The notes: generated by a model not told the origin, from the sequence alone. A stretch of DNA of 64,000 nt from Elusimicrobiota bacterium (GCA_026388095.1 JAPLKL010000045.1:62001-126000), one strand, 5' to 3'. Counted from the stretch's first letter, positions 1 to 64,000 are shown. Translations and numbers: made by a program.

Positions 1-351
1 CGCCAGGCCCGGGCCAAGGCCAACGCTCTGCGCGAGCGCCGCTTCGTGGCCATGACGCGGGATAACTATCGTCGGATCCTGCAGCTCGTCAGCGCGAGCG
101 GCGCGCGGCTGGTCTGCATCCAGTACCCGCGGCGCAGCGTGGCGGAGCTGCGGAACCTATTCGACGACCCGTCCGGGATCATCTTCGTGGACAACGAGGC
201 TCCCTTCGAGCGCGCCCTGCGCGCCGCGCCGCTGGGCGACTACTTCATCGATTTCTTCGGCGGCGATTTCGGGCACTGCACAGAGAAAGGCTACCGCCTG
301 CTGGCGGCGGACATCGCGGACGTCATCTTGAAGGCGTTCCCGCCGCGGTAG
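1..351 (+). CDS. SGNH/GDSL-type hydrolase, C-terminal part (5' end outside window)
   Basis: The frame is open from the first base, so the gene starts upstream of the window; the first internal Met codon is at position 46. The visible ~116 residues end like an SGNH hydrolase: strand, then a short loop with FGHCTEKGYRLLA, which matches the block V D-x-x-H region followed by the terminal helix. The nucleophile block lies outside the window, so the assignment rests on one motif. Its 3' end overlaps by 29 bp the 3' end of the convergent SGNH gene at 323-1336, and the two may belong to the same surface or secondary-product locus. Confidence 0.55.
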   Translation, partial: RQARAKANALRERRFVAMTRDNYRRILQLVSASGARLVCIQYPRRSVAELRNLFDDPSGIIFVDNEAPFERALRAAPLGDYFIDFFGGDFGHCTEKGYRLLAADIADVILKAFPPR

Positions 352-1336
352 GCCCGGGGTCCGGGGCCGGCAGCAGGCCGCTCTTGAGCAGATGCCGGGC
401 CAGGACTTCGGCCACGATCCGGTGCGCGGCGTCGTTGGGGTGGATGTCGTCCGCCGCCTTGGGCGGCAGGTAGCGCAGGCGCTCGGCCCGTGGGAAGACC
501 TCATGCAGGTCGATGCAGTCCGCGCCTGATCCCGCCACGACCCGCTTCAAGGTCTGGTACTCGGGGACTTCTTCCGAATGGAAGCGGAAGTACGGGAAGA
601 TCATGGTCAGCAGGGGGAGCTTGTGCTTGCGGCAGAGCTCCTGTATCGCATGAAGGTAGAATCGGCCGACTTCATCCGGGTAGAGCTCCGCCTTCCGCTG
701 GCGCCGCGCCTCCAGGCCGGTCAGGAACAGCCGGTAGAGGCTGGAGCGGCAGTAGAGCCAGTTGTCGAGATGGCCTTTGAGCAGGCGCATGGGACGGTAG
801 CAGTGCATCTTGCCGTCCACGCCCCGGAAGATGACGGGCGTGAGCTGGAGGTCATTGAGGCAGAAGCCGATCAGGATCATGTCCGGGTGGTAGTGGATGA
901 CCCGGCGCTCGAGATTGTGATAGTAGTCCGCTATGCCGTGCCCGCCGATGGAGCAGTTCCAGACCTCGGCCTTGAGGCCCAGGCGGTGGGCGAGTATGTC
1001 CTCGAGGAAGTCCGTGTAATGGCCGTACATGGTGATGGAGTCTCCCAAGGTGATGATGCGGAAGACCCCCGGCGCCTTCTTTATGACGCGTTCCTTGTCC
1101 CGCATGCCGAGAGAATTGGTGAAGCCGGGGAGGTTCGGGGCGAGGTCGAAGGGCAGGAAATCGGAGGGGATGAACAGGCTGTTGCTGGGGTAATCCGGAG
1201 AGCGGAAGGACTGCAGGGCGCAGAGACCCCGGAGCCGGCAATAGGCCTCTCCGGTCAGCAAGGCGAGCCAGAGCCCCGCCGCGGCGGCGGCCAAGGGCAC
1301 GAGTATGAAGAAGACCGGGCGGGCGCGGGTCTTCAT
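323..1336 (-). CDS. Membrane-anchored SGNH/GDSL hydrolase
   Basis: 337 residues. An N-terminal hydrophobic segment (about residues 8-28) is a signal anchor. SGNH blocks are present in order: TLGDSIT with nucleophile Ser100, GGHG near 131, CLND with Asn161, and DDIH with Asp296/His299. Such enzymes are esterases or acetyl-hydrolases or -transferases acting on glycans and lipids; the substrate is unknown here. The ATG at 1336 is chosen because it gives the ATGA overlap with the upstream rSAM gene seen throughout this operon; longer upstream reading is only a shadow. It is the last gene of the operon. Confidence 0.85.
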   Translation of the reverse strand: MKTRARPVFFILVPLAAAAAGLWLALLTGEAYCRLRGLCALQSFRSPDYPSNSLFIPSDFLPFDLAPNLPGFTNSLGMRDKERVIKKAPGVFRIITLGDSITMYGHYTDFLEDILAHRLGLKAEVWNCSIGGHGIADYYHNLERRVIHYHPDMILIGFCLNDLQLTPVIFRGVDGKMHCYRPMRLLKGHLDNWLYCRSSLYRLFLTGLEARRQRKAELYPDEVGRFYLHAIQELCRKHKLPLLTMIFPYFRFHSEEVPEYQTLKRVVAGSGADCIDLHEVFPRAERLRYLPPKAADDIHPNDAAHRIVAEVLARHLLKSGLLPAPDPGPTAAGTPSR

Positions 1337-2283
1337 GGCGCGGCGGCGCGCCTGGGATGCTCCGGCGACTGCCAGAGCCGGTCCACCTGGTCTTCGTATC
1401 GGCCTGCGACCATGGCCTTCCAGCAGGCGCAGACCGCGGCGGTGCAGGGCTGGGGCCCGTCGTAGAGCCTGAGGTCCGGGTCCGTGATGCGGCCCAGCAC
1501 GGTCACGTCGGGATGGCAGCAGCGCAGCACCGTGCCGTCGGGCAGGATCTTGGCGTAGAGCTCGCCCATGTGGCAGAGCCGGCCTTTGAGGTCCTTGCGG
1601 TCCTTGTCGCAGTCCGGGGCCTGGGCGAAGTCCTGCCACTGCCGGTTGATGGCCTTGCCCAAGGAGTCCCGGCTGTCCGCGATCTGCGCCTGGAGCAAGG
1701 CTTTCTCCTCGGCCGTGTAGGCTTGCGGATAACGGCGGCCCTGGTATTCGCCGCTGAAGGGGATGATCTTGAAGAGGACGCCCTGGCGCTCGAACAAAAG
1801 ACGCGCGCTTTCCAGTTGGCGCAGGTGCGGGGGATAGCCCACCATGCAGGCCGAGACCAGGCGGTTGCCGTGCTCGCGCAAGGACAATAGGCGGCGCAGG
1901 AACTCCTCGGCCTTCATGGATTCGGGGTGGAAGCTCCCGGAGATGGCGATGCCCTGGGCCGGGACCTTGGCTATCCACTCGTCCACGTCGAAGCTGAGGT
2001 TGGTGGTGATGTCCACCGTGTGCCGCTCCAGGAGCATGCTCACCAGCGCGGGGAACCCGGGATAGAGCGTGGGCTCGCCTCCGGCGAAGCGCACCTGGCA
2101 GCAGCCGTACTTGTCGAAGATTCCGGTCCATATACGCCGCCACTCCGGGAGCTCGAGGACGAGGCTGGGCGCGTCCTCTTTGTGCGCGCCGCAGTAGGAG
2201 CAGCGGTAGTTGCAGGCCAAAGAGATCTCCCAGTTCCAGTGGACCTTGTAGGGGGGGGCTCGGCGCGGGTAGAGCGGGCTCAT
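1333..2283 (-). CDS. Radical SAM protein with Cys-rich C-terminus (paralogue 3 of 3)
   Basis: 316 residues. The cluster motif CNYRCSYC gives Cys24/28/31, and GGEPT follows near residue 70, as expected for a [4Fe-4S]-SAM TIM barrel. The C-terminus has CHMGELYAKILPDG followed by CC and CxC clusters, which resembles a SPASM/Twitch auxiliary-cluster region. The two genes transcribed just before it are clear relatives: same length, same CNYRCxYC and same QAYTAEEK-type motif. Overlaps at both ends are ATGA. The substrate is unknown; peptide or small-molecule modification are both possible. Confidence 0.85.
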   Translation of the reverse strand: MSPLYPRRAPPYKVHWNWEISLACNYRCSYCGAHKEDAPSLVLELPEWRRIWTGIFDKYGCCQVRFAGGEPTLYPGFPALVSMLLERHTVDITTNLSFDVDEWIAKVPAQGIAISGSFHPESMKAEEFLRRLLSLREHGNRLVSACMVGYPPHLRQLESARLLFERQGVLFKIIPFSGEYQGRRYPQAYTAEEKALLQAQIADSRDSLGKAINRQWQDFAQAPDCDKDRKDLKGRLCHMGELYAKILPDGTVLRCCHPDVTVLGRITDPDLRLYDGPQPCTAAVCACWKAMVAGRYEDQVDRLWQSPEHPRRAAAP

Positions 2284-3203
2284 CGCACCACGCCCTTGTG
2301 GTCCAGCGCGCTGGCCTCTTCCGGGTCCCAGGCGGACTGGTACTCCTTGCAGCGGCAGTAATCGGTGGTGCAGGGCTGGGCCGCGGCCTGGAGCTCGAAG
2401 GCCGGGTCGAGGATGCTCCCGATGGACTGGCCTTCGCGCCCCAGCTGCCCGCAGCGGTAGACCCGGCCGTCGGCCTGGATATCGGCGTAGGTGTGGCCCG
2501 CGCGGCAGAGCTTGCCGTTGACGGCGATGGGCTCCAGGCCCACGGTCTCCGGGCCGGTGTCGTGGCCGATGACGCTCTTGATCCAGGCCTTCTCCTCGGC
2601 CGTGTAGGCGTGGGGGTACTGCTTGCCTTGGTACTGCCCCCAGAAGATGGCGAGGTTCATGTGGATGTCATCCGCGGCGAAGCGCCGCTTGAGCTCCAGC
2701 ATCTGGGCGGTCTGCCCGGGCCAGGCGAGGTAGCAGACGTTGGCCACGAAGCCCTTGGCCCTCAGCAGGAGGATGTTGTCGGCGAACAGACGGTAGTCGC
2801 TGACCAGGGGGTGGAAGGTGCAGTCGAGCTCGGCGCGGGCGGGGTCGATGCGGGAGGCGAAATCGGCGATGGGCTTGGGCAAAGAGCCGTTGGTGGTGAT
2901 CTGCGCGTCATGATGCTCCGTCACCGCCGCCACGACGTTCACGAAGTCCGGGTAGGCGAAGGGCTCTCCGGCCGTGATGCGCAGCTGGCAGCGGCCGTAC
3001 CTGGCGGCGATGCGGCCCCAGACCTCGCCCCACTCGGCCGCGGTCTTGTACACGCACTTTTTGGAGAGTTCCTCCCAGCCGGCCACGGTGTAGAAGCAGT
3101 AGGGGCAGCGGTAGTTGCAGGCGTAGTGCATGTCCCAGGCGAAGACCACGCGCCGCCGGGGCAGGCGGGAGTTCATGTTGAGGCCTTGGGATTCGGCGTT
3201 CAT
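2280..3203 (-). CDS. Radical SAM protein with Cys-rich C-terminus (paralogue 2 of 3)
   Basis: 307 residues from the ATG at 3203, chosen for its 4-bp overlap with the stop of the preceding gene. The radical SAM motif CNYRCPYC provides Cys29/33/36; AGEP follows the second strand. The C-terminal third has CRAGHTYADIQADG plus CGQLG and CTTDYCRC, the spacing of SPASM-like auxiliary clusters. It is homologous along its whole length to the flanking rSAM genes, so the three arose by tandem duplication. Confidence 0.85.
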   Translation of the reverse strand: MNAESQGLNMNSRLPRRRVVFAWDMHYACNYRCPYCFYTVAGWEELSKKCVYKTAAEWGEVWGRIAARYGRCQLRITAGEPFAYPDFVNVVAAVTEHHDAQITTNGSLPKPIADFASRIDPARAELDCTFHPLVSDYRLFADNILLLRAKGFVANVCYLAWPGQTAQMLELKRRFAADDIHMNLAIFWGQYQGKQYPHAYTAEEKAWIKSVIGHDTGPETVGLEPIAVNGKLCRAGHTYADIQADGRVYRCGQLGREGQSIGSILDPAFELQAAAQPCTTDYCRCKEYQSAWDPEEASALDHKGVVR

Positions 3204-4042
3204 GGCAGCCAGGCTCCGGCGCTCTTGGGGGATTTCTCGTCCGGGATGACCTTCCATTCGTCGCAGGGGCAGAGCTCCACGTCGCAAGGCGCGGGCTGCG
3301 GGAGCAGGTCGAAACCGGGGGCGAAGATATTCCCGATGATGTGGCGGTCGCCGATCTGGCCGCAGCGGGCCACATTGCCGTCGGGCAGGAGCAAAGCGGA
3401 GCGGTGGCCGGCCGGACAAGGGCGTCCTTTGCGGCGCTTGTTATCCACCCAGTCCTCGCTCATGCCCAGGAGCTCCTTCTGCTCCGCGGTGTAGGCGGCC
3501 GGATAGGTCAGGCCTTGGCAACTACCGATGAAGGGAATGACCTTGAGGCTCTCACCGATCTCCTGGAACCGGGCCACTAGGCTGGGGAGGTCCTGGAGAT
3601 GGGGGGGAAAGGCCACGAAGTTGTTGCAGCCGGCGAAGCCCGCGGCGCGCAGTTTCTTGAGGCGTTCGAGGAAGAGCGCGATCTGGTGGTACTCGGGGTG
3701 GAAACTGACCGAGACCGAGACCTTCTTCGGGTCGGCGGCCGCGATGAACTCGTCTAAGAGGATGGAGGCGTTGGTGGAGATGTTGACGGGCCAATGGAGC
3801 TGGGAGAGACCGCAGACCAGAGCGACGAAATCGGGGAAGACGAAGGGCTCGCCGCCGGTGATGTTGACGGCGGCGCGGCCATATCGGTCCAGGATGCGGC
3901 GCCAGCAGGCCAGCCACTCGGCCGTGGACTTCGCTATGAAGCGGCGGCCGTACTCCTCCCAGCGGCCCGCGAAGAAGCAGTACGCGCAGCGGTAGTTGCA
4001 CCGCCAGTGCATGTTCCAGGTGATGCGGATCTCGGGGTTCAT
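3200..4042 (-). CDS. Radical SAM protein with Cys-rich C-terminus (paralogue 1 of 3)
   Basis: 280 residues from the ATG at 4042 (ATGA overlap with the upstream gene); the frame is open further upstream but without an rSAM-like start. CNYRCAYC gives Cys15/19/22 almost at the N-terminus; TGGEP follows. CPAGHRSALLLPDG and C-x4-CPC near the end match the auxiliary-cluster region of its two tandem paralogues. It is the first of the three duplicated ~300-residue rSAM genes in transcription order. Confidence 0.85.
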   Translation of the reverse strand: MNPEIRITWNMHWRCNYRCAYCFFAGRWEEYGRRFIAKSTAEWLACWRRILDRYGRAAVNITGGEPFVFPDFVALVCGLSQLHWPVNISTNASILLDEFIAAADPKKVSVSVSFHPEYHQIALFLERLKKLRAAGFAGCNNFVAFPPHLQDLPSLVARFQEIGESLKVIPFIGSCQGLTYPAAYTAEQKELLGMSEDWVDNKRRKGRPCPAGHRSALLLPDGNVARCGQIGDRHIIGNIFAPGFDLLPQPAPCDVELCPCDEWKVIPDEKSPKSAGAWLP

Positions 4043-5154
4043 GGCTCGCGCAGGACCTGGGCCTCGTCTTTGTTCCGATGGATCACGTGCGCGGACCATT
4101 CATCCACCGCGACCGGGTTGTGCCGCTGGCAGTCCTGGAGGCAGCCGCCGCCGGCGCGCAGCTCCCGGCGTATGGCCCGGTAGGTGGCGCCGTTCCATAT
4201 CTCAGCGAAGCTCTTCTCCGCCAGGGACTCGCGGAACGAGCCGTAGAGGTCGCAGGGCAGGATGCTGCCGTCCGGGCTGATCATGACCTGGTGCCAAGGC
4301 TCGCTGCAGCGCGCTGGGGGCCGGGCCTCGTCCTTCTGGCCGAACTTGTGGGGCAGCTCGATGGGCATGCCGAGCTCCCCGGCCACCCGCCGGGCCTCGT
4401 CGATGACCCGGTTGGCCAGTTCCTGCTTGAAATAGAGGGAGAGCGGCTTCTGCTCCGCCTCGTAGATGTAGAAGTAGCCGGCCAGCACCTTGTCAGCGCC
4501 CATCGTCTTGGCCCAGCGCACGAAATCCGGGAGCCTCTCCGCGTTGAGGCTGGTCATGACGAACATGAAGTGGACCTGGACCCGGCCTGAGGCCCGGCGC
4601 ATCTCCATGAGCCGCTCGATGTTCTCCACCACGCGGTCGTAGGCGCGATAGCGCATCACCAGCTCGTGGGTGCTCTTGTCCGGAGCGTGCAGAGACAGCT
4701 GCAGGGTGTAGCGGCTCTCCGAACCGGTGATGAGCTCGCACATCTGCGGCGTCAGGTGCGAGGCGTTGGTGGCGATGTACTTGTCCACGTGCGGGAACTC
4801 GCCGTTGAAATGCCGCAGGATGGCCGGCGCTTCCCGCAGGCCCAGCACCTCGCCGGAGCCGGTCAGGATGAGCTTGGCCGCGCGCTGCAGCACCGGCGTC
4901 AGGCTCCGGCCGAAGCGGGCCAGCCACTCGTCGAGGCGGAAGAGGTCCTGGCCGAAGCCCTTGGAGCAGAACACGCAGTCCGCGTTGCAGGGCGCGTGGA
5001 TCTGCAGGAACACGGTCTGGGGCGTGCTGGCCAGGATGACCCGGCCATCCTCGAACTCCTTCTGGTTCAAGCCCACGTTCTCTTTCTGGACCTGCTCGAT
5101 CCAGAGCCTCCGGCGGCCTCTCTTCGGAGATATGGCGGTGGTCCCCATGTTCAT
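4039..5154 (-). CDS. Radical SAM/SPASM protein
   Basis: 371 residues. Cluster motif CNADCVFC (Cys56/60/63), GSGEV in place of the usual GGEP, and a SPASM-like C-terminus (CSEPWHQVMISPDGSILPC, then C-x3-C). It closely resembles the third module of the triple-rSAM protein at 9428-13351, sharing the KPLSLYFKQE / LPLSCFFHQE block and the PWxxxxxxxxGSxLPC block. The ATG at 5154 is preferred over 5148 because it gives the ATGA overlap with the B12-type rSAM gene upstream. Confidence 0.87.
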   Translation of the reverse strand: MNMGTTAISPKRGRRRLWIEQVQKENVGLNQKEFEDGRVILASTPQTVFLQIHAPCNADCVFCSKGFGQDLFRLDEWLARFGRSLTPVLQRAAKLILTGSGEVLGLREAPAILRHFNGEFPHVDKYIATNASHLTPQMCELITGSESRYTLQLSLHAPDKSTHELVMRYRAYDRVVENIERLMEMRRASGRVQVHFMFVMTSLNAERLPDFVRWAKTMGADKVLAGYFYIYEAEQKPLSLYFKQELANRVIDEARRVAGELGMPIELPHKFGQKDEARPPARCSEPWHQVMISPDGSILPCDLYGSFRESLAEKSFAEIWNGATYRAIRRELRAGGGCLQDCQRHNPVAVDEWSAHVIHRNKDEAQVLREP

Positions 5155-7109
5155 CTCGCGCACACCGGAGCCGGCGCCGCCGACTCGCCGCGTTCGGTCT
5201 CGGCTTTGGCCAGCCGCACGGCCGCGCGCAGGCGCTCGGCCAGGATCTGCAAAGCCTTCAGGTCCGAGACCCGTTCGCGGGCCCAGAACAGCTCGAAACG
5301 GCCGGAGCCCCACTCGACGCGGGTGCTCTCGCCGGACATGGCGTGCAGGAAGACCGCGGCCCGGAAGAGGAAGCGCTCCAGCGGCTGCGGCGCGCCGGCC
5401 AGGAACTCGTCCCAGGTCTGACCCGCGTCCATGCGGCGTTGCACGGCCTCCCAGGCCTGTGCCGGCGCCGCATGGGTCCGCCCGGCCGCGGCCCGATCCG
5501 CCTTGGCCAAAGCCCGGGCCGCGAGGCGCAGGTTCTCCAGGTGCGGAAGGTAGCGGCGCAGATGCTCCAAAGTCGGCTCGTGGTAGAGGTCCAGCTCCAG
5601 GTAGCCGGAGTAGTCCTCCAAGGCGGAGAGAGGCTGGCCCTTGAAATGATGGTATTGGGCTAGGTTCGACAGGTGGTCCTGCTCCAAGGCGCCCTGCACG
5701 CCCTTGTAGGCGTCGAGGCCCAGGGCGATGGCCAAGGAGCGGAATCTCTTGTAGCGTTCCAGGCGCACCGGGTAGGTGTTGCTGCCGTCCTGGGACTCCC
5801 AGTACAGGTTGTGCACCTGGCCGGGCGGAAGCTCGCGCACGCCCAGTTCGGCTTGGTGCTCGAGCAGGTAGCTGTGCGCCTCCAGGCTCGTGAATGTCGC
5901 GCTCGCGTAGACCCGGTCCAGCGAGGGCCGGTTCCGGCGCAGGAAATCCAAAGTCATCTGGAAGTCCTCTTCCGTCTCGCCCGGGAAGCCGAACATGAAG
6001 TTGCCCACGGTGACGATGCCCGCGTCGTGCGTGTCCTTGAGCACCCGCTCGGCCGTTTCTGGAGAATAATTCTTGTTCATCGCCTTGAGCACGCGCGCGG
6101 AGCCGCTTTCCACGCCGTAGATGATGTCGTGGCAGTTGGCCGCGCGCAGGTCCTTGAGGACCTCCGGCGTCATCTCCGGCCGCAGGACCGCGTTGATCTT
6201 CCAGCCGATGAAGTTCTTCTGCCGGTCCTCCGCGACCGCCTTGATGACCAGCTGGCTGAAGCGGTGTAAGGCCTTCACGTCGCCGTTGGCCGTGATGTCG
6301 TAGAACTCGACGTGGCAGCGCTCCGGGAACGTCCGCTTGTGGTGCATGACCTCGGCGAAGATGCGGTCTCCGCCCATGCGCGCGTAGCCCGGCCAGAAGG
6401 CGTGCGCGCTGCAGAAGCGGCACTGCCAGACGCAGCCCCGGCTGGCCGCGATGGGGATGCGCTCCGGGTCGCCGTAGAGCTCCATGGGGAAGCCCGAGAA
6501 ATCCGCGAACGGCACGGAGTCGAGGTCGCGCACCGGCTCGGGCTCGCCGCCCGAGACCGGCGTGCCTTCGCGCTTGACCCAGGCGCCCGGGGCCGGCCCC
6601 AGCTCGCCCGTGCGGTCGAAGCGCTTGAGGACCTCGGGGAGGAGCACGTCGGCGGCGCCGCGCACCACCATGTCCACGCAGGGCTCGGCTATCGTCTCGG
6701 CGATCTTGTCGCCGAAGTAGAAATAGGGGCCGCCGAGGATGAGCTTGCGCTTGGGGTCGGCGGCCTTGAGTCGCCGCGCCAGCTCCAGGGCCGCCAAGTG
6801 CGAGCCGCTGGCCACGGAGATGCCGATGACCGTCGCATCAGTCTTGAGAATGGCCTCGATGTGCCGGCCCACCGATGCCTCGTTTTCCTTGAAGAAGGCG
6901 GCCACGAAGCCGGGCTGGTTCCAGAACTGGAACTGCTCCCAGAGCCAGAGGCTCTCGTACTTCTGAAGGCGCTCCTTCCAGAGCAGGATGTTGAGGTCGA
7001 AGACCGAGGTCTCGCAGCCGGCCGCGCGGCAGCAGCCCGCGAGCTGGGCCAGGCCCAGAGGCGGGTCCGTGATGCCCCAGACCGGCGGCTGGATCAAGGC
7101 GAGCTTCAT
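5151..7109 (-). CDS. B12-binding-type radical SAM protein
   Basis: 652 residues. Residues 1-160 have the Rossmann-like layout of a cobalamin-binding domain (MKLALIQPP start, ...LILGGPYFYFGD, ...VRGAAD), but I do not see a D-x-H-x-x-G base-off motif. The rSAM core has RGCVWQCRFC (Cys226/230/233), later GVESGS and GFPGETEED, typical of the B12-rSAM class. The C-terminal ~180 residues are helical and unassigned. It resembles the middle module of the triple-rSAM protein. Overlap with neighbours is ATGA on both sides. Confidence 0.88.
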   Translation of the reverse strand: MKLALIQPPVWGITDPPLGLAQLAGCCRAAGCETSVFDLNILLWKERLQKYESLWLWEQFQFWNQPGFVAAFFKENEASVGRHIEAILKTDATVIGISVASGSHLAALELARRLKAADPKRKLILGGPYFYFGDKIAETIAEPCVDMVVRGAADVLLPEVLKRFDRTGELGPAPGAWVKREGTPVSGGEPEPVRDLDSVPFADFSGFPMELYGDPERIPIAASRGCVWQCRFCSAHAFWPGYARMGGDRIFAEVMHHKRTFPERCHVEFYDITANGDVKALHRFSQLVIKAVAEDRQKNFIGWKINAVLRPEMTPEVLKDLRAANCHDIIYGVESGSARVLKAMNKNYSPETAERVLKDTHDAGIVTVGNFMFGFPGETEEDFQMTLDFLRRNRPSLDRVYASATFTSLEAHSYLLEHQAELGVRELPPGQVHNLYWESQDGSNTYPVRLERYKRFRSLAIALGLDAYKGVQGALEQDHLSNLAQYHHFKGQPLSALEDYSGYLELDLYHEPTLEHLRRYLPHLENLRLAARALAKADRAAAGRTHAAPAQAWEAVQRRMDAGQTWDEFLAGAPQPLERFLFRAAVFLHAMSGESTRVEWGSGRFELFWARERVSDLKALQILAERLRAAVRLAKAETERGESAAPAPVCAR

Positions 7110-8533
7110 GGCCTCTCCTGAGCCGGCCGAGCCGGGCCGCGGCCGTAGCTCCCGTGGGGGGGGAACTTGAAGTCGGCATTGCCGATGGAGCGGCAGCGCT
7201 CGCAGACGTGGTCCGAGCCGCTCTGCACCTCGGCCCTGCCGCCGGCGAAGCGGCGCACGTGGCGCCGAGCCGCGCGGTAGCGGGAGCCGTTCCACAGAGA
7301 GCTCCAGCCCCTGCGCGTGAACGCGCCGAAATCGTCCGATTGGTCTTCCACGCTGCAGCAGGGAGACACGGAGCCGTTGGGGTTGATGGCGAGTCCCGCC
7401 CAAGGCCACTTGCACAGGCGGCGGGAGCCTGGCGCGGCGTCCGGCGCCGGGGCCGCGCCGACGTCGGCAGGCAGGGCCAGGATGCGCGCCGCCCGCCCGA
7501 GCGCGAAGCCGAGGTCCTGGGGGCTGCGGCGCAGGAGGTCGAGCAGATAGGAGGCACGGCGCAGCTGCCGGGGCTGGAAGCGCTGGACATGGAGCACGAC
7601 CGCCGGAGCGCCGGGCTTCACATGGGCGTTGCGGCGCGCCCGGTCCAGCTCCTCTTCCGGAGGCGCCTCGGCGGGCAAGGGATAGAGCTGATAGCGCGCG
7701 TCGCGCGACATCCACTCCCAGAGATAGCCCCGCTCGTTGGGCAGGTAGGGCGCGACCAGGCTCGCCTGGTCCGCGCCGCAGCCGCGCGCGAACTCCTCCA
7801 CGCGGCCGGCCTCGTGCTCGTTGTGCCGGAAGACCAGGAACTGCCAGATGATCCAGGGGTTCTTGCGCTTGAGCTCGGCGCGCTTCTGGACCAGGCAGCG
7901 CAGGTTGCGCAGGACCTTCTCGAAGTCCCCGCCGGCCCGGTAGCGGCCGTAAGTCTCCGGCGAGAGCCCGTCTACGGAGAGGCTCAGCACGTCCAAGCCG
8001 GAGAGGATGAGCGCTGCGATGGCATCCTCGGAGACGTCGTTGAAATTGGCGTCGAGCTTGACCTCTATGTCGTGGCGCTTGGCCAGGGCGATCATGTCCG
8101 GCAGGCGCTTGTTGAGCAAGGACTCGCCCCAGTTCATGATGTCCATGTGGATGAGGCAGGGCCCGAGCGCGGCCATGACCTCCTCGAAGCGCTCCCAGGG
8201 CATGACGGCCTTGTCGCGCACCCCGCGGTTGGCTCCGGTCGGGCAGAAGGGGCAGTGCAGCTGGCAGAGGTTCGATGGGTCCAAGGTCAGCCAATACGGC
8301 CGGCCGCCCCAGAGCCGCGTGCTGCCGCGAGCGAGCAGGAACTCCACCCAAAGGTAGTTGGCCAGCTTGCGATAGAGCTTGCGCTCCCAGAGCGTTTCCA
8401 CCACGGCCCAGTCCGCGTGCGGGCAGAGCTTGGCCAACAGGTCGCGCGCGCGGTTGGGCTTCTCTTGCCGCGGCAACGGCGCCGCTGCGGGAGCTTCCTT
8501 CAAAATGGCGCTTCCAGTATCCAAGGGTGTCAT
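7106..8533 (-). CDS. Radical SAM/SPASM protein
   Basis: 475 residues. A ~80-residue N-terminal extension precedes CQLHCPFC (Cys90/94/97), preceded by the LDPSNL strand; the C-terminus has CKWPWAGLAINPNG followed by SPCCS and CERCRS, a SPASM-like auxiliary cluster. The expected position of GGEP reads NWGES. The start at 8533 overlaps, as ATGA, the stop of the 51-codon ORF just upstream. It heads the separate trio (rSAM, B12-rSAM, rSAM) that mirrors the module order of the large fusion protein. Confidence 0.87.
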   Translation of the reverse strand: MTPLDTGSAILKEAPAAAPLPRQEKPNRARDLLAKLCPHADWAVVETLWERKLYRKLANYLWVEFLLARGSTRLWGGRPYWLTLDPSNLCQLHCPFCPTGANRGVRDKAVMPWERFEEVMAALGPCLIHMDIMNWGESLLNKRLPDMIALAKRHDIEVKLDANFNDVSEDAIAALILSGLDVLSLSVDGLSPETYGRYRAGGDFEKVLRNLRCLVQKRAELKRKNPWIIWQFLVFRHNEHEAGRVEEFARGCGADQASLVAPYLPNERGYLWEWMSRDARYQLYPLPAEAPPEEELDRARRNAHVKPGAPAVVLHVQRFQPRQLRRASYLLDLLRRSPQDLGFALGRAARILALPADVGAAPAPDAAPGSRRLCKWPWAGLAINPNGSVSPCCSVEDQSDDFGAFTRRGWSSLWNGSRYRAARRHVRRFAGGRAEVQSGSDHVCERCRSIGNADFKFPPHGSYGRGPARPAQERP

Positions 8534-8685
8534 GCTGTAAAGACGGCGACCTCCAAACTGATTTCTGCTGTAAAAATATCACTTTTTGTGGCGGTTGCCG
8601 CCAGCGCTGGAGGTAGTCTGTTAAAAAGTGTATATGCCATATGCATTTTCAATCCGCAAAGTCGCCGTCCCTTGGGAGGCATCAT
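8530..8685 (-). CDS. Unannotated 51-residue ORF inside the rSAM operon; candidate substrate peptide
   Basis: This ORF fills the only apparent gap in the operon. It starts ATG at 8685, overlapping the TGA of the beta-helix gene as ATGA, and its TGA overlaps the ATG of the next rSAM gene, again as ATGA. That is the junction type used throughout the operon. The 51-residue product starts MMPPKGRRLC, has a basic N-terminal part, and ends ISLEVAVFTA, with an Ala/Thr-rich stretch before it and a single Cys at residue 10. Codon use is more A+T-rich than the neighbours. It could be a substrate peptide for the surrounding rSAM enzymes, a small structural peptide, or a fortuitous frame; no homologue is recognised. 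Confidence 0.5.
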   Translation of the reverse strand: MMPPKGRRLCGLKMHMAYTLFNRLPPALAATATKSDIFTAEISLEVAVFTA

Positions 8686-9428
8686 ACCATAGCTCCCCGC
8701 TCGACGGACGCATCGATGCGGGCCTGGTCGCGCCGCAAAGGCGGCGTGGGCAAGACGCAGTCTTCAAGCCTCATCCAGCCGTGGTCCAAGGCGTAGACCG
8801 TGGAGTCCGTCTGGCCCTCGAACTTGCAGCCGACCAGGTCGACCATGGACCAGCCCGAGGCGGAGCAGCCCTGCTCCCCGCCGCGGAAGAGGACTCTCTC
8901 CAGGCGCACCTGGGAGGCGTCGCAGCAGATGGCGCCCCAGCGGCCGGCCGCGAACTCGCCGCCGGAGAACCGAACGCGCGAAAAGCCCCAGGTCCAGAGC
9001 CCTTTCTCGCTGCCCTGCAATACGCAGTGCTCGCATTCGAGCCGGGCCTCGTCGAAGACCTGCAGCGAAGTCTCACGCGCGCCTTGGAGACGCGCGTGCT
9101 TGAGCAGGCCTCGACCCTGGCCCAAAAGTGAGATCCCGCCCCAGGACTCTTCGGGCCGGCCCAAAGACACGGGCGCGGCCTCGGTGCCCAGGATCTCCAG
9201 CCGGCCCTGCACCACGAGGTCGCAGAGTTCGCGGCGGGTGGCTTCGATGGGCCAGCCCTCCGGCGCGCTGCGGAACACCGCGCAGGACCAAGCGGGCTTG
9301 GCGGCGAAGTTCACGGTGCTGCCTGCGGTCAGGCGCAGAGTCTTTCCGGCCGGGACCAAAACGTCCCCGTCCACCGAAACCTCTCCCGACCACTCGGCAT
9401 CGGTGTCCAACACCCCGTGCCAGTCCAT
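8682..9428 (-). CDS. Small right-handed beta-helix protein
   Basis: 248 residues, no clear signal peptide. After a short N-terminal part with the VLVPAGKTLRL / GSTVNF pattern typical of right-handed beta-helix starts, it shows repeating ~22-25-residue rungs (WGGISLLGQG, LECEHCVLQGS, VRFSGGEF, VRLERVLFRGGE, VDLVGCKFEG). The same rung pattern and the WGGI(S/L)LLGQ motif occur in the C-terminal half of the protein at 15739-17931, so the two are related. Start ATG at 9428 sits in a TGATG overlap with the triple-rSAM gene. No catalytic residues are apparent; a scaffold or binding role is an inference. Confidence 0.75.
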   Translation of the reverse strand: MDWHGVLDTDAEWSGEVSVDGDVLVPAGKTLRLTAGSTVNFAAKPAWSCAVFRSAPEGWPIEATRRELCDLVVQGRLEILGTEAAPVSLGRPEESWGGISLLGQGRGLLKHARLQGARETSLQVFDEARLECEHCVLQGSEKGLWTWGFSRVRFSGGEFAAGRWGAICCDASQVRLERVLFRGGEQGCSASGWSMVDLVGCKFEGQTDSTVYALDHGWMRLEDCVLPTPPLRRDQARIDASVERGAMV

Positions 9429-12400
9429 CAGGCCTCCACCGGCGGTAGCGGAAGTTCCGCCGGTGCCGGCCGGACGGATTTCCTCACGGCCGGCACCGCT
9501 TGAGCCAGCGGCAGCTTCTTGGCCGCGGCGAGTATCCGAGCCCTGGCTTCGGGCCGGTTGGTGACATGGCAGGCCAGGTCGTCGACGTTGTAGCCGGCGT
9601 AGCGCACGCAGCGGCGGCACCACGGATGCGGTTTGCCCTGCGCCATGCCGCGGCGCAGGCCGCGGTAGAAGGCCGAGTTCCAGACTGAGGCCGGGTCCTC
9701 GCGCTTTAGGTTTGCGATATGGCTGCCCCAGCGGCAGCAGGGCAAGACCGAGCCTTGCAGCTCGACATATATGTGCTGCCAGGGCTCAGGGCAAGCCGAC
9801 GCGTTGGGTGGGGCGCTGCCGAAAAGGGGCGGCAACTCAAGGTTGAAGGGCCGTGAGGGATTGCTCGCGCGCAGGCCTTCGGCCACCGCGGCCGCGCGGC
9901 GCAAAGACTCGTTGGTCTCTTCCTGGTGGAAAAAGCAGGAGAGCGGCAGGTGCTCCGGAGTGAACACCTCCACGTGCAGGCCGCGCACGCTCTGCGCGCC
10001 CAGGTCCCAGGCCAGGCGAACGAGATCAGGAAGGTCCGCGATGTTGCGGCTGTTGAGCACGCTCACCAGCTCTAGGTGCAGGCGGCTGCCCGCGTCTCGG
10101 CTGTCGCGCTCACGGGCCAGCCGGCGCAGATTGGCCAGGATCGCGTTGAAGCGGCCCTTGAGACCGGTGAGCTCTTGATGCAGGTCCGCGCGGGAGCTGT
10201 GCAAGGAGACCTGCACCGAGTAGCGGCCCTCCAGCAGGCGCTCTACGATCGCGGGCCGCAGGGGCGTGCCGTTGGTGGTCAGGATCTTCTCGGTGTCGGG
10301 CAAGGAGCGGTTGATGTGGTCGAGGAAGGCCTCGGCCTTGGGCATGAGCAGGACCTCGCCGAAGCCGGTGAAGGTCACCTTCTTGGCGCCGCTCAGGAAC
10401 GCCCCCATCCGGGCTTCGAAGAAATCCCGGTAGGTCTCCAAGGTGAAGCGCGGGTACGCGCCTTCCGGGCAGAAGATGCAGCGCGCGTTGCACACTTGGT
10501 GCGTGCCCAAAGTCACCAGCTCCGGAGTGGAGAGCAGGCGCTCTTGGCGCGCGGCTGCTTCCTGGCGATTGAGCGCCACGTTCATCTGGCGGGGCGAGTA
10601 CTTCGGAGGAGGAGGTGGAGGAAACGCCGGCCCCTTCGGGGGCCTGCCGGCCTTCTCATAGCAGCGGAGCAAAGCCTGGCGCAGGCTTTCGTCCGCGGAC
10701 TCGCGGCGCCAGGAGCGGCGGTAGCAGAGGAGCGCGCGGGGCCTATCGCCCTCATGCTCGTAGTAGGAGCCCAGCAGCAGCCACTTGTCAGGCTTGCGCC
10801 TCAGCACGCCCGAGGTCTCGGGCAGACCCATAGACAGGGCCGACTGGCAGAACTCTTCGTAGCGCCGGAAGCGCTCCGGGTAATCGTTGTGGCCGCGGTC
10901 CGCCTTCCAGAAGAGATGGTGCTCCTCGCCGGTGATGCCGAACTCCTTGGGATGATTGAAGAGCCGGGTGTTCTTGTCCAAAACGCAGAAGGACTGGCTG
11001 GCCAGCACCGAGTCGATGAAGGGCCGGACGCGCTTGAGCAAGCGCAGGGTCTGCTGGAAGTCCTGCCGGCTCTCGCCCGGGATGCCGAACATGATGTTGA
11101 TCTGGGCCTTGATGCCGACCTGGTGCGCGGCGCGCAAGGTGCGCAGGGCCTGCGCGTTGGTGAAGCGCTTGTTCATTCCGTCTCGCACCCGCTGGGAGCC
11201 GGATTCGATGCCGAAGCCCAGCCAGCGGCAGCCTGCCTTCGCCATCTTGGCCAGCAGGCGCTCGTCCATGCCCGGTACCACGATGGCCTGTCCCTCCCAG
11301 GTCACGGCCAGGCGCTCGGCTATGACCAGGTCGCAGAAGCGCTCCAAGGCCTTGAGGCTCCCGTTGAGCAACGAGCCGATGAAGTAGAAATGGCTCACCT
11401 GCGGGTGCAGGCGCATCTGGGCGCGGACTTCGGCGAAGATCCGGTCCCCGCTCATGGAGCGGAAGCTTTTCCAGAACTGCCACTCGCTGCAGAAATGGCA
11501 GGAGCGCGCGCAGCCGCGGCTGTCCATGATCTCCAGGCGCTGGGGGTTTCGGTAGCGGCCCGAGCGCATGTCTTCGGCGAAATCGGAATAGTCGGGGAAG
11601 GGCAGCCCGTCCAGATCCTTGATGGCGGGACGGTCCCCGCCGTCTTCGGGGCCTTGGGGGCCGCGCAGCACCAGCCCCGGCAAAGCTTGCAGGGGCTGGC
11701 CCTCCGCCAGCAGGTCGAGGAGCGCGCGCAAGGTCTCTTCGCCTTCGCCCGTGCACACGGCGTCAACGCGCGGGTCCTTGGCCAGGTCCTGGCCCCTCTG
11801 CTCGCGGGCGCAGCGCGGGCCGCCGAAGACCACCATCACCTCCGGGGCCGCGCGCTTGATGCGGCCCGCGACCTCCAGGCTTGCCAGCAAGGAGCTCTGG
11901 TGCGTGGTGAAGCCCACCACCCGCGCCCCGCTGGCCAGCACGCGCGCCACGAAGGCATCCACCGCGGCGGAGTTGGACTCCAGCAGGCGGCCCACCAAAG
12001 CCGGGTTCTCCCAGAAGGAGTAGCGGTCCTTGTCGTCCCAGGCCGGCCGGTCCGAGGCCGCGGCATGGTAGAGCTCGTTGTTCAGGTCGAAGCAGGCGGC
12101 CTGGTGGCCGCTCTGCCGCACGTAGGCGGCCAAAGCGGCCGAGGCGAAGGGCGGGCATTCCCGGCCCCAGCCCGGGCACTGGACCAAGGCGACTTTGGCG
12201 GATTTCTTCTCCTCTTTGGTGCAGGCCAAAGCCACGATCCGGTCCAGCGCCGGATTGGCGGTGCAGAGCAGCCAGCAGTGGCAGCCGCCGCGGGACACGC
12301 GCCGCCTTTCCTCCTCGGCTCGGGGCGACTTCCAGACTTCGTCGAAGGCCGTCTGCCGGACATTGCCCACGACGCGGTGCTTGTTGACCGGGCAGAAAAA

Positions 12401-13351
12401 GAGGTCGCCTTCGGGCCCCAGCATGGCGTAGCGTCGGCCGGCCAGGCAGTCCGCGAAGAAGCGGCGCGGCTTGCGGATGTACTCCTTGAGGTAGTGCCAG
12501 TACAACAGACGGCTCCAGAGCCCGGGCGTCTCGGCCTCGCGCCCCTGCAGCAAGCGGGGCAAGGCGTTCTCGCGCAGGCAGATATCTCCAATGACCAGGT
12601 CGATCTGGCGGAGCACTTCCTTGAGCTGTTCGGGCTTCCAGCGGAAGGAGGGGGCGACGTCTACGCCCTGGTGGTTGACCACCATCTGGGCGCCGAACCA
12701 TAGGCCGCGCTGCGTCACGTACTGATAGGCGGGCCAGAGCTCTTGGAAGTTGCGGGGCGTGAGGGTGAAGTTGAAGCTGAAGGAGACCTCCGGGAACTCT
12801 TGCTGGAGCATGTCCGCGCTGGCCACCAGGCCCGCGAAGGCTCCCTTGCGGCCGCGCACCAGATCGTGCGTGCGGCCCAGGCCGTCCAAGGACGAGCCCA
12901 GCCAGAGCTTGCCCGCGCCGGCCGCGCGCAGCTCGCCCAGCCTGCGGCGCAGCAAGTCGGGGTCGCCCAGGTGGGAGAGGATGCCCAAGGAGGCCTTCGG
13001 GAAGCGGCGGCGCAGCAGCGCGGCGAGCTCGGGCAGGTCCGGCCGCAGGCAGGGCTCGCCGCCGGTCAGGACCACGGTCTCGACTTCGGCCAAGGACCGC
13101 GCGCCGTCCAGGATGCGGGAGAGCTCCGCAAGGCCCAGCTCGCGGCGCGTCGCCGCGGGGTCGGCGCGGAGCAGGCGCCAGTGGTGGCACATGACGCAGC
13201 GCATGTCGCAGCGCCGGGTCAGCTCCAGGTGCAGTTCGCGGATGGGGGAGTCCGGCGTCCCCATTTGTTCCAGGCGCTGGGTCCCGCGCCGGACCATGTC
13301 CAGCAGCAGGCGCTGCGTCCAGCCCGTGGTGTCGGCCCCGTCGAGCCTCAT
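9428..13351 (-). CDS. Triple radical SAM fusion protein (rSAM - B12-rSAM - rSAM/SPASM)
   Basis: 1307 residues in one uninterrupted frame. Module 1: CDMRCVMC at Cys48/52/55 with TGGEP, ending in a Cys-rich region. Module 2 begins near residue 386 (KVALVQCPGWG) with a B12-binding-like domain and CARSCHFC at Cys614/618/621, then GIESGS and GIPGESRQD. A Pro-rich linker (about 909-922, FPPPPPPK) leads to module 3, with CNARCIFC at Cys954/958/961, GFGEV, and a SPASM-like PW...GSVLPCC region. There is no Met at the first junction, so that fusion is not a misread start. The ATG at 13351 gives an ATGA overlap upstream. A join caused by an assembly error is possible but would have to keep frame twice. 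Confidence 0.85.
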   Translation of the reverse strand: MRLDGADTTGWTQRLLLDMVRRGTQRLEQMGTPDSPIRELHLELTRRCDMRCVMCHHWRLLRADPAATRRELGLAELSRILDGARSLAEVETVVLTGGEPCLRPDLPELAALLRRRFPKASLGILSHLGDPDLLRRRLGELRAAGAGKLWLGSSLDGLGRTHDLVRGRKGAFAGLVASADMLQQEFPEVSFSFNFTLTPRNFQELWPAYQYVTQRGLWFGAQMVVNHQGVDVAPSFRWKPEQLKEVLRQIDLVIGDICLRENALPRLLQGREAETPGLWSRLLYWHYLKEYIRKPRRFFADCLAGRRYAMLGPEGDLFFCPVNKHRVVGNVRQTAFDEVWKSPRAEEERRRVSRGGCHCWLLCTANPALDRIVALACTKEEKKSAKVALVQCPGWGRECPPFASAALAAYVRQSGHQAACFDLNNELYHAAASDRPAWDDKDRYSFWENPALVGRLLESNSAAVDAFVARVLASGARVVGFTTHQSSLLASLEVAGRIKRAAPEVMVVFGGPRCAREQRGQDLAKDPRVDAVCTGEGEETLRALLDLLAEGQPLQALPGLVLRGPQGPEDGGDRPAIKDLDGLPFPDYSDFAEDMRSGRYRNPQRLEIMDSRGCARSCHFCSEWQFWKSFRSMSGDRIFAEVRAQMRLHPQVSHFYFIGSLLNGSLKALERFCDLVIAERLAVTWEGQAIVVPGMDERLLAKMAKAGCRWLGFGIESGSQRVRDGMNKRFTNAQALRTLRAAHQVGIKAQINIMFGIPGESRQDFQQTLRLLKRVRPFIDSVLASQSFCVLDKNTRLFNHPKEFGITGEEHHLFWKADRGHNDYPERFRRYEEFCQSALSMGLPETSGVLRRKPDKWLLLGSYYEHEGDRPRALLCYRRSWRRESADESLRQALLRCYEKAGRPPKGPAFPPPPPPKYSPRQMNVALNRQEAAARQERLLSTPELVTLGTHQVCNARCIFCPEGAYPRFTLETYRDFFEARMGAFLSGAKKVTFTGFGEVLLMPKAEAFLDHINRSLPDTEKILTTNGTPLRPAIVERLLEGRYSVQVSLHSSRADLHQELTGLKGRFNAILANLRRLARERDSRDAGSRLHLELVSVLNSRNIADLPDLVRLAWDLGAQSVRGLHVEVFTPEHLPLSCFFHQEETNESLRRAAAVAEGLRASNPSRPFNLELPPLFGSAPPNASACPEPWQHIYVELQGSVLPCCRWGSHIANLKREDPASVWNSAFYRGLRRGMAQGKPHPWCRRCVRYAGYNVDDLACHVTNRPEARARILAAAKKLPLAQAVPAVRKSVRPAPAELPLPPVEA

Positions 13352-14505
13352 GCCGGCTCCTTGCGGCAAAGGAGCTCCAGGGCCTTGGTGGTCTCCATGC
13401 ACCACTTCTGGTGCAGGAGACCGAGGTCGGCGGCGAGGTCCGCGTCGGACTGCCGCTGCCGGCCCATGGGGAAGGCCAGGACGTCCGTGGCCGAGAGCAG
13501 GCGCAGCCCGAGCTGACGCATGCGCAGGCAGTAATCCAGCACCGCGCTGTCGAGGCCCAAGAACCGGTCGTCGAGCAGGCCCGCCAGCGCGGGCGCGCCG
13601 CGGTCCAGCATCCAACAGAAGGCGTCGAGGTAAGGCGCGCACTCGCGGTGCCCGCGGCCGGCTAGGCCATGGGCCGCGGAGAGCAAAGCCAAGGAGCCGG
13701 AGCGGGGGGCGCCGCCGCGCACCGCGCCTACGGCCGCCAGGGGCGCCTCGCCGCGAAGGTATTCGCGCATGCGGCAGAGGCCCGGTCCGGGCAAAGCCGC
13801 GCCGTCCAAAGACAGGACGCAGCGATACCGCGCGCGCCGCAGGGCCGCGTTCCATGCCGCCACCTCGCCGCGGCCCGGCCGCACAGGCGCGACCTCGCAT
13901 GGGAAGGGCAGGCGGCCCAAGTGCCGGCGCAGGCCGTTCTCCCGGCCCCGGACCAGGATGCTGACCCCGTCGCGGCAGGCGCGGGGCACGGCCGCGGCGG
14001 CCCGCTCGGCCAAGAAGCGCCGGCCCAGCTCGGCGCAGACGTCCGCGGCGCTTCCCACCGGCACGGCGTCCTCCGGAGCCCGGCCGCAAGCGCGCGGCCA
14101 GGGGGCGGCGAGCAGGACCAGGTCCGAGAGCTCGCAGGCTCCGGTGAGCTGCTCTCGCCAGGAGGCGGCGAAGTTCTCCAGGCGCAGGAGGCTGACGCGC
14201 GGCGTGGAAGGCGACCAGCCGGCGACCTTGTGCAGGTTGTCTATGCTCGCCGCCTCGCCCACGGCGAGGACCACGTCCACCTGGACGTCGAAGAGGGCTT
14301 CCTTCACCTGCTCGAAGAAATCCCTCTGCGCCCGAGGCGCGAAGCTGAGCCCGCCGCGGCTCAGTCCCGGTCCGCCGGGGTCCAGCGCCGCGGCCGCGCC
14401 CCAGCGGGAGCCCAGCTCGCGCAGAAGCTGCGAGGTCCAGCGGCCCTCCTGCGGGGCGGGCTCGTTGAGCCAGCCCGGGACCAAGACCAGGATCCTATAG
14501 GACAT
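13348..14505 (-). CDS. Glycosyltransferase-like protein (GT2-type C-terminal half)
   Basis: 385 residues. The N-terminal ~180 residues look Rossmann-like (MSYRILVLVPGW, ...VDVVLAVGEA). The second half reads like a divergent GT2 domain: GVSILVRGREN, AWNAALRRARYRCVLSLDGAALP in place of the DxD region, and DDRFLGLDSAVLDYCLR, which resembles the acceptor-site E/D-D-x-D-L-x-x-R block. The classic DxD is not clear, so activity is uncertain. It overlaps the GT4 gene upstream by 11 bp and the triple-rSAM gene by ATGA. Confidence 0.6.
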   Translation of the reverse strand: MSYRILVLVPGWLNEPAPQEGRWTSQLLRELGSRWGAAAALDPGGPGLSRGGLSFAPRAQRDFFEQVKEALFDVQVDVVLAVGEAASIDNLHKVAGWSPSTPRVSLLRLENFAASWREQLTGACELSDLVLLAAPWPRACGRAPEDAVPVGSAADVCAELGRRFLAERAAAAVPRACRDGVSILVRGRENGLRRHLGRLPFPCEVAPVRPGRGEVAAWNAALRRARYRCVLSLDGAALPGPGLCRMREYLRGEAPLAAVGAVRGGAPRSGSLALLSAAHGLAGRGHRECAPYLDAFCWMLDRGAPALAGLLDDRFLGLDSAVLDYCLRMRQLGLRLLSATDVLAFPMGRQRQSDADLAADLGLLHQKWCMETTKALELLCRKEPA

Positions 14506-15742
14506 AGGACGTCTCCATGGGCGCGCGCGCCAGCACTTCGTCGTAGAGGTCCCCGACCCGCGGCGCGAGCTTCGACCACTCGTAGCGGCCGCGCACCAGC
14601 TCCAGGCCGCGCTGCCCGAGCTCCTCGCGCAGGGCCGGCGAACCCAGCAGGCGCAGACACTGGGCCGCGAACTCGGCCGCGGTGTCGGCCGCGAGCACTT
14701 CGCGGCCGGGCGTCAGCTGCAGGCCGCGCAAGGAGCGCGTGGTGGCGACCACGGGCAGGCCCATGGCCAAGGCCTCGAGAATCTTGCCCTTGATGCCCTC
14801 GCCCAGGCGGATGGGCGCCACGAAGACCGTGGCGCGCTGCAGATAGGGCTTCACGTCGTCCACCGTGCCCGTGACCGTGATGCCGGGCAGGTCGCTCTCC
14901 AGCCGGCGCACGGCGGGAGTGGGGCTGGAGCCCACGGCGAAGAAGCGGGCGTCGGGCCGCGCCTTATGGATGGCGGGCCAGACTTTTCGGCAGAAGAAGA
15001 CCACCGCGTCCTCGTTGGGGTAGTGGGGGTAATGTCCGACGTAGACGATGCTGGGCGCGGTCTCGTCCCGAGTCCCCTGGCCGGGGGCGAAGTGCGCGGT
15101 CTCGACTCCGGTGGAGATGGCCCGGATCTTGGCGGCCGGGATGACGCGCGAGAGGCGGGTCCGATCCGTCTCGGTCATGACCACGACCCGGTCGAACCAG
15201 GTCCCGGCCTGGCGCACGAAGGCGACCCGGCGGCGCCACTCGCCCACTTGCAGGAACTTGCGCCAGCCGTGCATCTCCCGGAAATAGGAGCCGAAGAAGG
15301 CGATGGACCCGGCGTCGTGCTGGGTCCAGATCTTGGGCATGCCCGCCAGGCGCCGCGCGTAGAGGGCCGTGAGGTCGAACTCGGCGTGCACCAGGTCGGG
15401 GCGCTCTTGCTCTACGAGCTCCTCGACCTGCTCGGCGGTCTCGGGGCAGAAGAAGCGGGCCACGTCCTCGGGCAAGGGCACGCCTTCGAAGCGCCGCGCC
15501 GCGAACCCCTCGGGCCGGGGCAGCCAGTGGATCTTCTCGAAGACCGGCCTGAGGTAGAGGTGCTCGCGGTGGAGCTCCTCCGCTATGTGGCGCGCGTCCA
15601 AGGCCGCGTCCTTGGGCAAAAAGGTGGCCAAGGAGAAGCGGAACCGGTCCCGCAGGAGGCGGCAGAGGGTGTGCACGCGCTTGCAGCCGCCGTCGAGGGG
15701 ATAGGGCGGGCAAGGCGTCATGAGGAAGACGTGCGGCTTCAT
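14495..15742 (-). CDS. Glycosyltransferase family 4 protein
   Basis: 415 residues with the two Rossmann halves of a GT-B enzyme. Visible signatures are PYPLDGGCKRVHTL at the N-terminus (acceptor loop), RPDLVHAEFD, the SIVYVGHYPHYPNEDAV opening of the second domain, and GEGIKGKILEALAMGLPVV, which holds the E-x7-E nucleotide-sugar motif. Cytosolic, retaining-type transferase; donor and acceptor are not inferable. ATGA overlap with the fusion gene upstream. It suggests that a glycan is attached to, or built alongside, the product of this operon. Confidence 0.88.
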   Translation of the reverse strand: MKPHVFLMTPCPPYPLDGGCKRVHTLCRLLRDRFRFSLATFLPKDAALDARHIAEELHREHLYLRPVFEKIHWLPRPEGFAARRFEGVPLPEDVARFFCPETAEQVEELVEQERPDLVHAEFDLTALYARRLAGMPKIWTQHDAGSIAFFGSYFREMHGWRKFLQVGEWRRRVAFVRQAGTWFDRVVVMTETDRTRLSRVIPAAKIRAISTGVETAHFAPGQGTRDETAPSIVYVGHYPHYPNEDAVVFFCRKVWPAIHKARPDARFFAVGSSPTPAVRRLESDLPGITVTGTVDDVKPYLQRATVFVAPIRLGEGIKGKILEALAMGLPVVATTRSLRGLQLTPGREVLAADTAAEFAAQCLRLLGSPALREELGQRGLELVRGRYEWSKLAPRVGDLYDEVLARAPMETSYVL

Positions 15743-17931
15743 GCCCGGGCCCCCGGCGCGTCGTATGTGGGATTGCGCTCGCAGTGCGAGTCCTTGCCGT
15801 TGGATTCGAAGGCGTTGTCTGAGAGGCGCGCGTCACAGCGGTGGTCCAGCCACACGGCCGTGTCCCGGCAGCGGGAGAATCGGCAGCCGGAGGCGGCCAG
15901 GCGCGGTCTTTGCAAAGCCAGGATGGCGTTCTCATTGTCCGAGAACACGCAGTCCCGCAGTTCCACGCGGGAGTCCTCCTCGGCCAGGATGGCGGTCTTG
16001 CTCTGGCGCATGAACGACACGCCGCGCAGCCGCGCGCTGGACTGGTGGCTGCAGTGCAGGGCTTCCCGGTTGTCCTGCCAGGTCCCGCCGCGCGCTTGCA
16101 AGGATGAGTCGTTCTGGACCCAGATGCCGATGCCGTTGCCTTCGCCGCACACGCCGGCAAGCCGGGCCTGCGCTCTCTGCAAGGTCTGCAAGCCCACGGC
16201 GTTGCGCGCGAACCGGCAGTCGCGCAGGCGCAACCGGGCGGCTCCGGAGGCGAAGAGGCCGGCGTTCTGCTCCCAAACGCTCGCGCGGGCCAGCAAAGCG
16301 GAGTGTCCCAGGGCGGCGGCGGCCGAGTCGGAGCAATCGCGATAGTTGCCTTTGAGGTCCGCGGCCATGGCGCAGCCTTCCACGAGGACTGCGCAGCGGC
16401 TCTTGAAGAACCGGCAGCCGCGCAATCGGGCTTTGGCGTCGTCCTGCAGCCAGACCGCGGCCTTGCCCGCCTCGGAGAAGCGGCAGTCGCTCAGGCGCGC
16501 GGCCGAAGCTCCAGCCCAGGCCGTGCCGCCCAGGCCGCCGCGGAATTCGCAGGCGTGCAGTTCTGCCCGGCAGAAGTCCGCTCCCAGGATGGAGTAGTCC
16601 GCGGCCGCATCGAAGCGCGCGTGCCGGATGTCGGCCCGGGCTTGTCCAAGCAGGAGTATGCCGCCCCAGGCCGCTCCTGAGAAGACGACTTCGCGGCCGG
16701 GCTCGCCCAATATCTCCAAGGTGCCGTGGACTACGAGCGCGCAGAGGCCGGAGGGGGGCACGGTCATGCGGCGCTGGAATGCCAGGCGGTCCAGGACCGG
16801 GCCGGGAGCGGCGCTGACATGGATCCTCGTGCCGGGACGGATGCACAGGCGGGAGCCGGCCGGGACGACCACCGTTTGGCTGAGCTCGACTTCGCCTTCC
16901 CAGAGGAGTCCGCTGGCGGGCTGGGAGGGGACGGGGTCTCCGCCGAGGTCCAGCCACAGGCGCCGGATGGCGTCGCGCAGGGGGAGGCCGCGTCTGTGCA
17001 GTAGGGGGAGGCTGGCTTGGTAGAGGGCGGCTAAGAGCCGGCGCGCCTGCCGCACCGCGGCGTCTCGGATGGGGGGCCAGAGCTCGACTATGCGGTCGCG
17101 GAGCCAGGCGCTAGCCTTCAGAAAGCGGTCGCGCAGCCAGAGGGCGGCGTCGCAGACGCGGTCCCGGGTCCAGGCGTAGGTCTGAAGAAAGCGGTCGCGC
17201 AGCCAGAGGGAAGTTTCTACGATGCGGTCGCGGGTCCAGGCGCAGGCCTGGAGAAAGCGGTCGCGCAGCCAGAGGGCGGCTTCGATGACGCGGTCGCGGA
17301 GCCAGGCGCAGGCTTGGAGAAAGCGGTCGCGCAGCCAGCGGGCGGCTTCGATGATGCGGTCGCGGAGCCAGGCGCAGACCTGGAAGAAGCGGTCGCGGAT
17401 GTAGGCGAGGGCGCGCAGAGTCAGGTCGCGGGTCTTGCGGTAGAGGGTGTGGGCCGCGTCGTAGAGGGGAGAGAGGCGTTTGATGAGTTGGTCTACGAGC
17501 CAGGGGCAGCCGGGGATGATGAAGAGGGCGGTCGAGAATAGGGCGATGGTGTGGTTCCAGTAGCGTCGTGGGCCTTGGCGCAGGAGCACCCAGGGGAGGG
17601 TCCCGCGTTGGTAGGCTTCGACGCGGCCGACGATGCCGGAGGCGGGAACTGGGGGGTCCCAGGAGGTTTGGCCGTCGCCTTTGGTCCTGAGGAGGATCCC
17701 GGAGGTTTGTGTGGTCGTCCAGACGAGGCGGTGCGCCACGACTTCGCGGTCTTTCATGAAAACGACGATGTCGCCGAGGCGGAGGTCCGCGGGGGGGACG
17801 CGGCGGACTCGGATGCGGTCGCCGTTGCGCAGCAGGAAGCGCATGGAGTGGCCGGAGATCTCGAGTTGGCGGTCCGCAGCAAGGGTCGCTGGGGTATCCA
17901 CGGGAGGGGCGGCGAGGTCAGGCGGGGGCAT
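15739..17931 (-). CDS. S26B signal-peptidase-like / 11-residue-repeat / beta-helix fusion protein
   Basis: 730 residues in three parts. Residues 25-110 match the SipW/Sec11-type (S26B) signal peptidase: GHSM with Ser29, GDIVVF, VAHRLV with His67, and TKGDGQ...D with Asp86/Asp92. A hydrophobic stretch follows near 127-147. Residues 177-286 are ten consecutive 11-residue units of the type WLRDRFLQACA, alternating with WLRDRVIEAAL. Residues ~340-720 are beta-helix rungs (CRFxxSRxAVLVEG, DCRFARNAVGLQ and so on). First gene of the operon. The Ser-His-Asp set looks intact, so proteolysis is plausible; targets are unknown. Confidence 0.8.
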   Translation of the reverse strand: MPPPDLAAPPVDTPATLAADRQLEISGHSMRFLLRNGDRIRVRRVPPADLRLGDIVVFMKDREVVAHRLVWTTTQTSGILLRTKGDGQTSWDPPVPASGIVGRVEAYQRGTLPWVLLRQGPRRYWNHTIALFSTALFIIPGCPWLVDQLIKRLSPLYDAAHTLYRKTRDLTLRALAYIRDRFFQVCAWLRDRIIEAARWLRDRFLQACAWLRDRVIEAALWLRDRFLQACAWTRDRIVETSLWLRDRFLQTYAWTRDRVCDAALWLRDRFLKASAWLRDRIVELWPPIRDAAVRQARRLLAALYQASLPLLHRRGLPLRDAIRRLWLDLGGDPVPSQPASGLLWEGEVELSQTVVVPAGSRLCIRPGTRIHVSAAPGPVLDRLAFQRRMTVPPSGLCALVVHGTLEILGEPGREVVFSGAAWGGILLLGQARADIRHARFDAAADYSILGADFCRAELHACEFRGGLGGTAWAGASAARLSDCRFSEAGKAAVWLQDDAKARLRGCRFFKSRCAVLVEGCAMAADLKGNYRDCSDSAAAALGHSALLARASVWEQNAGLFASGAARLRLRDCRFARNAVGLQTLQRAQARLAGVCGEGNGIGIWVQNDSSLQARGGTWQDNREALHCSHQSSARLRGVSFMRQSKTAILAEEDSRVELRDCVFSDNENAILALQRPRLAASGCRFSRCRDTAVWLDHRCDARLSDNAFESNGKDSHCERNPTYDAPGARA
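17077..17403 (-). repeat. 33-bp tandem repeats encoding ten WLRDR-type 11-residue units
   Basis: About ten in-frame 33-bp units within the S26B/beta-helix fusion gene, visible on the plus strand as recurring cggtcgcgcagcca-type blocks. Alternate units are most alike, giving a 66-bp super-period. An 11-residue period suits a continuous amphipathic helix, with Trp/Leu on one face and the Arg-Asp-Arg set on the other. Confidence 0.85.
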
Positions 17932-17952
17932 AATAGCCGACGAGTATCAATT

Positions 17953-17958
17953 ATTATA
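17953..17958 (-). promoter_or_regulatory. Possible -10 box for the rSAM operon
   Basis: TATAAT on the minus strand, 21 nt upstream of the ATG at 17931, in the only A+T-rich stretch before the operon. No convincing -35 box lies 16-18 bp further up, and no Shine-Dalgarno sequence precedes the ATG. Confidence 0.35.
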
Positions 17959-18042
17959 ACAACCTCGCGAGAGTGTTGTGCGGAATTTCTCAGTCCGGAG
18001 GCGCTGACGGCCGGCCGATGTTTTAGCTTCTGAAGATTTTTG

Positions 18043-18071
18043 TTGACTTCCGGACCCCGGCGCAATACAAT
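18043..18071 (+). promoter_or_regulatory. Sigma70-type promoter, probably leaderless
   Basis: TTGACT (18043-18048), 17-bp spacer, TACAAT (18066-18071), then only 7 nt to the ATG at 18079. The transcription start would fall at or next to the start codon, and no Shine-Dalgarno sequence is possible within that distance. Confidence 0.75.
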
Positions 18072-18078
18072 CTGGTAT

Positions 18079-18591
18079 ATGCCTGTCACAATACTGGCCG
18101 TCGATGACGAGCCCATCGTCCTCCAGCTCCTGAAGGATTACCTGGAGGGGGTGGGCTACAATGTGCTCATCGCCGGCGACGGCTACAGCGCCATATCCAT
18201 GTTCGCGCAGGGCAAGCCGCGGCTGGTCATCCTCGACTACAACATGCCGGCGGGCACGGGGGGAGACGTTCTGGACCGCATCCGCGGACGGGCCGAGGGC
18301 GCCATGGTGCCGGTGATCTTCCTGACCGCGGCCAGCCTCGCCGAGGTCCAGATGCAGGTGCCGCCCGCTCCCAACGTGCGCTTCCTCAACAAGCCCGTGG
18401 ATTTCGCCAAGCTGGAGGCGGCCATCAAGGAGCTGCTGGGATCTGCGGCGGTGTCCAAGCCGGCTCCGGCGGCTCAGCCGGCGGTCCCTGCGGCGCCGCC
18501 GGCGGCGTTCGACTCCGTGGATAAGGATCCGGGCGCGGTCACCGTCCTGGACCTCGACGCGGACGACACTCCGCCCGCCGGAAAGAAATAG
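18079..18591 (+). CDS. Single-domain response regulator with Ala/Pro-rich tail
   Basis: 170 residues. Residues 3-120 form a CheY-like receiver: acidic pair Asp9/Asp10, phospho-acceptor Asp53 (VILDYNMP), FLTA for the Thr switch and FLNKPVD with the conserved Lys. The remaining ~50 residues are Ala/Pro-rich and end acidic, with no output domain. An alternative ATG at 18040 lies inside the promoter and is rejected. No histidine kinase is nearby. It faces away from the rSAM operon across a 147-bp divergent region. Confidence 0.9.
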   Translation: MPVTILAVDDEPIVLQLLKDYLEGVGYNVLIAGDGYSAISMFAQGKPRLVILDYNMPAGTGGDVLDRIRGRAEGAMVPVIFLTAASLAEVQMQVPPAPNVRFLNKPVDFAKLEAAIKELLGSAAVSKPAPAAQPAVPAAPPAAFDSVDKDPGAVTVLDLDADDTPPAGKK

Positions 18592-18652
18592 CCGGCCCGC
18601 GCGTCGAGCGTGCTCGGCCGCTGGAGCTTGAGATCCCCCAGCAGCCAGGGAT

Positions 18653-19135
18653 CTATTTCCGAACGGGCTTCTGCGCTTCCGTCTTTTCTTCGTGCTTATC
18701 GCGCATCCTGCGCATCTTCTTGCGCGAGGCCCTGCAGTCGACGAAAAGCTCGTCGTTGTGCTTCTGGAGGCAATCGCCCACCTTGCTCTTCTCCACGCCC
18801 TTGCAGAATCGAGCCGCGTCAGCCTTGCAGGCATCCTTGGCCTGCTCCCGGGCGGCCGTGACATTCTTCTGGGCGTGCTCCTGGATGCCCGCCTGGCAGG
18901 CGTCGGAGAGCGCGGCTTCGTGCTTCTTGAGGCACTCGCCGATCAGGCCCTGCTCCGCGTCTTTGCAGAACCGTTCGACGTCAGGTTTGCAGGGCCCGCT
19001 CCTGAGGTTGGACTTCTCGGACTTGGGCGCGGCCGGGACCTGCTGGATCGCCGTCTGATCCTGCGGCTGGGGCTGCTGGGCCGACGCTGCCCCCGCGGAT
19101 AGAAGGGCTGCCAGACACATCGACACTGTTCTCAT
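18653..19135 (-). CDS. Secreted Cys-rich GLG1-repeat protein
   Basis: 160 residues with a cleavable signal peptide (MRTVSMCLAALLSAGAASA). Two copies of the cysteine-rich GLG1-type repeat follow: C-x3-D-x-x-RFCKDAEQG...GECLKKHEAALSDAC and CKADAARFC...GDCLQKHNDELFVDC, then a Lys/Arg-rich tail. The eight-odd Cys residues are likely disulphide-bonded in the periplasm. A good GGAGG Shine-Dalgarno sequence lies 7-8 nt before the ATG at 19135. Function unknown. Confidence 0.8.
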   Translation of the reverse strand: MRTVSMCLAALLSAGAASAQQPQPQDQTAIQQVPAAPKSEKSNLRSGPCKPDVERFCKDAEQGLIGECLKKHEAALSDACQAGIQEHAQKNVTAAREQAKDACKADAARFCKGVEKSKVGDCLQKHNDELFVDCRASRKKMRRMRDKHEEKTEAQKPVRK

Positions 19136-19309
19136 TGACGGCCTCCTTTTTGTACGCCCGCGCCGGACCTGTAGAACTCCTGGATCACCCGTCGTCGTGA
19201 TTCTACCAAAAGCGTCTCAGGCGCTTCCATCCCGGCGCGCGGTCCGGCCTCCGAGCATGATATCATAGCCTCCCAGGACGCGACAGACGTCCGCCGCAGG
19301 AGGGCCGCC

Positions 19310-20185
19310 ATGAAGAAGACGACGCTGTTCCGGAAGCTCATCCACGACCCCGAGATTCTGCAACTGCCGTGCTGCCACGACGGCCTTTCCGCGAAGGTGC
19401 TTGAGCAGGCGGGATTCAAGGCCATCTCGGCCGCCGGCTACGGCCTGGCGGGCAGTCTGCTCGGCATGCCGGATATCGCCGTGCTGACCGGCTCGGAGAT
19501 GATCGATCAATATCGGAACATCTGCGACGCCGTGGACCTCCCCGTTTTCGTCGACATCGACACCGGATTCGGGGACGTCAACAACGTCATCCGCGCCGTG
19601 AGAGACTGCGAGAAGGCCGGCGCCGCGGGGCTGTTCATCGAGGACCAGACCTATCCCAAGCGCTGCGGCCACATGGCGGGCAAGAACGTCGTCCCGGCCG
19701 AGGAGTTCCTGCCCAAGCTGAGGGCGGCGCTCTGGGCCCGGCAGGACCCCGATTTCGTGGTCATGGCCCGAACGGACTCGCGCGCGGTCCACGGAATCGA
19801 GGAGGCCCTGCGCCGAGCCCGGCTCTATGCCCGGACCGGTGCCGACATGGTCTTCGTCGAGGCGGTGCATACCGTCGAGGAGATGCGTTCGGTCAACGCG
19901 GCCCTGGCCGAATCCAAGACGCCGAGCATGGCTAACCTGATCGAGGGAGGCAAGACCCCTCTGCTCAGCGCCAAGGAGCTCCAGGAGCTGGGCTACAGCG
20001 TGGTCGTCTATCCCTGCGCGTCGGTCTTCACCGCGGCCAAGGCCCTGCGCGACTGGGCGCGCCACCTCAAGGAGCACGGCGGCACAGCGGATTATCTCGA
20101 CCATATGCTGACTTTCGACGAGTACTTCGCGTTCATCGGAGCGGACGCCATCCGGGAGCGGGAAAAGCGGTTCCTGGGGGACTAG
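19310..20185 (+). CDS. Isocitrate lyase/PEP mutase family enzyme (2-methylisocitrate lyase-like)
   Basis: 291 residues, the usual length of the family. VDIDTGFGD is the Mg2+-binding strand and PKRCGHMAGK carries the catalytic Cys of the lyase branch; ARTDS and VYPCAS are also typical. This favours C-C lyase activity on a methylisocitrate- or dimethylmalate-like substrate over PEP mutase. No prpC, prpD or other propionate gene is adjacent, so the physiological substrate is open. An AGGAGG Shine-Dalgarno sequence precedes the ATG by about 8 nt. Confidence 0.85.
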   Translation: MKKTTLFRKLIHDPEILQLPCCHDGLSAKVLEQAGFKAISAAGYGLAGSLLGMPDIAVLTGSEMIDQYRNICDAVDLPVFVDIDTGFGDVNNVIRAVRDCEKAGAAGLFIEDQTYPKRCGHMAGKNVVPAEEFLPKLRAALWARQDPDFVVMARTDSRAVHGIEEALRRARLYARTGADMVFVEAVHTVEEMRSVNAALAESKTPSMANLIEGGKTPLLSAKELQELGYSVVVYPCASVFTAAKALRDWARHLKEHGGTADYLDHMLTFDEYFAFIGADAIREREKRFLGD

Positions 20186-20199
20186 GCCTCGGGACAGGC

Positions 20200-22104
20200 C
20201 TAGCGAGAGACGCCGGCCTTGGCCGCGGCCTTCTCGGCCGTGGCCAGGGCGCGCAAGGCCTCGCCGTAGGGCGGAGTCCAGGGGCCTTGGATGCGCGCGG
20301 AGGCCTTGGGGTCGGCGAGCGACCAATCGGCGCCGATCTCGTCCCAGGCCTCGTGCCGGGCCAAGCCCTCGATGATCGCGACCACGGCCTCGTTGTTGAC
20401 GCGGCCTTGGCCGGTGCCGGTATTGACGATGAAGTAGCAGCTGGGGCAGCGCCGACGCAGGGTCTGCAGATCCCAGGCGCTGCGGCAGGAGCCGGCCAGG
20501 ATGAGCTTTCCGGGGCTCACTTTCTTGTCTACGAGACTTAGGATGCCGAATTGGGCGTGGCTGCGCAGGATCACGCCCTGCACCGCTGGATCGTGCAGGT
20601 CGCGCGAGAGGTCGGCCAAAAAGCGCCGTTCCACCGACCCGTGCATGAAGCCTTCCTTGTCTCCCGGGTAGAGCCTGGCCGTCAGCCGGATCTCCAGGCT
20701 CCCGAACGTCTTGGATACCGTGATCCCGTCGGTGGTGGAGTCGATCGCGTAGCCGCGGGCCAAGAACCGCGCCAGCCAGCCCTTATAGCTGTCGGTGCTG
20801 GCGAACTGCAGGACGAATCTCCACTGGTCGGCGGGCCAGGCGTCGTAGGGATCGGGGGGCAGCAGGCCGGAGTCCTCCAGCAGGCCCGGGGGCAGCAGCG
20901 CTTCCAGGGCGTCTATGCCGGAACGGTACTTGCGGGGCAGGATCTGCTCGTTCACCTTGAGATAGACCGCGATGCGCCGCGCCGTCGCCTCGGAGACCCC
21001 GGCGGCGCGGCCCTCAAGAGCGCGGACGTAGGCATCAAGAGCGCCGGACTTGCGGCCTTGCGCTGCGAGCTGGGTCAGCAGGCCTTCCAGCTGGGAGGCG
21101 TGGCCGCGGATATCGCCGGGGCGGCCGTCGGGAAAGAGCAGCGGCGCGATCGCCGCGGCTTCGCCGGGGTTCCTGTTGAGATAGGGGATGAGCGCGTCGT
21201 AGGCGTGGGAGCGCAGCAGGAAGTCGGCGGCGTAGCGCCCGGAGGAATCCTTTTCGCGGATGAACTCGCCGAGGCCGCGGCCCTCGGCGCCGAGCAAGCT
21301 CTCCAGGCGCCTGAAGTAGAGCTGGGCATCGAGGGCATGGGGGGCTTGGCTGCGGCTCAAGGCCACGTAGACCGTCAAGGGGCTGCGCAGGCTGCCGGCG
21401 AAGGACGTCTTCTGCTCGGGCTTGAGCGATGCGACCAGCGCGAGCTGGCGCCGCAGCAGCGCCGCGGCGTCGGCGCCGCCCTGGCCCTCGTGCAAAGTGG
21501 AGGTCAGCAGGCGGAGGGCTTCCGGGGCGTCCGGGCTCAGGCCGGTCTCGGAGTCCTCATCCTTGGTGAAGCGCTTGGACAGGGCGGCGAGGCCCCGCGC
21601 GCGGCGCTTGGGGTCGCGCAAGTCCTTGGCCACGCGGCTCCAGGAGGGGTCGAATCCCGGCTCCGGCATGGGCGGCTTGGGCGCGGGCTGGACCTCGGGC
21701 TGCGCGGGCACAGCCGCGGCGCCGAGGGCCCCGGGCCGGGCTCCGTCGAAAAGCGCGTCCAGCGAGGGCGGCGGCTGGTCGAGCGCGATGCTGAGTTTGG
21801 GCAAGGCGAGGCGCCGGTCTGGTCCGGCCGGCGCGGCCGGCGCGGCCGCCGCGGTCTCTCGGGAGGACAGCGCCGCTTCGAGTTCCTCGGGACTGAGGAT
21901 CGGCTCGCCGAGCCGGCCCTTGGCATCCAGGGTGAAGCAGCGGTCGCCGGCTATGGCGTAGCCCAAGGCCTTGAGCTGCTCCGCGTCCACGGCGTGCCGC
22001 GCCATGACCGCTTGGTAAGCCGGAGGCACGGCGGCAGCGGGCGCCGAGGCGCATGGCTGCGCCAGCAGGATGCGGAGGACGATGATCGCGGAGCAGACGG
22101 GCAT
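20200..22104 (-). CDS. Secreted protein of unknown function with a possible caspase-like C-terminal domain
   Basis: 634 residues with a signal peptide (ends CASAPAAA). A Pro/Ala-rich segment (about 85-150) is followed by a helical middle part. In the last ~170 residues a hydrophobic strand ends in His (VQGVILRSHAQ) and a second ends in Cys (LILAGSCRSA), followed by CPSCYFIVNTGTG. The strand-His...strand-Cys order is that of clan CD (caspase/gingipain-like) folds. This is a motif-level inference; no close family is recognised. It is a single gene, convergent with the lyase gene. Confidence 0.55.
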   Translation of the reverse strand: MPVCSAIIVLRILLAQPCASAPAAAVPPAYQAVMARHAVDAEQLKALGYAIAGDRCFTLDAKGRLGEPILSPEELEAALSSRETAAAAPAAPAGPDRRLALPKLSIALDQPPPSLDALFDGARPGALGAAAVPAQPEVQPAPKPPMPEPGFDPSWSRVAKDLRDPKRRARGLAALSKRFTKDEDSETGLSPDAPEALRLLTSTLHEGQGGADAAALLRRQLALVASLKPEQKTSFAGSLRSPLTVYVALSRSQAPHALDAQLYFRRLESLLGAEGRGLGEFIREKDSSGRYAADFLLRSHAYDALIPYLNRNPGEAAAIAPLLFPDGRPGDIRGHASQLEGLLTQLAAQGRKSGALDAYVRALEGRAAGVSEATARRIAVYLKVNEQILPRKYRSGIDALEALLPPGLLEDSGLLPPDPYDAWPADQWRFVLQFASTDSYKGWLARFLARGYAIDSTTDGITVSKTFGSLEIRLTARLYPGDKEGFMHGSVERRFLADLSRDLHDPAVQGVILRSHAQFGILSLVDKKVSPGKLILAGSCRSAWDLQTLRRRCPSCYFIVNTGTGQGRVNNEAVVAIIEGLARHEAWDEIGADWSLADPKASARIQGPWTPPYGEALRALATAEKAAAKAGVSR

Positions 22105-22260
22105 CTTGTCCCCATCATTGTACGGCCCGGCGGTCCGGACCGCATGAGGCGAAAGGCCCGGCGCGGCCGGCCTATGGGCCCAGGAGCGGCGTCCTTAGCG
22201 GCGGCGCCGGAATAAGGGTAATATATAGAGCGCCGGTCCCATGGTCGTACTGGAGGTCTC

Positions 22261-22656
22261 ATGAAGACAAGTTTCCTTACTGCGCGGTGGAAGTCCATGC
22301 TCATCGGCGGACTGACGGGAGCCGTCGTCTTCTTCATCCTGGCCGCCGCACGGGCTCAGTCCGTCTTGACCGTGGCTCAATTCCACGCCAACGCCAGAGC
22401 GTATGTGGGCGGCAGCGTGCAAGTGACCGGCCTAGCCAAGCACATCCGCGAGGAATCGAAGACGCGCAATGGCGTCAAGGTCCCCTTCACCACGCTCGAC
22501 CTCTATGAGGTGGACTCCAAGGGCAAACAAAAGAACTATTACATCTACGTCTCGCTGCCGACCGGCGTCTTCTCATCCATGCCTGAAGACGGCGTGATGG
22601 CGAGCATCACGGGCACCATAAAGTGGCCTTACATGGTCGGCGCCATCGACCAGTAA
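22261..22656 (+). CDS. Secreted or membrane-anchored small protein, possible OB-fold
   Basis: 131 residues with an N-terminal hydrophobic segment (residues 14-32). The rest (SVLTVAQFHANARAYVGGSVQVTGLAK...VSLPTG...GVMASITGTI) reads as a five-stranded barrel of the kind found in single-domain OB-fold proteins. GGAGG ends 4 nt before the ATG, and an A+T-rich TAATATATAG box lies about 35 nt upstream. Function unknown. Confidence 0.65.
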   Translation: MKTSFLTARWKSMLIGGLTGAVVFFILAAARAQSVLTVAQFHANARAYVGGSVQVTGLAKHIREESKTRNGVKVPFTTLDLYEVDSKGKQKNYYIYVSLPTGVFSSMPEDGVMASITGTIKWPYMVGAIDQ

Positions 22657-22675
22657 TCGAGGCGGGACGGATCCG

Positions 22676-23968
22676 TCAGGGCCGGGCGGCGGCCTGGTCC
22701 AAAGCTCGCTGATAGATGGGCGCGAATCCGTCCAGCGCCCCCCGCGCGGAGCTCTTCCCGAAGATGGCGGAGCGCATCGCATTCACCAAGCCGACCCGCC
22801 CGATCTCGTCGGGCACCTCGGTCGGAGCCTCATAGACTCCGTAGCCCACGGCCTTGGCGATCGGCGCGAAGAGCTCGTCCGCGGCGAGGTTCTGGTTTGA
22901 CCGCCTCAAGCCCGGGGCCAGCTGGTAGCCGGGGACCCGGCTTCCGACCTCGCTGCCGGTCAGCCACTTGGCCAGGCGCTGGGCCGCGGCGACGCGGTCC
23001 TGGTCGCCGCTGGCGATCACCCCGTAAAGGCCGAAGCCGCCGGTGGTCGCGGGCTTGCCCGTCCGCCCCAGCGGCAGCGGCAGGACCTGGAACCGGAAGC
23101 GCTCGGCCGCCAAAGTCCGGATGTACCCGGGCGGGCTCAGCAGCATGGCGGCGGCGCCGGTCTTGAAGTGCTCGCGGGTCGCGGACTCGTCGGCCGATAG
23201 GAAATCGGGGGCCAGGCAATCGCATCGCTTCTGCAGCCTGGCCAGCTTCGCCAGGGCGGACACCGCCTCCGGGCGGTTGCCCCAGAAGGTCCTCCCATCC
23301 GGGGACAGGATGCGCCCGCCGTCTATGTAGATCAAAGCGGGGACGGCGGCTCCGGCCGTCAAGGCATAGACCCGGGTCCCATCCTGGCGCTTGAAGCTGA
23401 GCTTCCGGCAGGCCTCGGCGAACCGGTCGAAGGACCACGGGGCGTCGAAGGACGGCGCCTCGACGCCGCGCTCCTTGAGCAGGTCGGTGTTGGCGAGGAT
23501 GGTCATGGCCGTGACCCATAGGGGCCAGGCGTAGGGCTTGCCCCCGTAGCTGGCGGCCTCAAGCGCGTTGGGCAGGAAGTCCTGCCGGTCCGCTGGGGTC
23601 AGCCAGGGGGTGATCTCGGACAAGAGTCCCTGCCGCGCGTAGCGGGGGATCTCCGCGCTGGTCAGGCGCGCGAGGTCGACTCCGGCGCGCGAGGCCACGG
23701 CCGCATGCAGGCGCGCGTCCCCTTCCGGGGTATACGGGATCCCGACGACGTCCACCCGGATGTCCGGATTGTCGGCGCGGAACAGGTCGAGCGCGCGGTC
23801 GGTGGCCACGGTCGGCGGTTCGGTGCTGCCCGCCGCATAGCCGCGCTGGTAGAAGACGATCCGGACCTGCGTCGCGGCCGCCTCCAGGGCCCGGGCCTGC
23901 GGGGGCCAGGCGGCCGCGGCGATGAGCGCCAGGAGACTGACGGCTCTCAGAGTCCTCTGATCCGGCAT
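22676..23968 (-). CDS. ABC transporter solute-binding protein, family 1 (sugar type)
   Basis: 430 residues with a signal peptide (ends PPQARA). It has the family-1 layout: DLFRADNPDIRVDVVGIPY, ...LARLTSAEIPRYARQGLLSEI, YGGKPYAWPLWVTAMTILANTDLL, TGAAAMLLSPPG and GGFGLYGV near the hinge. Likely periplasmic carbohydrate binding. No permease or ATPase gene is next to it, so it is an orphan. It lies 17 bp downstream of the HI0933-type flavoprotein gene with its own GGAGG, as the last gene of a four-gene operon. Confidence 0.85.
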   Translation of the reverse strand: MPDQRTLRAVSLLALIAAAAWPPQARALEAAATQVRIVFYQRGYAAGSTEPPTVATDRALDLFRADNPDIRVDVVGIPYTPEGDARLHAAVASRAGVDLARLTSAEIPRYARQGLLSEITPWLTPADRQDFLPNALEAASYGGKPYAWPLWVTAMTILANTDLLKERGVEAPSFDAPWSFDRFAEACRKLSFKRQDGTRVYALTAGAAVPALIYIDGGRILSPDGRTFWGNRPEAVSALAKLARLQKRCDCLAPDFLSADESATREHFKTGAAAMLLSPPGYIRTLAAERFRFQVLPLPLGRTGKPATTGGFGLYGVIASGDQDRVAAAQRLAKWLTGSEVGSRVPGYQLAPGLRRSNQNLAADELFAPIAKAVGYGVYEAPTEVPDEIGRVGLVNAMRSAIFGKSSARGALDGFAPIYQRALDQAAARP

Positions 23969-23985
23969 ATCATCCTCCCATTCAT

Positions 23986-25248
23986 TCAGCGGGCCGAAGC
24001 CGCGGCCGAGCCCGCGGCCAGGCCTGAAGCCCAGGCGAAGTGGAGGTTGTAGCCGCCGCTGTCGCCGTCCACGTCGAGCATCTCGCCCGTGAGGTGGAGC
24101 CCCGCGGCTTTGCGCGAGGCGAAGCCGCGCGGGTCCACCTCGTCGGCGCTCACCCCGCCGGCCGTGACCATGGCCTCGTTCCAGCCGCGGGCTCCGGCCA
24201 CTTCGAAGCGCCAGTCCTGCAGGAAGACCGCCAGCCGCTCGCAGGCGTCGCGGCCCAAGGAGTCCAGCGGGCGGTTCGCGTCCCAGCCCAACGAATCGAT
24301 GATCGCCCCGGCCAATTGGGCCGGGAACATCCCCAGGAAGAAATCCTTGAGGGGCCGCTTCGGGCGGCCGGCCCAGCGGCCGATGACCAGCGCGCGCAGG
24401 CCCTGCGGGGTGAACTCAGGGAAGAGGTCGAGGCTGCCCGCCACCGGCCCCTTGGCCAAAGCCTGGACCGCCTCGCGGCTTACGTCCAAGGCCGCGGGCC
24501 CGGAGAGGCCGTAGTCCGTGAACAGGACCTCGCCCCGGCTGCGGCAGAGCTCGCGCTGGCCGCCCAACACGCGCAGGCCGGCCTCCACGCGCAGGCCGTG
24601 CAAACGCTTGACCGCGTTGTCCTTGACGAGCAGCGGGACCAAGGCCGGCGAGAGCCCGGTCACTGAGTGACCCAAGGACTTGGCCAAGCCATAGCCGTTC
24701 TCGCCGCCGCCGAGCTGGGGGTAGGAGGCCCCGCCGCAGGCCAGGATGAGCCGGTCGCAGCCCAGCTTTTCGGGGCCGAGAGCCTGGGCCGCTGGCGCGT
24801 CCTTCTTCCAGGGCACGGCCGCGGTCGTGATGATGAAGCTGACTCCCTCGCGCTCGACGGCCGCGGCCTCGGTGCCGAGCCGGACCGTCACGCCCAAGCG
24901 TTCCAGTTCCGCCTTGAGCACGTCGAGCACCGCGTGGGCTTTGCCGCACCTGGGGAATATCCTCCCGTCCGGTTCTGTGACGGTCAGGAGACCCAGTTCC
25001 GAGAAGAACCGGTCCGTCTTGAAGCGCGAGAGGGCCTCGCGGATGAAGGCGGGCTTGGCGCCGTGGTAGCGCTCCAGGGCCATGCGGCTGTTGCCGAGGT
25101 TGCAGCGGCCGCCGCCGCTGGCCAGGATCTTGCGGCCCAAGGAGTGCCCGCGCTCCAGGAGCGTGACCTGGGCCGTGCTCCGGCCCGCGGCTATGGCCGC
25201 GGCCAGGCCCGAGGCTCCGGCTCCGACGATGATGACCCGGTGGCCCAT
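23986..25248 (-). CDS. HI0933-family NAD(P)/FAD-dependent oxidoreductase
   Basis: 420 residues. IVGAGASGLAAA (about 6-17) is the FAD dinucleotide fold; SGGGRCN near residue 48 and LACGGASYPQLGG in the middle are hallmarks of the HI0933/YhiN flavoproteins; TAGGVSADEVDP and GEMLDVDGDSGGYNLHFA close the family pattern. Start ATG at 25248 lies in a TGATG overlap with the upstream gene. The reaction of this family is not well defined. Confidence 0.88.
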   Translation of the reverse strand: MGHRVIIVGAGASGLAAAIAAGRSTAQVTLLERGHSLGRKILASGGGRCNLGNSRMALERYHGAKPAFIREALSRFKTDRFFSELGLLTVTEPDGRIFPRCGKAHAVLDVLKAELERLGVTVRLGTEAAAVEREGVSFIITTAAVPWKKDAPAAQALGPEKLGCDRLILACGGASYPQLGGGENGYGLAKSLGHSVTGLSPALVPLLVKDNAVKRLHGLRVEAGLRVLGGQRELCRSRGEVLFTDYGLSGPAALDVSREAVQALAKGPVAGSLDLFPEFTPQGLRALVIGRWAGRPKRPLKDFFLGMFPAQLAGAIIDSLGWDANRPLDSLGRDACERLAVFLQDWRFEVAGARGWNEAMVTAGGVSADEVDPRGFASRKAAGLHLTGEMLDVDGDSGGYNLHFAWASGLAAGSAAASAR

Positions 25249-26036
25249 CACTTCGCCGGCGGCGGCGGGGGCAGGGCCGGCCAGACCATCTTCTCGGGGT
25301 GTACCGTAGGGGCGCAGCGCGTATAGAACTTGCCCTTGAACCAAAGGGCCACGTCCACGAAGTCGATGTAGTCGCGGTAGACCCGGACCATGGCGTCGCA
25401 GTTCTCGTCCGGGTCGCCCCCTGGGTCCGCCAACGTGTACTTGGCCAGACCCTCGCACACGGTCTGCTGGATCTTGGCGATATTGGTCTGGATCTCGAGC
25501 GGGATCCTGTTATAGCCCACGCCGACGCTTCCGGCGGGCGCGCCGGTCTCGGCCCTGGGTGGGTCGTAGGGACAGCCGGCCGAGTTGGCCAAGGCGCGGC
25601 CCATGCGGCGGCAGGCCCAGACCAGGTCCCGCCCCTCGAATTCGGCCATCGCGCAGCAGTTGCCGTCTTGGGTCAGGCCCGAGTTGAACCAGTGCCGGTA
25701 TTGGTTGCTCTCCGCGGGGAAGGGTTTGGTGTTGGGCGGGCGGTGGCGGGCCGGGGTGTCCGGGCCCTGCTCGCACTGGACGAACGCGGGACCCAGCTTC
25801 TCCTCGTCCCCTGGCCGGACCGGTATGCCGCCGCTGGAGCCGCCTTTCCAAATCCCGGAATAGGGCTTGGTCCCTTCGGGAGCGCCGGTCTGGCCGGAGG
25901 GGTTCTCTCCCGGCTGGGTGTCGCTGCTGTTCTCGGCTGAGTATTCGGTCTGCTCGGCCGGCTGCTCTTCCTCCTGGGCCCTGGCTGAAGGCGCCAGGCA
26001 CAACATCGCGGCCAGGAAGGCCGGCAGGGCCCTCAT
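25248..26036 (-). CDS. Secreted Cys-containing protein of unknown function
   Basis: 262 residues with a signal peptide (MRALPAFLAAMLCLAPSARA). A Glu/Ser/Pro-rich low-complexity segment (22-75) precedes a domain with several Cys (FVQCEQG, GNCCAMAEF, VWACRRMG, AGCPYD, TVCEG, ENCDAM, TRCAP) that probably form disulphides. Translationally coupled to the molybdoenzyme gene upstream (ATGA) and to the flavoprotein gene downstream (TGATG). No family recognised. Confidence 0.7.
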   Translation of the reverse strand: MRALPAFLAAMLCLAPSARAQEEEQPAEQTEYSAENSSDTQPGENPSGQTGAPEGTKPYSGIWKGGSSGGIPVRPGDEEKLGPAFVQCEQGPDTPARHRPPNTKPFPAESNQYRHWFNSGLTQDGNCCAMAEFEGRDLVWACRRMGRALANSAGCPYDPPRAETGAPAGSVGVGYNRIPLEIQTNIAKIQQTVCEGLAKYTLADPGGDPDENCDAMVRVYRDYIDFVDVALWFKGKFYTRCAPTVHPEKMVWPALPPPPPAK

Positions 26037-28483
26037 GACCGCCGGGCCTTGCGCAGGGCCAGCGCGACCTTCTCGGCCGTGATGGGCATGGTCTTGATGC
26101 GGATGCCCACGGCGTCCTCCACCGCGTTGGCCACCATGGAGGCGGCCGGGATCATGGTGTGCTCGCCCACGCCGCGCGCGCCGTAAGGGCCGTCCGGCTG
26201 GGCGGCCTCGATGATGATGGGCACCACCTCCTCCGGCATGTCGAGCGCCGTGGGGATCTTGTAGTCCGAGAAGTTGGCGTTGAGGAGGCGCCCCTTGGCG
26301 TCGAAGCGCATGTCCTCGTAGAGCACCGTGGCCAGGCCCTGCAGCATGCCGCCCGTGACCTGGCCTTTGATGAGCTCGGGATTGAGGGCCTTTCCCACGT
26401 CGGCGGCCAGCACGGCTTTGAGGACCTTCATCTTGCCGGTCTGCTTGTCGATCTCCAGGATGATGCCGCCCGCGCCCGTGGTGTAGTGCACGTTGGGGTG
26501 CCCGCCTTGCCCGGTCTCGGGGTTGGAGATGGCGGAGGCGAACTCGGGCATGAACATGCCGTGGCCCATGACCGGGCCGCCCTTGAAGGTGTGGTCCGCC
26601 GCCTCTATGCCGGTGATGACGAAGTCCTTGAAGGGCAGCTTCCAGCCTTTGTGCGTGCGGCACTTGACGCACTCGTCTTCCAGATAGAGGTGGTCCTTCT
26701 CCATGTGCAGGGTCCTCTGCACGGTGGCGAAGATCTGCTCGCGCGCGTCCAAGGCCGCCTTCTTGACCGCGTTGCCGCAGCCCCAGGTGACGTGGGAGCC
26801 CACGGTCTGCCACTCGTAGGGGTTGCGGTCCGTGTCCGGGGTCTCGACGCGGATCTTGGAGACCGGGACGGTGAGCACCTCCGAGGCGACCTGGGCCATG
26901 ACCGTGAGCAGCCCCTGGCCGAGCTCCATGCCGGAGACCAGCAGGTTGATGCTGCCGTCCTCGTTGAATTTCAAGAAAGCCGAGGAGGATGCGTTGGGCG
27001 GCATGGCCGGCGCCTTCCAGTACAAGACCAAGGCCTTGCCGATGGCCTTGTGGGGGTCCTTGGAGACTTCCTTCTTGCCCCAGCGGATCTCGACCGCGGT
27101 CCGGCCGATGGCTTCCTGGATGCCGGTGGGGTTCATGGTCGCGCCGTAGGGCAGGATATCGCCTTCCTTGATGGCGTTCTTGCGGCGCATGGCCACAGGG
27201 TCCAGCTTGAGCTTGCGCGCGACCTGGGTGATGTGGGACTCCAGGCCGAAGCCGAACTCGGAGTAGCCGAAGCCGCGGTACGGGCCGCCGGGCGGCAGGT
27301 TCGTGTACATGCAGACCGAGTCGATCTTGAGATTGGGGACCTTGTAGGGGCCGGTGGCGGAGAGGCCGGCGGCGTTGACCACGTTGGCGCCGTATTCGAC
27401 GTAGGCGCCCGCGTCCCAGTAGATGTCGTGCTCGAGCGCGGTGATGGTCCCGTCCTTCTTGACGCCCATCTTGAGCTTGGAGACCACGCCCTGGCGCTGG
27501 TAGGTGTTGTAGAACTCCTGGGCGCGGTTCCACATGATCTTGACCGGGTGGCCCTTGACCGTGGTGGCCAGGGCCGCGCCCAGGATCTCCATGGACACGC
27601 CGGCCTTGCCGCCGAAGCCGCCGCCGATGTAGGGGGTGATGACCCGGACGTCCTTGTGCGTGATGCCCAAAGGCGCCAGGGCCTCGGCGAAGCCGTGGCG
27701 TTGGGTGTAGGGCGACTGCGAGGCGGTCCACACGGTGAGGCGGCCGGAGGCGTCGTAAAGGCCGACCGCGCCGTGGACCTCTATGGAGCAGTGGGCGTAG
27801 CGGGGCACGGTGTAGGTGTCCTCGAAGACGAGGTCCGCGGCCTTGAAGCCCGCCTCCGCGTCGCCCTTGCGGATCTTGCGCCAGTGGGCGATGTTGGTGC
27901 CGGCCTTGGGGAAGAACCAGGGCACGTGCTGGTAGCGGCCGAGGTCGGGGTGGATGAGGGTGGCCTTCTTGCCCAGGGCGGTCATGGGGTCGAGCATGGG
28001 GGTGAGCTCTTCGTAGTCGACCTTGACCAAAGCGGCGGCTTTCTTGGCGGTCTTGGGGTCCCAGGCGATGACCGCGGCCACCTGCTCGCCGACGAAGCGC
28101 ACGCGGTCCTGGGCGAAGATGTGGCGGTCCTTCATGTACAGCCCGAACACGTAGGGGAAATCCTTGCCGGTGACGACCTTGACCACGCCCTGGACCTTGA
28201 GGGCCGCCGAGGCGTCGATCCCCTTGATCTTGGCGTGGGCGTAAGGGCTCTCCACGATGCAGGCGTAGAGGAGCTTGGGGCCGAACTCGATGTCGTCTAC
28301 GAACTGGGCCGCGCCCATGACTTTTTCCAGGCCGTCGATGCGGGGCACGGAGTGGCCCACGCTCTTGTATTCGCGGTCGGCGGGGTGGCGGAGGCGCTCG
28401 CCGAGCTTGAGCTGGTCCGTGACGGTCTTGTGGCCGTTGCCGTTGTGGTGCTTCGGCTTGTGGATGAGCTTGGATTTGTCCAT
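26033..28483 (-). CDS. Xanthine-dehydrogenase-family molybdopterin-binding subunit
   Basis: 816 residues, normal for the large subunit of molybdenum hydroxylases. A Lys/His-rich N-terminal ~25 residues precede the a/b hammerhead (VPRIDGLEKVMGAAQFVDD); GGGFGGK and PPGGPYRGFGYSE are cofactor-binding signatures; GARGVGEH near the C-terminus carries the catalytic Glu. No AYxCSFR (CO dehydrogenase) loop is present. The FAD and [2Fe-2S] partner subunits are not adjacent, which is unusual. No signal peptide. Upstream lies a ~475-bp region of inverted repeats. Confidence 0.88.
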   Translation of the reverse strand: MDKSKLIHKPKHHNGNGHKTVTDQLKLGERLRHPADREYKSVGHSVPRIDGLEKVMGAAQFVDDIEFGPKLLYACIVESPYAHAKIKGIDASAALKVQGVVKVVTGKDFPYVFGLYMKDRHIFAQDRVRFVGEQVAAVIAWDPKTAKKAAALVKVDYEELTPMLDPMTALGKKATLIHPDLGRYQHVPWFFPKAGTNIAHWRKIRKGDAEAGFKAADLVFEDTYTVPRYAHCSIEVHGAVGLYDASGRLTVWTASQSPYTQRHGFAEALAPLGITHKDVRVITPYIGGGFGGKAGVSMEILGAALATTVKGHPVKIMWNRAQEFYNTYQRQGVVSKLKMGVKKDGTITALEHDIYWDAGAYVEYGANVVNAAGLSATGPYKVPNLKIDSVCMYTNLPPGGPYRGFGYSEFGFGLESHITQVARKLKLDPVAMRRKNAIKEGDILPYGATMNPTGIQEAIGRTAVEIRWGKKEVSKDPHKAIGKALVLYWKAPAMPPNASSSAFLKFNEDGSINLLVSGMELGQGLLTVMAQVASEVLTVPVSKIRVETPDTDRNPYEWQTVGSHVTWGCGNAVKKAALDAREQIFATVQRTLHMEKDHLYLEDECVKCRTHKGWKLPFKDFVITGIEAADHTFKGGPVMGHGMFMPEFASAISNPETGQGGHPNVHYTTGAGGIILEIDKQTGKMKVLKAVLAADVGKALNPELIKGQVTGGMLQGLATVLYEDMRFDAKGRLLNANFSDYKIPTALDMPEEVVPIIIEAAQPDGPYGARGVGEHTMIPAASMVANAVEDAVGIRIKTMPITAEKVALALRKARRS

Positions 28484-28550
28484 GGGTCCCCCGGATTACT
28501 AAGGCGAAAGTTCAAGCCGATTCTAGCACTTTGCGGGGGCCGCAGAATCG

Positions 28551-28909
28551 GTCGGGTGCGCCGAAAATTTGCAGGTAGCCGCCAGACCGGGCGCCCGGAA
28601 TTGCGCGCCCGGCAATCTCCCGTGGGGGTCCCTCCCTTGGTCCGTTGCTTTTCTGCAACTTCTCTACCCAACGCAGCGATATAGGGCATCTATTCCAAAC
28701 GGTGTTGTTTTGGAGCAACGGACCAAGGGAGGCAAGGCTCGGCGGGTGGGAACTTTTTCGGGGGTCATCTCGTAAGAAAAGTATGGATTCTCAAGGGACG
28801 GTGCGTCGCATGGCGACATCGCTCAAAGAGTTGCGGCTGGACCGCGGAATCTCCCAGCGGCAGCTTGCCGATCATGCCGGCTACCTAAAAATCTTCGGCG
28901 CACCCGATC
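28551..28909. repeat. Nested inverted repeats between the XDH-type gene and pgi
   Basis: The intergenic stretch 28484-28959 holds two inverted-repeat pairs. Outer: about 28551-28580 against 28876-28909 (core TCGGGTGCGCCGAA and AGGTAGCCG, few mismatches). Inner: a perfect 18-bp pair at 28631-28648 and 28715-28732 (CCTCCCTTGGTCCGTTGC). Both outer arms can encode GYLxIFGAPDR on opposite strands. It may be a decayed small mobile element or a duplicated regulator region. Confidence 0.65.
28783..28884 (+). pseudogene. N-terminal fragment of an XRE-type HTH regulator
   Basis: From the ATG at 28783 the frame reads [18 protein letters not shown] then [16 protein letters not shown], which is the first part of an XRE helix-turn-helix (Q-R-Q-L-A). 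The domain then stops being recognisable at the outer inverted-repeat arm. The frame runs open into pgi, but the two are unrelated and pgi starts at its own Met. GGAAC (28749-28753) and CGTA (28771-28774) precede it. Confidence 0.5.
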
Positions 28910-28922
28910 GGTCCGCCTGCTC

Positions 28923-28952
28923 TTGCAGGCCCGGGCGGCGAAGGTGTATGCT
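28923..28952 (+). promoter_or_regulatory. Probable leaderless promoter of pgi
   Basis: TTGCAG (28923-28928), 18-bp spacer, TATGCT (28947-28952), 7 nt, then ATG at 28960. The -10 box is imperfect, but the geometry is the same as at 18079 and 33056. No Shine-Dalgarno sequence lies before the ATG. Confidence 0.5.
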
Positions 28953-28959
28953 CCGGGAC

Positions 28960-30600
28960 ATGACGACCACCAGCCAGCCGCTGACCAAACGCAAGGCCTG
29001 GAGGGCGCTCGCCGCCCACCATAAGAAGCTCGCGCCGGCCCACCTGCGCGAGCTCTTCGCCGACGACCCCCGACGGGGAGAGCGCCTCACGCTCGAAGCC
29101 GCAGGCCTGTTCCTTGACTATTCCAAGAACCGCGTCACGGACCAGACCCTTGGCCTGCTGGTCCAACTGGCCGAGGAATCCGGCCTGCGCGGGCGCATCG
29201 ACGCCATGTTCGGCGGCGAGAAGATCAACTCCACCGAGGGCCGCGCCGTCCTGCACACGGCCCTGCGCGCGCCCAAAGGCGCCTCCATCATCGTAGACGG
29301 CAAGGACGTGGTGCCCGAGGTCCATGCCGTGCTCGAGCGCATGGCCGCCTTCTGCGAGCTGGTGCGCGGCGGCGGCTGGAAAGGACACACCGGCAAGCGC
29401 ATCAAGAACATCGTCAACATCGGCATCGGCGGCTCCGACCTCGGTCCCGTCATGGCTTATGAGGCCCTGCGCCACTACAGCGAGCGCGGCCTCGCCTTCC
29501 GGTTCGTCTCGAACGTGGACGGCATCGACTTCGTGGAGGCGGTCCGCGGCCTGGACCCCGCCGAGACCCTGTTCATCGTCTCCTCCAAGACCTTCACCAC
29601 TTTGGAGACCATGACTAACGCTGAGGCCGCGCGGAGCTGGCTGCTCCGGGGCCTGGGCGGCGAGCGCGCCGCCGTGGCCAGGCATTTCGCGGCCGTCTCG
29701 ACCAACGCCGCCAAGGTCTCGGCCTTCGGCATAGACACGGCCAACATGTTCGGCTTCTGGGACTGGGTGGGAGGCCGCTACTCCATGGACTCGGCCATCG
29801 GGCTCTCCACCATGCTGGCCATCGGGCCGGAGCGCTTCCGCGCCCTGCTGGCGGGCTTCCGCCGCATGGACGAGCATTTCCGCACCGCGCCTTTCGACCG
29901 GAACCTGCCGGTCCTCATGGGCCTGCTCGCGGTCTGGTACTCGGACTTCTTCGGCAGCCAGACCATCGCGGTCCTGCCCTACGAGCAGTACCTCAAGCGC
30001 TTCCCGGCCTACCTCCAGCAACTGACCATGGAAAGCAACGGCAAGAGCGTCACGCTCGGAGGCAAGCCGGTCGCCTGCGACACCGGCGCGGTGTATTGGG
30101 GCGAGCCCGGGACCAACGGCCAGCACTCCTTCTACCAGCTCATCCACCAGGGCACGCGCCTGATCCCCTGCGACTTCATCGCCTTCGGCCAGGCCCTGAC
30201 CCCGCTGGGGCGCGCCCATGACCTGCTGCTGGCCAACATGCTCGCCCAGGCCGAGGCGCTGGCTTTCGGCAAGACCTTGGCGGAGGTCAAGGCCGAAGGC
30301 ACGCCGGACTGGCTCGCGCCGCACCGGGTCTTCGCGGGCAACCGCCCGTCCAACGTCATCCTGGCCGAGCGGCTCACCCCGGAGGCTCTCGGGGCCTTGG
30401 TCGCGCTCTACGAGCACAGCGTGTTCACCCAGGGCGCGGTCTGGGACATCAACCCCTTCGACCAGTGGGGCGTGGAGCTGGGCAAAGCCCTGGCGACGCG
30501 CATCATCCCGGAGCTCGAGGCCGCGGCCGCCCTGGAGCTCGGGCACGACAGCTCGACCAACAGCCTGATCCGGCGCTGCCGGCTGATGAAAGGAGCCTGA
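28960..30600 (+). CDS. pgi: Glucose-6-phosphate isomerase
   Basis: 546 residues, full length for the long bacterial enzyme. It interconverts glucose-6-P and fructose-6-P in glycolysis and gluconeogenesis. Visible signatures: [20 protein letters not shown], the ESNGK active-site region with catalytic Glu, [18 protein letters not shown] and [12 protein letters not shown] near the end. The ATG at 28960 begins [14 protein letters not shown], the expected N-terminus; an in-frame extension to 28645 is rejected because it runs through the inverted repeats and the HTH fragment. The next gene begins 2 bp after its stop codon. Confidence 0.96.
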
Positions 30601-30601
30601 C

Positions 30602-33034
30602 ATGAAACGCCAGCCTGCCCTCGTCGTCCTCTTTTGCTCCGCGTTCGTCTTCGGCCCGCTGTCTGCGGCGCGCGCCGAGACCCTCTACCAGAAGCCGCCC
30701 CAGGAGGTCCTCGACGTGCTGCACGCGCCGGCCGCGCCCGACGCGGTCATCAGCCCCACGCGCGACGCCATGCTCCTGGCCGCGCCCGTGCGCCATCCCT
30801 CCATAGCCTATGTCGCCGAGCCCATGCTGAAGCTGGCGGGAGTGCGCATCATCCCGCGCACCCGGCGGCTGCAGGATTCCCGCTACTGGAGCGCCTTGAG
30901 CCTGGTCGCCCTGCCCGGCGGCGCGGCGCGCGCCGTGAGCCTGCCCGTAGACGCCAAGGTCGGGCTCCCGTCCTGGAGCGCGGACGGCAAGCGCTTCGCT
31001 TTCATCAACATGGGCGCGGACAGCGTCGAGCTCTGGGTGGGCGACGCGGCCTCGGCCCAGGCCCGCCGCATCGCGGGCGTGCGCCTCAACCCCTTCCTCG
31101 GCGCGCCCCTGCTGTGGCTGCCGGACCAGAAGACCTTGCTCGTGCGCGCCGTGCCCGAGGGCCAAGGCGCGCCTCCGGCGCAGGACGCGGCGCCGCGCGG
31201 GCCGTCCGTCCAGGAGACCTCCGGCCAGAAGGGCGCCAGCAGCACCTACGAGGTGCGCGACGTGCTCAAGAGCCCCAAGGACGAGGAGCTCTTCGACTAC
31301 TACGCGGCCGCCCAACTTCTGCTGGTGGACGCGGAGAGCGGCCGGGTCACGCCTTTGGGCAAGCCCGGCCTCTATGCCGGCGTCTCGCCTGCGCCGGACG
31401 GCCATCTTCTGGTGGTCACCATCCACCGGCCCTATTCCTACCTCACCACGGCCGAGCGCTTCCCCCGGGAGGTGGACATCTGGGACAGCTCCGGGACGCT
31501 GGTGCATCACCTGGCCTCGGTCCCTCTGGCCGACCGCGTGCCTATCTGGGGCGTGCGCACCGGGCCGCGCGATTTCACCTGGCGCGCCTGCGAGCCAGCG
31601 TCCGTGGTCTGGACCGAGGCCCTCGACGGCGGCGACTGGAAGACGCAGGTCCCGCAGCGCGACCGCCTCATGATGCTCAAAGCGCCCTTCACAGGGGAGC
31701 CGGCCGAGGTCCTGCGGGTCAGGGACCGCGTGGAGCATATCTTCTGGGGCGAGCGCCGCGGCCTGGCGCTGGTCCTGAGCGCCGACCCCATCAAGCACTG
31801 GACCCAGACCCACGCGGCGGACTTCGACGACCCCCAGCCGGCCGCGCGCCTGATCTGGGACATGTCCAGCGACGAGGCCTACAACCATCCGGGCTGGCCG
31901 GTCATGAGGACCTTGCCCAACGGCATGCGGGCGGTGCTCCAGGACCGGGACTCCATCTATCTCGACGGCCAGGGCGCCTCGCCCGAGGGCGACCGGCCCT
32001 TCCTGGACCGGCTGGACCTCAAGACCCTCAAGACCGAGCGGCTCTTCCGCTGCGACCGTTCTTCCTACGAGGAGTTCTACGCCTGGCTCGACCTCAAGGC
32101 CGGGACCTTCCTGACCCGGCGCGAGAGCCCCCAGGACCCGCCGAACTTCTTCGTGCGGGACCTCAAGGGCAAGCTGACCCCGGTCACGCGCATGCCCGAC
32201 CCCGCGCCCCAGCTGCGCGGCATCACCAAGCGCCTGGTGACCTACAAGCGCGCCGACGGCGTGGACCTCTCCTTCACGCTCTACCTGCCCCCGGGCTACA
32301 AGGCGGGCACGCGCCTGCCCGCGATCGTGTGGGCCTACCCGCTCGACTACGCCGACCCCAAGATGGCGGGGCAGGTGACGGGCTCCACGCAGACCTTCAC
32401 CACCTTGGACTGGCCCCTGCACCTCTTCCCCCTGCTGGAGGGCTACGCGGTGCTGGACAATCCCCTCATGCCCGTGGTGGGCGACGCCAACAAGATCTAC
32501 GACACCTACATGGAGCAGTTGGTCGCCGGCGCCAAGGCCGCGGTGGACAAGGCGGTGGAGCTGGGCGTGGCGGACCGCGACCGCATCGGCATCACCGGGC
32601 ACAGCCACGGGGGCCTCATGACCGTCAACCTCCTGGCGCACTCGGACCTCTTCCGCGCGGGGGTGGCGCGCAGCGGGGCCTACAACCGCTCGCTGACCGC
32701 CTTCGGCTTCCAGAGCGAGCGGCGCACCCTGTGGGAGGCGCCGGAGGTCTACACCAAGGTCTCGCCCTTCTTCCACGCCGACGAGATCAAGTACCCGCTG
32801 CTGCTCATCCACGGCGAGCTGGATTCCAACCCGGGGACCGTGCCTCTGCAGTCGCAGCAGCTCTTCGAGGCGGTGCGCGGCAACGGCGGCACGGCGCGCC
32901 TGGTGATCCTGCCTTTCGAGTCGCACGGCTACCGCGCTATGGAGTCGACCGAGCAGGTGCTCTACGAGATGCTGGCCTGGTTCGACAAGTACGTCAAGAA
33001 CGCCGCGCCGCGCGCGGCCTTGAAAACCCCGTGA
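30602..33034 (+). CDS. Secreted S9-family serine peptidase (glutamyl-endopeptidase-like)
   Basis: 810 residues with a signal peptide (MKRQPALVVLFCSAFVFGPLSAARA). N-terminal beta-propeller (LPSWSADGKRFAFIN and similar strands), then an alpha/beta hydrolase domain: GHSHGG with nucleophile Ser668, HGELDSNPG carrying the Asp, and ESHGY carrying the His. The block SGAYNRSLTAFGFQ...RTLWEAPEVY...IHGE resembles the S9D glutamyl endopeptidases known from chloroplasts and bacteria. Start at 30602 follows an AAAGGAG site. Probably co-transcribed with pgi, with no obvious functional link. Confidence 0.85.
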   Translation: MKRQPALVVLFCSAFVFGPLSAARAETLYQKPPQEVLDVLHAPAAPDAVISPTRDAMLLAAPVRHPSIAYVAEPMLKLAGVRIIPRTRRLQDSRYWSALSLVALPGGAARAVSLPVDAKVGLPSWSADGKRFAFINMGADSVELWVGDAASAQARRIAGVRLNPFLGAPLLWLPDQKTLLVRAVPEGQGAPPAQDAAPRGPSVQETSGQKGASSTYEVRDVLKSPKDEELFDYYAAAQLLLVDAESGRVTPLGKPGLYAGVSPAPDGHLLVVTIHRPYSYLTTAERFPREVDIWDSSGTLVHHLASVPLADRVPIWGVRTGPRDFTWRACEPASVVWTEALDGGDWKTQVPQRDRLMMLKAPFTGEPAEVLRVRDRVEHIFWGERRGLALVLSADPIKHWTQTHAADFDDPQPAARLIWDMSSDEAYNHPGWPVMRTLPNGMRAVLQDRDSIYLDGQGASPEGDRPFLDRLDLKTLKTERLFRCDRSSYEEFYAWLDLKAGTFLTRRESPQDPPNFFVRDLKGKLTPVTRMPDPAPQLRGITKRLVTYKRADGVDLSFTLYLPPGYKAGTRLPAIVWAYPLDYADPKMAGQVTGSTQTFTTLDWPLHLFPLLEGYAVLDNPLMPVVGDANKIYDTYMEQLVAGAKAAVDKAVELGVADRDRIGITGHSHGGLMTVNLLAHSDLFRAGVARSGAYNRSLTAFGFQSERRTLWEAPEVYTKVSPFFHADEIKYPLLLIHGELDSNPGTVPLQSQQLFEAVRGNGGTARLVILPFESHGYRAMESTEQVLYEMLAWFDKYVKNAAPRAALKTP

Positions 33035-33048
33035 GCCTAGTCTATAAT
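33020..33048 (+). promoter_or_regulatory. Sigma70-type promoter, probably leaderless
   Basis: TTGAAA (33020-33025), 17-bp spacer, perfect TATAAT (33043-33048), 7 nt, ATG at 33056. It overlaps the last codons of the peptidase gene. Confidence 0.7.
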
Positions 33049-33055
33049 CTGACCT

Positions 33056-33361
33056 ATGGAAAAAACGGAACCCGCGGACATCGGCCGCAACGACCCCTGC
33101 CATTGCGGCTCGGGGAAGAAGTACAAGAAGTGCTGCGCGGCCAAGGACGAGGCCATGGAACGGGAAGCGCTGGACAAGAAATGGGCTGAAGCCGTCGAAA
33201 AGAAGAAGCACGAGGACCACCAAGCGGCGCAGCAGCAGGGCGAGGCGTCCCCGGCGCCGCGAGCCGTTCGCGCGCCGATGGTCCCGAAAGGCGCCGCGCC
33301 GAAGTTTCAGCCCTTCACGGGGCCGAAGGTCCGTCTGCCTCGGAAGTCCGGCGAAAGCTGA
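33056..33361 (+). CDS. SEC-C metal-binding motif protein
   Basis: 101 residues. [19 protein letters not shown] near the N-terminus is the zinc-binding SEC-C motif (C-x-C-x8-CC) best known from the SecA C-terminus. The rest is a charged, probably coiled-coil and disordered tail. Likely a small cytosolic protein; role unknown. It is convergent with the GspF-like gene, and their stops lie next to each other (33361/33362). Confidence 0.85.
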
Positions 33362-34303
33362 CTACTGCATGTGCAGCAGGGCGTCCACGCGCTGCGTCGA
33401 GAAGTCGGCGTAGAACTGCTTGATGCGCCAGCCCAGGAGCGCGGCCACGGCCAGGAAGGCGAGGTTGGCCGCGGCCTTGGCGACGAAGGCCACGGCGGCC
33501 TGAGCCCGCTCGGCGGCCATGGCCGCCGACACGTCCAGCGCCCGGTCCACGCTGCCGCCGGCCTCGGCGGCTTCGAGGCTCGCCAGCTCGTCCGGGGAGA
33601 AAATCCCCAGCAAGTCCAAGGTCTCGCACACGCCGCCCCCGGCGTTGGCCTTGTCCAAGGCCGCCCGCAGACGGGCGTCGTCCTCGCCCAGGCCCGCGGA
33701 GCTTCCGGCCAGGACGATGGCCCGGGAGAATGAGACCCCCGCCTTGAGCATCAGCGCCAGATACTGAGCGAAGTTCGAGGTCAGGATGGTGGCGAGTATG
33801 GGCAGCCGCCTCATCCAGCGGGGGCTCCTGGCGAGCGCGCAGAGCAGGTACCCGGCCGCGGCGCCGCCCAGGCACATGGGCGCGAGGATGAGGGCCACGG
33901 CCCGCAGATACGCCGGCAGGCCGCTGCGCATGAGCAGGCTGATGTGGAAAGCGAAAGGCGCCAAGGTCAGGAGGAAGGCGGGGTAGAGGAGCTTGGGCAG
34001 CAGGCGCAGCCAGAAGCGGCGGCGCTTTTCGAGGCTCTCGGCCAGGCCGGTGAACACTTCGTCGAGCCGGCCGGTCTCTTCGCCGATGGCGATGACGTCG
34101 CTCTGCCAGGCGGGGAACCTTTCCGTCAGGCGGCGCATGGCCGCGGCCATGGACTCGCCCGCGTCGGTGGCATCGGCCAGCGCCGCGATGTCTTGGTCGC
34201 GGGTCCTAGACGAGAGGGTGCGCAGGGCGCGCCCCATGGGGAGGCCGGCCCGGCAGGCGTCGGAGAGGCCGCGGTAGAGGCGGATGTGGCGGGAGTAGAG
34301 CAT
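33362..34303 (-). CDS. Type II secretion/type IV pilus inner-membrane protein, GspF/PilC-like
   Basis: 313 residues, shorter than the usual ~400 because the N-terminal cytoplasmic extension is missing. Two T2SSF repeats are visible: LSDACRAGLPMGRALRTL...IGEETGRLDEVF and LALMLKAGVSFSRAIVLAG...AEAGGSVDRAL, each followed by hydrophobic segments (about 125-150, 165-190, 280-300). No other secretion or pilus gene is adjacent. ATG 34303 is chosen over longer starts, which would run into the integron-type region. Confidence 0.82.
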   Translation of the reverse strand: MLYSRHIRLYRGLSDACRAGLPMGRALRTLSSRTRDQDIAALADATDAGESMAAAMRRLTERFPAWQSDVIAIGEETGRLDEVFTGLAESLEKRRRFWLRLLPKLLYPAFLLTLAPFAFHISLLMRSGLPAYLRAVALILAPMCLGGAAAGYLLCALARSPRWMRRLPILATILTSNFAQYLALMLKAGVSFSRAIVLAGSSAGLGEDDARLRAALDKANAGGGVCETLDLLGIFSPDELASLEAAEAGGSVDRALDVSAAMAAERAQAAVAFVAKAAANLAFLAVAALLGWRIKQFYADFSTQRVDALLHMQ

Positions 34304-34311
34304 GGCTGATA

Positions 34312-34341
34312 AGGATACTCCTCTTGGCCGACTTCTGGCAA
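34312..34341 (-). promoter_or_regulatory. Probable leaderless promoter of the GspF-like gene
   Basis: On the minus strand: TTGCCA (34341-34336), 18-bp spacer, TATCCT (34317-34312), 8 nt, ATG at 34303. A GAGGAG lies inside the spacer and is too far away to serve as ribosome binding site from a start at the ATG. Confidence 0.55.
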
Positions 34342-34466
34342 GGTGATTCCCCGAGCGCCCCGGACATGCGCGGCGGGTCTGGGGCGAAACCGGCCAGGCA
34401 CGGAGTGGCTGGACGGCAGAGGGTGTTTGGGTGGCGGGTTTCTGTTTTTTAGGAACGGGCGTCAAG

Positions 34467-34535
34467 GCATAACGCTGAGGCCAACCCCACGTAGGGCGCC
34501 GCGTGTGCGCGCGCCCGCCGAAGCCGATGTGGAAC
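34467..34535 (-). other. attC site 7 (last of array)
   Basis: Minus-strand palindromic site: R''-like GTTCCAC at 34535-34529, central CTACGTGGGG, and R' GTTATGC at 34473-34467. It follows the cassette ORF ending at 34541 by 5 bp. Downstream of it the sequence returns to the chromosomal GspF-like gene. Confidence 0.7.
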
Positions 34536-34540
34536 TTGGC

Positions 34541-35194
34541 TCATTTGTGACGTACCAACTTGAACTCCTTCCCGTCGTACTCGTAGCGTGGATGCTTTTC
34601 TCTTGGTTTCTTCAGCGAGTGTACCGGCGCCTCTTCGCTAACCCAGGCCTTTTCCGTTACTTCAATTGTTGGCGTGTAGTTCGGGTTACCAGTAAAGTGC
34701 GAAAAGATGTGGCTCCAGGACATCAGAAGGTCGATGCGGTTACCGGCGTACGCGGCAAGTCTCGCACGCCAGATGGGCCTCAATGATCCCCCGTCGATTC
34801 TGAGCAATATCCCTTCCGTATTGCGTTCATGCGGCGATGACCAGGCCTCCCATTCGTACACGACCCAGAGGCAAGCGGTATTGGGCAACAGATCGGGTAC
34901 AACAGTCCCGGTTGAGAACTCCAATCTCGGGGTGGGTTTGAGCGAGAAAAGGGGTTGGCTCTTGTCGTCGGTATTGGCTCGCCAAAGTTTTAGAACCCCA
35001 TACTCCTCAGACATCCCCCGTTGCGGATCGTCGGGGCCAGAGACCACTCGAATTACAAACGAAGGTGGATTGCCAATCAGGTAGCGGTGCGGAAGCCTCC
35101 TCACGTACATGTAGGCGCTTGCAGTCGAGGCAATTAATAGGCTGGCAATTCCCACAACGGCGAAGAAGGATGTCCTCATCTGACTTGCTGTCAT
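34541..35194 (-). CDS. Cassette ORF 7: membrane-anchored protein of unknown function
   Basis: 217 residues from the ATG at 35194 (212 if the second Met at 35179 is used). An N-terminal hydrophobic segment (about residues 10-29 of the longer form) is followed by a soluble, beta-rich domain ending HPRYEYDGKEFKLV. The ORF begins just 5 bp after the core GTTATTT (35205-35199) of the preceding attC, as cassette genes do. Codon use is less G+C-rich than the chromosome. No family recognised. Confidence 0.7.
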   Translation of the reverse strand: MTASQMRTSFFAVVGIASLLIASTASAYMYVRRLPHRYLIGNPPSFVIRVVSGPDDPQRGMSEEYGVLKLWRANTDDKSQPLFSLKPTPRLEFSTGTVVPDLLPNTACLWVVYEWEAWSSPHERNTEGILLRIDGGSLRPIWRARLAAYAGNRIDLLMSWSHIFSHFTGNPNYTPTIEVTEKAWVSEEAPVHSLKKPREKHPRYEYDGKEFKLVRHK

Positions 35195-35198
35195 TTCC

Positions 35199-35408
35199 AA
35201 ATAACGAAGCTGTAGAAAAATCCTCCGCGTCATCGATAGCTGCATCAGGATCAACCTTTATTCGATTATAGTCAAGAATCTGCTGTCATGAGAGGATTAT
35301 CTACAGCTTCAACAATGGGCCTGCGGCGCGCGCTATGTGCGCGCCGCATTGGCCAACCCCACTTTGGCGCTCCGCACGTGCGCGCGCCCGCAGCGCCGAA
35401 TGTTGAAC
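35199..35408 (-). other. attC site 6, interrupted by a 105-bp insert
   Basis: R'' GTTCAAC at 35408-35402 fits RYYYAAC. The palindrome has GCGCGCGCACGTGCG...CGCGCACATAGCGCGCG arms around GGGGTTGGCC. The R' side is split: GTT at 35313-35311 is followed by a 105-bp insert (35206-35310) and then GTTATTT at 35205-35199. Confidence 0.75.
35206..35310. repeat. 105-bp palindromic-ended insert, copy B
   Basis: Exactly 105 bp, flanked on each side by AAC (GTT on the minus strand). Ends are inverted repeats (GAAGCTGTAGAA against GAAGCTGTAGAT on the other strand). It shares about 80 % identity by eye with copy A at 36012-36116. It contains no ORF. Confidence 0.8.
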
Positions 35409-35439
35409 CGAGTCTTGCCATGCAGAATTCTCATAGTCT

Positions 35440-35991
35440 TCATTGCGTGGCGACCTCGGCTCGGACCCGTCCTATCAAGAATCTAGCAAAAGCGACTTCT
35501 GCTGCAACGACCACAATGCAGATAGGGAAGAAGTGATCAGATCCCATATTCAGCCGAAGCATGTGGCCGCATATAAAAAGAAAAGCAAAGCCAGACAACA
35601 AGCCACCAAGCAACGACCTGAGGGCTCCCGGGAACAGTAGGCTGGGAAGCATGGCGGCCATCAGTTGGAGAAATAGGATGAGATGGCCGGGAGGCTCCGT
35701 TGAAATTACCAGGGAAAGAACAACGAAGGGACCAGTGGCCCAAATTAGTCGCCAGTAGATTGGTCTAGGAACCGATTCCCCCATGTAGTAGACGACGAAA
35801 AGTAAGCTGTAAATTGAGCCCGCCGCCGTGCCGCCAACCAGAGCCCATACTATCCCGAACATGATGCCCACAAGGCCATGGATGGTTACGAAACGAAGGT
35901 GGTCGGATGCAAGAGATAATGCAAGACACAGGATGCCCGAAAGCCCGGCGTTTATGGCGACAAAATAAATCGCACCGTCTATTCGGTTCAA
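35440..35991 (-). CDS. Cassette ORF 6: multi-pass membrane protein
   Basis: 183 residues with about five or six hydrophobic segments (NAGLSGILCLALSLA, IHGLVGIMFGIVWALVGG and so on) and no recognised domain. It starts at a TTG (35991) placed 5 nt after a GGAAGGAG Shine-Dalgarno sequence; the nearby ATG is followed at once by a stop. The GTTAGGC core of the previous attC is only ~14 bp before, so the ribosome-binding site is supplied by the cassette itself. Confidence 0.75.
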   Translation of the reverse strand: MNRIDGAIYFVAINAGLSGILCLALSLASDHLRFVTIHGLVGIMFGIVWALVGGTAAGSIYSLLFVVYYMGESVPRPIYWRLIWATGPFVVLSLVISTEPPGHLILFLQLMAAMLPSLLFPGALRSLLGGLLSGFAFLFICGHMLRLNMGSDHFFPICIVVVAAEVAFARFLIGRVRAEVATQ

Positions 35992-36004
35992 TACATCTCC
36001 TTCC

Positions 36005-36214
36005 GCCTAACGAAGCTGTAGAAGATCTCCTGTGCCATTGATCGCTGCATCAGAATCAATCCTTATTCGATTATGGTCAAGAATCTATTGCCATGCGGGT
36101 ATTATTCTAGAGCTTCAACGCATGGGCCTACCGCGCGCGCTATGTGCGCGCCACGGAGGCCCACCTGACCGGGCTCCGCACTTTTGCGCGCGGCCGGAGA
36201 GCTCGATGTGTCTA
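36005..36214 (-). other. attC site 5, interrupted by a 105-bp insert
   Basis: Degenerate R'' (TAGACAC, 36214-36208), palindrome with CGGCCGCGCGCAAAAG...GCGCGCACATAGCGCGCG, then GTT at 36119-36117, a 105-bp insert, and a perfect R' GTTAGGC at 36011-36005. Without the insert the core would read GTTAGGC directly. Confidence 0.75.
36012..36116. repeat. 105-bp palindromic-ended insert, copy A
   Basis: Same length, orientation and attC position as copy B. Terminal inverted repeats GAAGCTGTAGAA / GAAGCTCTAGAA, flanked by AAC (GTT) on both sides as if by a 3-bp target duplication. No ORF. Confidence 0.8.
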
Positions 36215-36247
36215 GCAGACACGACCGAAATGCGGCATACGATAAAC

Positions 36248-37918
36248 TCATTTTGAGGCTTTCTGATAATACTTGAGCAAGAGCTTCCAGCGTTGTGTCT
36301 CACCCAGCATATTGATGGAGGCAGCCCACAATGGTATTTGGGATTCCGACGGCTCCTGGTGAACGCTTGAATCTGGAAAATCAGCGCACCAGGTAGCCAT
36401 TTGTGGCCATCCGTTGTCTGTACAGGCGAGAATTTCAGAAAATGCCTCAAGACCATCCGGTGTTTTAGGGGCGCCTTCGGCAATCAACCGGCGGATCTCT
36501 CGTGCCACCGCTTTAGGTTCCGGATATTCAAAAAGGCCGTGAAGAACTGGCTTCAGGACATTGCTGTATCTGTCCATATCTAATTCCCGGACCAGCAGAG
36601 GCAATGCACGCGGATCAGGAAGATTCGCTAAACGTTCCGCCGCGGCCTCGCCCTCGAATGCGTCGCCGCCAGCAAATGCATCTTGGCACTCACGAAGTGT
36701 TTGAGTAACAAACTCCGGGCTAGGTGGAAGGACTACGAGGCGGGTCGGTTCAGAAAATATTTGCACCATGGGTCCCGAGGAGTATTGTAAATGGACCGCA
36801 GTCTCCGGAATTTCCAATTGGTATTCACCAGGCGCGCGGATGAAGAACGAGCCGGGCCTTCCTATCCTGCGGGGGCCGCCAGGAGGCAAATAAGGCGCGC
36901 CATTGTAAATCACGTTGAAAGTCCATAGGCCTGGGACCGCGCCGCAATGCCTGACCCGCACACCTTTTGAGGTCAGAATCAGGTGTAAAGCCCCCCAAGG
37001 CCAACTGTGGTCTTCAAAAAAATCTCCATTCCCAATAATTCTTGCGTCGTGCTCATCCGCCAAGACCGGCGTCACCTTGATTTCTTCACCAGCATAGAAC
37101 TGCGTTTTCTCCATCGATAATCGCAGCTTGACTCGGTGATGCGATCCTGGCGGGGGTGCGATCCGACGATACAACTCTGGCAACCGCCCTTGCAGCAGTT
37201 CGTGGCAGGGGTAGTCCTGCCGTCCTGCCATTTGAGTGATTTCGGCCAAAGTGGCGAGGGTGAATTTAGAAGTTGAATGTACAAAGGCCGCGGCCAAGCC
37301 GCAGCGGCGCTTTACCGAACCACGCTGGATTTCTCTTTCGCCCTCTTGTATTGCATCCACATCGCTAGAGGAAAACGCCAACACCATGCTCAGGCCGCGC
37401 CGCGGAGATTTATCATCATCGGCAGCAATCATGCGTCGGTACATTGGCAATGCGGCGCGTGCGAAAGGACCTTGCCTTGAAACAGCTTCCATTTGCGCCC
37501 ATTCATAAATCCGTCCCGTCTCGATCATTCGGACCATCTCGGGAACGGCCGAAGACGATGTTTCACCAAACATTGAAAGTGCGCTGAATGCGTTACTCGC
37601 GACAATGGGATCGGTATCCTTCATTACTTCAACGAGAGCGGGAATGGTTGTGGCTGGATTTGCGCCAATTATGCCGAGTGCCATGACAATCGTTGAACGA
37701 TTGTCTCGAGAACTAGAGAGCCTGCGGAGTAATTCGGGAGCGGCCGCTTTGGCATACGGCCCGAGTTCAACTAAATCATTCAGGGCGTCATCCTGGTCTG
37801 GTGTATCAAGCTTTCTGACCAACTCGGGAATGATATCGCGATCAAGGGCGCCTTCGTCCAGTTGGGCACGTGCTGGCAGCGCGAGCAAAACCAGCGATGC
37901 CATCGTGAATGCTTTCAT
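36248..37918 (-). CDS. Cassette ORF 5: secreted HEAT-repeat protein
   Basis: 556 residues with a signal peptide (MKAFTMASLVLLALPARA). Residues ~25-240 and ~420-500 consist of HEAT-like helical pairs (AAPELLRRLSSSRDNRSTIVMALGIIG, TTIPALVEVMKDTD). Between them lies a beta-sandwich-like part with APGEYQLEIPE, similar in style to the C-terminal domains of cassette ORFs 1 and 4. Large for a cassette gene. Function unknown; probably a protein-binding scaffold in the envelope. Confidence 0.75.
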   Translation of the reverse strand: MKAFTMASLVLLALPARAQLDEGALDRDIIPELVRKLDTPDQDDALNDLVELGPYAKAAAPELLRRLSSSRDNRSTIVMALGIIGANPATTIPALVEVMKDTDPIVASNAFSALSMFGETSSSAVPEMVRMIETGRIYEWAQMEAVSRQGPFARAALPMYRRMIAADDDKSPRRGLSMVLAFSSSDVDAIQEGEREIQRGSVKRRCGLAAAFVHSTSKFTLATLAEITQMAGRQDYPCHELLQGRLPELYRRIAPPPGSHHRVKLRLSMEKTQFYAGEEIKVTPVLADEHDARIIGNGDFFEDHSWPWGALHLILTSKGVRVRHCGAVPGLWTFNVIYNGAPYLPPGGPRRIGRPGSFFIRAPGEYQLEIPETAVHLQYSSGPMVQIFSEPTRLVVLPPSPEFVTQTLRECQDAFAGGDAFEGEAAAERLANLPDPRALPLLVRELDMDRYSNVLKPVLHGLFEYPEPKAVAREIRRLIAEGAPKTPDGLEAFSEILACTDNGWPQMATWCADFPDSSVHQEPSESQIPLWAASINMLGETQRWKLLLKYYQKASK

Positions 37919-37926
37919 CTTGTGTC

Positions 37927-37996
37927 TTCTAACGCTGAGCCGCCGCCGGTTGCATGAGCCGACCGCTTGAGCGGGCGGCTCATGCGAATGTTGGGC
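37927..37996 (-). other. attC site 4
   Basis: The clearest short site, 70 bp: R'' GCCCAAC (37996-37990), stem CATGAGCCG...CGGCTCATG with CTCAAGCGG in the loop, and R' GTTAGAA (37933-37927). The following cassette ORF starts 9 bp later at 37918. Confidence 0.85.
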
Positions 37997-38009
37997 GGCC
38001 GAGAATAGT

Positions 38010-39005
38010 TCATTTCGGCTTTGGAACCTCTACAGAGATGGTGAAGGGGTTGCTCATGAGTTCCGTGTCAAGAATGTGGGTGTTAGCATTTTTCATTATC
38101 TGATTGCATTGGATGGTGCAAACAGCGACAAATTTATATTGTCCAGATTCTCTGAAAGTCCAGTAAGCGCTGACATCGATGGTATCACCCATCGTCGCGC
38201 CCGGTTGAGCTGACCAATCCCTGCCTATGCCCCCTATGAGTACAACATTCCCTGTCGGGGTGATGCTCTTCTGTTTGCCTGCGGGCAAAAAAAGGTCGCA
38301 GGGGAGGTAGTGTATTTCGAAAGGGCTCAGATTCCGAAAGCGCAGGTACACGGTCGGTGCCACTTGATTGGACTTTGGGACTACGGCTTCAAGTATGATA
38401 ACCGGATGGAAACCGCATTTGCGGGACACAGCGATTAACAAGCAGAGGCCTAGCACTACTCCCAGAATCCAGCTTAGCGATTCGCGTACGACGCTATGAC
38501 TCCTGCTGGAGTGAGGCGAATAGGTCTGTCCATGCTCGACGATTAGGTGATTCGCATTTGGCTTCTCATCGGACGTTGAACATCCCTTCCTCCATATCAG
38601 CATTTGAGCGGCAGCCGCAAGAAACCCGATCAACGATGCAAACGGCACGACTGCAACATGGACTGATTTTAGGACCGGAATGGAAACAGACTCAATCAGG
38701 CGTGCCAAAATCAGTTGAAGAAATCCCTTCGCCGCAAATGATATGGAGGGATTCACAAGTTCCGAAAGCACGGCACCGATAGGGCAAATCACTAGACCAA
38801 CCATCGCCCCCGCCAAGGCACCCCGCCATAGAGAGAGTCGAGGCTGGACCATGAAACGCCAGATCAGTGCACTTGTCAGAGCCGCGCTCAATCCGTAACC
38901 AATGCAGTGACGGCTGAGCAATTGGTGCGGAAAATTGGCGGCCCACGTAAGGAGCCAGATGATGCTCCCGAAGATCAGTCCGGTGGGAATCCAAAGGTGT
39001 CTCAT
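38010..39005 (-). CDS. Cassette ORF 4: membrane protein with extracellular beta domain
   Basis: 331 residues from the ATG at 39005 (MRHLWIPTGL); the longer frame to 39032 begins inside the attC core and is rejected. Four or five hydrophobic segments fill residues 1-140, another lies near 175-200, then a ~130-residue domain (VAPTVYLRFRNLSPFEIHYL...YWTFRESGQYKFVAVC...NPFTISV). That last domain is homologous to the product of cassette ORF 1. Function unknown. Confidence 0.72.
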   Translation of the reverse strand: MRHLWIPTGLIFGSIIWLLTWAANFPHQLLSRHCIGYGLSAALTSALIWRFMVQPRLSLWRGALAGAMVGLVICPIGAVLSELVNPSISFAAKGFLQLILARLIESVSIPVLKSVHVAVVPFASLIGFLAAAAQMLIWRKGCSTSDEKPNANHLIVEHGQTYSPHSSRSHSVVRESLSWILGVVLGLCLLIAVSRKCGFHPVIILEAVVPKSNQVAPTVYLRFRNLSPFEIHYLPCDLFLPAGKQKSITPTGNVVLIGGIGRDWSAQPGATMGDTIDVSAYWTFRESGQYKFVAVCTIQCNQIMKNANTHILDTELMSNPFTISVEVPKPK

Positions 39006-39026
39006 CGGATTTCTAGTGTCCCGTCC

Positions 39027-39125
39027 GTCCAACGCTGGGCTCGACGGCGCGCGCTATGCGCGTGCCGCTGAGGCCAGCCCCGCGTTGGCGTTCCGCGCAC
39101 TTGTGCGCGGCCGCCGATGTTATGG
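39027..39125 (-). other. attC site 3
   Basis: R'-core GTTGGAC at 39033-39027 fits GTTRRRY; R'' region ATAACATCGGCGGCC near 39121; stem arms GCGCACAAGTGCGC and CGCGCATAGCGCGCG around GCCAACGCGGGGC. Confidence 0.8.
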
Positions 39126-39126
39126 C

Positions 39127-40233
39127 TCATTTGCTGTTCAATGCGCCGGATGATTCCTTTGACGTTTCAAATCTTCGGACGGCTGCCAATGCCTCTGGTG
39201 TGCCGATTCCCCTGAGAGCTTCCATCACAGCGTTTGTTGCTATGTTCAGGTGGAGCCGTCTCGTGGCAGGACTATAAAAAGGATCGCCCTTTTGGTTTTC
39301 GGGAAACGGCATGACTAAGCTATCTCCATTCGACTTTTCTGCGACTTCAAATAAAGAGGGAACCGCTGAAGCTGCCGCTGGGCCAATCTGCCCCAGGGCG
39401 ATGGCAGCATAGTAGGCACAAGTGAAGGTCGGCTCATGACCAATAATCGAACTCGAACCTTGACAGATTCGGGTCTCCGGTTCTTGCAGGAAACGGGTCA
39501 GCCGAGGAATGGCTGTCGCAGCTGCGGCGCCGATGCCTCCCAGAGCATCGATGGCCCATTGACGGACGGTCTTGTCATCGAGCATCGCAATCAAATCGGA
39601 GACTGCTGGCCTTGATGGCGACCCAATCTTCCCCAACGCAAGCGCAATGCTCCCTCGGCACCAGGTCTCACGGTGCATCTGTGTCATGAGCGCAGGGATT
39701 GCCTTCTCTGCTCGCAGGTCTCCAAGAGCGTCAATCGCGGCGCAACGCGAATCCTGAGTTTGATCATTAATGGATTCAATGAGTCTTGGGATAGCTTTGC
39801 GTCCCGCTGGACCCATTTTCGCGAGGGCTGCAGCAGCATACCATCTTATCCCCCAGTCTGAATCTGACAAGCACCTCATTATCTTGCCCGAAGCCGAAGC
39901 GGCCGGCAAACCGATTTCATTTAATGATTGGAGGGCGTAGTGTCTCAGGCGGAAGTGGTGGTCTGGAGATTCGAGAAGGTCGGTGAGGGCCTTGACTATA
40001 TCTGGCGTCGTAGGTTTGACTTTTCCTAATGCTACTGCTGCTGCTACGACGCGGGTACTGGGCCTCTCATCTTTTAGGACACGGATCAGATCAGAAACAG
40101 TAGGGTCGCCAATTTGGCCGGCGCGATGCTCTTTTGTGCTCCCAGAGACGACGAATCCTGTGGGGCCAAGAACCACGAGAAGCAACAGGAGTTCCCGAAT
40201 CAATCTTATCATGAGAGACTGCAGTTGCGGCAT
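39127..40233 (-). CDS. Cassette ORF 3: HEAT-repeat protein
   Basis: 368 residues (361 if the Met at 40212 is the start). A hydrophobic segment near residues 12-32 suggests secretion or anchoring. The rest is six to eight HEAT/PBS-lyase-like repeats (AAAALAKMGPAGRKAIPRLI, AIDALGDLRAEKAIPALM, IALALGKIGSPSRPAVSDLI, AIDALGGIGAAAATAIPRL). Probably a protein-protein interaction scaffold. It ends 2 bp before attC site 3. Confidence 0.8.
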   Translation of the reverse strand: MPQLQSLMIRLIRELLLLLVVLGPTGFVVSGSTKEHRAGQIGDPTVSDLIRVLKDERPSTRVVAAAVALGKVKPTTPDIVKALTDLLESPDHHFRLRHYALQSLNEIGLPAASASGKIMRCLSDSDWGIRWYAAAALAKMGPAGRKAIPRLIESINDQTQDSRCAAIDALGDLRAEKAIPALMTQMHRETWCRGSIALALGKIGSPSRPAVSDLIAMLDDKTVRQWAIDALGGIGAAAATAIPRLTRFLQEPETRICQGSSSIIGHEPTFTCAYYAAIALGQIGPAAASAVPSLFEVAEKSNGDSLVMPFPENQKGDPFYSPATRRLHLNIATNAVMEALRGIGTPEALAAVRRFETSKESSGALNSK

Positions 40234-40290
40234 TTCGCACTGTGGTAGAGCACGTCGGTCATTTTGTGATTACCCTCTGTTTCTGATCTG

Positions 40291-40355
40291 TAGCCGGGGT
40301 TTGCGGCGCGCGCTATGCGCGGGCCACAAAGGCTGCCCCCACGTTGGCGTTTTAG
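40291..40355 (-). other. attC site 2 (degenerate)
   Basis: It shares the central CGCCAACGTGGGGGC and CGCGCATAGCGCGCGCC blocks of the other sites, but a clear GTTRRRY core is missing and the next ORF begins ~60 bp away. Probably a decayed or rearranged site. Confidence 0.5.
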
Positions 40356-40366
40356 CAATTTCGATT

Positions 40367-41101
40367 CTAGTATTCGCGAAAGACGTACCCTTTGTCACAT
40401 TCGCCACAGATGCTGCCCGTTTGTGCGTCGATGCCGCAGTGAGGGTAACGTGCGCCGAAAAAGGGATATCCCTCGACACTCCACGCCAAGGTCGGTGAGG
40501 AAGGTGATCCGCAGCTATCCCAAATTGAGCCAACCCGGATTGTCAATTGAGCCTTCTTGATGGGCAGGGGCCAGCCCCAATGCTCAAGAGCGATTCCGAT
40601 AGCCATCATCTTTGTGATTTTTGGCTCCAGTTGCAGATTCCACGAATCTGTCTTGATGAACCTTACGGGAATGACCAGATTGTCGCCTGATTCACGTGTC
40701 CAGCCACCAACATGAGGAAGATCTATCGGCACTCCCTTCCACAACTGTACGACTGGTGCGGGAGTTCTCCACCAACTCTCACTAGCTAGGTCCGACGGAT
40801 TGACTCCGAACAATCCTGCATTCTCTTTAACGAAGGTTGGCCACTTTTTTATTGTCGGAGATTTCTTCCCGGCGCTGACACACGTAACCCTTCCCTTGTA
40901 GCAGTCAACTTCAAAAGACCACTTCGCTCTAGCTGCTAGAATGGAGTTCTTGGTGGGTTCACCACAATCGTCTAGGTTGTTGCGAAGCTTTAGGCGCCCT
41001 CCACATGGGGCTAACACGGCAATGAGCCCAGATGCTGCTACCGTAACGAGCCCAGAGGCCAGCATCAACCCACAAATCCTAGTGCCCGCTCCCTTTCTCA
41101 T
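40367..41101 (-). CDS. Cassette ORF 2: secreted protein of unknown function
   Basis: 244 residues with an N-terminal hydrophobic segment (about 10-31). The mature part holds several Cys (APCGG, DDCGE, VDCYKGRVTC, WDSCG, HCGIDAQTGSICGEC) and ends YVFREY. The GIDAQTG turn and the upstream LAWSVEGYPFFGARY strand are reminiscent of PepSY-type domains, but this is weak. Starts 18 bp after the GTTAGAC core of attC site 1. Confidence 0.7.
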   Translation of the reverse strand: MRKGAGTRICGLMLASGLVTVAASGLIAVLAPCGGRLKLRNNLDDCGEPTKNSILAARAKWSFEVDCYKGRVTCVSAGKKSPTIKKWPTFVKENAGLFGVNPSDLASESWWRTPAPVVQLWKGVPIDLPHVGGWTRESGDNLVIPVRFIKTDSWNLQLEPKITKMMAIGIALEHWGWPLPIKKAQLTIRVGSIWDSCGSPSSPTLAWSVEGYPFFGARYPHCGIDAQTGSICGECDKGYVFREY

Positions 41102-41119
41102 CTTTCCGTTTCCAATACT

Positions 41120-41221
41120 GTCTAACGCGTCGATGCTGCTGCGCGCGCTACGCGCGGGCAGCAGCGGCCGACCCCTCTTGGGTTCCGCACTGGCGCGCGC
41201 CAGCAGAACCGGAAGTTGGGT
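41120..41221 (-). other. attC site 1
   Basis: 102-bp site: R'' ACCCAAC (41221-41215), arms CTGCTGGCGCGCGCCAG and CCCGCGCGTAGCGCGCG, central AACCCAAGAGGGG, and R' GTTAGAC (41126-41120). Both core sites fit the RYYYAAC and GTTRRRY consensus. Confidence 0.85.
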
Positions 41222-41225
41222 GGAA

Positions 41226-41729
41226 TCATTGCCTGGACTGCTTCGGCGCTAGCACGTTTATCGAGAACGGTGTGCTACTCGCTCGATAGACGGAGGAAGT
41301 CACGTCACCGGACTTGGCCATCCGTATGCATTCCATTCCGCATTCTACGACAAATTCATACTGGCCCGGTTCGTCCAGAGACCAGTAGTCCTCAATGAGC
41401 AGGACATTCGCAGGCTCTCTATTGAGCGCCAAATGGCCGAGACTTTCCGCTGAATTCTTGGGCACTGGATGTATGCCGTTTTGGTTACCAACTGATTTTA
41501 TCTGGCAAAACCATTCGTAACAGTGGAAAGTCGCTGTGCTCAGATTGAGGGATTGAAATTTAACCTGATGTTTGTCCCCCGGATGTTCGGGAATGCTCTT
41601 TATGAGTTCCGCCGAAACACGGATGTCGGGCAAAGCTTCTTTAGCGGATCGATTCGCGAAATGAAGTATTGCTCCAATCAGTAGCGCGGAGGACGCAATA
41701 CCGACAAGCCAACAAACTAATTTGCGCAT
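41226..41729 (-). CDS. Cassette ORF 1: membrane-anchored beta-domain protein
   Basis: 167 residues. N-terminal anchor (MRKLVCWLVGIASSALLIGA), then a ~130-residue domain with YEWFCQIKSVGN and EPGQYEFVVECGMECIRM...STPFSINVL. The last part aligns with the C-terminal domain of cassette ORF 4 (ESGQYKFVAVCTIQC...SNPFTISV). Its start lies ~48 bp after the core-like GTTAGGT at 41783-41777, the upstream limit of the array. Confidence 0.75.
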   Translation of the reverse strand: MRKLVCWLVGIASSALLIGAILHFANRSAKEALPDIRVSAELIKSIPEHPGDKHQVKFQSLNLSTATFHCYEWFCQIKSVGNQNGIHPVPKNSAESLGHLALNREPANVLLIEDYWSLDEPGQYEFVVECGMECIRMAKSGDVTSSVYRASSTPFSINVLAPKQSRQ

Positions 41730-41948
41730 GGGGCCGGTGAGTAATCCTCTTGTGTTGGCCGCTTGGTCATATTTTCACCTAACGTGGTGTCTGCCGTTTG
41801 TGGAAAATGGACAGCTTAAAATACCTTCAAACCGAATTATATTCCTCCGGCTTGCCTAAATCAATGAACATGCCAGCCCACCATCCGGCAAAGGCCGTTC
41901 CAGCCGGGTTGCACAAAATCAGAAAACCAACCCAGCCCCTTCCTTTAC

Positions 41949-42538
41949 TTACTGCCCCGCCTGCGCCCAAACCTGGCCCGCCGGCTCCTTCTCCAATGCC
42001 TTGCCCAGCCCCTCCACCGCTTCGCCGAACGCCTTGCGCATCACCCGCGCCAGGTCTTGCCCCGGCCGGCCGCCGTGCGCCTCTTCCACCTCCACGGTCT
42101 TCTTCCAGAACCCCTGCAAGTCAGGCGCATCGGCCCGCACCAAAGTCGCCGACAGCTCCACCTTGAGCCGGTAGCTCCCGCCGCCCGAGCGCGGGTGTAT
42201 CCAGGACGCCTCCTGCACCGCGCCCTCCACAAAAAGCCGGGCGCCCCGGGACTCCTGCTCCTGAATCGGGAGGTAGCCGTTGCCGCCCTCCACCACCTCG
42301 GCCGATTCCATCAGCCGGGCCTCCAGCTCTGAGGCCAATGCTTTGCTCAGGATCTGCATGGTCAGTTGGGGCCGCCACAGCGAGCCGCCGCGGGTCAGGT
42401 TGGACTGCAGGACCGGGGAGCCGTCCTTCGCGGAGGCCGTCCGGCTGCCGGCGACGGCTCATAATGGCAGGAGGGTTCCAGGCAGCCGCTCAGGACCGGA
42501 AGCAAGCCCAAAATCGAAAACGCAATATTGCGATTCAT
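41949..42538 (-). pseudogene. Frameshifted lipoprotein gene
   Basis: From the ATG at 42538, with GGAGAAG before it, the frame reads a lipoprotein signal (LLPVLSGC lipobox) but hits a stop near residue 48. A second frame picks up around 42460 (SAKDGSPVLQSNLTRGGSLW) and runs to 41949 through MQILSKALASELEARL to VWAQAGQ. The total length is not a multiple of three. One indel near 42440-42465 would restore a protein of about 195 residues. A sequencing error is an alternative to true decay. Confidence 0.65.
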
Positions 42539-42722
42539 TTCTTCTCCGATCCAAGCCACTTCTGAGGGACCAGTGCCGTGCGCGATTATGGGAAGATATT
42601 CGCTTCGTAGGCCTTCTTTTGAAAGAAGTCGTCGGGCAGCGAATATTCCGAGGGATTGAACTTGTGTTTTTCAATCATTTCGTTAAGCTCGGCACTAGCC
42701 TGAATTCTTCAGTTGAAATGGA

Positions 42723-42760
42723 ATTCGGCCCCGGCACGGCCGTAAGTGCCGGGGCCGAAT
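42723..42760. repeat. Perfect 15-bp inverted repeat (hairpin 1)
   Basis: ATTCGGCCCCGGCAC at 42723-42737 pairs exactly with 42746-42760 across an 8-nt loop. No U-tract follows. First of three stems within ~160 bp upstream of the transposase gene; the stretch 42539-42958 has no gene I can support. Confidence 0.85.
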
Positions 42761-42819
42761 CACGCTCCCGAAGAGCGTAAAGAAGCGTTGACCCAGCCCG
42801 AGGTGTGAACACCGGCCTC

Positions 42820-42881
42820 GGCGCCGCCCGGAGTGGCGGCGCCGGGGTGCCCGGCTCGCATACAGCGCTCGCCGGGCACCT
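42820..42881. repeat. Two further perfect 10-bp hairpins
   Basis: CGGCGCCGCC (42820-42829) pairs with 42836-42845, and GGTGCCCGGC (42847-42856) pairs with 42872-42881. Together with the stem at 42723-42760 they make a compact structured region just ahead of the IS gene. Confidence 0.8.
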
Positions 42882-42958
42882 TCCAAAACGAGCCATCGTC
42901 TCGCTAGACTTCTGTTGAACCCGTTGGAGTTACCCAAACGACAGGAGGCAACGAGACG

Positions 42959-44296
42959 ATGGAATACCAAGCTACATCATTACTGGGCAGCAAGGAAATA
43001 GGGATCGAGTTCACGGACAAGCCCGTGACCGCCTGGGGCGGCCTAAGCTTGTTCGTGGGCTTGGCCCGCCAAGTTGGCCTTGAGCATGCTTTACGCGAGG
43101 CGTTGCCGTTTGAGCTGACCTCACCCAACGCCACTGACCCGGTCGAGATCGCGTTGGCGTTCATGGCCGGTGTCCTGGCCGGATCGCGGCGCCTGGCACA
43201 TGTCGAGCGTTTGCGGTGGGACGAATGCGTGCGGCAGATGCTGGGGGTCAAGCGCTTCGTATCCGACACAACGCTGGCGCGCTTTTTCCGGCGGTTCACG
43301 GCCGGGACCGTGACGACGGTTTTCGAGCAGCTCATGGTCTGGCAGATGAAGTTGGTCGAACTCAACGAGGACATCCTGGACCTCGATAGCACGATCATGG
43401 AGCGCTACGGCAAGCAGGAAGGAGCGTTCCTGGGCTATAACCCAAAGAAACATCGCAGACCCAGCCACCATCCGCTCTTGGCCACGCTGGGCAGCCGTCC
43501 ATGGATCGTTCATGCCTGGCTGCGGTCGGGAAACACGACGAGCGCCAGGGGTGCTGAGCAGTTCTTGGCGGAGACCTTGGCGATGCTGCCGAACGCTTCT
43601 TCAATCCGCTATCTTCGCGCCGATTCGGGTTTCGGTTACGATCCGTTCTTGAACTGCGTGGAAGACAAGCGCCTGGTCTACACTGTGGCGGCGCGTTTCA
43701 CCAAAGGGCTCAGGAACCTGACGTCGGCGGTCACGAACTGGCGGGAGCTTGACCCGGACACCGCGGTCAGCGAGGTCATGTTCCAGGCGCATGGCTGGAC
43801 GAAAGCGCGGCGGGTCGTGCTGATCCGCAGGCGCAAGAAGGAGTTGGACTTCGTGCGCGGCCGGGAGCTCTTCGATCTTCCAGGCTACTTGTTCCAGGCG
43901 ATCCTGACCAATCGGACAGACGCGCCGGAAGAGGTCTGGCGCTTCTACCGCAAGCATGCTGAGATCGAGACGAAAATTCGCGAGCTGAAGTGGGACTATG
44001 GCATCGATGGCTTCGCGCAGAAGAAGTTCTTTGCAACCGAGGCCGCGTTCCGGATGGTTTGCATCACGTTCAATCTGATGACGCTGCTTCAGGAGAAGAT
44101 CGGGCAGCCGGGCTATCAGACGCTGGGGACCTTGCGCGCGCAGTTGCTGGCCTGTGGTGCGGTGCTCGGACGCGATGGGAAAAAGACAGTCCTGCGGCTG
44201 TCGTTGGGGGGGCCGTGGCGTGTGCGTTTTGAGCAGGCACTGAGCGCCTTCTTCCCGGCGATAAAAGCCAACTGCGCCTCAGTTGTGACCAGCTAG
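42959..44296 (+). CDS. IS1380-family transposase
   Basis: 445 residues, intact. DLDSTIMERYGKQEGA and GYNPKKHRRPSHHPLLA contain the first catalytic Asp region of the DDE transposases in this family; RADSGF supplies the second, and the C-terminal YRKHAEIETKIRELKWDYG the Glu region. AGGAGG lies ~8 nt before the ATG. I could not define matching terminal inverted repeats or target duplications by eye, so only the gene is delimited. It sits between the cassette array and the ATPase islands. Confidence 0.88.
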   Translation: MEYQATSLLGSKEIGIEFTDKPVTAWGGLSLFVGLARQVGLEHALREALPFELTSPNATDPVEIALAFMAGVLAGSRRLAHVERLRWDECVRQMLGVKRFVSDTTLARFFRRFTAGTVTTVFEQLMVWQMKLVELNEDILDLDSTIMERYGKQEGAFLGYNPKKHRRPSHHPLLATLGSRPWIVHAWLRSGNTTSARGAEQFLAETLAMLPNASSIRYLRADSGFGYDPFLNCVEDKRLVYTVAARFTKGLRNLTSAVTNWRELDPDTAVSEVMFQAHGWTKARRVVLIRRRKKELDFVRGRELFDLPGYLFQAILTNRTDAPEEVWRFYRKHAEIETKIRELKWDYGIDGFAQKKFFATEAAFRMVCITFNLMTLLQEKIGQPGYQTLGTLRAQLLACGAVLGRDGKKTVLRLSLGGPWRVRFEQALSAFFPAIKANCASVVTS

Positions 44297-44358
44297 ACAA
44301 CCCTAGGCCAGGAGGTGCTTATCGAGCGACAAAAATATCCGAAAAAGGCGGGACGAAA

Positions 44359-44919
44359 TTATCCGGCCGCTTCCGACGATGGGAGTTGGCCAACTGACGT
44401 TTTCAGGCTAGAGATTGCCGCCTTGATTCTTTCCCCCAATATGCTCGAGATGGTGGCGGGCCCGGTTGTGTCGAAACCTTCCAGCATCATTTGTCGCCAC
44501 TTGTTCCCATACAGGTAGTACATCCGGACAAGATAGATCTTCTTAAGGCGCATCTTGAGGTCCTTGGCAGTAGCCGAATCTAATGACCCGTGCGATGCTT
44601 TTCCATCAATGGCAGCCTCCAATTTTGTGCGGCTGCTTTTCTGCCCCGATTCTATCTTCGACGTGAGCGTCCAGATCTGTCTCACGAGAGCTTCCAGCTG
44701 CTTCTGATCCTTGGAAGAAGCAAGCTTGTTTTTCCTCCAGTAAGCAAGATAATCCTGAGACATCCCTCTATCTTCTCGCTTGAGACGCTCCCAATCGGAG
44801 TTTCCCTCTATGGGCCGTTGGGCCTGAGCCGCAGCAGGCGCTGCCGAAGCCGATGCGGCGGCCAGAAGACACGTCAAGGCTAATAGGCTCACGGGCATGA
44901 AATTGTTCTTTTCACTCAT
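44359..44919 (-). CDS. Secreted helical protein of unknown function
   Basis: 186 residues with a signal peptide (about 1-27, ends SASAAPAAA). The mature protein is mostly charged helix (SDWERLKREDRGMSQDYLAYWRK, KLEAAIDGKASHG) with no recognised domain. AGAGGAG lies ~8 nt before the ATG at 44919. It follows the ATPase gene (44938) by 18 bp and may be co-transcribed with it. Confidence 0.7.
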   Translation of the reverse strand: MSEKNNFMPVSLLALTCLLAAASASAAPAAAQAQRPIEGNSDWERLKREDRGMSQDYLAYWRKNKLASSKDQKQLEALVRQIWTLTSKIESGQKSSRTKLEAAIDGKASHGSLDSATAKDLKMRLKKIYLVRMYYLYGNKWRQMMLEGFDTTGPATISSILGERIKAAISSLKTSVGQLPSSEAAG

Positions 44920-44937
44920 TTTTGGTTCTCCTCTCTT

Positions 44938-46122
44938 CTAAGACCTCAGCCACTTCTCAGGGGAAGCGCACAAAAACTCCTCAAGGGGGATGCCTTGCTC
45001 ACCTACGATCAGCTTCCTCTGCGGGTGGAACTCCTCGCTGAATCGCTCCAGCCCGGACAAAGAGCCATCGCCCCTGGAGCTGGAAACCTCCACGGCCGTG
45101 AGCCCGCCTTCCCCCTTGATGACGAAGTCCACATCACGGCCCAGCTCGCGCCAGTAGAAGACCTCGCAGCCGGTCCCCGCGAGCCCGTTGACCAGCTGCG
45201 CCCCGACCGCGGATTCTACGAGCCGGCCCCAGAATCCCTTGTCCGCTTGCGCGGCTGCAAAGGAATGCTTGCCGCCGCTCGTGATCAGGGCGTTGTTGAG
45301 CGCGAGCAGTTTCGGACTGGAGCCCCTCTGCCCGGAGCCGCCACCCGGGTACTTTTGCAGGCCCGCCAGCAGGCCCGCGTTGGAGAGCGATTGCAGATAA
45401 CCCGCCAGCGTCACCGGGTTGCCGGCGTGCTGAAGCTGGTCCAGCATCTTCCGGTAGGAGAGGACCCGGGCCGAGTTGTCGCAGCCCAGCCGGAAGAGCT
45501 GGCGCAGCAGAGCCGGCTTTTCCATGTGGATATCCCTGGATAAGGTCGTCTCCGCCAGATCCAGCATGTAGCCCCGCCAATGCTCCTCCTTCGCGATGAA
45601 CTGCGCGCCCGCGGGATAGGCCCCGAAATAGAGGAATTGCTCAAGCCCCCAGCCGAAGGCTGCCTTCATCTCGGCATAGGACCAGGGGGGGACTCCCAAA
45701 ACTTCAAAACGGCCGGCCAGGCTTGCGTTGAGTCCCTGCAGCGCCAAAGCCGGCTCAGAGCTTAGCATGACGAACCTCAGAGCCGTGCCCGCGGCCGAAT
45801 CCTCATCCCAAAGACGCTTGATGGTCTCCGGCCAGCCCGGAACCTTCTGCACCTCATCCAGCACCAGAACGGCCCCGGCCCGGCCGGCGGCTTTGGCCCG
45901 GTTGCGGCCGATTTCCCATTCTCTTGCGATCCACGCCGCGTCACGGTCATACCCGTCCACACTCGCGTAATCAGAGGCCGCTTTGGCGGCTTTGAGGGCC
46001 TGGACTATGAGGGTGGACTTGCCGACCCAGCGCGGCCCGATCAAGGCATGGATGGACTTGCGAGGCTGCGCCAGCAGGCCGGTCACGGCTTGGAGCAGCG
46101 GGCGCTCAAAAGTCGCGTTCAT
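44938..46122 (-). CDS. AAA ATPase with DUF4143-type C-terminus
   Basis: 394 residues. Walker A GPRWVGKST (about 29-37), Walker B AVLVLDEVQKVPGWPE, sensor LSSEPAL. The C-terminal part (SYRKMLDQLQHAGNPVTLAGYLQSL; ELGRDVDFVIKGEGGLTAVEV) contains the nuclease-like E-x-D-F-V...E-V block typical of the DUF4143 proteins. These are widespread accessory ATPases with poorly known function. Preceded by the 62-bp repeat region. A GGAG precedes the ATG. Confidence 0.85.
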   Translation of the reverse strand: MNATFERPLLQAVTGLLAQPRKSIHALIGPRWVGKSTLIVQALKAAKAASDYASVDGYDRDAAWIAREWEIGRNRAKAAGRAGAVLVLDEVQKVPGWPETIKRLWDEDSAAGTALRFVMLSSEPALALQGLNASLAGRFEVLGVPPWSYAEMKAAFGWGLEQFLYFGAYPAGAQFIAKEEHWRGYMLDLAETTLSRDIHMEKPALLRQLFRLGCDNSARVLSYRKMLDQLQHAGNPVTLAGYLQSLSNAGLLAGLQKYPGGGSGQRGSSPKLLALNNALITSGGKHSFAAAQADKGFWGRLVESAVGAQLVNGLAGTGCEVFYWRELGRDVDFVIKGEGGLTAVEVSSSRGDGSLSGLERFSEEFHPQRKLIVGEQGIPLEEFLCASPEKWLRS

Positions 46123-46139
46123 ATCGCTCCAGGTGCGGA

Positions 46140-46276
46140 ATCATTTTGCTCAATGGCATTTTAGGGCTTTTTCCCCGTCGCCTTCAAACGTGATTAACCG
46201 CATCATTTTGCTCAGTGCCGTTTTTGACCCTTTTGCTCGGCCTCTTGCAACGCGATTAACCGCATCATTTTGCTCA
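46140..46276. repeat. 62-bp-spaced direct repeats upstream of the DUF4143 ATPase
   Basis: ATCATTTTGCTCA occurs at 46140-46152, 46202-46214 and 46264-46276, exactly 62 bp apart; the last two copies extend to a 23-bp identity (46192-46214, 46254-46276). Degenerate TTTTGCTC copies occur at about 46231 and 46291. The first copy lies 18 bp upstream of the ATPase start, so an operator role is plausible. C-rich ACCCCT repeats follow at 46310-46340. Confidence 0.8.
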
Positions 46277-46375
46277 ACGACTACCCCTTTTTTTGCTCAA
46301 AACAGTCGACACCCCTACCCCCTACCCCTACCCCACCCTGCCATGTGGGGGGGTGGAGGGGTAGGGTACAGTCGC

Positions 46376-47398
46376 CTAGGGGCCCACCCATCGGTAGCGG
46401 TCCTTGCCTTCTCTGCGCACTGACTTCTTTCCGACCAGCAGTCCGATGAAGCCAAGAGCCCTTTGGACGTCCAGTCCAGTTTCCGCCGCGATCTGCCCGG
46501 ACGAGAAGACCGCGAGCCTGCGGCAAGCCTCGGCAAACTGGCCGGTCGGGTCTTGAGGGACGTCCGGCAGGGGCGCTCCAGGGGCGCCCCCCCAGCCTTC
46601 CTTTACCTTGCCGGCCCGCCAATGGCCGGAGGCCTTGGCGCCGGCAAAGACGGCCAGGACGGTCCCCAGGGCGGTATTCATGTTGGAGGGCCAGACCGTG
46701 GCGACGCCCAAGTCCCCGGCGAACCATATGACGAACGGCAGGATGCACCAAGCCAAAACGAACCAGTTGCCCCAATAGGCATCCTGGTCAAGGGGATCGG
46801 TCCATTTCTCCCATTCCCGGGTGGCGCAATAGGCGCTGAGGACCAAGCCGTAGCTGACATAGAGCTTGCCTGTGTAGATCCACGCGCCCCCGGATAAGCC
46901 CTCCACGGACGCGTCCCACAGGCAGGCGGCGCCCAGGAGCATCGAACCGAGCCTGAGCGCATGGCGGGTGAGGTACTGGTCTGTGGTGAGGACGGCAGGG
47001 ACCGGCGCGGCTGACCGAGCGCGGGCAAAGGTCCCGCGCGTAAGGCCCCGCCAGCGGGCCGAGGCCTTGCTGCCCGCGTAGGCCGCCATCACGTAGGCCA
47101 GGGTGCTGTTGAGGGAGTCGGGCCAACTGGGCGCCGCGATATTGGTGATGTCCGCCAGCCACAAGAGGGCGGGCAGGAGCATCCAGGCCAGCAAGTACCA
47201 ATGGCCGCCGTAGGATCTCTGGTCCTGGGGATCGGCCCATTTCTCCCATTCGCGGGTGGAGGCGTAGGCCGCCAGCACCATGCCGTAGGCTTGGCCGAGG
47301 CCGGGGAAGGCGCGCCAGGCGCCGCCGGAGAAGGCTTCGCGGGCGAGGTCGAGGAGCGCGGCGCAGGCGAGGGCAGGGGCGGGCTGGTCGGGGCTCAT
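46376..47398 (-). CDS. Membrane protein with internal duplication and C-terminal winged-helix-like tail
   Basis: 340 residues. Two ~100-residue halves repeat the same pattern: SGGAW...YGMVLAAYASTREWEKWADPQDQ...WYLLAWMLLPALLW and SGGAW...YGLVLSAYCATREWEKWTDPLDQ...WFVLAWCILPFVIW, each with three hydrophobic segments and ending AGxKASxxWR. The last ~70 residues (FAEACRRLAVFSSGQIAAETGLDVQRALGFIGLLV) look like a helix-turn-helix. No family recognised. Convergent context and island location suggest an accessory role. Confidence 0.7.
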   Translation of the reverse strand: MSPDQPAPALACAALLDLAREAFSGGAWRAFPGLGQAYGMVLAAYASTREWEKWADPQDQRSYGGHWYLLAWMLLPALLWLADITNIAAPSWPDSLNSTLAYVMAAYAGSKASARWRGLTRGTFARARSAAPVPAVLTTDQYLTRHALRLGSMLLGAACLWDASVEGLSGGAWIYTGKLYVSYGLVLSAYCATREWEKWTDPLDQDAYWGNWFVLAWCILPFVIWFAGDLGVATVWPSNMNTALGTVLAVFAGAKASGHWRAGKVKEGWGGAPGAPLPDVPQDPTGQFAEACRRLAVFSSGQIAAETGLDVQRALGFIGLLVGKKSVRREGKDRYRWVGP

Positions 47399-47631
47399 GG
47401 CGGTACTAAATCAGCCGGATTGTAGCAAAAGGCCGCAGCCTTGCATGCTTTACGGCGCCGTCTAAGCGCCTTGGGGTCGATGAGTCCTGTCGCGCTCATG
47501 CCGCGAATCCTGACGAACATCGCCCTGCCCACCATCATCACCACCGCGGCCTGCATAGAAAAGGTCCCGGCCAAGTAACGGCGACGGCCACCCCGACGGA
47601 ACATCGGGCCCCCTCGTAGGGGTCCCGCTGG

Positions 47632-47652
47632 CTCCGCACCTCTGGTGCGGAG
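47632..47652. repeat. Palindrome, left of AAA ATPase gene
   Basis: CTCCGCACC (47632-47640), loop TCT, GGTGCGGAG (47644-47652), followed by TCCGCAC and, 20 bp on, TTCGGCCCGA. The same arrangement recurs at 49208-49234 on the other side of the ATPase gene. The gene-free stretch 47399-47819 otherwise holds a GGAAC...CGTA pair (47670-47694). Confidence 0.7.
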
Positions 47653-47750
47653 TCCGCACGACGGACCAGGGAACTTTTTCGGCCCGAGCTCGTATATAGA
47701 GTATCCCACGGGCTGCTGGGCCTTGTATCGGGGGATAGGAACCCCTGCCA

Positions 47751-47786
47751 AGTTATAGGCACTTATAGCTCTTGGGCCCTATAACT
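47751..47786. promoter_or_regulatory. 9-bp inverted repeat upstream of the AAA ATPase gene
   Basis: AGTTATAGG (47751-47759) pairs with CCTATAACT (47778-47786), 33 bp before the ATG at 47820. The right arm overlaps a TATAAC box, so it could be an operator on a promoter. Confidence 0.4.
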
Positions 47787-47819
47787 AGGAATATCTCGTA
47801 TGACTGGCGGAACACCATC

Positions 47820-49019
47820 ATGGATCAGATGAATAACCCGTTCTCTCCCGGCGCCGGCTCGCCGCCCCCGGAATTGGCCGGGCGCGATGATATCCTCGCG
47901 AAATCAAAGGTTCTTCTTGGCAGAGTCCGCCAAGGCCGTTCCGAAAAGAGCCTGCTGCTGGTCGGCTTGCGGGGGGTCGGAAAAACAGTTCTTCTTAACG
48001 AGATAGAGCGGATCACCCGTGCGACAGGGTATCGCGCCATCACTTTGGAAGCGCACGAGGATAAGTCCTTAGCCACGCTGTTGGCCCCCCATTTGAGGCG
48101 GGTTCTGTTCGAATTTGATCGGATGGAGGGATTGAGCAACAAGGTCAAGCGCGGGCTTGGCGTGCTCAAGAGTTTTATCAGCGGCATAAAAGTCAAAGTC
48201 GCGGAGTTGGAATTCGGGCTCGACATAGAACCCGAGCGCGGCGCGGCCGACAGCGGGGATCTGGAGACGGACCTTCCCAGCCTGTTCATGGCTGTCGCGG
48301 AGGCGGCCCAGGATCGCGGGACCGCGCTGGCTTTATTGATCGACGAGATCCAATACCTGTCGGCAACCGAATTAAGCGCCCTTATCATGACCCTTCATAA
48401 GATGCAGCAGCTGCGGCTGCCGCTGGTGCTGATCGGCGCCGGCCTTCCCATTTTGACAAGGCTGGCCGGAGCGTCCAAGTCTTATGCTGAGCGCCTTTTC
48501 GAGTTCCCCTCGATAGGCCCGCTATCCGCCGCCGACGCAGCCAAAGCCCTTCGGGATCCGGTCGGGCGCTCCGGGGTGGGGTTCTCCGATGACGCGATCG
48601 ACAGGATCGTCCGATTGACTCAGGGGTATCCCTATTTTCTTCAGGAGTGGGGGTATCAGTCATGGAACCACGCTGAAAGGACGCCTATCTCTCTCGATGA
48701 TGTCAGGCGGGCGACCGCGACGGTCATCCAGCGATTGGACGAGAATTTCTTCAAGGTGAGATTCGACCGGCTTACGCCTAGAGAGAAAGAGTATCTGCGC
48801 GCGATGGCGCATCTGGGCTCCGGCTCCCAGCGCTCTGGAGATATCGCCGGTGCTTTGGGCGCCAAGATGAACAGCCTGGGCCCGACGCGCGCGAACCTGA
48901 TCAATAAGGGGATGATCTACAGCCCGGCTTACGGCGACATGGCGTTCACCGTGCCGCTTTTTGGTGAATTCATGCGCCGCGCCATGCCTGGATTCCCAGG
49001 AGCAAGTCAAGGAAGTTGA
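47820..49019 (+). CDS. AAA-family ATPase (archaeal-type/orc1-like ATP-binding protein)
   Basis: 399 residues from the ATG at 47820 (MDQMNNPFSP); a 16-residue extension to 47772 is possible. GLRGVGKT is the Walker A motif, ALLIDEIQYLSATE the Walker B motif, and LVLIGAGLPIL resembles sensor 1. The C-terminal ~110 residues (LTPREKEYLRAMAHLGSGSQRSGDIAGALG...RANLINKGMIYSP) form a winged helix. Such ATPases often sit on mobile islands and may act in DNA-related or defence functions; the role here is unknown. Confidence 0.82.
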   Translation: MDQMNNPFSPGAGSPPPELAGRDDILAKSKVLLGRVRQGRSEKSLLLVGLRGVGKTVLLNEIERITRATGYRAITLEAHEDKSLATLLAPHLRRVLFEFDRMEGLSNKVKRGLGVLKSFISGIKVKVAELEFGLDIEPERGAADSGDLETDLPSLFMAVAEAAQDRGTALALLIDEIQYLSATELSALIMTLHKMQQLRLPLVLIGAGLPILTRLAGASKSYAERLFEFPSIGPLSAADAAKALRDPVGRSGVGFSDDAIDRIVRLTQGYPYFLQEWGYQSWNHAERTPISLDDVRRATATVIQRLDENFFKVRFDRLTPREKEYLRAMAHLGSGSQRSGDIAGALGAKMNSLGPTRANLINKGMIYSPAYGDMAFTVPLFGEFMRRAMPGFPGASQGS

Positions 49020-49026
49020 GAACAAA

Positions 49027-49058
49027 ATCTTAAGGTGCCCAAATTGGCACCTTAAGAT
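49027..49058. terminator. Perfect 13-bp hairpin after the AAA ATPase gene
   Basis: ATCTTAAGGTGCC (49027-49039) pairs exactly with 49046-49058, loop CAAATT, 8 bp after the stop codon. The U-rich side (AAAA before the stem) would serve a transcript on the minus strand; on the plus strand no U-tract follows, so termination in that sense is uncertain. Confidence 0.5.
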
Positions 49059-49069
49059 GGGGCAGTCAC

Positions 49070-49192
49070 TCGAAGTATCTCCCCCGGGCCTTCACGGAAG
49101 AGGGTATCGCCATGCTCTCGGGGCTCCCGCGCAGCGAGCGCGCAATCAAGGTCAATGCCTCCCAAGCGCAAGCGGCTCGCCAAGTCATGATA
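49070..49192 (+). pseudogene. Remnant of an ORF6N-domain DNA-binding protein
   Basis: The frame reads SKYLPRAFTEEGIAMLSGL then PRSERAIKVN, which matches the characteristic end of the ORF6N domain (AFTEQGVAML...SERAIxVN) found in phage- and island-encoded proteins. Only ~40 residues remain, with no start and no C-terminal part. It lies between the AAA ATPase and the peptidase gene and marks the right side of the island. Confidence 0.55.
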
Positions 49193-49207
49193 TACGGCCA
49201 CCCCGCC

Positions 49208-49234
49208 GGACTCCGCGCCTGCGGCGCGGAGTCC
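49208..49234. repeat. Palindrome, right of AAA ATPase gene
   Basis: GGACTCCGCGCC (49208-49219), loop TGC, exact complement at 49223-49234, then CGCAC and, about 20 bp on, TTCGGCCCGA. Related to the palindrome at 47632-47652. Confidence 0.7.
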
Positions 49235-49270
49235 GCACAGCAGCGGAAATCCTTCGGCCCGAACAATTGT

Positions 49271-51397
49271 ATGATTGCGCTTGTGAGCATCTTGCCTGTA
49301 TTATTCCTCTTCGCAGCCGCCCTCCCGGCCCACTGCCTCCAATACCCCGCCGCTCCCAGATCCTCCATCCAGGACGATTACTTCGGCACCATCATCGCCG
49401 ACCCCTTCCGCGGCCTTGAAGACCCCGACTCCCCTGAGACCAAGCAGTGGCTCGACGCCCAGAAGACCTTGACCGCCGGCACCCTCGCCAAGCTCCCCGG
49501 CCGCAAACAGCTCCGCCAGCGCCTCGAAGAGCTATGGGAATACGAGAAATACGGCGTGCCCAGCATGGCCGGCGGCCGCTACTTCTACACCGTGGACACC
49601 GGCAAGGCCGACTTCCCCGTGCTCTACGTCAAGACTCCCCAGGAGCCCCGCGCCAAAGTCCTCCTCGACCCCAATACATTTTCGAAGGACGGCACGGTGG
49701 CGCTCACGCGCTTTGCGCCCAGCCAGGACGGCAAGCTCCTCGCCTACGGCGTCACCAAATCCGGCTCGGATTGGCGGCAGTGGCGCGTGGTGGAGACGGA
49801 CACCGGCAAGGTCCTGCCCGACCTCGTCAGCGGCATCAAGTGGAGCTCGCCCTCCTGGAGCAAGGACGGCAAAGGCTTCTTCTACAGCCGCTATCCCGAA
49901 GCCGCCATGTCCGGCGCGGCCGCGGCCGAGAACGAGAAGGTCTACTACCACCGCCTCGGCGCCAAGCCGGAGGACGACGTCCTCGTCTTCACCCCTGGCG
50001 ACGCCAAGTGGATGACCCTCCCCCGCGCCTCGGACGACGGACGCTACCTCGTCCTGCACGTCTACAAGAGCTCGGACGGCAAGTACGCGGTCAAGATCAT
50101 GGACCTCTCCGGAGTCTCCTGGGGCGACCCCGCGTCCATAGCGAAAGCCGCCGTAGTCGGGATCGGCGATGACTTCCGCTCGGAATTCGCCTACCTCGAC
50201 AACATCGACACGACTTTCTATTTCAAGACCACCTACCAAGCCCCCAAAGCCCGCATCGTGGCCGTCGACCTCCGAGCGCCGGACCTGTCCAAGCTCCGGG
50301 AGATCGTGCCCGAAGGGGCCGACCCCATCGACGACGCCGGCATCCTCGGCGGCAAGCTCCTGGTCTCCCGGGTCAAGGACGCCCGCACGCGCGTCGACCT
50401 CTACGACCTCAACGGCAAGTTCCTCAAGGCCTTGCCTTTGCCCGGCTCGGGCACGGTGTTCGGCTTTCCGGGCCAGCGCGCTGACCAGGAGACCTTCTTC
50501 GCCTTCCAGAACTACGTCACCCCCGCCTCCATCTACCGCTACGACCTGGCCCAGGACCGCTCAGAAGTCTTCCAGGCGCCCCAGGTCAAGTTCCGACCCC
50601 AGGATTTCGTCACCCAGCAGGTGTTCTACCGCAGCGCCGACGGGACTTTCGTGCCCCTGTCCATCAGCCATCGCCGCGGCATAACCTTGGACGGCCGGAA
50701 CCCGACCTGGCTCTACGGCTACGGCTGCTACGGCAATGTCCAGACGCCCAATTTCGGCGTCTCGCGCATCGCCTGGATGGAGCGCGGCGGCGTCTTCGCC
50801 GTGGCCAACATCCGCGGCGGCGGGGAGTACGGGGACCAGTGGCACCAAGACGGCATGGCCGGCAAGAAGCAGAACAGCATCGACGACTTCAGCGCGGCCG
50901 CGCAGTGGCTCATCGACAACCGCTACACCAGCCCGCGGCGCCTGGCCGTCAACGGAGCCTCCTGCGGGGGACTGCTGGCCGGAGCCAGCCTGGTCCAGCG
51001 GCCGGACTTGTTCGGCGCCGCGGTCGTGGAGGTGGGCATCCTGGACCTGCTGCGCTTCCACAAGTTCACCGGCGCCTACCTTTGGACCGACGAGCTGGGC
51101 TCCTCCGAGAAGCCTGGGCAGTTCCGGTACCTGCGCTCCTTGTCGCCCGTGCACAACGTCAAGGCCGGGCTTTATCCGGCGACGCTCATCACGACCGCGG
51201 ACCATGACACGCGCGTGGTGCCCGCGCACAGCTTCAAGTTCGCGGCCGCCCTGCAGGCGGCGCAGAAAGGCGAGGCGCCCATCCTGCTGCGCGTGGAGAA
51301 AGACGCGGGGCACGGGGAGGGGATGGCCAAGGGCAAGCTGCTGGATCTCAGCGCCGACCGGCTCATCTTCGCCTGGGACGCGATAAACCGACCCTGA
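49271..51397 (+). CDS. Secreted prolyl oligopeptidase family serine peptidase (S9A)
   Basis: 708 residues from the ATG at 49271, which gives a clean signal peptide (MIALVSILPVLFLFAAALPA). The N-terminal segment YFGTIIADPFRGLEDPDSPETKQWLDAQ and the beta-propeller are typical. In the hydrolase domain GASCGG keeps the nucleophilic Ser but has Cys where Asn is usual; TADHDTRVVPAHSF carries the Asp and KDAGHGEG the His. Cleaves after Pro in short peptides, probably in the periplasm. The longer frame to 49112 runs through the ORF6N remnant and is rejected. Convergent with 51363-51962 by a 35-bp overlap. Confidence 0.9.
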   Translation: MIALVSILPVLFLFAAALPAHCLQYPAAPRSSIQDDYFGTIIADPFRGLEDPDSPETKQWLDAQKTLTAGTLAKLPGRKQLRQRLEELWEYEKYGVPSMAGGRYFYTVDTGKADFPVLYVKTPQEPRAKVLLDPNTFSKDGTVALTRFAPSQDGKLLAYGVTKSGSDWRQWRVVETDTGKVLPDLVSGIKWSSPSWSKDGKGFFYSRYPEAAMSGAAAAENEKVYYHRLGAKPEDDVLVFTPGDAKWMTLPRASDDGRYLVLHVYKSSDGKYAVKIMDLSGVSWGDPASIAKAAVVGIGDDFRSEFAYLDNIDTTFYFKTTYQAPKARIVAVDLRAPDLSKLREIVPEGADPIDDAGILGGKLLVSRVKDARTRVDLYDLNGKFLKALPLPGSGTVFGFPGQRADQETFFAFQNYVTPASIYRYDLAQDRSEVFQAPQVKFRPQDFVTQQVFYRSADGTFVPLSISHRRGITLDGRNPTWLYGYGCYGNVQTPNFGVSRIAWMERGGVFAVANIRGGGEYGDQWHQDGMAGKKQNSIDDFSAAAQWLIDNRYTSPRRLAVNGASCGGLLAGASLVQRPDLFGAAVVEVGILDLLRFHKFTGAYLWTDELGSSEKPGQFRYLRSLSPVHNVKAGLYPATLITTADHDTRVVPAHSFKFAAALQAAQKGEAPILLRVEKDAGHGEGMAKGKLLDLSADRLIFAWDAINRP

Positions 51398-51962
51398 AGA
51401 GCCGTCCGATCAGGCCCGCCAGCAGCACCGCTACGATGGTGGCGCCCAGGGCGTAGTCCCCCAGCTTCTGGCTCTCGCCGTCGATCTGCGGGTGGCGCGG
51501 GGGCCTCCGCTCCTCCGCGGCCCGGCGCGCCTGGGCTTGCGGCGAGTCGTACTCGCGCCAGTGTCTCCCGTTGGAAAGCCACATGCCGAGCTGCCCGGCG
51601 TGCATCCTCACCTTATCGTCCGGATCATGCTGGAACCGCACGTAGACTTGCCCCAGCTCGGGCGCGACCTTCGCGTCGTAATCAGGGCGGTCCCAGAGCC
51701 GGCGGTCCGGGAGCAGGTCGAGCACCTCGGCGCGCAGCCGCGCGTCCGGATGCTCCATGCACACGATCAGCCGGTCCATGAGCTCCAAGGTGGCTTTCGA
51801 CTGGTAGTCCTCGAGGTCAGCCCGGCAGGCCCGGCCGCGCCGGGCGAACAGCTCCGGAGTAGCCTCCGCGTAGGGCCGCTGGTCCGGCGCTTCGAGCTCC
51901 GCCGGAGCCTTGGCGAAGGAGAGCGACAACGCCGGCAGAAGGCACAGCCAAGCCGCGGTCAT
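51363..51962 (-). CDS. Secreted/membrane protein of unknown function
   Basis: 199 residues from the ATG at 51962. Signal peptide (MTAAWLCLLPALSLSFAKA), a soluble helical part with HEAT-like pairs (ATLELMDRLIVCMEHPDARLRAEVLDLL, YVRFQHDPDDKVRMHAGQLGMWL), and a C-terminal membrane segment (YALGATIVAVLLAGLIGRLF) followed by an Arg-rich end. A TATGAT box lies 6 nt before the ATG on the minus strand, so a short or absent leader is possible. Confidence 0.7.
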   Translation of the reverse strand: MTAAWLCLLPALSLSFAKAPAELEAPDQRPYAEATPELFARRGRACRADLEDYQSKATLELMDRLIVCMEHPDARLRAEVLDLLPDRRLWDRPDYDAKVAPELGQVYVRFQHDPDDKVRMHAGQLGMWLSNGRHWREYDSPQAQARRAAEERRPPRHPQIDGESQKLGDYALGATIVAVLLAGLIGRLFRVGLSRPRRR

Positions 51963-52062
51963 GCGCCTATCATAACGTATTTGTTGGGCCTTTAGACCCG
52001 CGCCTCGGCAGGCCTTTATGCACTGTTCAAAGGGGCGTTCATGGTCCATAATATCTATTGGC

Positions 52063-53055
52063 ATGAACACGAAACTCCTGACGGTCCTGAGCCTCATCTG
52101 CGCGTCCGCGCCGCTCTCGGCGCAGACGCGGTTTGCCGCATTCGGCGACATCCGCTTCTCGGACATCAAGGCCGCGCTGGCGCCGTCAGCCGCCGTCCTT
52201 TATGAGCCCTCGGCCATAGACGGCTTGGCCGCGGCCCTCTCCGACCCCCGCGCCACTCCCGCAGCCAAGCTCCAGGCCCTGCAGAAGATCAAGTCGGACG
52301 ACTTGTACCATTTCGAGGACTGGGCGGGCGGGCTTGCTCCGCAGGCGGAGATGCAGGTCGTGTTCTCAATAAAGGACATCTACTATTCCTCCGCTTCCGC
52401 GGGCGACCGTTACCTCGCGGTGGCGGTCTGCGGCCGCTTCGCGCGCCGCTTCAAGTACTCCGCGGCGGCGAGCGACGCGGTGGACTTCCTCAAGGACTTG
52501 GCCCTGCGCAACGACCCCAACGGCCCCGGGCAGGGGCAGACCATCCAGGCCGTGTTCGGGCTGGCCGAGATAGCCAAGGCCGCTCCGCTCAAGGACCTCG
52601 ATTTCCGGTTCACGGAGCGCACCGTGGGCTCGGCTCTGGATGTGCTGGAGCGCTACGGGACCGGCGGGATCAGCGACCGGGTCTCCCAGGAGCAGCTCTA
52701 CGGGCTGCTCATCCTCAGCAACTATCTCGCGTACCACCTGGACCATAACGCGCTGGGCAACCACGTGGGCGGCTATGCGGACCGGGTGGACCTGATGCCG
52801 GCTTGGCCGGGGAACCTGGCTTGGCGCATGCAGGGTGTGCTCATCGACCCGGCGGAGCGCGACCTGGAGAGGCTTTACACCCCCTCCAACACGGACTACC
52901 GAGGCTACTTGGCCGCCACCCTCATCGACTTGGCGCGCGTGACGTCCATGGACTACGGGACCATCGAGCACAGCCGGCGGCTCCTGCGGAACATGGCCAA
53001 CCACGACGAGCCCGTCCCCGCCATCCGCTGGATGCTGGCCCCTTACCGCCGCTGA
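52063..53055 (+). CDS. Secreted helical protein of unknown function
   Basis: 330 residues from the ATG at 52063 with a signal peptide (MNTKLLTVLSLICASAPLSA). The mature part is helical, with segments resembling HEAT repeats (AIDGLAAALSDPRATPAAKLQALQKI, DFLKDLALRNDPN). Divergent from 51363-51962 across about 100 bp. CATAAT at 52047-52052 is a possible -10 box, leaving a leader of at most a few bases. No family recognised. Confidence 0.7.
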   Translation: MNTKLLTVLSLICASAPLSAQTRFAAFGDIRFSDIKAALAPSAAVLYEPSAIDGLAAALSDPRATPAAKLQALQKIKSDDLYHFEDWAGGLAPQAEMQVVFSIKDIYYSSASAGDRYLAVAVCGRFARRFKYSAAASDAVDFLKDLALRNDPNGPGQGQTIQAVFGLAEIAKAAPLKDLDFRFTERTVGSALDVLERYGTGGISDRVSQEQLYGLLILSNYLAYHLDHNALGNHVGGYADRVDLMPAWPGNLAWRMQGVLIDPAERDLERLYTPSNTDYRGYLAATLIDLARVTSMDYGTIEHSRRLLRNMANHDEPVPAIRWMLAPYRR

Positions 53056-53077
53056 GCGCAGCTGAGCGCGGCTTGCC

Positions 53078-53105
53078 TTGACAAACCCCGGTTCCCGGCT
53101 ATACT
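53078..53105 (+). promoter_or_regulatory. Sigma70-type promoter of the M48-UbiB gene
   Basis: TTGACA (53078-53083), 16-bp spacer, TATACT (53100-53105). Unlike the leaderless promoters elsewhere in the window, it leaves a leader of ~45 nt before the ATG at 53158, with a distant GGAGG at 53137-53141. Confidence 0.7.
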
Positions 53106-53157
53106 AACCGAGATATTCCTTAATTAGCTGGGCGCTGGAGGACCCCGAACCCGCTCC

Positions 53158-56100
53158 ATGTCCCGCGAACTCTCCCGCCGTCTGTCCCTGCTGATCTGCG
53201 CGGCCGCCGGCCTGGCGCTCTGGTCTGCGCGCGGCTCTGCCGCCACCGTGAGCAAGACCGGCGAAGCCAAGGCCGCCGTCAACAGCGGGGCTCCTGGCAC
53301 CAGCCCCGGCACGGCCCGGACCGGCAACGCCGCCGTGGTCCCCACGCTGGCCGCGCCTCTGCCTCTCTCCGGGTCGCTGCCGGGGCAGTCGGCCGCTCCT
53401 CAGCCGGTGCTCCCGCGCCTGGAAGTCCCGATCGCGGCCCCGAGCGAGCAGGCGCCGGCTCCGCTGCGCGCCTCTGAGATCCCCGCCGACGCAGCTCAAG
53501 CCGCAGCGCCGCCGGTTGGTCCGGCGGTGATGCAGGAGTCCTTGCGGCAGACGCAGGAAGTCACCTCGGAGATGGGCGCCGCTCTCAAGGAGCCCGCAGG
53601 GGGGGAGGCAGGCGCAACGCGCGCCTCGGCCGTCGGCAGCAAGCTCTTCGACCGCGGCCGCCCCAAGTCCGGCGCCTCGGAGCCCGTGGCCGAGCCGGAG
53701 AGCCAGGCCGCGGAGCCGCCCCAGAGCGACAAGGAGCTCATCCAGCTGCGCGAGCGGGTGGACCGCGACGTGCGCGCCATCCTGCGCAACGAGATGGGCG
53801 GCGACCTGGGACGCTCCGAGATCGGCGGCCGGGTCCGCGCCGTGCTGGCCCGGCTGGAGAAGGCCAACGGCATCGACCCGGGCGCGGTCAGCCTCCACCT
53901 GGGCAGCTCCTTCATCCCCAACGCCTTCACGACCATCACGGACACGGAGCTGAACTATCTCAAGTCCAAGGGCCGCCTGCAGGCCACCTTCAAGAACTCC
54001 AACGTGTTCATGAGCCGGGGCCTGCTGGAGGGCTTCATCGGCCATCCCGACGCCGCCCTGGCCTTCGTCCTGGCCCACGAGCTCGCCCACAACCGGCTGG
54101 GCCACCTCAAGAGCCTGGGCAGCAGCTCCTTGATGCTGGGCCACCTCCTGGAGTTCGAGGCCGACACCGAGGCCCTCTCCATGATCGCGCGCGCCGGCTA
54201 CGACCCTAGAGAGGCCCTCGACGCCTTGGAGCTCATCGAGGGCCGGGTCGAGGCGCTCAAGCGCGACTATCCCCTGCTCCAGCGCGGCCAGAGCGAATAC
54301 CAGAAGCTCCTGATGCGCTGGCGCGACGTGCACCCCAACCACGCCCTGCGGCGCGCCAATCTGGAGGACCACCTGAGCCAGGCCCTGGAGGCTTATCGGG
54401 CCAGCCCGATGCGCGAGCAGCCCCAGGGAGCCCTGGCCGCCATCGGAGCCAGCCTCGAAACGGAGCCCGTGCGCGACGAGGCGGCGCAGTTGGAGGAACG
54501 GCTCGCCAAGGCCGTGGAGGACCCCAAGCTTTCCTTCTACGACAAGGTCGTGGCCATGGAAGGCCTCTTGACCCAGCGCATCCGCGAGAGACAGGCCAAG
54601 AGCAAGCTCACGGGGCAGACCGAGACAGTCCGCTACGTGGGCATCGAAGACCAGATGATCGTGGAGAACGCGGTCCGGGCCTTGGCCGCCAAGGCCCGGA
54701 GCCTCGACGACCTCAACAGCCTCTACCAGATCCACCAGCGCATCGCCTTGCTCTATCCGGCCCTCAATTTCCCCAGCCACAGGGCCATGGCCGCGGTCAT
54801 CACGCGCCAGTGGCAGGCGGCGGCCAAGCTCCTGGGGCCCCGGGCGGCCGTGCCCGCGATCGATCCCTATGTGGGGAAGGTCTCGCTGACGGCCACGCAG
54901 GCGCTCTTCAACATCTACCTCAAGCGCATAGACAGTCCGGAAGCGTTCGACGCGGCGCTGGAGTATCTCGGCCACCAGGCCCTGCCCCTGGGCTATTCGC
55001 CCGGGACCATCCGCGACTCCATGGCCGAGTCCTTGGCCCGCACCTTGATCGCCAAGAGCCTGGCCTTGGCCGTGCCCCAGGACCTGCCCCCGGCCGAGAG
55101 GCTGGCGCGGGCCATCGAGCACCTGCGGGCCAAGGTCCCGGCCATCCTGCTGGTGGCGGGACCGCAGACCGCGGGCAAGGCGGGCGGCTATCTTTCCACC
55201 TATCTTAAAGCCGAGCTCATCGACTTCTACTTCACGGGCCGGGCCGGCGCGGACCCGGCCTGGTCCTTGCCGGAGGTCATGCTGCTGCTGGAAGGCCGGG
55301 AGCGCGAGGATATCCTCTCCCAGCGCGGCGCGCAGGCCGATTACTCGGCGGTCCGGGCCGCGGGAGCCATGGTGGCCTGGAACGAGCGCTATTTCAAGGC
55401 CCAGGGAGCGGAGCTTTCCCAGGCGGGCAGCGTGGTCTTCAACTACGAGCGGCTCGACACCAAGGGCATCGTCGTGCCCAAGGCCTCGGAGCTCCTGGAG
55501 ATCCTGTCCATCCTCCCGTACCGCAGGGCCGAGGACCGGGACAAGGACGAGAGCGACAACAACGGCTCGCGCCTGCCGCTCGAGGTGCCCGAGACCATGG
55601 CCGCCGCCATCCTCAAGCACGACGCCTCCTGGCAGGAGGGCTTCTGGCAGGAGGCCGCGGCGTGGCTGCTCAAGGAATACGTCCAGACCAAGGAGCAGCC
55701 GGGGAGCCTCGACACGCTCAAGCGCCGCCTGCAGGCCCTGGCCGAGCTGCAATCGAGCGTGGTGCGCCGCTCGCAGAGCCTGGCCCCTCTCTCCGCCGCG
55801 CTGCGCGGGACCACGCGCGCCCTGCGGGAAGCGGCCGCGGGACCGCGGGCCGGGACCGGCCGCGAAGCCCTCTCCGCGGTGGCCGACTACATGATCACCA
55901 ACCTGGTCAACTCCTCGGTGGCGGACCAGCTGGAGCTGGCGCGCGACTCGGAGGCCGGCATCGCCCTGGCCGAGCTCCAGGAGCTCACCGGCCAGATCCT
56001 GGAGCTCGACGGCAGCTACTCGAGCTTCAACACCACCGAGCGCCTGCGCGCTCTGGGCTCGGCTTTCTACTACGCCGCCTCTCACGGCAAGGACCTGCTC

Positions 56101-59100
56101 CCGTTGACCGCCTACGTCCGCTCCATCATGCGCTGGACCCGGCACAAGGGCGGCAACGGCGCCTCGGGCCAGGGGACGAGCGCCGACGGCTTCGCCGCTC
56201 AGAACAAGGCCCTGTTCCGCGAGGCCGGGCTGGCCGCGCAGTATCAGAAGCTGCCCAGCGACGTGCGCGGCAAGCTCACCTCCGGGGCCCTGGGCCTGAT
56301 GGGCGATCCGCGCACCACAGCCGCGGAGCTCCTGGGCGCCTCGCTGGCGGTCTACCTGGAGCATCAGAACGTGGACAACATGAGGGGCGGCCACGATCAG
56401 GTCCGGCAGGGCTTGGCCTTGCTGCTCATCGAGGAGGCCGGCCGGCGCATCCGCAGCCCGGAGGAGGCCAAGGCCGCGGCGGAGTTCCTGCGCCGGGTGC
56501 ACGACCTGGACCCGTTCTACATCAGCTATGTGCCGCGCACCGAGGTCAACACCGACTCCCGCCTCTACGGCCGCGGCGCCGCCGACGCCATCCGCACCGA
56601 GGTCTTGGGCGCTTTGGCGGCGCGCAAGCAGCCCTTCCGCGAGCGCGACGCGGGCTCGGTGCGCGCCTTGCTCGAGCGCATCCAGCAGGCCGGCGGCTGG
56701 CCGGCGGCGGCCTCGGACCAGCTGGCCCTGCTGGACTGGGCCGGACGCATCGGCGACTACGACTCCTGGGTGGACGACCAGATCCTGGCTGTCGCCAAGA
56801 AAGACCCCGCCGCGTTCGAGGCCTGGGCCAAGGAGGACGAGGACTGGACGCGGGCCGTGCGCAAGGGCGAGGCCCGCGAGCCCAAGTCCTACCCGGCCGT
56901 GGGCGCGGTCACGCGCACCCTGGAGAAGCTCCTCGGCCTGGAGGAGGACACCATCAAGCTGCCGGAGCTGCGGCCCGCCGCCCTGCGCCTGGTCCGCAAC
57001 CCGGTGCGCCGCGCGGAGCTCTACCGCCTGCTCCGGACCGGCTCCATCCCGGAGACCGCCCGGCACGGCCTCAAGGACCTGCCGGCCTTCGCCCGGCTGA
57101 CCCGCTCGAGCTGGGCGGCGTCGCGCTATTTCTCCGCGGCCTTCCTGCGCTCCGTGGTGCGCGAGGCCAGCCCGGACGCGCGCATCGTCATGGTCCTGCA
57201 GGAGACCTCGCGCGTGGCCGACGACCAGGCCCGCCTGGCGGAGGCGCGCTGGAACGCGGGCCAGTCCAGCCTCGACGACGTGCGCTACCTGCAGAGCTGG
57301 CGCCTGGAGCGCGCCTCCTGGCGGGAGCGGCTCAAGATGCGGCTCTTCGGCGCGGACTCGGGCAAGCAGTGGGCGGGGCTCTCGGAGTCCGAGAAGCGCG
57401 AGCGCGTGGAGCAGTACCGCGGCGCGGTGTTCCGCGACGCCCTGGCGCGCCTGATGGCGCTGCACGACCGCTACGCCGCCTTCCTCGACCCGGAGCTGGG
57501 CTTCATCATCGACAGTTTCCCGGAGCCCAACCGCACCCGCGACGACCTCTTGGAACGCCTGGCCAAGTCCCGGCGCCTGACCCCGGAATCCTTGGGCGTC
57601 ATCGAGAGCTATAAGAGCTACCGCCTGCCCAATCCCCTGCGCTTCGTGGAGAAGCAGTTCATGGAGGTGGCCGGAGTCCAGCTGGCCAAGCTCTCTCCCG
57701 CCGAGCGCGTGGACCTGATCCTGCACATCGGCGGGGTCCGGCATCTCGACGAGCCGGCTTTGGCCAAGCTGGAGGCGCGGATGCTGGGCCGCGACCGCCG
57801 GGTCTTCGTCGAGAAGAACCTGAACATCTACTCCTTCCGGCAGTACCTCAAGTACCTCGACCAGCTCCATCCCGAGGACAAGGAGCTCTTCGTCAAGTCC
57901 ATGTTCTACGGCAAAGGCTCGATCTCCGAGCAGCCCGAGCAGGTCGAGCGCCTCTACCGCGCCATCGCGGTGGACGGCCGCGGCCTGCCGCCGCTGGTGG
58001 AGCGCGTCATGCTGGCCTACTACCAGCTCCTGACCCCGCCGGAGCGCATCAAGGCCATCATCCACATGACCCGGGCCTCGCGCAGCGACTCGGCGCTCTC
58101 CGGGCCGGAGATCGTGCGCTCGGCCCTGGAGAACTTCGGCATCACGGGCGCCAAGATCGGCCAGGTGCTGGCCACGCACCGCGGCCTGCTGCCGCCGGAG
58201 TACGCGGCCGCCCTGGAGAAGTTCAAGGACGGGGCGCAGAGCCTGGAGAAGGCCAAGGTCCTGGCCATGCTGGAGAAGCGCTTCGCCTTGCTGCGCGGCG
58301 CGCCTACGGCCGGCGGCAGCGACGCGGAGCAGGCCCGGCGCCTGGAGCTGGCGCAGACCGCCCAGAAGCTCTATCCCGCGGCCGACGCGCTCACGCGCCA
58401 GCGCTACGTCGAGGAGGTCCTGGCCTTGGAGCGCATCCGGTCCGACGGCGGCCTGGTCTCGGACATCCAGTCGCTGGGCCGGGAGCTGGGCAGCGGCTCG
58501 GTCAAGATCGCCTACAAGGTGACCTTGAAGGACGGCTCGACCTGGGTGGCCAAGGTGCGCCGCCCCGGCGCGACCGTCGATTTCAAGCGGGAGTTCGAGG
58601 TTCTGGAGGCCTTGACCTCCCAGCTCATGGACGACCCGGCCCTCAAGCTGCCCAACCTCAGCCAGCTGGCCGAGGAGGTGCGCACGCTGGTGCTCTCGGA
58701 GCTGGACTTCCTGCAGGAGGCCGAGAAGAACCGCCGCACCGCGGCCAACGTGGCGCAGCGGGGCCGCGCCGCGAATCTGCTCAAGTCCGGCGGCCGGGTG
58801 CTGGTGGCGGACGTGCACCCCTCGCTCTTGGCCGAGGACCTGGCCTTGGACGAGTTCGTGCCCTCGGTCTCCTTCAAGGCCTTGCCCGAGCGCGGCGTCC
58901 TGCGGGTCTCCAAGCGCTCCTTGTCCCGCGCCATCGTAGACGAGGCCTCACAAGCCCTGATCGTGGACGAGTACCTCGACCCGGACCGGCACACGGGCAA
59001 CATCCTCCAGAAGGCCTGGTTCGGCCTGCCCTGGCCGGTGCGTCCGGTCAAGCCGGTCTGGATAGACCTGGGCCAGTCCGTGCCCATCCCCTACCGGCAG

Positions 59101-59538
59101 ATCCTGCCCTTCCTGAAAGCCGGCCTGGCCTTGAAATACGAGCGGCCGGCCGACGCGGCCGCGGACCTGGCCGCCATCTTCACGGCCGCGCCCGAGGCTC
59201 AGGAGAAGCTGACGGCCCTGTTGGCCGAGCAACTGGCCTTGCCCGGCGCGGGCGTACTGGAGCGCATCCTCAACGCCATCGTCAAGGCCGAGGCCGGAGG
59301 CTTCCTGGTGCGGCCGGAGCAGGCGGCTCTGGAAAAGGCCATGATCCTTCTCAACGGCTACTCGCAGTACCTGCCCGCGGACTACATGATGCATTCGCTG
59401 GAGCGCGCGGTCATGCTCAGAGCCCTCAAGCGCGACCGCGCAACGGCCGGCCGGCTGGCTTGGCTGCGCGCGGGCGAACTGCTGGGAGGGGATCGCTACG
59501 CGGGGCTGCGCCGGGAGCTCGAGGGCCTGGGGCGCTAG
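53158..59538 (+). CDS. Giant M48 metallopeptidase - UbiB/ABC1-like kinase fusion protein
   Basis: 2126 residues. A signal peptide (to about residue 28, GSAA) and a Pro/Ala-rich linker lead to an M48 domain: AHELAHNRLGH with His307/Glu308/His311 and EFEAD with Glu334 as third ligand. A ~1250-residue helical region without recognisable domains follows. The C-terminal ~470 residues resemble ABC1/UbiB atypical kinases: AKIGQVLATHRGLLPPEY with Lys1666, GSGSVKIAYKV, VAKVRRPG with Lys1799, LSELDFLQEAE, DPDRHTGNIL (Asp1941/1943, Asn1948) and WIDLGQ as DFG equivalent. If exported, ATP supply would be a puzzle; the signal could instead be an anchor. Confidence 0.85.
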   Translation: MSRELSRRLSLLICAAAGLALWSARGSAATVSKTGEAKAAVNSGAPGTSPGTARTGNAAVVPTLAAPLPLSGSLPGQSAAPQPVLPRLEVPIAAPSEQAPAPLRASEIPADAAQAAAPPVGPAVMQESLRQTQEVTSEMGAALKEPAGGEAGATRASAVGSKLFDRGRPKSGASEPVAEPESQAAEPPQSDKELIQLRERVDRDVRAILRNEMGGDLGRSEIGGRVRAVLARLEKANGIDPGAVSLHLGSSFIPNAFTTITDTELNYLKSKGRLQATFKNSNVFMSRGLLEGFIGHPDAALAFVLAHELAHNRLGHLKSLGSSSLMLGHLLEFEADTEALSMIARAGYDPREALDALELIEGRVEALKRDYPLLQRGQSEYQKLLMRWRDVHPNHALRRANLEDHLSQALEAYRASPMREQPQGALAAIGASLETEPVRDEAAQLEERLAKAVEDPKLSFYDKVVAMEGLLTQRIRERQAKSKLTGQTETVRYVGIEDQMIVENAVRALAAKARSLDDLNSLYQIHQRIALLYPALNFPSHRAMAAVITRQWQAAAKLLGPRAAVPAIDPYVGKVSLTATQALFNIYLKRIDSPEAFDAALEYLGHQALPLGYSPGTIRDSMAESLARTLIAKSLALAVPQDLPPAERLARAIEHLRAKVPAILLVAGPQTAGKAGGYLSTYLKAELIDFYFTGRAGADPAWSLPEVMLLLEGREREDILSQRGAQADYSAVRAAGAMVAWNERYFKAQGAELSQAGSVVFNYERLDTKGIVVPKASELLEILSILPYRRAEDRDKDESDNNGSRLPLEVPETMAAAILKHDASWQEGFWQEAAAWLLKEYVQTKEQPGSLDTLKRRLQALAELQSSVVRRSQSLAPLSAALRGTTRALREAAAGPRAGTGREALSAVADYMITNLVNSSVADQLELARDSEAGIALAELQELTGQILELDGSYSSFNTTERLRALGSAFYYAASHGKDLLPLTAYVRSIMRWTRHKGGNGASGQGTSADGFAAQNKALFREAGLAAQYQKLPSDVRGKLTSGALGLMGDPRTTAAELLGASLAVYLEHQNVDNMRGGHDQVRQGLALLLIEEAGRRIRSPEEAKAAAEFLRRVHDLDPFYISYVPRTEVNTDSRLYGRGAADAIRTEVLGALAARKQPFRERDAGSVRALLERIQQAGGWPAAASDQLALLDWAGRIGDYDSWVDDQILAVAKKDPAAFEAWAKEDEDWTRAVRKGEAREPKSYPAVGAVTRTLEKLLGLEEDTIKLPELRPAALRLVRNPVRRAELYRLLRTGSIPETARHGLKDLPAFARLTRSSWAASRYFSAAFLRSVVREASPDARIVMVLQETSRVADDQARLAEARWNAGQSSLDDVRYLQSWRLERASWRERLKMRLFGADSGKQWAGLSESEKRERVEQYRGAVFRDALARLMALHDRYAAFLDPELGFIIDSFPEPNRTRDDLLERLAKSRRLTPESLGVIESYKSYRLPNPLRFVEKQFMEVAGVQLAKLSPAERVDLILHIGGVRHLDEPALAKLEARMLGRDRRVFVEKNLNIYSFRQYLKYLDQLHPEDKELFVKSMFYGKGSISEQPEQVERLYRAIAVDGRGLPPLVERVMLAYYQLLTPPERIKAIIHMTRASRSDSALSGPEIVRSALENFGITGAKIGQVLATHRGLLPPEYAAALEKFKDGAQSLEKAKVLAMLEKRFALLRGAPTAGGSDAEQARRLELAQTAQKLYPAADALTRQRYVEEVLALERIRSDGGLVSDIQSLGRELGSGSVKIAYKVTLKDGSTWVAKVRRPGATVDFKREFEVLEALTSQLMDDPALKLPNLSQLAEEVRTLVLSELDFLQEAEKNRRTAANVAQRGRAANLLKSGGRVLVADVHPSLLAEDLALDEFVPSVSFKALPERGVLRVSKRSLSRAIVDEASQALIVDEYLDPDRHTGNILQKAWFGLPWPVRPVKPVWIDLGQSVPIPYRQILPFLKAGLALKYERPADAAADLAAIFTAAPEAQEKLTALLAEQLALPGAGVLERILNAIVKAEAGGFLVRPEQAALEKAMILLNGYSQYLPADYMMHSLERAVMLRALKRDRATAGRLAWLRAGELLGGDRYAGLRRELEGLGR

Positions 59539-60710
59539 GACTGCCGCCGCCTGACCAGGTCCCGGTGATAGCGCTGCATCAAGATCCGGACTCGGGCCGC
59601 GAGCTTGCGGTAAGCGGCTCGGCCGGAGGGGGACTTCAAGACCTTGATGTCGGCCAGGACGGCGTCGAGGCGCTCCCGGGCTTTGGCCAAGCGGCCCTTG
59701 GCCTGCGCGGTGGCGTGCTCCGCGTAAGCCTCTTCCAGATTCTCGACGTCTTCCTCGATCTCGTCGCGCTCCGCTTCGAGGTCCTCCATGGCCGCGGCGA
59801 AGCCTTTGTTCAGGCGCAGCTTGCTGGAGAGCTGTCCGGCCATCCACTCCTCGAAAGCCTGCGGGCTCTTGCGCAGCTCCCGTTCCGCGGCGGCGGAGAA
59901 TGAGCCGTCTCGTTTCGCCGGAACACCCAATTCCGCCAGGACCTTGAGCGTGACCACGTGCGCTTCCAGCTCCATCTCCAGGGCTTCGGAGGGAACGCCC
60001 TCGGCGTGCTGCAGGATGTGGAGCAGCTCATGGACCAATGTGGCGGCGGCGAGGTTCGTGTCGCCGTCGGCGTAGCGGCGGTCGAGGTAGAGGACCCGGC
60101 TCATGTAATCGTACTCCCCGAGGTTGCCCTTGAGGTCGTGGAAGCGGACCTGGATGGGCTTGCCTTCCTTCTTGGCCAAGGCCAAGGCCGCGTCGACGAT
60201 CTTGCGGCCGGTGGGGGCGGCTCGGGACGCGGCCACGATGCCGCCCAGCCGCTGGAGGTCCGCGTCGCGAGGCGTGGCCAGACCGGACGGCGTTTCGGCC
60301 TCGACTGCGGCCACGGCACTGCGGGCTTGGGGCCCGTTCCAGAAGGCGTCGAGCGCGGGTTTGGGGTCGTCCGTTGCCAGCCGCGACAAGGTTGCGGCGA
60401 ATGAGACCAGATGCTCGAGGCTGAATGCCCCGGGGAGGGCGGGAGTGATGTAGATCTCGGGGATGGCTTCCGGGGTCTGGACTTGGACGGCCGGGGTGGG
60501 CTGGAGCTGGGGCAGGACCGCTGGCAGGGTCGGTCCGGGCGCGGTCAGGGGCGCGGCCAGCAGGATGGGGCTGAGGCCGGTCCTGAAGGAGGGCGCGGCC
60601 AAAGAGCCGCGCAGGATGGGCACCGGGGCGGATGGGATTCGGCTGAGCGTGGCGGCAGAAACCGGTGCGCTGAACAGGGCGGCGATGACGGCGAGGATGG
60701 CGCGGCGCAT
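59535..60710 (-). CDS. Secreted HExxH putative metallopeptidase with coiled coil
   Basis: 391 residues with a signal peptide (MRRAILAVIAALFSAPVSAA). A Pro/Ala-rich segment of ~80 residues precedes a domain with ATLVHELLHILQHAEG, a gluzincin-type HExxH zinc site, preceded by MSRVLYLDRRYADGD. The last ~90 residues (AMEDLEAERDEIEEDVENLEEAYAEH) form a coiled coil with a basic end. Convergent with the giant gene, sharing 4 bp at the stops. A TATAAT (60724-60719) lies 8 nt before the ATG, with no good -35 box. Substrate unknown. Confidence 0.75.
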   Translation of the reverse strand: MRRAILAVIAALFSAPVSAATLSRIPSAPVPILRGSLAAPSFRTGLSPILLAAPLTAPGPTLPAVLPQLQPTPAVQVQTPEAIPEIYITPALPGAFSLEHLVSFAATLSRLATDDPKPALDAFWNGPQARSAVAAVEAETPSGLATPRDADLQRLGGIVAASRAAPTGRKIVDAALALAKKEGKPIQVRFHDLKGNLGEYDYMSRVLYLDRRYADGDTNLAAATLVHELLHILQHAEGVPSEALEMELEAHVVTLKVLAELGVPAKRDGSFSAAAERELRKSPQAFEEWMAGQLSSKLRLNKGFAAAMEDLEAERDEIEEDVENLEEAYAEHATAQAKGRLAKARERLDAVLADIKVLKSPSGRAAYRKLAARVRILMQRYHRDLVRRRQS

Positions 60711-60891
60711 CTGTGCCTATTATAGACTGATAATCGCGCGAGACTATCAGGACGAAGGGGGAAGCGCGGGCTCGGCATTGGGCCCTCGGCTGGCTGGGTC
60801 CTTTGCTAATATAGCGGCATTCCATGGGGAGGGGGTGTAATACTTTGGCGGCTTTGCGCGAATACCTGATGAAGGGGCCGTCCGAGGCACT

Positions 60892-61407
60892 ATGACCGAG
60901 AACTCGGCGCAGGGATTCGCGGACTTCTACGAGGAATGGTTCCCCAAGGTCTACAACTACGCCAGGCATCGCACGGGGTCCGCGACCCGGGCCGATGAGA
61001 TAGCCTCCGAGACCTTCTCCCGGGCGCTCAAGTCTTGGCCGAGCTTCGACCCGGAGAGGGGGGACAAGCGGACCTGGCTTTTCTCCATAGCTTTCCGCTC
61101 GGTGGCGGACCATTATCGCTCCGAGCGGCGCCGGGGCTGGTTCGGGCTGGATTTCTTGTTCGGGTCCGAGCCGCGGGAGCACGGGCCGGAGCGCAAGCTC
61201 GAGCAGGCGGCCGAGTCCGACCGGGTGCTCTGCGCCTTGGGCGGCCTGAGCGAGGAGCACCGCGAGATCGTGTCCCTCAAGTTCTTCGGCGGCCTGACCA
61301 ACCGCGCCATCGCCAAGCTCATGAGCCTCACTGAAACCAACGTGGCCGTGATACTGTTCCGCTCCGTGCGCCTGATGAGGAAGAACCTCTCGGGCGTGGA
61401 GGCTTGA
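60892..61407 (+). CDS. ECF-type RNA polymerase sigma factor
   Basis: 171 residues. Region 2: FADFYEEWFPKVYNYARHRTGSATRADEIASETFSRAL with FDPERGDKRTWLFSIAFRSVADHYR; region 4: LSEEHREIVSLKFFGGLTNRAIAKLMSLTETNVAVILFRSVRLMR. Recognises an alternative promoter class. The stop is 1 bp from the start of the VWA gene, whose cytoplasmic N-terminus is a candidate anti-sigma domain. I found no GGAAC-type autoregulatory box in the 180 bp upstream. Confidence 0.92.
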   Translation: MTENSAQGFADFYEEWFPKVYNYARHRTGSATRADEIASETFSRALKSWPSFDPERGDKRTWLFSIAFRSVADHYRSERRRGWFGLDFLFGSEPREHGPERKLEQAAESDRVLCALGGLSEEHREIVSLKFFGGLTNRAIAKLMSLTETNVAVILFRSVRLMRKNLSGVEA

Positions 61408-61408
61408 T

Positions 61409-63670
61409 ATGAACGAGATTTTGGAAGCTGAGCGTTTCTGCAAGGAGCTGGACTGCCTGCTCGCCGGCACCAAGGGCGGGGATCCGCTGGACGAGGAGTC
61501 GGCCAAGGACATGGAGTTCGCGGAGCGCATCGTGAGCTCGGACCGCAGCGGCGAGAGCAAGGTGCGGCGCAGCCTCAAGGCGAAGCTGCTGGCTCGGAAG
61601 CCCGGCCGCCTGGAAGCCTGGGGAGTCCGGCCTTGGGTGCTCTGCGCCGGGCTTGCGACTCTGATCTTGGTGCCGTTGGCCATTCCCCTGATCATCAGGG
61701 AATATGAGGTGGGTAGGGTCGCCGAAGTTACGGCGTACATCGGCGACTTGAGGGGCGCCCAGGAGAGAAATGCCGCGAGAAGCGCGGCCGCACAGAGCAA
61801 TTCTTTGGGATATGTGAGCAAGATGCTGGGCTACGCGGGAGTGGGGTCCAGCGGTCCGACGGACGGGAGCGCGAACTCCTTGGCCGCATTGAAGAAGGCC
61901 GCAAAGAACGCGGGCAACGCAATTAACCGGCAGGGTTCGGCCTTGAGCGCTGCCGAGCAGGCCGCCGGGATGAACATTCCGGGAGGTGCCGGCGTCGGCG
62001 GCGCGGGCAATGACTCGAAGAGCCTGGGAGAATCCTTGGCGTACCTGTCGCCAAGGCAGACAGGCTACACAATCACAGGCAATAGAAGATTCGGGGAGTT
62101 GTCCTCCGGCCGAGCTTTGGGTGGAGGGTCGGTCCGGCAATTGAGCGCTGTGCGTCATTCTGTGGCGCCGAAGGGTAACTTCTCCAGCTTGTCCGGCCTC
62201 TCTGCGCCCGAACCTCTGGTGCAGCCCTCCCAACTGCCCTTCTCGCTGTCCGTGGACCAGGAAGTCTACAACCACATGGCGGAGGGCGAATTCCTGAAGG
62301 CGAGCAATAATCCCTTCTCGACCTTCTCCATCGACGTGGATGTCGCCTCCTACGCCAATGTCCGCCGCTTCCTAAAACAGGACCGCCTGCCTCCGCCGGA
62401 CGCGGTGCGCATCGAGGAGTTCATCAACTACTTCCGCTACGACTATCCCGAACCGCAGCATGGGCAGCCCTTCACTATCATCGCGGACGCGGCGGACTCT
62501 CCCTGGCACGCCAAGCACAAGCTCGTGCGCGTCGCCATCAAGGCCAAAAGCATCCCAAAGGACGAGTTGCCTCCGAGCAACCTCGTCTTCCTCATCGACA
62601 GCTCCGGCTCCATGCAAGACGGGAATAAGTTGCCGCTGGTCAAGAAGGCCCTGCGCCTGCTGGTCAATGAACTGCGGCCTCAGGACCATGTGGCCATCGT
62701 GACCTACGCGAGCAGCGCGGGGATCGTACTCGACGCCACGTCCGGCATCCGGAAAGCCGATATACTCGCCGCCATCGACAGGCTCCAAGCTGACGGCTCT
62801 ACGGCCGGGGCCCAGGGCATCCAACTCGCCTACCAGGTCGCGGCCAAGCACCTGCTCAAGAAGGGCAACAACCGCGTCATTCTGGCCACGGACGGCGACT
62901 TCAACGTCGGCGTCACCAGCGACTCCGAACTCGTGCGGCTCATCGAAGGCGAGCGCACGAAAGGCATCTTCCTTACCGTGCTTGGCGTGGGCGAAGGCAA
63001 CTACCAGGACGCCAAGATGCAGCAACTCGCGGACAAAGGCAACGGCAACTACGCCTACCTAGACGACATCGCGGAGGCCCAGAAGGTCCTGGTGGCGCAG
63101 TTGGCCGGGACCCTCAACACCGTGGCCAAGGACGTGAAGATCCAGGTCGAGTTCAACCCCGCGCGGGTCCAGGCCTACCGCCTCATCGGCTACGAGAAGA
63201 GGGCACTCCAGGCCGAGGACTTTAAGAACGACAAGAAAGACGCAGGCGAGCTCGGCTCAGGGCATACCGTCACCGCGCTCTACGAGGTCATCCCACCCGG
63301 CGTCAAAACCGACCTGCCCGCGGTGGACGAACTGCGCTACCAGAAGACCTCTCTCGTCCCGGCGGAGGTAAGTCATGAGCTCCTCACGGTCAAAGTCCGA
63401 TATAAGGACCCCAACGGGACGAAGAGCCTGCTCATGGTCCGGCCCCTGGTCGATAAGATGCAGCGGTGGAGCGAGGCCGCTCCGGACTTCAAGTTCGCGG
63501 CCGCTGTCGCGGGCTTCGGCATGCTCTTGCGCGGCTCGGCCTTCTCCCGGGACCTCTCCTACGACAAGGTCTACCGTATGGCGCAGGCGTCCGGCGGCAA
63601 AGACCCGGACGGGACCCGCGGCGAGTTCATCCGGCTCGTAGAAAAGGCCCGCCTGCTGAAAGGATTGTAG
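61409..63670 (+). CDS. Membrane VWA-domain protein (YfbK-like) with anti-sigma-like N-terminus
   Basis: 753 residues. Residues 1-70 are charged and cytoplasmic, a membrane segment spans about 76-96 (WVLCAGLATLILVPLAIPLII), then a Ser/Ala/Gly-rich linker. NNPFSTFSIDVDVASYANVRRFL opens the YfbK-type domain, followed by a von Willebrand factor A domain with the MIDAS residues Asp397/Ser399/Ser401 (DSSGSM), TDGDFNVG, and the C-terminal domain typical of the family (EFNPARVQAYRLIGYE). Coupled to the sigma factor gene with GGAGG before the ATG. The layout fits a transmembrane regulator of the sigma factor, which is an inference. Confidence 0.87.
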   Translation: MNEILEAERFCKELDCLLAGTKGGDPLDEESAKDMEFAERIVSSDRSGESKVRRSLKAKLLARKPGRLEAWGVRPWVLCAGLATLILVPLAIPLIIREYEVGRVAEVTAYIGDLRGAQERNAARSAAAQSNSLGYVSKMLGYAGVGSSGPTDGSANSLAALKKAAKNAGNAINRQGSALSAAEQAAGMNIPGGAGVGGAGNDSKSLGESLAYLSPRQTGYTITGNRRFGELSSGRALGGGSVRQLSAVRHSVAPKGNFSSLSGLSAPEPLVQPSQLPFSLSVDQEVYNHMAEGEFLKASNNPFSTFSIDVDVASYANVRRFLKQDRLPPPDAVRIEEFINYFRYDYPEPQHGQPFTIIADAADSPWHAKHKLVRVAIKAKSIPKDELPPSNLVFLIDSSGSMQDGNKLPLVKKALRLLVNELRPQDHVAIVTYASSAGIVLDATSGIRKADILAAIDRLQADGSTAGAQGIQLAYQVAAKHLLKKGNNRVILATDGDFNVGVTSDSELVRLIEGERTKGIFLTVLGVGEGNYQDAKMQQLADKGNGNYAYLDDIAEAQKVLVAQLAGTLNTVAKDVKIQVEFNPARVQAYRLIGYEKRALQAEDFKNDKKDAGELGSGHTVTALYEVIPPGVKTDLPAVDELRYQKTSLVPAEVSHELLTVKVRYKDPNGTKSLLMVRPLVDKMQRWSEAAPDFKFAAAVAGFGMLLRGSAFSRDLSYDKVYRMAQASGGKDPDGTRGEFIRLVEKARLLKGL

Positions 63671-63677
63671 CCGAGTC

Positions 63678-64000
63678 TCAGCCCTCGGCGAACAGGCTCC
63701 ACAGCCGGGATTCCATCAAGTAGAGATTGCCTTCCTTGCTCTCCAGGTCCTCGAACACCGCGGCCAGAGAGATGGCGTCGTCGAGGTGGGGCAGGTATTG
63801 GTCGAGGTTGGGCTTCGGCGTCCTGAACTTCACCATCCTCCTGAAGACGATCCTGCCCTTGGTCTCGACGATATCCTGGAAGCGCCGCTGCAGCGACGCC
63901 TTGAGCCCCGCCGTCGCGGGGGTGAGCGGCAGCGGCTGGATCACCTTCTCGGGGCCGGTGGCGGACCGCACCCGGTCCCCCTCGAGCTTGAACACGCCGG
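63678..64000 (-). CDS. Conserved-type protein of unknown function, C-terminal part (5' end outside window)
   Basis: The minus-strand frame is open to the window edge, so the start is not visible. The ~107 visible residues (FKLEGDRVRSATG...LQRRFQDIVETKGRIVFRRM...ESRLWSLFAEG) show no recognised domain. It is convergent with the VWA gene, 7 bp apart at the stops. Confidence 0.5.
   Translation of the reverse strand, partial: GVFKLEGDRVRSATGPEKVIQPLPLTPATAGLKASLQRRFQDIVETKGRIVFRRMVKFRTPKPNLDQYLPHLDDAISLAAVFEDLESKEGNLYLMESRLWSLFAEG

Follow-up and report, generated by a model that had tools for sequence, protein, structure and literature searches.

A seven-cassette CALIN in an Elusimicrobiota genome, with MITE-like elements at two of its attC sites

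The window analyzed here, a stretch of 64,000 nucleotides, carries seven integron cassettes with seven ORFs on the minus strand at positions 34467-41783. We regard this locus with high confidence as a CALIN put together by an integron integrase of the type resident in the genome, located apart from intI and having two of its attC entered by a MITE-like element. CALINs have already been described and are common (IntegronFinder; PMC9024848), and the one in the window is real and ordinary. The part worth follow-up is the group of MITEs and transposons that seems to target attC.

The 5' boundary of the array is a GTTAGGT core (41777-41783) and the 3' boundary comes after a GTTATGC core (34467-34473). 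The extent of 34467-41783 is marked by these cores, by the matches to the covariance model R1 (see below for the details) and by a drop in G+C content. The first-pass annotation had noted seven same-strand ORFs with low G+C, and this was borne out, the cassette ORFs being of 0.50-0.54 G+C against 0.62-0.72 in the flanks. No R1 match to attC was found upstream of 41783, and no attI remnant was found at the array by eye. A promoter-like TTGATT-17-TATAAT (41836-41864, minus strand; 10 of 12 consensus matches) is located ~50 bp upstream of the array and reads into it; this is no more than suggestive of an array promoter, since such sites are no commoner in the region than in shuffles. An IS1380 element is found ~0.9 kb away from the array edge. 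A search against Rfam returned nothing at the gathering score and chance matches only below it.

The cassette ORFs, all on the minus strand, are numbered from the 5' end of the array. Cassettes 1 (41226-41729; 167 aa) and 2 (40367-41101; 244 aa) encode proteins with an N-terminal membrane anchor and an N-terminal hydrophobic segment, respectively, and both have homologues in the attC array of contig C75 (46% over 169 aa for cassette 1 and 32% over 220 aa for cassette 2). Cassette 3 (39127-40233; 368 aa) encodes HEAT repeats (Pfam HEAT_2, 4e-34), and cassette 4 (38010-39032; up to 340 aa) a multi-pass membrane protein, the C-terminal domain of which is related to cassette 1. The product of cassette 5 (36248-37918; 556 aa) combines a signal-peptide-like start with HEAT repeats (Pfam HEAT_2, 6e-10), that of cassette 6 (35440-35991; 183 aa) is another multi-pass membrane protein, and that of cassette 7 (34541-35254; up to 237 aa) has an N-terminal hydrophobic segment. 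Altogether, the products are predicted to be mostly membrane or exported proteins plus two HEAT-repeat proteins, in agreement with the initial description of the cargo as envelope-type and HEAT-repeat proteins rather than resistance genes. None of the array cassettes was recognised as carrying a resistance or defence gene, PADLOC giving generic HEAT matches only. The search for related loci with the cassette 1 protein retrieved a single unrelated match of 24 aa.

The palindromes following the ORFs were assessed with R1, a covariance model built from five palindromes beside the two intI genes of the genome, from which the window sites were excluded. R1 comprises the R''/R' pairing, the L''/L' stem and one unpaired base in the L'' arm. 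Four strong attC (E of 1e-21 to 1e-14) and two decayed remnants were detected on the minus strand of the array, while the best R1 score in the rest of the 64-kb window was only 13.2 bits. The strong sites are those of cassette 1 (41120-41220; 77.9 bits, E 2e-18; R' GTTAGAC at 41120-41126, R'' ACCCAAC), cassette 3 (39027-39124; 68.5 bits, E 6e-16; R' GTTGGAC at 39027-39033), cassette 5 (36112-36213; 61.5 bits, E 5e-14; R' GTT at 36117-36119) and cassette 6 (35307-35407; 88.9 bits, E 2e-21; R' GTT at 35311-35313). The covariance search yielded the two or more attC that had been named initially as support for integron cassettes. The attC of cassette 4 (37926-37997, minus strand) is short and bears intact cores (R'' GCCCAAC at 37990-37996 and R' GTTAGAA at 37927-37933); it fell below significance with R1 alone and matched the short-type model R2 weakly (15.9 bits, E 0.09), and it is similar to a short site on contig C31 mentioned below.

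The remaining two sites, also on the minus strand, are decayed. That of cassette 2 (40290-40363) retains the central part and has lost both the R'' and R' cores (22.2 bits, E 0.0014 over 40311-40363, model positions 26-76), and the last attC (34467-34540) is truncated by deletion of the 3' stem arm, with the GTTATGC core left at the edge (18.9 bits, E 0.011 over 34456-34513). When compared with the consensus RYYYAAC / GTTRRRY, R' is exact at 41120 and 39027 and near-exact at 37927 (GTTAGAA), and R'' is exact at 41120 and 37990; the decayed sites at 40290 and 34467 do not conform to this pattern. The cores singled out in the first-pass annotation at 41120 (ACCCAAC/GTTAGAC), 39027 (GTTGGAC) and 37927 (GCCCAAC/GTTAGAA) are all present and intact. 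The attC in the window are more worn than those in the other arrays of the genome, the median R1 score being 65 bits in the former and 100 bits in the non-training attC of the latter (Mann-Whitney p 0.007).

In the genome to which the window belongs (4.6 Mb in 79 contigs, 97.6% complete), two integron integrases were identified on contigs C21 and C39 (TIGR02249, 423 and 393 bits; cut-off, 265 bits), and the best match of the first among solved structures is the integrase IntI4 (2a3v). Behind each intI, short ORFs are separated by ~100-bp palindromes of the same attC type as those in the window. The same type was found on contigs C69 (eight full sites and a further one truncated by the contig start), C75 (three sites near the contig start) and C8 (two sites), and as single attC on C79, C63, C23 and others. 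C21 ends with cassettes and C39 inside one, while the start of C69 falls within an attC and that of C75 close to one; judging from these contig ends, the far parts of the two resident integrons are probably to be found on C69 and C75. Three genomes of the same genus (G002, G005 and G006) also carry this attC type and all possess intI. Among the 38 genomes searched, including that of the window, 16 have intI above the cut-off, and attC of the R1 or a related type were found in 13 of these 16 as opposed to 4 of the 22 without intI. Thus, integrons are a normal feature of this order. No literature on integrons in this lineage was found. In the related genomes, the palindromes were not seen to abound away from cassette arrays; had they done so, this would have spoken against the original reading.

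No intI is encoded in the 64-kb window, and the only two above the cut-off are those on C21 and C39, none being on the window contig (C45). The term 'integrase-less' used initially is hence appropriate for the locus but not for the genome; the search for intI elsewhere in the genome, which had been suggested at the same time, is what led to the two genes and the attC type that follows each of them. IntegronFinder groups attC into a CALIN when they are spaced within about 4 kb. The gaps between the four strong attC, at 41120, 39027, 36112 and 35307, are 2.0, 2.8 and 0.7 kb, giving at least two attC within that distance. With the matches to an independently built attC model and the lack of intI in the window, the initial interpretation as a CALIN is supported. 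The locus resembles the CALINs described previously in that two or more attC lie within a few kb of one another, the cassettes share one strand, intI is lacking and the sites are worn, and it is compatible with the view of CALINs as degraded integrons (PMC9024848). It is unlike them in that the genome retains two intI with the same attC type and in that MITEs split two of the attC. The near-uniform attC type in the genome (C21, C39, C69 and C75) is shared with sedentary chromosomal integrons, whereas no intI and, by eye, no attI was found at the window locus; the combination of intI and attI at the 5' end of the array that characterizes a chromosomal integron was not found on the window contig.

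Since the two intI elsewhere in the genome head arrays of the same attC type, we infer that the array is a detached, decaying relative of the resident chromosomal integrons, and the lineage-specific attC type links the CALIN in the window to the two resident integrases. As to how the array came to its present position, the distal part of a resident integron may have been moved by an inversion or another rearrangement, rather than cassettes having been inserted at a secondary (attG-like) site. We hold this version of events only tentatively, at somewhat less than an even chance. The window and C75 have the attC type and cassette families in common, the gene order around the GspF-like flank gene differs from that in G001, and the IS1380 element near the array edge is in line with a rearrangement. 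On the other hand, C21 and C39 continue straight into cassettes, the starts of C69 and C75 lie in or near arrays, and both resident integrons seem to possess distal parts of their own; moreover, the several lone attC dispersed in the genome are compatible with insertion at many sites as well. No empty site was found in the relatives, in which the flanking genes are rearranged or missing. The GspF-like gene has a same-genus orthologue only in G001, where its neighbours are different, and the right-flank gene has only paralogues within the same genome.

Two of the strong attC in the array are each followed by a MITE-like element of 105 bp on the minus strand. Element 1 (36012-36116) has imperfect inverted ends (GAAGCTcTAGAA / TTCTACAGCTTC) and is located between the R' GTT of the attC at 36112-36213 and the following ORF, flanked by GTT at either end. 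The far copy, GTTAGGC at 36005-36011, had been listed as an attC core in the first-pass annotation; this assignment has to be withdrawn, as the motif is 105 bp beyond R', across the inserted element, and represents the far copy of GTT. Element 2 (35206-35310) follows the attC at 35307-35407, has inverted ends (GAAGCTGTAGA / TCTACAGCTTC) with GTT on both sides, and is about 80% identical to element 1. The inverted ends of the 105-bp element are 11-12 bp long (GAAGCTGTAGAA…TTCTACAGCTTC) and are placed exactly at the R' core. A third copy, 86% identical to element 1, was found on C31 after an attC-like site, the short site referred to above. The elements are of the MITE kind in being short, without an ORF and present in several copies, and in sharing terminal inverted repeats with transposase-bearing elements. 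Because no autonomous IS1182-like copy or transposase of the matching type was found in the assembly, the copies in this genome are probably immobile at present unless the assembly lacks a partner. No exact MITE copy was found on the viral contigs. All three copies in this genome share TTGACN together with a poor -10 box; as a candidate promoter it failed the promoter scan and was rejected.

When 56 genomes of the order were searched with the end motif, nine of them yielded a total of 14 matches; the reversed control yielded none. One match (G013) lies within an apparent coding sequence and lacks a second end, and was set aside; with the second window copy and a copy in G053 added, 15 copies were counted. 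Seven are full short copies of about 98-106 bp (two in the window and one each on C31 and in G006 and G002, plus two in G034), and the others run into a transposase. Full-length elements of 1.8 kb with the same ends were found in G049 and G053, while a copy in G028 reaches the contig end. All three encode a DDE transposase (Pfam DUF772 and DDE_Tnp_1/DDE_Tnp_1_6), for which the best family is NF033551 IS1182 with 241-244 bits, below the cut-off of 270 bits. An attC detected by R1 or R2 directly abuts the left end of the element in 12 of the 15 copies; as for the rest, the copy in G016 (C63) abuts the right end of another copy and the two in G034 score no attC. In G053, the R'' box GTCTAAC on the left of the transposon matches R' GTTAGAC on its right, the pattern expected of a single attC split at R'. 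Of 341 genomes of the phylum, 3 contain exact ends of the MITE, and these 3 belong to this order.

We considered whether the 105-bp units represent integron cassettes that lack an ORF and are moved by IntI, instead of transposon derivatives. As in cassettes, both ends of the units are bordered by G|TT, and the units are located between an attC and the following ORF, but they have no attC of their own, their 11-12 bp inverted ends also bound the 1.8-kb IS1182-like DDE elements at the same position in attC, and the boxes GTCTAAC/GTTAGAC match across the transposon in G053, making this reading improbable. It is less probable still, to the point of being hardly tenable, that the palindromes themselves are REP-like or terminator repeats beside an operon of paralogues: they are GC-rich hairpins adjoining same-strand genes, but they are detected by a model derived from intI-associated sites, possess the R''/R' cores, the L''/L' covariation and the unpaired L'' base, and form arrays downstream of intI both here and in related genomes. 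The L''/L' pairing with covariation and the unpaired L'' column are both present in the attC alignment. Over 28 sites, two-sided changes were observed at 10 of the 21 stem pairs, and the covariation was 0.220 as compared to 0.092 in shuffles (none of 500 reached the observed value) and collapsed when the partners were slid, in an alignment that was fitted to the structure and is hence biased in its favour.

We propose the following scheme for the CALIN and its transposon-derived elements. An integron integrase of the type for which the genome has two genes would have assembled the cassette block, in which each cassette consists of an ORF and its attC, with the single-stranded attC hairpin presumably cut by the integrase between G and TT of R'. 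The attC in the window may retain activity; because at least two attC have lost a core, cassettes 2-3 and 7 can probably no longer move, and the others may still be excisable by IntI acting in trans. The 105-bp element, whose ends are those of an IS1182-like transposon, has entered two attC at the R' core, presumably transposed in trans by an IS1182-type enzyme. As GTT is present on both sides, the element lying between the two copies, the attC keeps a GTT core (GTTGAAG) and the element becomes the 5' leader of the next cassette. We give an even chance to the idea that IS1182-like transposons and 105-bp MITEs are specialised on attC and can be moved by both transposase and IntI. Equally balanced is our opinion on whether the group as a whole inserts at R' with GTT on both sides and leaves the hairpin and the GTT core intact, and whether it moves along as the leader of the cassette that follows is, in our view, a toss-up as well. 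If this scheme is correct, it offers a testable case of nested mobility, in which MITEs provide cassettes that otherwise lack a promoter with a portable 5' leader.

The nearest precedents known for this group are the IS1111-attC elements and those members of the IS1182 family that target palindromes. Insertion sequences of the IS1111-attC type were reportedly described by Tetu and Holmes in 2008 and by Post and Hall in 2009. Such elements, for instance ISKpn4 and ISPst6, target one end of attC and feature DEDD transposases, subterminal repeats and seekRNA (PMC11187229). The element described here seems similarly targeted at one end of attC, but has terminal repeats, and the DDE transposase of its long relatives is closest to IS1182. 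The transposase domains are DUF772 and DDE_Tnp_1/1_6 and not DEDD, placing the element outside IS1111-attC; should the scheme above hold, it would be a second, independent transposon lineage that uses attC without destroying the sites. Members of the IS1182 family target inverted repeats, and IS1272 replaces the target stem-loop (PMC5678879). The transposase of the long relatives finds its best match in this family (NF033551), with a score below the cut-off. In contrast to IS1272, the stem-loop of attC is kept here and GTT flanks both sides of the element. No description of an attC-targeting IS1182-like/MITE group was found in the open-access literature, a result that speaks only weakly for novelty.

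Among plasmid-borne proteins, those most closely related to the transposase are encoded on megaplasmids of Pseudoalteromonas and on one plasmid of Catenovulum (38-45% identity). In P. piscicida and Catenovulum, similar ends (GAGGCTGTAGAAT and GAGACTGTAGAAT, respectively) occur right after GTT and beside palindromic sequence, which suggests that likely relatives reside at attC-like sites and that the group is not confined to the phylum. The association with attC beyond the phylum is a lead, not a result: R2 scores no attC in the Pseudoalteromonas and Catenovulum flanks, and the attC-like site in P. piscicida was recognised by eye from an R''-like ATCTAAC and a GTT at the junction.

Two pairs of cassettes in the array encode proteins with common parts: cassettes 1 (window 41226-41729) and 4 (38010-39032) share a C-terminal domain, and HEAT repeats are common to cassettes 3 (39127-40233) and 5 (36248-37918). 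Thus, related proteins are present twice in the array. A small gene (41949-42359) adjoins the array; several paralogues of this gene were found within the same genome, on contigs C62 and C63, and none of the 27 relatives possessed a paralogue. Approximately 0.9 kb from the 5' edge of the array lies an IS1380-family element (42699-44407) with inverted ends, of which the transposase gene (42959-44296) matched NF033539 with 238 bits against a cut-off of 180. CTAG is likely the target duplication of this element.

Outside arrays, lone attC sites are dispersed in the genome (C79:9853, C63:99684, C23:27835, C67:77141, C13:43238, and C18:22176), and possibly represent dispersed cassettes. The two integron integrase genes of this genome, positioned at 5170-6468 in stretch L009 and 17931-19154 in stretch L010, both encode an N-terminal extension of approximately 80-100 amino acids ahead of the usual IntI start. 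Ahead of each intI is a divergent gene on the minus strand (L009 4040-5104; L010 15489-16532) encoding HATPase_c_4 (RecG C-terminal-like) and Fic-like_C domains, and two more ORFs separate the two genes in L010.

Relatives of the IS1182-like transposase were detected on plasmids of Pseudoalteromonas piscicida (L138) and Catenovulum adriaticum (L140). The two elements bear similar end sequences directly following GTT, and the reading direction of the C. adriaticum copy appears to be reversed relative to GTT.
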